23,491 nt of DNA from IMG/VR virus record IMGVR_UViG_3300007623_000034, positions 1 to 23,491 of that record; one strand, written 5' to 3'. Source of the stretch: a virus. Shown in pieces: positions 1 to 23,491 of the stretch. The translations under genes and the position numbers were made by a program. The notes beneath the pieces are model-generated. The model was not told where the DNA came from. It saw nothing but the letters and a program-made list of their open reading frames with translations, and did no database searches. How positions within the stretch are numbered: position 1 is the first letter of the stretch; each line of letters opens with the position of its first letter.

Positions 1-422
1 TTCCACTGGAAGTAAGATGTATCAGTTTCTGCCAATGTACCCAACGTCACCACGCCCATGTAGCGACGAATTACGTTCTGACCATTGGTGTCATACTCAG
101 TCCAACCACAAGTACGAAGTGCTTTACGAGTTACATCGTTAGCAAGAGTCCAACCATTGATGAAGTCGAACTGTTCTGGTGTGATTGCTTCCATTGGGAA
201 TGGATATTTAATGTAGGTTGAAGAGTTACGCCACAAGATCTTGAGGGCAGAGTAAAGTGCCTGACCAGTGATACCATCAGATGACGCTGGCAGGATACCT
301 GATCCAGGGGTGATAGTAATAGTTTTAGTTGTTTCATCAACGACAAGAGGTGCTAATGGTGTTGTACCAGTATCCCCGCCGCTAATAAGATCCGTAGGAT
401 CTGTTAGAATAAGTGTTGCCAT
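1..422 (-). CDS. Unrecognised late phage protein, C-terminus cut by window edge
   Basis: The frame reads from an ATG at 422-420 down to base 1 without a stop, giving about 140 residues of an incomplete protein. It begins MATLILTDPTDLISGG, has a polar, Thr/Gly/Pro-rich N-terminus of about 45 residues, then a more ordered part containing GQALYSALKILWR, YPFPMEAITPEQFDFINGW and RRYMGVVTLG. No signal peptide or membrane segment is visible. It is the first gene after a TATAAATA late promoter (464-471), and an SD-like GGAGT lies about 8 bases upstream of the start, so it should be expressed late. I recall similar proteins beside fibre and structural genes in marine phages, but I cannot assign a family. 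A virion or fibre-associated role is inferred only from position. A shorter frame inside it (131-346) is a shadow. Confidence 0.8.
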   Translation of the reverse strand, partial: MATLILTDPTDLISGGDTGTTPLAPLVVDETTKTITITPGSGILPASSDGITGQALYSALKILWRNSSTYIKYPFPMEAITPEQFDFINGWTLANDVTRKALRTCGWTEYDTNGQNVIRRYMGVVTLGTLAETDTSYFQW

Positions 423-463
423 TCGAATGACTCCGTTTTGAGTGTTTTGTTATATAACGTCTA

Positions 464-471
464 TATTTATA
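464..471 (-). promoter_or_regulatory. T4-type late promoter core
   Basis: The minus strand reads TATAAATA, exactly the octamer recognised in T4 by the late sigma factor gp55. It lies in a 53-base intergenic gap, 41 bases upstream of the ATG at 422. No -35 element is expected for this promoter class. The assignment rests on the exact match and its position. Confidence 0.8.
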
Positions 472-475
472 AAAA

Positions 476-676
476 TTAACCTTCCTCGGGGACGTATTGT
501 ACAAACATTACAGCAGTTTCTGAAGAAGCGCCTACAACGCCTCCACCTAACTGTGTAATGGTTACTTGCTGTCCAAGGATGTTAACTGAGTCACCCACCT
601 TATACGGTGAAAAATCAAATTCAAATTCTATGTTTTTAAGAAATTCAACAGTAGATTCTACCACTCTATACTTCAT
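476..676 (-). CDS. Small hypothetical protein (66 aa)
   Basis: A 66-residue protein that starts MKYRVVESTVEFLKN and ends FVQYVPEEG. The ATG at 676-674 is preceded by AGGA with about 6 bases spacing, which overlaps the end of the upstream gene (stop 687-685). The middle (VGDSVNILGQQVTITQLGGG) looks like short beta strands separated by a Gly-rich turn, so a small beta-barrel or beta-sandwich is plausible. There are no cysteines and no membrane segment. It sits between the beta-helix-like protein and a late promoter, and ends just before that promoter. It may be an accessory of the neighbouring surface protein, but I do not recognise the family. Confidence 0.7.
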   Translation of the reverse strand: MKYRVVESTVEFLKNIEFEFDFSPYKVGDSVNILGQQVTITQLGGGVVGASSETAVMFVQYVPEEG

Positions 677-684
677 ATTTATTC

Positions 685-2274
685 CTATGGATTAAAGAAA
701 TTTCGGTCAACAGTTTGAGTTGCCAAGAAAGTCTGACCACTGATTGACGGTAATGTAAATGGCTGGTAGATATCACTCCACCCCTCAGAGAATACCACTA
801 TGTTAACAGCAGTACCGCCTTGAGTGTGGCTAATCGTGTGTTGGAAACGAGGATCACCGGCAGTGCTGTTTACAGTATCTGATACAGCAGCGGACTCTGT
901 GCCAGTACCAACTTCAACGCCATCACTCTGACGGAATATACGAACCTCAGAGTCAGGTTTCAAGTTGTTGACTGTAAATGAAAGTGACGGAGCATTTACA
1001 ACAATCGTACCACCACCTGAAGCAGTAACATTTGCTTGCGCAACGTTACCGCCATTTGTTGGGTTGATAGTACAAGTGCCTGTACCTGTAAAGTCAACAG
1101 TCGCTGTTCCGATATTAGTGAAGTTCAGGTTATCGAACGTGTATGTGCCGGCAGAGGTGATCTTAATAGCAATGTTATTATTGTCAAAATTACAATCCGA
1201 AACTCCAGAAATCTCAGTATCAGCATCAAGAGTCATTGCTCCTGTAGTATCGTTACTTGAGTTGAAGTTACAGTTTGTCATCGTAGCACCTTTCGGCGAA
1301 ACGCTATTACAACGACGGAATGTAGTTTCGTTGTTTACGGTGGTATTAGACGCAAATATGAATGTGCCCATGTCAGCAAAGGTACAACCACTTAGAGCAA
1401 CAGTAGCGTTATCGACACATTCCCAGTTACCGCGAGATACAGTACTCAAAGAAGATATCGAAACGTTTGTTAACGCAACATTTGAGCTCGCGTTATTGAC
1501 TTCTATCCTATTAAAGTTGGATGATACAAATTCTGTATTATCGATAGTTAAAACTTTGTTCTGGTCGCGGAAGTCTACAAGGGCAGCTGTTGTACCTAAT
1601 GATAATAACCCTTTGAACAGATAAGAACCACCAACGTCCTGAAGAATACCCCAACGTCCAGTTGTAGGATTATCGTTAGCTATAGACGCGCCTGTAAAGT
1701 TTGCTGGGTTGTTTGTAGGGTCAGTATCGCCGCCTGTAATCTCTAGCGCCCCACGACCCCATCGAATATGGTCGATATTGTATGAGTTACCCTTAGCAAT
1801 ACCAACCGATAGATCGCAACCAATACCAACGCCAGCGAAGGTAGTTCCTCCAGGGTTGCCTGTAGTCTGCGAAGGAGTTACGCGAGGGTCAACTGCATAA
1901 TTTACCCAACCGCCATAGGCATAGGTATCGCTACCCGAAATAAAAAATCGACGGAAGTTAGCGTTATTGTCGCCTATTAGAGCCTGTAAACCACCATTCG
2001 CTTTAGTGAGAAGAGCGTTAGGCGCAAAGAACTTAAACCATATAAAGAAAGCACCATCAGTCGGTAGAGTACGAGCAGTACCTGTATAAAACAAAGAACC
2101 TGCTCCAGATTTACGCTGAGACTCTGTAACACAGACTGATCCATAGATTGCCAAGTCGGTATCAGCAACACCCGTGCCGTCAGTCGAGGTGAACCCCGAT
2201 GCCTCTGAGAATCCAGTTACAGACGAGCAATCTGTCTGTGTCGCTAGGTCTGTTGAATATGCAGGATTTGCCAT
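685..2274 (-). CDS. Putative beta-helix-like phage surface protein (529 aa)
   Basis: A long Thr/Ser/Asn/Gly-rich protein with no signal peptide or membrane segment. The first ~220 residues look like a globular beta domain (for example SGAGSLFYTG, DGAFFIWFKFF). Residues from about 230 to 420 carry repeated short strands of the kind found in right-handed parallel beta-helices: VALTNVSISSL, VALSGCTFADM, ATMTNCNFNSS, ISGVSDCNFDNNN and YTFDNLNFTNIG, each with an N/C-x-x-F rung. The C-terminal ~100 residues (LKPDSEVRIFRQSDG) look like an Ig-like or carbohydrate-binding beta sandwich. The ATG overlaps the TAA of the upstream gene by one base, so translation is probably coupled. This architecture is common in phage fibres and tailspikes. 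A receptor-binding or virion decoration role is inferred. No catalytic residues are evident, so I do not call it a depolymerase. Confidence 0.72.
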   Translation of the reverse strand: MANPAYSTDLATQTDCSSVTGFSEASGFTSTDGTGVADTDLAIYGSVCVTESQRKSGAGSLFYTGTARTLPTDGAFFIWFKFFAPNALLTKANGGLQALIGDNNANFRRFFISGSDTYAYGGWVNYAVDPRVTPSQTTGNPGGTTFAGVGIGCDLSVGIAKGNSYNIDHIRWGRGALEITGGDTDPTNNPANFTGASIANDNPTTGRWGILQDVGGSYLFKGLLSLGTTAALVDFRDQNKVLTIDNTEFVSSNFNRIEVNNASSNVALTNVSISSLSTVSRGNWECVDNATVALSGCTFADMGTFIFASNTTVNNETTFRRCNSVSPKGATMTNCNFNSSNDTTGAMTLDADTEISGVSDCNFDNNNIAIKITSAGTYTFDNLNFTNIGTATVDFTGTGTCTINPTNGGNVAQANVTASGGGTIVVNAPSLSFTVNNLKPDSEVRIFRQSDGVEVGTGTESAAVSDTVNSTAGDPRFQHTISHTQGGTAVNIVVFSEGWSDIYQPFTLPSISGQTFLATQTVDRNFFNP

Positions 2275-2699
2275 TAGTTTTTATACCTTAGTGCTATCTC
2301 AAGCACTTTATTAATATCGTGTCCTTTAGCACAACGAATATCTGTTATACCAGTTGAGAATGCTGCGATAACAACTGAGATACCTTTAGCATTCAACGAC
2401 TTTATATACTCGCCCATTTGTATGGTATCCCAAGTATTAATTCTTCTCTCAGAAACCAACCCATAATAGATCTTGGTTGTAATCCTATCAAATATAACGC
2501 CTGAGCGATCTGGTCTTAGAGATTCGTTATATCCTTCATCGATGTAAACACAATTAAAGTTTACACATGACTCTGGGCGTTCTTCGTATATTGTACAACC
2601 TTTATCACAGAATGTACATTTGCTGTTTTCAGGTTTTGTCAGGGCTGTATCGTTTATAGGTAAAGAAATACAGCACTCATAACAACCATCACAATTCAT
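2274..2699 (-). CDS. YkgJ-type cysteine-cluster protein (141 aa)
   Basis: The N-terminal half carries a cluster of cysteines: CDGCYECC at residues 3-10, then CTFCDKGC at about residues 28-35, then C45 and C50 in RPESCVNFNC. This spacing matches the YkgJ/UPF0153 zinc- or iron-chelating family, which has a CxxCxxCC start and a later C...C..G.C.IY..RP..C block. KGCTIYEERPESC is characteristic. The cysteines probably bind a metal ion or Fe-S cluster. The C-terminal half lacks cysteines apart from IRCAKG and looks alpha/beta. The ATG overlaps the TGA of the DUF1353 gene by four bases (ATGA). A TATAAATA lies 34 bases upstream, inside that gene. Such proteins occur in many phages, but their function is unknown. 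It could act in protein modification or redox chemistry, which is inference only. Confidence 0.82.
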   Translation of the reverse strand: MNCDGCYECCISLPINDTALTKPENSKCTFCDKGCTIYEERPESCVNFNCVYIDEGYNESLRPDRSGVIFDRITTKIYYGLVSERRINTWDTIQMGEYIKSLNAKGISVVIAAFSTGITDIRCAKGHDINKVLEIALRYKN

Positions 2700-3051
2700 A
2701 ATATAACTCTCTTAGATCTAAACTTGCTAGCAGTATTTATAGCCAGCTTTATAACTCTTATTCTAAAATCGCTTATGTCGCAGTATTCGAGCTCTTCGTA
2801 GAATACTCTATTGGCTTCATCCCAGTTACCGTTGTTCTTGTCTATTAGATAGTCGTGAACAATAGCTGCTTTGAATATAGGTCCAGTCGGAGACATCAGT
2901 GTATGGAGGAATACTGGAACACTCGCACCGTCAGTAACATAACCTTTCGGTACAAGTACTCCAGTATATGAAGTATAATCTTCAACCAACTCCCACTTTG
3001 CTCGTTTGTAGGGGTTTGACGGTTGAATGTATTTTACAATCACTTCATTCA

Positions 3052-3052
<1 letters not shown>
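2696..3052 (-). CDS. DUF1353 family protein (118 aa)
   Basis: The core VPKGYVTDGASVPVF (about residues 34-48) followed by FKAAIVHDYLID (about residues 61-72) is the signature of the DUF1353 family, which has a G-[FY]-x-T-D-[GL]-A-S-[IV]-P motif and then a K-A-A-x-x-H-D-x-L motif. The conserved Asp, Ser, His and Asp may form a binding or active site, but no activity is established to my knowledge. The family is widespread in tailed phages, often near fibre or lysis genes. The length is typical. The start overlaps the collagen-like gene's TAA by one base, and the TGA overlaps the next gene's ATG by four bases, so the three are translated as a unit. Confidence 0.88.
2734..2741 (-). promoter_or_regulatory. 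T4-type late promoter core inside upstream gene
   Basis: The minus strand reads TATAAATA within the 3' end of the DUF1353 gene, 34 bases before the ATG of the cysteine-cluster gene. The distance matches the other late promoters in this window. Because it encodes residues of the upstream protein (part of AINT), it could be a chance match. Confidence 0.6.
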
Positions 3053-4242
<1,190 letters not shown>

Positions 4243-4248
4243 ATTATA

Positions 4249-5907
4249 TTACTCTTGTTCAATAAACTTAGTCATGCTCTGGATAAGCTTTAATTGCTCT
4301 GCTTCTAGCTCTTCATTACGCTGCGGTGTTTCAACCACCGGAGTTTCTTCCTCAACTATAGCAGGCTGAGTGTATTGAACGCTATCCGCAAAGCCATCGT
4401 CGTCTTCATCTTCAAGACCAGAACCTTCTTGTTCAATCTGCTTGACAATTTCTTCGATCTCTTCGTCGGTTTGCATAAGAACATTCTTACGAACCCACTC
4501 AACGCTGTAGTAGCGACCAACATATTCGTCAATCTCACGTAAAGTTGCTGCGCGGTTCATTAGCAATTCAGAGTTCTTCATCTCCGAAAAGTGAGAATCA
4601 GATATGAAGTCGATTGTAATATCTTGACTAATATCGTTCCATTCTTCTTCGGTCACGATACCCTTAAGAATCAGTTGAGTCTTTAGAATATCAATAAACA
4701 AGGCAGAGAACTTCTTACGGAGACGATTGATAAACTTCTGAAATTTGAGTTCGTCGCGAGTAGTTTCCTGTGCACGCCCAAGAGATACCATAGCCTGCTG
4801 TTCAGGGTCTAGGCGAGAAATAGGAACGTTAAGCGCCTTGTAAAGTTTCTTCTGGAAGTACATGATGTCATCAATCTGACCAAGGTTTTCGCCGCCTGGA
4901 AGCGTGGTAATTTCCGTACCACGACCGCCTTCACGACGAGGCAACCAGAAATCTTCAAGCATGGACATATGCTTGCGGTCATCCTTCATTTCGCCTGTAG
5001 TTGCGTCATATACCATTTTGTTACGGTAGCGATTCATGATACCACGGAGGTATTCTTCCGCTTTACCCTTCGGCAAGTTACCAACATCGATATAGAAAAT
5101 ACGACGTTCTGGGGCGCGACTTAAACGGTAGATTACCAATGAATCTTCCATCATACGCAACTGGTTAACAGCTTTAACAGCTTTGTGTAGGTATGACTGA
5201 ACTTGCGTACGAGTAGGATCTAGTAGACCGCTTGTCACGTAGGTGACAGAATCCTTTGATATTTTTAATCCAGTACCAGAAGCAACACCATTGCCGCCAA
5301 TACCTTGTTTCTCGTAGATGTAGTATTCTTCAGCACCGACTACTATTTCAGTTCCGGTTTTAGGGTCTTTGTCTTTTATTAGTTCTTTGACTTTACGGAT
5401 TTTAGTTGCGTCGATAGGACGAAGTTCAACAATTCCGTTTTTAGGGTTCTTATCGTCAATAACTTTATGATAGTACAAGCGACCGTCAACGTACCATCTC
5501 CGGAAGATATCGTGCCCATACCAGTTGATATTAAGCATTGAAACGATGTGTTCAAACTCAGCACGAATCATCTTCTTGATTTTATCGGGCTGGTCTAAGT
5601 CATCCATTATAATATCGACTGGGGCTGAATCATCATCGGAAACTATGGCTTCCGAGACGATATCTTCAATAGCCATGTCGCATTCGGCTTGCTGCGCTGC
5701 GTCACGGTATTTTAAAATCTGTTCCCTTTCATTCTTAGCGCGACCGCCTTCCATATCAACATAGGAGCCATAATGCCCCCCAGCGTCAACAACGTATCCG
5801 CCATCGTAATCTTCTTTTGGAACAAACGATTGCTTTTTCTTTTCTTCCTTTTCGATCGACTTCGAGCGTGTAATTTCAAAACCGAAAAGGTTGATTCCGT
5901 CTGCCAT
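4249..5907 (-). CDS. 20: Portal vertex protein (gp20-like, 552 aa)
   Basis: This is the T4 gp20 family, the dodecameric head portal through which DNA enters, the starting point of head assembly and the docking site of the neck. Length (552) is close to T4 gp20 (524). Recognisable blocks are the N-terminal membrane-free start MADGINLFGFEITRS, the segment VDGRLYYHKVID (about residue 140), ELRPIDATKIRKVKE, DSLVIYRLSRAPERRIFYIDVG (central stem region), EGGRGTEITTLPGG, and the late block ISRLDPEQQAMVSLG leading into GRAQETTRDELKFQKFI. The C-terminal ~70 residues are acidic and low complexity. It follows tail tube gene 19 as in T4. Its start has a GAGG about 10 bases upstream. A late promoter (5970-5977) and a strong hairpin (5929-5952) separate it from gene 19. 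In T4-like phages gp20 also serves as a phylogenetic marker. Confidence 0.95.
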   Translation of the reverse strand: MADGINLFGFEITRSKSIEKEEKKKQSFVPKEDYDGGYVVDAGGHYGSYVDMEGGRAKNEREQILKYRDAAQQAECDMAIEDIVSEAIVSDDDSAPVDIIMDDLDQPDKIKKMIRAEFEHIVSMLNINWYGHDIFRRWYVDGRLYYHKVIDDKNPKNGIVELRPIDATKIRKVKELIKDKDPKTGTEIVVGAEEYYIYEKQGIGGNGVASGTGLKISKDSVTYVTSGLLDPTRTQVQSYLHKAVKAVNQLRMMEDSLVIYRLSRAPERRIFYIDVGNLPKGKAEEYLRGIMNRYRNKMVYDATTGEMKDDRKHMSMLEDFWLPRREGGRGTEITTLPGGENLGQIDDIMYFQKKLYKALNVPISRLDPEQQAMVSLGRAQETTRDELKFQKFINRLRKKFSALFIDILKTQLILKGIVTEEEWNDISQDITIDFISDSHFSEMKNSELLMNRAATLREIDEYVGRYYSVEWVRKNVLMQTDEEIEEIVKQIEQEGSGLEDEDDDGFADSVQYTQPAIVEEETPVVETPQRNEELEAEQLKLIQSMTKFIEQE

Positions 5908-5928
5908 AGTTTATAAACCTCTTTCATT

Positions 5929-5952
5929 AAAAAGGGTGCCGAAGCACCCTTT
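5929..5952 (-). terminator. Rho-independent terminator-like hairpin with UUCG loop
   Basis: The minus strand contains a perfect 9-bp stem (AAAGGGTGC / GCACCCTTT, 5952-5944 pairing with 5939-5931) closed by the exceptionally stable TTCG tetraloop, followed by T's at 5933-5929 that extend the stem's own T run. This is a classic intrinsic terminator for transcription coming from gene 19. It lies between the late promoter octamer at 5970-5977 and the portal start at 5907, so it also falls in the leader of the portal transcript. On the plus strand the T-run is shorter and not followed by a gene. Confidence 0.85.
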
Positions 5953-5969
5953 ACACATATGCTTTAAGG

Positions 5970-5977
5970 TATTTATA
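5970..5977 (-). promoter_or_regulatory. T4-type late promoter core upstream of portal gene
   Basis: The minus strand reads TATAAATA in the gap between genes 19 and 20, 62 bases upstream of the portal ATG. Initiation would be expected roughly at 5965-5960, only about ten bases before the hairpin at 5952-5929. The promoter call is supported by an exact match and an intergenic position. Confidence 0.8.
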
Positions 5978-5980
5978 ACC

Positions 5981-6505
5981 TTAAATTGTAGTGTTTGAAG
6001 TCCAGTACTGAACCTGCAGTTCAACGGTGAACTCTTCAATAGTGTTTTCAGAGTCGTAACTTACGTCAATTGCAGATACGTTAGTTGGGAAACAACCACG
6101 CATATCGTAAGTCTTGACAGTAACACCATTCTTATCAAGCTGATCAATTGCTAGATCTGCTTGGTAAAGAAGAGGATTAACCTGACCAAAGTTAGACGTG
6201 TGTCCATTGATTAGGTTCATCCAGCTTTCAAACGCATTACGAACAGCAAAGTTTGTATCGTTGATTACAGTGATAGTCCACGGCTCGAATTCACGGTCGC
6301 CAGCAATCTTCAATTTACGTCCACGGAATGGGATTTCAATTGGGCTGATTACCGAAGCAGGTAGAGACGCAGCCTTACACATGTAAGACGTTAGGTCAAC
6401 GTTGCCTGAAACTCCAGGTGGAAAATTAACACGAACTTTAAACAGGTTCGCACGGGCACCGCCACCGATGAGACGGGCTTTAAACTGATCTACTTCCATT
6501 ACCAT
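5981..6505 (-). CDS. 19: Tail tube protein (gp19-like, 174 aa)
   Basis: This is the T4 gp19 family, the subunit of the inner tail tube around which the sheath assembles. The length (174) is close to T4 gp19 (163). The start MVMEVDQFKARLIGGGARANLF and the conserved core LPASVISPIEIPFRGR (about residues 50-65) and FEPWTITVINDTNF (about residues 78-91) are typical, as is the C-terminal beta strand EFTVELQVQYWTS. Two in-frame ATGs lie six bases apart. A strong GGAGG (6520-6516) is 10 bases from the first and 16 from the second, so I keep the first. The GGAGG overlaps the end of the sheath gene, whose stop is 6514-6512, so sheath and tube are tightly linked. The gene ends just before the late promoter and hairpin preceding the portal. 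Confidence 0.95.
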   Translation of the reverse strand: MVMEVDQFKARLIGGGARANLFKVRVNFPPGVSGNVDLTSYMCKAASLPASVISPIEIPFRGRKLKIAGDREFEPWTITVINDTNFAVRNAFESWMNLINGHTSNFGQVNPLLYQADLAIDQLDKNGVTVKTYDMRGCFPTNVSAIDVSYDSENTIEEFTVELQVQYWTSNTTI

Positions 6506-6511
6506 GGTCTA

Positions 6512-8107
6512 TTAACCTCCTACTAGTTCGCTGAACTCAACGCCAGTACGAGTAGCGATGAAGTTAAGAGTAATGAAGTTGATTGAACGCGCAGGTTTGA
6601 CATAGATGTCAGCCACAAAGCGGTTGGTATCAATAACTTCTGGTGTATTGTTAGTCTCATCGCACACAACTTTAAAGTCGTACATGCCTCGGCGACCTTT
6701 GATGTCGCGTAGGTATGGCTCAACCAATGCTACGAACTGACCGCGAGTGAATTCGTCGTTTAGTTCGAATAGAGTTGATTTAGCAGCAGTAGAGATTGCT
6801 TTTTCGATTGTATTGAATAGGCGACGAACGTTGATACGGTCAAACGCAGAAGCGCGAGTAAGAGAAGTCTTATCTCCGTATAGAACGATACCTTCACCTG
6901 GGAAAGATACGATTGGGTTAACACGTTTCTTGTACAGGCTATCGCGAGCAGCATTGTCAGGATTGAAAGCAATCTTAACAACAGTGTTTAGGCGACCACG
7001 GTTAAAGCCAGCTGGAGAGAACCATGGGTCAGCAACTTCGTCTGTACGAGCACATAGACCAGCAATGTGACCAGAAGCTGGAATCCAACGGTAGTCATCA
7101 TTGTACTTGTCGTAAACGTACAAAGCGGTTGAGTCCATTACACCGTAAGAAGATGAATCAACTTCGTTAGCCCAAGAAAGGACATTTGCCAAAGCAGTAG
7201 AAGAAGAAACGCCAACAGTTTCGGCGGTTGGAGGAGAAACAAATGCCACAGCGTCCTTACGGAATTCTGCAACAGCGATAACAGTATCAGCATCAGCAGC
7301 GTCAAAATCACCACCAATGATTAGGTTACATTCATACACTTCAACATCTTTGAACACTTCGTAAGCAGCAGCAAGATCGTTAGAACCGCCCGCAGCACCG
7401 TCAGCGCCATGATTAAGAGTTGTCTCACCAGAAGCCAAGCTTGCGTTCACATAAACGTAGCTTGATCTTTCGTTGATAACATATACGAAGTAATTGTTTG
7501 TTCCGTCTGCTAGTTTATCACCTTTGGTATCGCCCAAGAAAGCATAAGTTTCTAGGACAGAGCCCGCAGTTCCGGTAAATTCGCCGCCAGCATCGATAAC
7601 AGCAACGTGCATTTCGCCAGCGCCAGGAGCACCGTCAAAGCGAGAAGCTACTGTTTTCTGAAGGGCAGTGCCAGCTTCGTAAGTGGTGAAGTTTGTTGAA
7701 TCGAGTACGTGAACAGCAATGCTATTACCAAGAACGCCTTGGTAGCGAGCAGTTACAGTATCAGTGAAAACTACGCCTTCAGCAGACTTTTCGTTAGGGT
7801 ATTCTGCGCCAGCAGCACCGCTTGTAGCGTTGTATGCAGGCGTACCAGTGTCAGCAGTGTAACGGACAACGCGAAGATCAGAACCGTATTTTAGGAACTG
7901 AGCAGCGTTTAGGAAATCTTTATACATGGAGTCGGTCGGAGTACCGAATAGAGCAGCAAGTTGTTTTTCATTTGAAACTTGCGTCGGTACAAAAGCCGGA
8001 CCCCAACGAAAGTTACCAGCGATCGCACCGATAGATGTCGATACCGCAGGCACTACGTTAGTGAGGTCAATTTCCTTAACCTCAATGCCAGGAGATACTA
8101 ATGCCAT
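6512..8107 (-). CDS. 18: Contractile tail sheath protein (gp18-like, 531 aa)
   Basis: This is the T4 gp18 family, the polymer whose contraction drives the tube through the host envelope. The N-terminus MALVSPGIEVKEIDLTNVV leading into STSIGAIAGNFRWGPAF is the conserved sheath start that interacts with neighbouring subunits. The C-terminal ~150 residues (VNPIVSFPGEGIVLYGDKT, FDRINVRRLFNTIEKAI, RRGMYDFKVVCDETNN, then a final beta-rich ARSINFITLNFIATRTG) are the best conserved part and hold the inter-subunit strands. The protein is about 130 residues shorter than T4 gp18 (659), consistent with a smaller variable outer domain in the middle, as in other marine T4-like sheaths. It follows a late promoter (8168-8175) and has a good GAGG 9 bases before ATG. 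It lies directly before the tube gene, as in T4. Confidence 0.96.
   Translation of the reverse strand: MALVSPGIEVKEIDLTNVVPAVSTSIGAIAGNFRWGPAFVPTQVSNEKQLAALFGTPTDSMYKDFLNAAQFLKYGSDLRVVRYTADTGTPAYNATSGAAGAEYPNEKSAEGVVFTDTVTARYQGVLGNSIAVHVLDSTNFTTYEAGTALQKTVASRFDGAPGAGEMHVAVIDAGGEFTGTAGSVLETYAFLGDTKGDKLADGTNNYFVYVINERSSYVYVNASLASGETTLNHGADGAAGGSNDLAAAYEVFKDVEVYECNLIIGGDFDAADADTVIAVAEFRKDAVAFVSPPTAETVGVSSSTALANVLSWANEVDSSSYGVMDSTALYVYDKYNDDYRWIPASGHIAGLCARTDEVADPWFSPAGFNRGRLNTVVKIAFNPDNAARDSLYKKRVNPIVSFPGEGIVLYGDKTSLTRASAFDRINVRRLFNTIEKAISTAAKSTLFELNDEFTRGQFVALVEPYLRDIKGRRGMYDFKVVCDETNNTPEVIDTNRFVADIYVKPARSINFITLNFIATRTGVEFSELVGG
6516..6520 (-). promoter_or_regulatory. Strong ribosome binding site deciding the gene 19 start
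   Basis: GGAGG on the minus strand, embedded in the last codons of gene 18, is 10 bases before the first ATG of gene 19. It favours the upstream of two closely spaced ATGs. A strong site suits the high copy number of tail tube subunits. Confidence 0.7.
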
Positions 8108-8167
8108 TTGTTTTTCCTCATGGAGTTAATAAGAGATTCATAACAAGTAAATTTTATCAATTACAAT

Positions 8168-8175
8168 TATTTATA
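8168..8175 (-). promoter_or_regulatory. T4-type late promoter core upstream of sheath gene
   Basis: The minus strand reads TATAAATA (flanked TTTATAAATAATT) just after the terminase stop codon and 60 bases upstream of the gene 18 ATG. A separate promoter here fits the need for far more sheath than terminase. Confidence 0.85.
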
Positions 8176-8178
8176 AAT

Positions 8179-9795
8179 TTACCAATCTCTGGAGCTTTTT
8201 ATAGTCCCGTCCCACATTTGTTCTTCAAATGATTGGATCGGTTCTTCGTATGAGTCGCCGCCTATAACGCCAAAGGGAACAACATCATCTTCAATCATAC
8301 GGATATTCTCTGCGTGGATCATATCACGGATGTTGATATCAGTTAAGTTTAGGAAATAAGGAGTGGTTGCGAAATATCCAAACATCACCAAGTTCATAAC
8401 CAAATCGTCGTGGTTTCCTGGAGTCGCCTCGTAGGAAGAACCTCTTGCCTCAAATTGAGATAATTCTATTATAGTCTCTGCGTCGACAATAGTCAACTTA
8501 TCTTCTTCAATTAAGTCTTTTAGATTGGAGCAGCCGATGCGCTTGACCTTCTTGGTCATGTTAACACCAAGGGCATTTGCCTTTACTGCCGACTCTACGA
8601 ATACGTTTTCATACTCAAGTTCATAGTAGAGTCCGTTACAAACAACAGAGCCTTGGTCATTAGATTCGATTATGACATAAGCATCGTTGTAGGTTTTGGC
8701 GTACTTGTATATATGGTCAGGGAATAACAAAGGCGATATAAGGTTATCTCTGAAAGTCGCCACCTGTTTAAAAGGTCTACTTGTTATATCAATAATATTG
8801 AATGTAGAATAGTCTTGCCCTCGCCCTTTGGCCACGTCGACAAACATCATATAATTGTGCTCGGGGTTTGGCTTTTCGTACACGCAAACTGAGCCTTGAC
8901 GATAAACAGGATTATCAGCCTTTAGGGATAATAGTTTGTCGCCTGAGATTAGCGTGTTACCAGCGCCCAAGAAAGAGTTACCGAACTCCTGCATAAACTG
9001 CAGTTCTGACGTGTTCTCGATTGTCTGTTTCTTCCATTCTTCATCTCGCCCAGGAACGTCCCACCAGTCTACGCGGAATGGTTTGTAAGAGTTAGTACCC
9101 TGAACTGCGCCCTCGTATATCTTGTGGAATGTGTTGCCCAAACCATTGGCGGTAGAAGTAACAATTACCCTTGAAGACTTACCAGAAGATACAACAGGGT
9201 AGGTTGAGGTGTAGAACTCAACGTCATTCTCAACGAACGCAAACTCGTCTAGGAACAGTAGGTTAATAGACAAACCACGAATAGAAGAACCTGACGTAGC
9301 AGCCGCTAATATCTTCGAGTTGTTGCTGAACTCAATAGAACCTTTGTTGAGCGACTTACATCCTGGCTGTAGAAAGAAAGGTAAGTTCTCGAGCATCAAC
9401 GTGATGCGCGAAAGCATCTCCCTAGCAGTTGCGCCTTTGTTCGCAAGGATAGCGATATTCTTTTCAGAATGGAATAATGCGTACCAAAGTAGATAAGCAC
9501 AAGAACTGATAGACTTACCAGATTGTCGACAAGCCAAAACGATACTAAATCTGTTGGAATTAAAATGGTCAAACATCCTCTCTTGATAAGGGTAAAGGTT
9601 AAAGGGGACCAAACCCTTATCTAGATGTATTACTTTTAGATATGTGCGCGCGAAGTAAGCGGGATCCTTCATACACTTAGCGTATTCAGTAATCTCTTCT
9701 TTGGTAAAGTTTGTTACAACGCCATCGCGCTTTACATGAGGGTTGCCGAGATAGTGGTGCTCTCTTGGTGGAACATTAGTCGGTATCTGGCTCAA
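8179..9795 (-). CDS. 17: Large terminase subunit (gp17-like, 538 aa)
   Basis: This is the T4 gp17 family, the ATPase-nuclease motor that cuts concatemeric DNA and pumps it through the portal. ATPase domain: Walker A ACRQSGKS (residues 88-95) with K94, Walker B LLFLDE (about 179-184) with D183 and catalytic E184, and the coupling motif TST (213-215). Nuclease domain, RNase H fold: acidic residues D320 in FVDVAKGRGQDYS, E377 in VIIESNDQG, and D463/D464 in NHDDLVMNLV, matching the T4 D401/E458/D542 triad. At 538 residues it is shorter than T4 gp17 (610), mostly at the N-terminus. The start codon is TTG: the next in-frame Met is M42, downstream of the conserved YLGNPHVKR segment, and AAGGA sits 8 bases before the TTG. 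The start lies 20 bases inside gene 16, as in T4, so translation is probably coupled. Confidence 0.97.
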   Translation of the reverse strand: MSQIPTNVPPREHHYLGNPHVKRDGVVTNFTKEEITEYAKCMKDPAYFARTYLKVIHLDKGLVPFNLYPYQERMFDHFNSNRFSIVLACRQSGKSISSCAYLLWYALFHSEKNIAILANKGATAREMLSRITLMLENLPFFLQPGCKSLNKGSIEFSNNSKILAAATSGSSIRGLSINLLFLDEFAFVENDVEFYTSTYPVVSSGKSSRVIVTSTANGLGNTFHKIYEGAVQGTNSYKPFRVDWWDVPGRDEEWKKQTIENTSELQFMQEFGNSFLGAGNTLISGDKLLSLKADNPVYRQGSVCVYEKPNPEHNYMMFVDVAKGRGQDYSTFNIIDITSRPFKQVATFRDNLISPLLFPDHIYKYAKTYNDAYVIIESNDQGSVVCNGLYYELEYENVFVESAVKANALGVNMTKKVKRIGCSNLKDLIEEDKLTIVDAETIIELSQFEARGSSYEATPGNHDDLVMNLVMFGYFATTPYFLNLTDINIRDMIHAENIRMIEDDVVPFGVIGGDSYEEPIQSFEEQMWDGTIKSSRDW

Positions 9796-10120
9796 CTTTT
9801 ACGTCCTTCATCTTATTAGCTAACATCTTTTGTAGATCTGTCGTAGAACCAACAAAAAGGTTGTTATTTGTCACTGGAGCATTTAGAGAAGGGGATGCCT
9901 TCTCTTCTTTTTCAATATCTTTCTTTTTCTTTTGAAGGTCCATCAATTTATCAGTTATGTCTGCGTTTTGCTTAAGCATACCAGCCAATACTTCGAACGC
10001 ACGCGGGTGCTCGCTCTCGCGTGCGAGCTCCATCATCATTTCAATCGCCTCTTGCCCTTGTTCCGCCAATCTGTAGTATTGGCTTCGGGCGTATCCGTAA
10101 TCATCATCAATATCAGACAT
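9776..10120 (-). CDS. 16: Small terminase subunit (gp16-like, 114 aa)
   Basis: It sits between tail-completion gene 15 and large terminase gene 17 and overlaps the latter by 20 bases, the exact T4 arrangement. The T4 protein forms a ring that recognises DNA and stimulates the gp17 ATPase. Here the protein is 114 residues against 164 in T4. The N-terminus is acidic (MSDIDDDYGYARSQYY), followed by helices containing LAEQGQEAIEMMMELARES and HPRAFEVLAGMLKQNADI, then a coiled-coil-like LMDLQKKKKDIEKEEK, and a polar C-terminus. The helical middle corresponds to the oligomerisation core of the family. Assignment rests on context plus this layout, because small terminases diverge fast. The ATG follows the gene 15 stop by one base. 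Confidence 0.9.
   Translation of the reverse strand: MSDIDDDYGYARSQYYRLAEQGQEAIEMMMELARESEHPRAFEVLAGMLKQNADITDKLMDLQKKKKDIEKEEKASPSLNAPVTNNNLFVGSTTDLQKMLANKMKDVKVEPDTD
9804..9808 (-). promoter_or_regulatory. Ribosome binding site supporting the TTG start of gene 17
   Basis: AAGGA on the minus strand, inside the 3' end of gene 16, is 8 bases upstream of TTG at 9795-9793. It supports a rare start codon for the terminase. Low initiation would suit an enzyme needed in few copies. Confidence 0.6.
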
Positions 10121-10121
10121 G

Positions 10122-11093
10122 TTAAGACACCGTGTACTCGTTTATAACAAAGGTTTGACCGCTAGTGCTTCCGGTTAAGGTTTCACCAACTGTAAAATAT
10201 CCATCAAGATTATTTATAACCACAGTTGTTTCGTCGGCTTGCTCATCGTAGGTTATAGATTCTATTCTACCGCCAACCGCACTATCCGCTCCGATTACAA
10301 CCTCATTATCCGTTACGCCAACGGTTCCTGATACCACAGCAGATATAAAGTTCTCTGGAGCGATATAGTTAAAGGTCTTGACGACCGAGTAATCGTCAGA
10401 TGAAGATGACGATATTGGATCTACGACTTGACTGACACCTTGTAGGTATGAGTCGATGTTTTTACGGTAGTTGACCAAAGTGTCTTTAATAATTTTAGAT
10501 TTTACTACCTGACCGAAGAAGTGCACTCTCATAGTAAAATCTAGGGTGTACATGATCACACGCCTAGTTTGGAAGTCGCTTTCATAGTCGTCATTGATTG
10601 TGACACTTTGAAGCGTGATCGGAACGTCAAAAGAATTTTCTACACCGTCAATCAACTTAGCAGATACTGAGTAAGTCGGTTCAAAGGTCGGTAGAATTTG
10701 TTCTAATATTTGTAGAGCGTCATCCTGACTTTTCGCCAAGATGTTAAGTTGCATCCCTATAATGTAAGGAACGTTACCTATGGTGTCTGCTTCTTCGCCG
10801 TCATCAGATAGGCGCAAACGTTGAACCTTGCTGGTCTTTATTTGATTGTTATACTCAACGCTAGTAATCTCGAAAGACATACGAGGTAGCTTGATTGCTA
10901 CCTTCTGGTCGGTTAAATCAGCCTGTTGGTCTATACGGGCAAGGAACTTTTGTTTCGGTCCATAAGCAAGGGGGACGCTAGTGATAATAGATTCAGAACC
11001 GCTTTTCCGCATTATATTGATGTTATTGAATACAGTTCCGAATATAGAAACACTCTTTCGCAAAATACCGTGGTAAAAATGAGACCCAAACAT
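10122..11093 (-). CDS. 15: Tail completion / sheath stabilisation protein (gp15-like, 323 aa)
   Basis: T4 gp15 forms the hexameric ring that caps the finished tail and joins it to the head. The family signature is seen at the start, MFGSHFYHGILRKSVSIFG leading into FNNINIMR, and in PLAYGPKQKFLAR and KLPRMSFEITSVEYN. QRLRLSDD, VPYIIGMQLNILAKSQDDALQILEQ (read as two adjoining stretches) and RRVIMYTLDFTMRVHFFG also fit. It has 323 residues against 272 in T4. The extra part is a C-terminal extension with the repeat-like segment VVSGTVGVTDNEVVIGAD then TLTGSTSGQTFVINEYTVS, which may be a small beta domain. The ATG overlaps the gene 14 TAA by one base. It is followed by gene 16 after one base, as in T4. 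Confidence 0.94.
   Translation of the reverse strand: MFGSHFYHGILRKSVSIFGTVFNNINIMRKSGSESIITSVPLAYGPKQKFLARIDQQADLTDQKVAIKLPRMSFEITSVEYNNQIKTSKVQRLRLSDDGEEADTIGNVPYIIGMQLNILAKSQDDALQILEQILPTFEPTYSVSAKLIDGVENSFDVPITLQSVTINDDYESDFQTRRVIMYTLDFTMRVHFFGQVVKSKIIKDTLVNYRKNIDSYLQGVSQVVDPISSSSSDDYSVVKTFNYIAPENFISAVVSGTVGVTDNEVVIGADSAVGGRIESITYDEQADETTVVINNLDGYFTVGETLTGSTSGQTFVINEYTVS
10211..10218 (-). promoter_or_regulatory. Possible late promoter core inside gene 15
   Basis: The minus strand reads TATAAATA within the 3' part of gene 15, 90 bases before the gene 16 ATG. It could drive the terminase genes. It lies inside a coding sequence and further from the start codon than the other octamers, so a chance match is possible. 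Confidence 0.45.
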
Positions 11094-11995
11094 TAGAATC
11101 CTCCTGGCTCACCGAATGGATTTGCTTCAGAGAAATCCAAAATTTCATTAGCTTCTCTCTCAAATGTATCGTTGGCAGCATAAGTTGATTCAGCGCCTGA
11201 ACCGTCAACACTTCCTAGTTGATTAAACGATACGAGAGTACAAATATTGTTACCGACAGTAATATTCTGCCCCTTCAAGAACTCATGGTAGAGCCCGTCC
11301 GAAGTCTTAACATTAATGACGTTAATTGTAGCGCCACCGCTGATTATATCGCTGCGAGAAACTACCTCAGCTGTAATATCTACATCGCTTATAGTTTGAG
11401 ATACAGTATCGCCAAGGTTGATTGTAGCGCCTTCGATTAGACCCGATAGGGTTAGTTTTAGACGGGTGTTAAATACCGTTTCGACCGCATCAATGTCATT
11501 AATACCAGTTTTGAAAGTTTCTTCGCCAAACTCAAACATAGAACACTGAAGCTTGTATGTAGGCAAATTACTGAGTTGGTAGAAAGGCGATTCATGCTCA
11601 ACATGATCAATCTGAAACATTGACTTTGACAGGGGCAAGTAAATCAAATCGCCTTCATTTGGACGGATCTGTTCAGATTCCCACTGACCTACTGCCTGTT
11701 CCCAACGTCTACGTGAAACAATAAAGGTTGCCTGATCTCGAATTTCCAGACCGAATTTAGAAAGTAGATTTCCTTCGCCTTCAAACCCTTCGGTATTTTC
11801 GATATAAGACTCTATGATGTATGCGTCGTCAAACTGAGACTCAACCGCCTCTCCGAACACATAATCCCGTTCAACTATATTCCTCGGAAGGTAATAAACG
11901 TCTTGGCCATATATCTTCAAAGATTCTATTATTAGATCTTCGTAGAGGTTTTGTTCAGAGACAACCTTTTGTGAGATGTAAACGCTAGTTGCCAT
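11093..11995 (-). CDS. 14: Neck protein (gp14-like, 300 aa)
   Basis: T4 gp13 and gp14 form the neck that closes the filled head and binds the tail. The N-terminal part SEQNLYEDLIIESLKIYG (about residues 14-31), QDVYYLPRNIVERDYVFGE (about 32-50) and ISRRRWEQ-like IVSRRRWEQAVG with GDLIYLPLSKSMFQIDHVE are the conserved gp14 blocks. It has 300 residues, compared with 256 in T4. The C-terminal ~110 residues (TLSGLIEGATINLGDTV onward) look like an added beta-rich segment, and the end (FSEANPFGEPGGF) matches the usual gp14 tail. Gene order 13-14-15 is as in T4, with a 4-base gap after gene 13 and a 1-base overlap with gene 15. Confidence 0.94.
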   Translation of the reverse strand: MATSVYISQKVVSEQNLYEDLIIESLKIYGQDVYYLPRNIVERDYVFGEAVESQFDDAYIIESYIENTEGFEGEGNLLSKFGLEIRDQATFIVSRRRWEQAVGQWESEQIRPNEGDLIYLPLSKSMFQIDHVEHESPFYQLSNLPTYKLQCSMFEFGEETFKTGINDIDAVETVFNTRLKLTLSGLIEGATINLGDTVSQTISDVDITAEVVSRSDIISGGATINVINVKTSDGLYHEFLKGQNITVGNNICTLVSFNQLGSVDGSGAESTYAANDTFEREANEILDFSEANPFGEPGGF

Positions 11996-11999
11996 TGTA

Positions 12000-12770
12000 T
12001 TATCCTATCATGAAGTCAGCTGGCATTTCGTAGCGTAGCTGCATCTCTTCTTCGATCTTATCGATTTCTAAATTGGCATCATCGAACATTTGACGTCCAT
12101 TAAACGTTACGCCACCTGGAAGCAACATGCCGTCAAATTTCATCATGTTCGTGCCCCACTGACGTTTGATCAATGCAGTCGCATAACGTTTAAGGAACAT
12201 ATCGTTGTAAACGTCAGTAAACGTTTCTGGGTCTACAACTTTACTTCCCTCAACAATAATCCAATCGCCTTCTTTGAGGTCAGTTTCCCAATCGAGGTAT
12301 AGGTTAATCCTGTCCATATGGCGGTTGAATACGGTATTGGTTGTCCCATTACCGAAAGTCATATTGAGCATTTCAATATAACTTTTTGTCATTGTGTATG
12401 ATGTCAAATCCATCCAAATACCACCACCGTTGCGGAGTAGGTATGCGTCGGATAACATCATTTGGTATTGGACATTGAACATACCGCTACCCATACCAAC
12501 GCCGCCTGCTGTAGTGTTGATAGGCATTACTCGTTTAACAACTTGAAGTTCTTCCGGAACGGTAATGTATTTGTTGGCGATATCCTCAGCCGTCATCTGA
12601 TATTTGAAATACGTATTTACGATAGCATCAGAGTGATATTCTTGATAGAATTGTAGAGCTTCGTCTATACGATCTTCAATTTGGTCTTCGTCTACGTTTA
12701 TTTCTACAACTGGTGCGCCCAGTTTTCGTAGACAAAAATCAATTAAGTCTTGTCTTGATGCTATAGCCAT
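12000..12770 (-). CDS. 13: Neck protein (gp13-like, 256 aa)
   Basis: This is the T4 gp13 family, partner of gp14 in the head-to-tail connector. The N-terminus ASRQDLIDFCLRKLGAPVV followed by INVDEDQIEDRIDEALQFY is diagnostic. Other conserved parts are YITVPEELQVVKRVMPI, the NRHMDRINLYLDWETDLKEG stretch, and the C-terminal FLKRYATALIKRQWGTNM with LPGGVTFNGRQMFDDA and EEEMQLRYEMPADFMIG. It has 256 residues, shorter than T4 (309). It starts the conserved 13-20 series here and follows its own late promoter (12798-12805), 27 bases upstream, which separates this unit from the adhesin array. Confidence 0.95.
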   Translation of the reverse strand: MAIASRQDLIDFCLRKLGAPVVEINVDEDQIEDRIDEALQFYQEYHSDAIVNTYFKYQMTAEDIANKYITVPEELQVVKRVMPINTTAGGVGMGSGMFNVQYQMMLSDAYLLRNGGGIWMDLTSYTMTKSYIEMLNMTFGNGTTNTVFNRHMDRINLYLDWETDLKEGDWIIVEGSKVVDPETFTDVYNDMFLKRYATALIKRQWGTNMMKFDGMLLPGGVTFNGRQMFDDANLEIDKIEEEMQLRYEMPADFMIG

Positions 12771-12797
12771 GTTGGTACCTGTTATGATAGTTTACTA

Positions 12798-12805
12798 TAT
12801 TTATA
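12798..12805 (-). promoter_or_regulatory. T4-type late promoter core upstream of gene 13
   Basis: The minus strand reads TATAAATA in the short gap after the 2OG-Fe(II) oxygenase gene, 27 bases upstream of the gene 13 ATG. It would start the neck-terminase transcript. Confidence 0.85.
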
Positions 12806-12806
12806 A

Positions 12807-13451
12807 TCAGAAATAAACCACGTTACACTCAAGTTCTGTATCGTACGCATAATGGCACTGCAGAGTAATCCTGAACTGATCCGGTCCATCAACCTGAGTC
12901 CTACCAACCCTATGGACAACATGACCACTCCATTCACTTAGTTTGTAATATTCGTAATGATATTGCTTTATTTCATCGCCATCATAATAGTCCAACCAAG
13001 TACCGTTTGTTGGTTTCTCGATTATTAGGTTTGCCGACCTTATAGTACTCGCGTCAATAGTCGGTCTATATTCTATTATACTTGTATCGGTGTGGAAACC
13101 AGGAATATAATTTATTGGTAGATTTATTACATGAAATCCAGGACATGATAGAACAGGGTCTATTATGGTCTTTATTCCGCTGCGCTCTTCTATACTACTA
13201 AGGATTCTGTCATATATCCACCCAAACTTTTCAATCATCCTATTCTTTAAATCATAATCCGTTTGTGCGTGATTTTCGTGGTGGTATAATGCCCAACCAA
13301 GATGACAGAATCCTTCTTTATGAATGCCGTAAGCGGCATGTAGTTCTGGGCTAATTTGTTTCCATTCATTACGAAACGATAATACATCTTCCCTTATTTT
13401 GAGGCGTTCTTCCTCAGTAATAAAGTCTTCAATCACATTTATCAAATTCAT
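12807..13451 (-). CDS. 2OG-Fe(II) oxygenase-like protein (214 aa)
   Basis: The sequence has the metal and co-substrate residues of the 2-oxoglutarate/Fe(II)-dependent dioxygenase superfamily. An HxD pair (H120, D122) is in PGFHTDTS, a distal His (H180) in GHVVHRVGR, and an Arg (R194) in DQFRITLQCHY would bind the 2-oxoglutarate carboxylate, with the His-Arg spacing of about 14 usual in the family. PINYIPGFHTDTS and KPTNGTWLDYYDGDEI resemble the strands around the jelly-roll active site. Such proteins are frequent in marine T4-like phages; their substrates are mostly unknown (protein side chains, nucleic acids or small molecules). The ATG overlaps the last propeller gene by four bases (ATGA), so it is translated with the array, and it ends just before the gene 13 promoter. 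A role in modifying a virion protein is possible but not shown. Confidence 0.85.
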   Translation of the reverse strand: MNLINVIEDFITEEERLKIREDVLSFRNEWKQISPELHAAYGIHKEGFCHLGWALYHHENHAQTDYDLKNRMIEKFGWIYDRILSSIEERSGIKTIIDPVLSCPGFHVINLPINYIPGFHTDTSIIEYRPTIDASTIRSANLIIEKPTNGTWLDYYDGDEIKQYHYEYYKLSEWSGHVVHRVGRTQVDGPDQFRITLQCHYAYDTELECNVVYF

Positions 13452-14992
13452 TTTAAATCCGTTGTTATGTCGTTAACGAGTCTATCCACAAGCTCAATTG
13501 GGTCAACCCCTTTTATTTCCGTTACCGCAAATCCACCATACCTATATAACGGATCGAAAGTACCATCGGTAATCCTAGGTCTGGAGAAAACTACCCTATC
13601 TTTATACATATTAATAGAAGCAAAGTCAAAGACGTTAGCATCAAATGTTATCTCAAAATAAGCGTTGGATGGTCTGTTTATGTAATTTGTGTTTATTTCA
13701 TAAACACTGCTTCTACTAACGTGATTTGGCGACGCCCGACCTAACCTAACAACCTTAACCATTTCATCTCTTGAGTCTTCTGTATACGCTACGATGTTAT
13801 CACCCAGCGCAAAGTGGTTGAAGTATCGTACCGCATTGCCTGTAGATATAGATATTTCATAATCTGGCGCTGTCTTAATACCAGAATCTGTAGCATAAAA
13901 AAGAAGTGACCAATTCCTTGGCGTGGTAGCTCCATTTCCTCTGTAACAAGAAGTAGCTATCAAACCGTTCTTAAAGTCTAATTTCCACCCAAACTTTTGA
14001 TTTGGATTCGAAATGTCGGTGGTGTCTCCCAGAGATGCAGGCGGAGTTATCTTATGCATAAGCCTTTGGTCAGGGTTGCCAGTAGTCCCGACCTGATATG
14101 ATATACTGTAAATGTATATTGCCTCGCTGGCATTATCAGCTTCATTGAAAGCGGACATACCAATCGCGATACAACCCCCGTCTATCTTAAACCCCCGATA
14201 AGGATCTTCAAGGTTAGCGCCAACTTGAAGTGTTGGTTTTCTGATACTAATGTAAGGACCGACGTCGTCATTGGCGTATTGAACGTTAGCGGATTCGTTC
14301 GAATCCGGTGAAGGGAATCTAAACCATCCCATAAAGGAATTAGCGCCACCAATAGCCTGATCCCATACAGGGGAGTATAAGTTCCAACTACCATTAATAT
14401 ATGCGACATCAACAGCACAGCCAATCAAATAATTTGGTGCGGTGTTAGATGCTTTAAACGTTTCCACAAGGTTTCCGTCCCAATCATAGTATTTTACGCA
14501 ACCTTGATAAATATTTACACTGGATGAGTACCAACCTGGAACTCCGACGGCAATACCTTCTCTAAACAGCTTTATTGAATACCCAAAAAATGGCGCATCA
14601 GCGTAGCCCGAATACCTTGTAGGCTCGTCATCGATTATTGTAAATAATCGATTGCCTGTAGTATAATCATAAATGTGGACCCTACCAACATAAGTAGTTC
14701 CACCATCTTCAGTGTATAAAGGATCCGACACACCAATGAAATTTCCGTACTGGCTTACGTCAAATCCAAAAGTGTTTGAATTAGTGCTGGTGTATGGTAT
14801 AGTATCAGTGAACCTAGAATATTTCCATTTATACTGAAGATCGCCTGTTACAACATGATCGGAACTATGGTCGTCTATATCCCTAGCAACGCATTCTCTC
14901 CAATAAGGGTGGCTAAACACGCTCCATTCAGCTGTATCTATGTTCCCTAATGGTTCACCGTTTTGAAAAGAATCTTCCCTTAATTGTGCCAT
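13448..14992 (-). CDS. Beta-propeller-like (FG-GAP/WD-like) array protein 6 (514 aa)
   Basis: Sixth and last of six related-looking proteins. Blade-like units are seen as a repeated F-G-x-x-h...G/A-h-x-h motif: FGFDVSQYGNFIGVSDP (75-91), FGYSIKLFREGIAVGVPGW (136-154) and FGWKLDFKNGLIATS (334-348). These alternate with strand pairs of the form h-Y-D-x-x-T-G-x-x-h: VHIYDYTTGNRLFTI (105-119) and VKYYDWDGNLVETF (166-179). This resembles FG-GAP and WD/PQQ-type beta propellers. No signal peptide, membrane segment or catalytic motif is visible. The protein ends in a short charged helix (DPIELVDRLVNDITTDLK), as do its neighbours. It starts MAQL, overlaps the preceding array gene's TAA by one base and the oxygenase gene by four. 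A host-recognition or baseplate role is inferred from position. Confidence 0.8.
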   Translation of the reverse strand: MAQLREDSFQNGEPLGNIDTAEWSVFSHPYWRECVARDIDDHSSDHVVTGDLQYKWKYSRFTDTIPYTSTNSNTFGFDVSQYGNFIGVSDPLYTEDGGTTYVGRVHIYDYTTGNRLFTIIDDEPTRYSGYADAPFFGYSIKLFREGIAVGVPGWYSSSVNIYQGCVKYYDWDGNLVETFKASNTAPNYLIGCAVDVAYINGSWNLYSPVWDQAIGGANSFMGWFRFPSPDSNESANVQYANDDVGPYISIRKPTLQVGANLEDPYRGFKIDGGCIAIGMSAFNEADNASEAIYIYSISYQVGTTGNPDQRLMHKITPPASLGDTTDISNPNQKFGWKLDFKNGLIATSCYRGNGATTPRNWSLLFYATDSGIKTAPDYEISISTGNAVRYFNHFALGDNIVAYTEDSRDEMVKVVRLGRASPNHVSRSSVYEINTNYINRPSNAYFEITFDANVFDFASINMYKDRVVFSRPRITDGTFDPLYRYGGFAVTEIKGVDPIELVDRLVNDITTDLK

Positions 14993-16491
14993 TATTTAGA
15001 CCTACCTTTAAACAATCTGTTAAATTTACCGCGAAGCTTTTCTGAGTTTAAATGCTCAACGCTATATGCGCCTGCGGTTGTATTCGCGACTATGTTGTGC
15101 CTGTATACCAACAATCTATATCCGTTAGCGTTAAAATCATCAGAATCTGCCCCTCCTGTTCCGACGACAAGATATGTCGGAGTAGCCAAAACAATCCTTC
15201 CGAAATTATAAGGATAGCTGGGGTGAGTGAAAGTATATTTAAAAACTTGATCTTCGTTTGAGTTAATACCAGGCTTCAGCCATAAATGAACAGCACCAGT
15301 AGTATAATGAGACGAAGCTATTGCCACTAATGTATGATGATTATATATGTTCACCTCGTATGTTTGCATGGGTAAATGAGTAGTGGACATACTTTTACCA
15401 AATGCACCTGTGGGATACCCAGGCGGAGCCGCGAAATTGTTGGTATAAACCGTTCCTGTAGTTGCGTTTGAGTTAAGGTATGTCAACATAACGTTGTCAT
15501 GAGTGTGATCCGAAATTAAATAATAGCCATCTTGAACTAAGGAATTTTCTCCAGTATAATGAAGCGCTTTTAAACTAAAATATGGTAAACTCTGGACGAA
15601 ATTTTCTCCTCCACCACCGATGGTAAAGTCGTCGAATAGACTGACCTTGTTATAAGGTGTAATACCGCCAGCAGTAAATGTGACCCAGCTGGATGGTGAA
15701 AACGAATTCAAATAAGCCGCATAAGGAGATGTTAACTTCCTAGAAAGATAAGCAATTTTAGTGGTGGAAATAGCTGTTAATGTACCAGCTACAATGAAAT
15801 CACTGTTAGTAGCAGTGTGAGTGTATTCGCCAAGGTAGGAAGAACCCCAACCATCTTCTTTGCCGACCCTATTAATAAGGTAGATATAAATCTTCGATTG
15901 GCTGATGGAAGAGATGTAAACTATATTGCCTTGTACAATTAAATCTGACCCAAAGTCTGTACTAGAGTCAGGACAAACAAAATGCTCTATTAATTCCCCT
16001 GTGGTTAAATCGTACATATCGACATAACCATTGGAATTGGTACTGATATCAAAATCTTGGAGTTCGTCGTTAGAAGCTGTTTGTTCTCCATTATGAGCTA
16101 GAAAAAGAAAATCTCCGTGTAGATGGGCATTGATTATTCCGGAGTTTGATGTAGAGTAGTCGCCACCGACATATGTTTTAACCAAAGCTCCAGATTCAAT
16201 ATCATAAATGTATACAGCACCTGTGAGATTACCGCCAGTGTTTTCGTTTAATGCGGGTACCATCAACCACCTATCATTAGCTTCAGCATTTGCTGCAAAC
16301 TGATCGCTGGCTGTGTTCAGAGCGTTAATATTAGGGTTGGTTAGTTCATACAGTAAAGTAGGTGCGGCAGTTGCAGTTGCTTGTACAGGTCCCTTTTTAA
16401 ACCTATTAACGAAATCTGTTGAAGTTTCATTTGAAGGGAGAGCAGCAATAGGCTGTCCTCCAACTTTAGTGTTTATTTGTAACTTTGCCAT
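14992..16491 (-). CDS. Beta-propeller-like (FG-GAP/WD-like) array protein 5 (499 aa)
   Basis: Fifth array protein. Blade motifs are VYIYDIESGALVKTY (93-107), DMYDLTTGELIEHF (158-171), FGSDLIVQGNIVYISS (180-195), FGKSM (364-368) and FGRIVLATPTYLVVGTGG (430-447). The x-D-x-x-[TS]-G hairpin and the F-G start of blades match the other array members, while the rest of the sequence is quite different. The N-terminus is MAKLQINTKVGGQP, and the C-terminus is a basic helix (NSEKLRGKFNRLFKGRSK), unlike the acidic or mixed ends of its neighbours. It directly abuts the previous gene (TAA then ATG) and overlaps the next by one base, so the genes are co-translated. No catalytic residues are evident. A surface adhesin is the best inference. 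Confidence 0.8.
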   Translation of the reverse strand: MAKLQINTKVGGQPIAALPSNETSTDFVNRFKKGPVQATATAAPTLLYELTNPNINALNTASDQFAANAEANDRWLMVPALNENTGGNLTGAVYIYDIESGALVKTYVGGDYSTSNSGIINAHLHGDFLFLAHNGEQTASNDELQDFDISTNSNGYVDMYDLTTGELIEHFVCPDSSTDFGSDLIVQGNIVYISSISQSKIYIYLINRVGKEDGWGSSYLGEYTHTATNSDFIVAGTLTAISTTKIAYLSRKLTSPYAAYLNSFSPSSWVTFTAGGITPYNKVSLFDDFTIGGGGENFVQSLPYFSLKALHYTGENSLVQDGYYLISDHTHDNVMLTYLNSNATTGTVYTNNFAAPPGYPTGAFGKSMSTTHLPMQTYEVNIYNHHTLVAIASSHYTTGAVHLWLKPGINSNEDQVFKYTFTHPSYPYNFGRIVLATPTYLVVGTGGADSDDFNANGYRLLVYRHNIVANTTAGAYSVEHLNSEKLRGKFNRLFKGRSK

Positions 16492-17874
16492 TTAACGATC
16501 CAAATACTTTCTTATGTATATATCTGCTGCTGAAGTTCTTATTGGAATTGGAGTTATAGCGCCAGTAAGAGTTCCCGCCCCATTAACGTTTAATCGATCG
16601 CCAATGCAGAGAACATCGCCAACGAGAGCCGCGACACTGCCCCTGTATAGACTAGAGGTAGCTGAAATTTGGGTACGCCCAGAGTAAGAACCAGTTGGGT
16701 CTTCCCTTCCCATTGCGTAAGAGCCCCACATCACCCCACCAATATTGTATCGGGTAGTTTTACTAGATTGATAATCGTGGTTTGGACATCCTATAACAAA
16801 CATGTTATCATTGCAATCCATGTCATATCCAAAATAATCCGGAGCGTTTGTTAACCCACCGAGGAATGGGCTAGGTATTGACAACCTCGAATCGGAAGAT
16901 ACGTCATATATGTCTACCTTTTCTTGGGTCATGTCAGGTCCGCCCATCGCTACCATTAAACGGGATCCTCGCATAACAATGTTAAACCCCCAACCATAGT
17001 TGTTTGTTTGTAGAGAACTAACATGCTTCCAAAATTGAATGTCCATCAATTGAGTTTTATGGTTGTATTCCCATCTGTATATATTTACTCCACCATAATA
17101 TCCGTCATTTCCTACGGCACTAGGGCTGTATGTAACAGCAATGTATCTTTCGTTCATAACAATTTTACGAGCGAAATTGAGGGGGTCTGACATTCGATTT
17201 AGACCATCTTCAATTTGATCGATCGGGGCGCTGACATTATCTCCAGTGTATGCGTTAAAAATCTGAAAATACCTTGTGTTGTTTACGCCATTATATTTGC
17301 AAATCGCTAGGAATGGACCCCAACCATCCATGTCGACTATTTTATCGTTTGCTTGTAATGGTAATGTGTGAGTCCATTCCTTACCAGTCTTTAAATCGAC
17401 AAAATCAACAATACCATCCGAATCTGTGCCCACAACGCTGTAATATCCAGCAGCAGCATAATGCTCCGTGACAGCTTTCCTCAATGAGTCACCATATAGA
17501 TGAGAAGAATATGGGTATAATGGGTTCCTAGTGAATAAATGTAATGGTTTGTTCGTCATTACATCGAAAACAACAGGACCATCTTTCGTTGTGGAATAAG
17601 CGTCACTTGGGTCTGTTGAACACATTAGGTAATTATGTGACTTTTTACTTGGGGCGACACAAATGTCTTTGGTGTGTTCCGTCACCCCGAAGAAATCGCC
17701 TGTAAATGCTGTTTGAGGATATCTGTTGAAGATTAAGGAGTTCATAACGTTGTCAAACAATTCTTCTGTGTCATTATGTATGGTCGGGTTCACGTTCAAG
17801 GTGTCGCCGACACCTTGATAATTGTATGGGTCAGTGCTCGTTAATCGTAAACTTGACTCTTTAAGGTCAGCCAT
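16492..17874 (-). CDS. Beta-propeller-like (FG-GAP/WD-like) array protein 4 (460 aa)
   Basis: Fourth array protein and the first after the lipB-like gene. It is preceded by a late promoter (17920-17927). Blade motifs are VVFDVMTNKPLHLF (101-114), DFVDLKTGKEWTHTL (157-171), FQIFNAYTGDNVSAP (203-217), YGWGFNIVMRGSRLMVAM (293-310) and FGYDMDCNDNMFVIGCPNHD (348-367). The order and spacing of the F-G and T-G units resemble array proteins 5 and 6. The N-terminus MADLKESSLRLTSTD and the short charged C-terminus SAADIYIRKYLDR follow the pattern of the array. No enzyme motif or export signal is seen. It forms one transcription unit with proteins 5 and 6 and the oxygenase gene. Confidence 0.8.
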   Translation of the reverse strand: MADLKESSLRLTSTDPYNYQGVGDTLNVNPTIHNDTEELFDNVMNSLIFNRYPQTAFTGDFFGVTEHTKDICVAPSKKSHNYLMCSTDPSDAYSTTKDGPVVFDVMTNKPLHLFTRNPLYPYSSHLYGDSLRKAVTEHYAAAGYYSVVGTDSDGIVDFVDLKTGKEWTHTLPLQANDKIVDMDGWGPFLAICKYNGVNNTRYFQIFNAYTGDNVSAPIDQIEDGLNRMSDPLNFARKIVMNERYIAVTYSPSAVGNDGYYGGVNIYRWEYNHKTQLMDIQFWKHVSSLQTNNYGWGFNIVMRGSRLMVAMGGPDMTQEKVDIYDVSSDSRLSIPSPFLGGLTNAPDYFGYDMDCNDNMFVIGCPNHDYQSSKTTRYNIGGVMWGSYAMGREDPTGSYSGRTQISATSSLYRGSVAALVGDVLCIGDRLNVNGAGTLTGAITPIPIRTSAADIYIRKYLDR

Positions 17875-17919
17875 TATAAATCTCTCTATTATTACTAGCG
17901 AATTGCCGCATATTACAAC

Positions 17920-17927
17920 TATTTATA
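17920..17927 (-). promoter_or_regulatory. T4-type late promoter core within the propeller array
   Basis: The minus strand reads TATAAATA in the 79-base gap after the lipB-like gene, 45 bases upstream of the ATG of array protein 4. It is the only late-promoter octamer found between 12806 and the right end of the window, so proteins 1-3 and the lipB-like gene depend on a promoter further upstream. Confidence 0.85.
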
Positions 17928-17953
17928 AGGTATCAGCTTTCAAAAATATTCCC

Positions 17954-18598
17954 TCATTCAAAATCCCATGACGTTGTTTCTAGTTCTATATCAAAATTAA
18001 ATGCCTTGGCGAAGTTCTCAATCAGGATAGGCGTTACTTGTTCAACCGTGATACCCTCAACATAGTCTGACATTCTAGCCGACTTCATACCAATATAGCC
18101 ACAAGGGTGGATAACTTCAAATCCATCGTTTTCGTTTGTGACGTTGAGAGAAAACCCCCAAGAAGTCCACATATTATCAATCGAAAGACCAAGAGCGCTT
18201 ATCTTCTTGTTGTCGTAGTACACGCCTGGAGCAGTTGGTTCCAAGAAAACGTCATACATACCAAAATGGTTCAGGGTGTCAACAACGCTCTTTTCAATCA
18301 ACCTCTCCATACTCATCGGGTCTATATTAGATTTGATCAAATCGCGCATGTTCAGATTCATATAGCAAGATATCTGTCCTGGCGCAAAATGAGTTACGCA
18401 TCCACGCCTGTTAGTTTTTATGATTGGCGTGCCGTCACGAGTAACTTCGCCAACTCCGTCAAGACCTTCTGTGAACGCCCTCTCGTGTTCAGTAACCCAT
18501 ATTTCATTTTGTTTTTTGGGGAGTTTCTTGAACTCCTCCAATTTATCAATAGCATCTTCTATTTTAATAATACCGAGTTTTCTCACATTCAATTTCAT
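17954..18598 (-). CDS. lipB: LipB-like octanoyl-[acyl-carrier-protein]:protein octanoyltransferase
   Basis: LipB moves octanoate from acyl carrier protein to a lysine on lipoyl domains, the first step of endogenous lipoate synthesis. The 214-residue length matches E. coli LipB (213). Seen in order: TEHERAFTEG (36-45), matching the EHPPVFTLG block; RRGCVTHFAPGQ (64-75), matching the RGGxxTYHGPGQ block; APGVYYDNKKISALGL (123-138), with candidate catalytic Lys132; SLNV (150-153); and HPCGYIGMKSARMSDY (164-179), with catalytic Cys166. Catalytic Lys and Cys are thus kept. Two histidines common in the family are altered: the H of YHGPG is F71, with H70 beside it, and the H of the FHGLALNV block is W147. 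The gene starts three bases after array protein 3 with GGAAGG upstream, so it belongs to the late array transcript. The acceptor protein is not identifiable here. It could support host dehydrogenase lipoylation or acylate a phage protein. The family assignment is firm, the activity is not. Confidence 0.93.
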   Translation of the reverse strand: MKLNVRKLGIIKIEDAIDKLEEFKKLPKKQNEIWVTEHERAFTEGLDGVGEVTRDGTPIIKTNRRGCVTHFAPGQISCYMNLNMRDLIKSNIDPMSMERLIEKSVVDTLNHFGMYDVFLEPTAPGVYYDNKKISALGLSIDNMWTSWGFSLNVTNENDGFEVIHPCGYIGMKSARMSDYVEGITVEQVTPILIENFAKAFNFDIELETTSWDFE

Positions 18599-18601
18599 AA
18601 T

Positions 18602-20227
18602 TTACCTTCCAATCAAATTGTCAATAGATTCCTTAATATTGAAACCGCCTTTTATGTTGTATGATAATAAACCAGCCCACCTGTCAATATCACTGACAGT
18701 AGTCCCTATTCTGTTTTCAGGAGGGACTACGCCCCACATAACAAGCCTATCCCCTTGAGCAGCCAAACCAGTCCCCAAATAAAAATTGTCTTCTTTTGCT
18801 GCCCTAGTTTCGTCTGCAATAAACCTCGTGTCGAATATCCTAGCAACCCCGCAATCTATACCATCATTAAATTGTCTCTGATGAGAGACTACGATAGGGG
18901 GCGGGTTTGGTATATTCGTGTCGTATATCTCACTTATTGAATACATATGAAATCCATGCCCAGTAGCGTTCTTCCATGGATACGCCCCGTAATGAGCGGC
19001 TTCACTAATGTCAGCTTCGCCACGCTCGTCTGCTACGATCAGGTAATCGTCAGTAAATGCTGCCGATTGAAGCTTAAATTTGCCTGCCGTATTATAAGAC
19101 AAATTCTTTATTAGTTTAAGGTCTAGTTTGAATGAAACAGTAGAATCGTTTGTGACTTGAAATACATGCACTGATCCATAGACAGTGCCCTTAGAAGAAC
19201 CTTTAGTTGTATTATCAACTATGGCGATAAGATCTCCTTTAAATGCAACGGATACACCGAAGTATCCGTTGGTCGATTGATAACTCGGGCGAGGTACCAC
19301 AGTGCCCCATAAATCTATTAAAAAAGTTGATGACATAAAGTAATGTGCTGACGTTGGACAAATAAAGACACCGCCATTGTGACTCATAAAAAACCAATTG
19401 CTGGTGAATTTGACATTAACTCTATTAAAGACTGCGCCTGAACCGATATAGGATGGGTTAAACATGTTATCAACAGTTGTAGGTGGGAAATCCCCACCAG
19501 CAACGTATGAATAACCCCAAGTTGTGTTTCTTTCATTTACACTCAACTGGACATATGACAACTTATCAGTGTTTGTAGTTTCACCCCATTTATTTTGAGT
19601 TAGCACTACCAACACATCATGCCTTTCCCCTGGCTCCAAGGTCGATATATTTCCGGAAGCATAGCGTAAACCGCCATCAGCAACGTCAAACGAATTGCCA
19701 AAATATAATACAGCGCTTCCGGAGGGAGCAATCGTGCCCAAAAGTTGACCTGTGTACATATTATAGCAGTATATCCTGCCGTAACCGCCTTCTGCGCTAC
19801 CGTCTCCGACATAGAGTCTACCGTTAATAGCTTTATTTGTTTGCAAACCCCAGCGCGAACTAGCGCCAGTTGGGGCAGTTAAAACATGAAGTATATCACC
19901 GAAGTGGTAGTCTGAAATATAAATCTTGCCAGCGACGCCTACTTGATCATTCTGGACCGTCCAACAACAAAGCATCCCATCAATTAAAACATTACAGGCA
20001 TTGCCCCTTGTTGTCGCAGTCGAGGTAGGCTCGCGGTGAACTGCGATAGGCAAGGGTGAGTATCCCAAACGGCTTGTTTCATAATCGTTATACAACGGGC
20101 TTCTGTACAGATTGTGTAATGTTGGACCTGTACCATATTCGTTGAGCTTATCATCCCTTGTCACTACAGTACTGGTACCTGAGGCAGTTTCTATCTGTAC
20201 ATCAGTAGGATTATCAAAAAAAGCCAT
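18602..20227 (-). CDS. Beta-propeller-like (FG-GAP/WD-like) array protein 3 (541 aa)
   Basis: Third and longest array protein, immediately before the lipB-like gene. Blade motifs are YISDYHFGDILHVL (103-116), YCYNMYTGQLLGTI (153-166), FGNSFDVADGGLRYASG (176-192), FGVSVAFKGDLIAIVDN (323-339) and QSAAFTDDYLIVAD (387-400). GLAAQGDRLVMWGV near the end looks like a last blade. The C-terminus again ends in a short helix (GGFNIKESIDNLIGR). The N-terminal ~60 residues (MAFFDNPTDVQIETASG) are polar and may link to other virion proteins. There is no signal peptide or membrane span. It follows protein 2 by an 18-base gap. Function as adhesin or baseplate/fibre part is inferred from context. Confidence 0.8.
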   Translation of the reverse strand: MAFFDNPTDVQIETASGTSTVVTRDDKLNEYGTGPTLHNLYRSPLYNDYETSRLGYSPLPIAVHREPTSTATTRGNACNVLIDGMLCCWTVQNDQVGVAGKIYISDYHFGDILHVLTAPTGASSRWGLQTNKAINGRLYVGDGSAEGGYGRIYCYNMYTGQLLGTIAPSGSAVLYFGNSFDVADGGLRYASGNISTLEPGERHDVLVVLTQNKWGETTNTDKLSYVQLSVNERNTTWGYSYVAGGDFPPTTVDNMFNPSYIGSGAVFNRVNVKFTSNWFFMSHNGGVFICPTSAHYFMSSTFLIDLWGTVVPRPSYQSTNGYFGVSVAFKGDLIAIVDNTTKGSSKGTVYGSVHVFQVTNDSTVSFKLDLKLIKNLSYNTAGKFKLQSAAFTDDYLIVADERGEADISEAAHYGAYPWKNATGHGFHMYSISEIYDTNIPNPPPIVVSHQRQFNDGIDCGVARIFDTRFIADETRAAKEDNFYLGTGLAAQGDRLVMWGVVPPENRIGTTVSDIDRWAGLLSYNIKGGFNIKESIDNLIGR

Positions 20228-20245
20228 TATTTTTAACCTCTATAA

Positions 20246-21562
20246 TTATATTCCTGGACCCCTGGACCCTGCTTGGCCAGGATGATTGAGACATCTCAAT
20301 AAATCGCGTTTAGTTATCGTTCTTGTTGCTCTAACATAGACAACCCTTCCTGAAGTATCTAGACCATTAGTAGTCCTGTAACCGACCATAGCAACAAAAT
20401 TTTCAGAAGCAACTACTCCGAATCTTCCAATGCCATCGTTTGTAGATGGTGTTTCAGCTTTGAACGAAGCGGAATATGTCATCCCCTCTGCAGCCCCAGT
20501 AGAGTTCATAGTTAAGTTATATTTCTCGACGACATATCCTGTGGTAGCGTCGGTGCTCCTACAGACATAATATTTAACACCATCATCCCCACCGCTTGTT
20601 AAAGCCCCAATATCAGCATAAGGCGTAGATATAGCTGCGTTGTATATTGTTGATAAAGGAGAAGTCGGGCGCTGTATATTTCCTAAAGTTACTAAACCTG
20701 CCGATATGCTGTTATACACATGGTAAACTAAAGCTAGTGAGCTGGCGTCTGAAGGGTTTGGACGAATACCAAATGCGTTCCCCATTGCGCCGAGCCTGTT
20801 TTGGTTGGTTGGACCCATAAAGGCTATCCCACTCTCGTTAGTTACGTCCACCTCAAAAACAGAGGCAGGGCTCTGTGTTGAACTCATGTTCGTCACACCC
20901 CAGTAATAGTTAGGATTACTTGTGAACCATGTTATAAAAGCAGTGCCGTCAGAAAAGAACTTATGCGCAGAGGTGCCCCAAGCAGCGCCAGCATTCGCAG
21001 GAGCCAGCGCTCTGGTATAATGGACGTTTTGTGTGGCAGGAAGTTTGTCCGAATAAAACCTAAGTTCATTTTCAGTTTCATATGGCATTATAATAACATT
21101 GCCCCAAGAGGTTTGAGATCTTTGGTTTGCGCACCAAACTCCATCGTCAGCAAAGGCGGTATCACCATAAAAGTCCATCTGCCAAATCAACACTCCAGTC
21201 TCTATATCGTAAGTATGAACCATACGCGAGTCTGAGTCTGCAGTAAACGTTATGGTCTTCTCATGCAAAGCAAAGGGACCATTGTACATTTGAAATTCAT
21301 TTACTTTGTGCCCGTTGTGAGTTCTGAATACATGGATAACGCCATTGGCGAGTACTGCTAAATACGCATCATTCATTTGAATCTCATTAGGAGAGATATC
21401 GTCATCCAATATATATAACAAATCATCTTCATTAGCCCAAACTTCGTCCAGGTGTGTATCAAGAGCCACGTCAAAATCTGTTAGAATTTTGAGGGTCTTT
21501 CGAACATTAGCCCCTCCCTCTAGATTGCTCGAACCTGTTACTGATGGTACCAAATTCGCCAC
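20246..21562 (-). CDS. Beta-propeller-like array protein 2 with GTG start (438 aa)
   Basis: Second array protein. Blade motifs are HVFRTHNGHKVNEF (77-90), HTYDIETGVLIWQM (116-129) and FGVVASENFVAMVGYR (381-396). Other blades are less regular than in the other members. The start codon is GTG at 21562-21560, overlapping the previous TAG by one base (TAGTG). It is supported by GGAGG 7 bases upstream and by the resulting MANL start, which resembles MADL, MAKL and MAQL in other members. The C-terminus differs: after a helix-like KRDLLRCLN it ends HPGQAGSRGPGI, a short Gly/Pro-rich tail with a collagen-like look instead of a charged helix end. No catalytic or export motif is seen. Probably a virion surface component. 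Confidence 0.78.
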   Translation of the reverse strand: MANLVPSVTGSSNLEGGANVRKTLKILTDFDVALDTHLDEVWANEDDLLYILDDDISPNEIQMNDAYLAVLANGVIHVFRTHNGHKVNEFQMYNGPFALHEKTITFTADSDSRMVHTYDIETGVLIWQMDFYGDTAFADDGVWCANQRSQTSWGNVIIMPYETENELRFYSDKLPATQNVHYTRALAPANAGAAWGTSAHKFFSDGTAFITWFTSNPNYYWGVTNMSSTQSPASVFEVDVTNESGIAFMGPTNQNRLGAMGNAFGIRPNPSDASSLALVYHVYNSISAGLVTLGNIQRPTSPLSTIYNAAISTPYADIGALTSGGDDGVKYYVCRSTDATTGYVVEKYNLTMNSTGAAEGMTYSASFKAETPSTNDGIGRFGVVASENFVAMVGYRTTNGLDTSGRVVYVRATRTITKRDLLRCLNHPGQAGSRGPGI

Positions 21563-22881
21563 TATACTTCCTCCAACCTTTCCATAAATATTGAATATGC
21601 GTCATCGTTCATAAATCGATTTATCGAATAAAAATTCGCAGCCGACCAAAACAAATCGGATCCGTACGAATCCAGCTTATTATATCCATAAGCAGTCCCA
21701 GTAGTTAATCTTCTATAATCTTGGTAGGTGTTTGAATTCCAATTGAAACCGTATATAGCGCCAGGGATCCTAGTTGCTTTAGATGTTACATAATCGGCAG
21801 CAGGAGCCCCTATCCAAACGTCCTTACCATTGGTGGCCACAGAACCGCCAAAAGCATCGACAGTGTTGCTACCGTCTACGTTTGGATTTGCGTAAGTGGT
21901 TGAGGTTCCATTAGATAGGTCAATGAATACAGCTTTATCTGCCTGAAAATATCCGACAATGAGCTTTTCATTACAAATATCCATACAAGAACCAAAATGG
22001 GTGGTTGGAGTAACACCCGCAATCGCTTGATCAGTATAAGAAGCAATCGTTGCGTTCAATTGCCTAACTCGTTTTTTTGTTTTTCCGGTTGAAGCAGTCA
22101 TAACATAATCGTAATGCGCAATGTTTACAGCCGCAATTGTATCTGAGACCCTTGAAGCAACAACATACTGACTGCTCATAACAAGATTTCCTGCGTAATG
22201 AGCAGTCGTTGCCGACATCTCCAACGCCCCGAGCGAATCGCCTGTGAACAGGTTGACCATCTCAACCATCATTTTATTGCTATAGCTTGGATGCTGCGGG
22301 CAGAGGATAGCAAGATTAGCGCCATGAATAGCTATGGCTTGACAATCCCCGTTGTAGGGGTTTGGAATAGTAATTGTCCACTCATCGCCACTGAGTATAT
22401 CAGTAACCAGAACTGAACCGCTAGAAGAACCTAACACGCCCACCTTTAAAACGGCAACATATCGATCATAAGCATCGAACACATATTGTATAGGGGCATA
22501 GTTGCTGGCTGTTGATGTGCCAGGAGCATATGATATATGTGCTCTGACGTCTTTCACGAACACTATTTGTCCAGTGCTCTTGGAAAACACGACTATTTTT
22601 TCAGTTGCAGTCTGTATACCGCCTAAACAAAAGATGTAGTCCTTTGTTACCCTGAACTCGCGATTGGCGTAACTAGTAATGGCTGATGACGCATAATAAC
22701 AAGTCTGTGGCATGGTATTAGTGGTCAACAAGGCAGCTTTTTTGTTAAATTTACCATCAGGAACCAATGTTGTGCCATTATTTACCATGATCGCATTGCG
22801 AGGGGTAATGGGTTCATTCGGTCCGTTTAGACCTGGTCGCCTTGATTGAAAATAGCTCCCGATTCCGAGTTTTCCGCTCAT
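21562..22881 (-). CDS. Beta-propeller-like (FG-GAP/WD-like) array protein 1 (439 aa)
   Basis: First array protein. Blade motifs are VVFSKSTGQIVFV (97-109), VTDILSGDEWTI (159-170), VNLFTGDSLGAL (209-220), FGSCMDICNEKLIVG (296-310) and FGGSVATNGKDVWIGAP (344-360). The last is a good FG-GAP type repeat, being F-G followed by a G-A-P type turn. The N-terminal ~45 residues are Pro/Asn/Gly rich (RRPGLNGPNEPITPRNA). The C-terminus is an acidic helix (NDDAYSIFMERLEEV). The ATG overlaps the preceding small gene's TAA by one base. There is no signal peptide, membrane span or enzyme motif. It lies downstream of an S74-domain fibre gene, which supports a place in the adsorption apparatus, but this is inference. 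Confidence 0.8.
   Translation of the reverse strand: MSGKLGIGSYFQSRRPGLNGPNEPITPRNAIMVNNGTTLVPDGKFNKKAALLTTNTMPQTCYYASSAITSYANREFRVTKDYIFCLGGIQTATEKIVVFSKSTGQIVFVKDVRAHISYAPGTSTASNYAPIQYVFDAYDRYVAVLKVGVLGSSSGSVLVTDILSGDEWTITIPNPYNGDCQAIAIHGANLAILCPQHPSYSNKMMVEMVNLFTGDSLGALEMSATTAHYAGNLVMSSQYVVASRVSDTIAAVNIAHYDYVMTASTGKTKKRVRQLNATIASYTDQAIAGVTPTTHFGSCMDICNEKLIVGYFQADKAVFIDLSNGTSTTYANPNVDGSNTVDAFGGSVATNGKDVWIGAPAADYVTSKATRIPGAIYGFNWNSNTYQDYRRLTTGTAYGYNKLDSYGSDLFWSAANFYSINRFMNDDAYSIFMERLEEV
21570..21574 (-). promoter_or_regulatory. Ribosome binding site supporting the GTG start of array protein 2
   Basis: GGAGG on the minus strand, within the last codons of array protein 1, is 7 bases from GTG at 21562-21560. 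It supports this rare start over any downstream ATG. Confidence 0.65.
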
Positions 22882-23099
22882 TACCGCATAACCTTCATGT
22901 CATTTGTGTATTTTTCTATGTCTGCTTTATATTGGTCAAGGTCAAAATCGTCACCTTCTTCCCAACGGTTGTAACGATCCCAAGCGAACATATCTGGACC
23001 AACGAAGTAATCTTCTGGTTTTAGTGGACCATTGTAATTAATAGTAAACTTTTTAATGACTTTATTTTTCTTAATTGCCAGTATACTTTTTTCAAACAT
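22881..23099 (-). CDS. Small hypothetical protein downstream of fibre gene (72 aa)
   Basis: A 72-residue charged protein starting MFEKSILAIKKNKVIKKFT, with an acidic, aromatic middle (DYFVGPDMFAWDRYNRWEEG) and a helical charged end (YKADIEKYTNDMKVMR). The ATG follows the TAG of the S74 fibre gene by 8 bases and has AGGTGAG upstream. Its stop overlaps array protein 1 by one base (TAATG), so it is co-translated with both neighbours. There is no membrane segment or cysteine. Small genes directly after fibre genes are often assembly chaperones, but I see no recognisable motif and do not assign that role. Confidence 0.75.
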   Translation of the reverse strand: MFEKSILAIKKNKVIKKFTINYNGPLKPEDYFVGPDMFAWDRYNRWEEGDDFDLDQYKADIEKYTNDMKVMR

Positions 23100-23107
23100 A
23101 TTCTCAC

Positions 23108-23491
23108 CTATGATTTTTCAATAATATTTTTCAATTCATCTATCTGTTGTTGCTGTTCTTTAATCGCTTCTATCAATAAACCGACCATATTTGAGTAAGC
23201 AACAGCATAGAAACCTTCGTCATTTTCTGTCACCGCTTCAGGCAATACTTCAAGCACTTCTTGAGCAATGACACCAGTAGAACGGACGCCACCCATGTTA
23301 TCCTTGACATAAGTATAACCACCAATTTTCTTAACCTTATCTAGAGCATTTGTTATTGGCTCTATTTCGGATTTCTGACGGATATCTGAGTTTTCGATTA
23401 AAGTGGCATTGTTAATTGTAACGTTTGTGTTGTTGACCTCAAGACGCTCAGATCCGCCAGTAACAACACGCCACTGATCAGCTGCATGGAA
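23108..23491 (-). CDS. Tail fibre/spike C-terminus with S74 intramolecular chaperone (5' part outside window)
   Basis: The frame is open to the window edge and gives the last 127 residues of a larger protein. NSDIRQKSEIEPI followed by IGGYTYVKD, STGVIAQEVLEVLPEAV and FYAVAYSNMVGLLIEAIKEQ is the peptidase S74 / endosialidase-type intramolecular chaperone. In this family the domain helps a beta-helical trimeric fibre to fold, then cuts itself off between the conserved Ser and Asp, here at about 23387 (Ser 23389-23387, Asp 23386-23384). The last ~25 residues (KEQQQQIDELKNIIEKS) form the usual C-terminal coiled coil. Just before the cut, RLEVNNTNVTINNATLIEN looks like the end of a beta-helix. An internal ATG at 23296 is not the start, because the conserved domain continues upstream. 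This is probably a receptor-binding fibre. Confidence 0.93.
   Translation of the reverse strand, partial: FHAADQWRVVTGGSERLEVNNTNVTINNATLIENSDIRQKSEIEPITNALDKVKKIGGYTYVKDNMGGVRSTGVIAQEVLEVLPEAVTENDEGFYAVAYSNMVGLLIEAIKEQQQQIDELKNIIEKS

Follow-up and report, generated by a model that had tools for sequence, protein, structure and literature searches.

The locus described here raises the question of what an oxygenase, whose gene directly continues that of a virion adhesin in a phage genome, is acting upon. The window (viz. the whole stretch of DNA that was analysed, an IMG/VR fragment of 23,491 bases) comes from a T4-like myovirus with all of its structural genes on the minus strand, and this phage is a marine tailed phage. 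Among named records, Phage C48C1 (classified under Kyanoviridae) is the nearest, with a terminase identity of 68%, and the closest contig found, designated L002, shows a terminase identity of 80%. Cyanophages carry many 2-oxoglutarate (2OG) oxygenases, whose substrates are largely unproven in the literature that we found. In the first-pass annotation of this DNA, an oxygenase-like protein was proposed to be coexpressed with adhesins and to be a candidate hydroxylase of a collagen-like fibre of the same phage. Our first choice of explanation, which taken as a whole we put forward tentatively, is that the protein is a late, adhesin-modifying Fe(II)/2OG hydroxylase, which is made together with propeller-like proteins and modifies a product of its own transcription unit. 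The genes and motifs surrounding it are, in their order on the minus strand:

17920..17927, minus strand: late-promoter motif TATAAATA, within the gap of 79 nt upstream of prop3
16492..17874, minus strand: propeller-like adhesin prop3, 460 aa, first gene of the oxygenase's late unit (from gene layout)
14992..16491, minus strand: propeller-like adhesin prop4, 499 aa, in the same late unit (from gene layout)
13448..14992, minus strand: propeller-like adhesin prop5, 514 aa, last propeller, overlapping the oxygenase gene by 4 nt (ATGA)
12807..13451, minus strand: Fe(II)/2-oxoglutarate oxygenase of 214 aa, on an orphan branch within a WelO5-like hydroxylase family that has as yet no name (from family HMM, fold and residues)
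12798..12805, minus strand: late-promoter motif TATAAATA, separating the oxygenase from gp13 and opening the next late unit
12000..12770, minus strand: gp13-like head-tail adaptor Ad2, first gene of the next late unit (PHROG 211)

The label "propeller" for these adhesins is based solely on weak FG-GAP matches below the curated cut-off. The sequence TATAAATA is the core of the T4 late promoter and it occurs 7 times in the window, all 7 on the coding strand, a number that was reached in none of 100 shuffles; 5 of these 7 are located within intergenic space, which comprises 2.2% of positions (p about 1e-7). The seven sites span positions 464 to 17927 (minus strand), mostly in gaps, and they mark the borders of late units. 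Their action as promoters in this phage may be supposed from T4 and from their positions. As one copy is found on the coding strand upstream of prop3, as for T4-type late genes, and another between the oxygenase and gp13, the genes for prop3, prop4, prop5 and the oxygenase read as one late unit in which the oxygenase is last. Further, the start codon of the oxygenase overlaps the stop codon of prop5, so that the coupling to the last propeller gene claimed in the first-pass annotation holds, and the proposed coexpression of the oxygenase with propeller adhesins is supported by the late motifs and the gene layout. Elsewhere in the late region of the window, a small Cys-rich protein of 141 aa (ORF 2274-2699, minus strand) adjoins an ORF of 529 aa at 685-2274.

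The oxygenase ORF is a genuine, intact-looking gene for an Fe/2OG enzyme, and the residues H120, D122, H180 and R194 are present in its product as had been annotated. This protein has no Pfam or NCBIfam match and its matches to PHROG families are weak; the match to PHROG 29037 ("endonuclease") was rejected, as the halovirus protein concerned has NUMOD3/endonuclease signatures and no oxygenase match. The assignment as an oxygenase is borne out by a profile of 100 relatives from which the window protein was held out, which scored 74.8 bits (E 8e-22) over aligned residues 9-206, compared with 7.2 bits for the best of 500 shuffles, and also by a confident predicted fold. The AlphaFold2 model based on 66 sequences has a pLDDT of 90.3 and a pTM of 0.89, versus a pLDDT of 40 from the single sequence, and when it was compared with the PDB using Foldseek, the WelO5 halogenases were the top matches (E 2.8e-9, TM 0.73-0.76), followed by other 2OG oxygenases and PHD2. 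The 50 best PDB fold matches are all 2OG oxygenases or putative relatives thereof, in agreement with a double-stranded beta-helix, and the best match in a library of viral structures is a Pithovirus protein (TM 0.81). In the family alignment, the iron triad is nearly invariant (H120 and D122 in 66/66 sequences, H180 in 65/66). R194, which is kept in 64/66 relatives and pairs with the Arg of WelO5, is a basic residue after the distal His for the 2OG carboxylate and is likely the 2OG arginine. The family profile also matched WelO5 among PDB sequences at 1.3e-4, the best match being the G166D variant, with which the H-x-D motif, the distal His and the Arg are all in register. The WelO5 halogenases have a Gly instead of the iron-binding Asp, which makes room for chloride. 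The Gly/Ala of the WelO5-halogenase family (PF22814) is not found in the window protein, which carries D122 at this position, and due to the presence of this Asp, hydroxylation rather than halogenation is its predicted chemistry.

Direct tblastn searches and scans of viral contigs using the window protein alone revealed no relatives, and the family was reached via a P-HM2 protein and a PGFH codon pattern, followed by a profile scan. In virus contigs, 127 relatives were confirmed, of which 80 were kept. Sporadic members also occur in bacteria, viz. in 3/369 genomes of the class to which the Enterovibrio member belongs, 6/291 of that of the cyanobacterial member (Coleofasciculus) and 7/116 of that of the Chlamydiae member. 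PF22814 is matched by 13/66 family members and is the sole Pfam 2OG family that relatives match. The family is an unnamed, WelO5-like one of marine phages and bacteria that has no Pfam model of its own. In cyanophages and their kin, its members adjoin primase gp61 and nrdA/B; the representative of a cluster of 27 loci lies between DNA polymerase and exonuclease/helicase genes, and other viral members are near DnaB, terminase, portal or integrase. The bacterial members are fused to a RimK-like ATP-grasp domain, or their neighbours are LanC, acetyltransferases or a further 2OG oxygenase that has pentapeptide repeats. Fusions of the first kind are seen in the cyanobacterial loci L142 (355-2202) and L145 (1498-3168), and in L144 a LanC-like gene adjoins the oxygenase-family gene; these three loci are possible peptide-tailoring clusters. 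Tandem paralogues of the family occur in six loci (L088, L094, L095, L166, L173 and L188), several of them beside genes of the size of primase or ribonucleotide reductase.

The surroundings of the relatives (DNA polymerase, exonuclease, primase, nrdA/B, terminase and portal in phages; LanC, ATP-grasp fusion and acetyltransferases in bacteria) were counted against the modification of propellers. The frequent proximity of phage relatives to DNA polymerase, exonuclease, helicase, primase and ribonucleotide reductase genes would agree with an enzyme acting on nucleic acid or nucleotides, as would the role in DNA repair that has been suggested for cyanophage 2OG proteins (PMC3037559). However, the window copy belongs to a late unit of structural genes, eight residues conserved in the family are missing from it, and the protein has no sequence match to the AlkB or TET/JBP families, so that we consider this explanation doubtful. 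The eight replacements, at positions near-invariant among 66 relatives, are R33I, T50H, Y61H, N69K, F140A, T141N, G152W and G199C, and the tip branch of the window protein has a length of 3.27, whereas the median tip is 0.13. No close sister was retrieved in a search for the pattern HR-V/I-GR...RITLQ, and the pairing with Enterovibrio seen in the tree is distrusted because of the long branches. Judged from its sequence, this oxygenase is a divergent relative forming an orphan branch and not a typical family member, and its substrate cannot be inferred from its relatives. A branch of this length makes a loss of activity possible, and together with the eight changed positions it would fit a family enzyme in decay, or one that survives as a non-enzymatic relic. 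However, the 214-codon frame is open, the four catalytic residues are intact, the start codon overlaps the preceding gene and the fold is predicted with high confidence; a relic is accordingly an improbable explanation, and the protein is probably active as an enzyme. The eight replaced residues also fit a changed substrate, as the adhesin-modifying hydroxylase would have.

The position of the oxygenase gene can be compared with that of a second enzyme in the window:

17954..18598, minus strand: LipB octanoyltransferase-like protein, whose gene closes the upstream propeller unit (TIGR00214, 109 bits against a cut-off of 83.55)

In this protein, the aligned residues Lys132 and Cys166 are conserved. 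In the contig L002, a late motif is followed by three propellers, by a pair of LipB genes (5688-6332 and 6345-6992), by a further late motif and by gp13, i.e. its LipB genes are directly before gp13 in the slot that the oxygenase occupies in the window, and this layout is repeated in the independent contig L234. That LipB closes the other propeller unit of the window, and that L002 and L234 are laid out alike, were counted in favour of the propellers as substrates. As a target of LipB, no lipoyl domain was found in the window and two relatives, which are fragments. On these observations one may speculate about a phage-encoded kit for modifying receptor-binding propellers, where each propeller unit is closed by a protein-modifying enzyme (the hydroxylase or the LipB-type octanoyltransferase) and two LipB genes take the place of the hydroxylase in the nearest relative, a proposal to which we attach a rather low probability. 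In two other T4-like relatives, L048 (3696-4872) and L049 (4259-5543), a heme oxygenase and a ferredoxin-dependent bilin reductase are encoded upstream of gp13, and their presence in the equivalent slot was counted against propeller modification. Since this slot accepts varied enzymes, some of them plainly metabolic, the location of the oxygenase should not by itself be interpreted as proof of an adhesin substrate.

These results bear directly on another explanation, according to which the protein serves auxiliary metabolism or tailoring, as an active Fe/2OG enzyme that hydroxylates a small molecule or short peptide and whose gene occupies a late slot for cargo, flanked by the tail-fibre genes and gp13. 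Such a substrate is almost as likely as propeller modification, and we hold this explanation to be a serious, if likewise tentative, one. The WelO5 enzymes, which act on a small molecule and in this respect count against the propellers, are the closest solved structures; LanC, ATP-grasp or acetyltransferase genes are found next to the bacterial members; and the slot in relatives carries heme oxygenase with bilin reductase, as well as LipB. However, metabolic cargo is not usually expressed in a late unit or coupled via ATGA to the gene of an adhesin and, LipB aside, no partner biosynthetic gene is present in the window. If instead the enzyme is the adhesin-modifying hydroxylase that we favour, it would be transcribed late from the promoter before prop3 together with the three propeller genes, would bind Fe(II) and 2OG and form a ferryl-oxo species with O2, and would then hydroxylate a carbon atom in one of the products of its unit. 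The most likely target would be a side chain of at least one propeller adhesin, modified before tail assembly, and this hydroxylation would alter receptor binding, stability or recognition.

The hydroxylation of Lys or Pro at the Y positions of the collagen-like fibre, as proposed in the first-pass annotation, concerns a gene in another part of the window:

3052..4242, minus strand: collagen-like fibre, in the portal late unit (Pfam Collagen, 1.2e-26)

The composition reported for this protein is exactly right: it has a single uninterrupted run of 50 Gly-X-Y triplets, with Lys at Y in 15 and Pro in 2. The presence of both genes in one phage, the 15 Lys residues, and a giant-virus precedent that is real (Mimivirus L230, characterised as a telopeptidyl lysyl hydroxylase of collagen; PMC9546862) speak for such a reaction. 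However, no sequence link of L230 to the oxygenase was seen, and neither the family profile nor the single oxygenase sequence matched a collagen lysyl hydroxylase at E<=10; sequence and best fold point to WelO5 instead. Of the coexpression supposed for the oxygenase and the fibre, what stands is that both genes look late, but they belong to separate late units, the fibre being located 8.6 kb away, after the portal, with at least three late-promoter motifs in between. Lys at Y was also rejected as a sign of lysyl hydroxylation, because its levels are similar in orthologous fibres from records where no family enzyme was found: the three fibres most similar to that of the window have 12/52, 12/52 and 14/51, compared with 15/50 in the window. 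The fibres of the other two relatives have 7/59 and 5/34. Bacterial collagen-like proteins assemble into triple helices with no hydroxylation, and most of those in prokaryotes dispense with hydroxyproline, relying on polar and charged residues (PMC8968730).

The two families also do not occur together in the other records examined. A collagen domain is present in 0/20 virus records (most of them fragments) bearing the oxygenase family, and runs of at least 8 Gly-X-Y triplets were found in 0/85 family-bearing virus loci versus 5/80 terminase-bearing relatives, with no match to the oxygenase family by profile search in any of the latter five. The profile searched in 14 collagen-bearing records does detect known carriers, and 2 of these 14 have a Pfam 2OG-FeII_Oxy_3 protein, which is of a different 2OG family. 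The L002 fragment has propellers and no collagen match. However, as the base rate of collagen is low (5/80), the result of 0/20 should be interpreted as showing no association and not as avoidance. In view of the WelO5-type match, the separate late units, the similar Lys content and the lack of co-occurrence, the fibre is quite unlikely to be the substrate.

The promoter motif and the overlapping codons, in contrast, tie the oxygenase to virion adhesin genes, which is unusual and narrows its candidate substrates to a few proteins. If our first choice is true, adhesin variation would gain a new layer, in a phage whose own enzymes hydroxylate or acylate its receptor-binding proteins.

Among known systems, WelO5, WelO5* and Wi-WelO15 (Fe/2OG halogenases of PF22814) resemble the window protein in being its top solved fold and in the order in which His-x-X, the distal His and the Arg follow one another, but they differ from it by the Gly at the position of D122, by an identity of 10-12%, and in that the window protein matches no Pfam model. 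PHROG 24927, of unknown function (Prochlorococcus phages P-HM1, P-HM2 and MED4-213), is homologous over residues 11-200, and its member P-HM2_172 shares the PGFH, H-x-D, GH..H and R.T.Q motifs; however, P-HM2_172 has about 26% identity and is encoded beside primase gp61 and nrdA/B rather than in a tail unit. Mimivirus L230 and PLOD are, like the window oxygenase, Fe/2OG enzymes with a double-stranded beta-helix, but they are absent from its 50 best folds, and phages do not have the collagen context in common. The collagen-type and HIF prolyl 4-hydroxylases (PHD2 and the P4H of P. putida) are alike in general fold, with TM values of about 0.45-0.59 that are clearly under those of WelO5, and differ in having no sequence match to the oxygenase.
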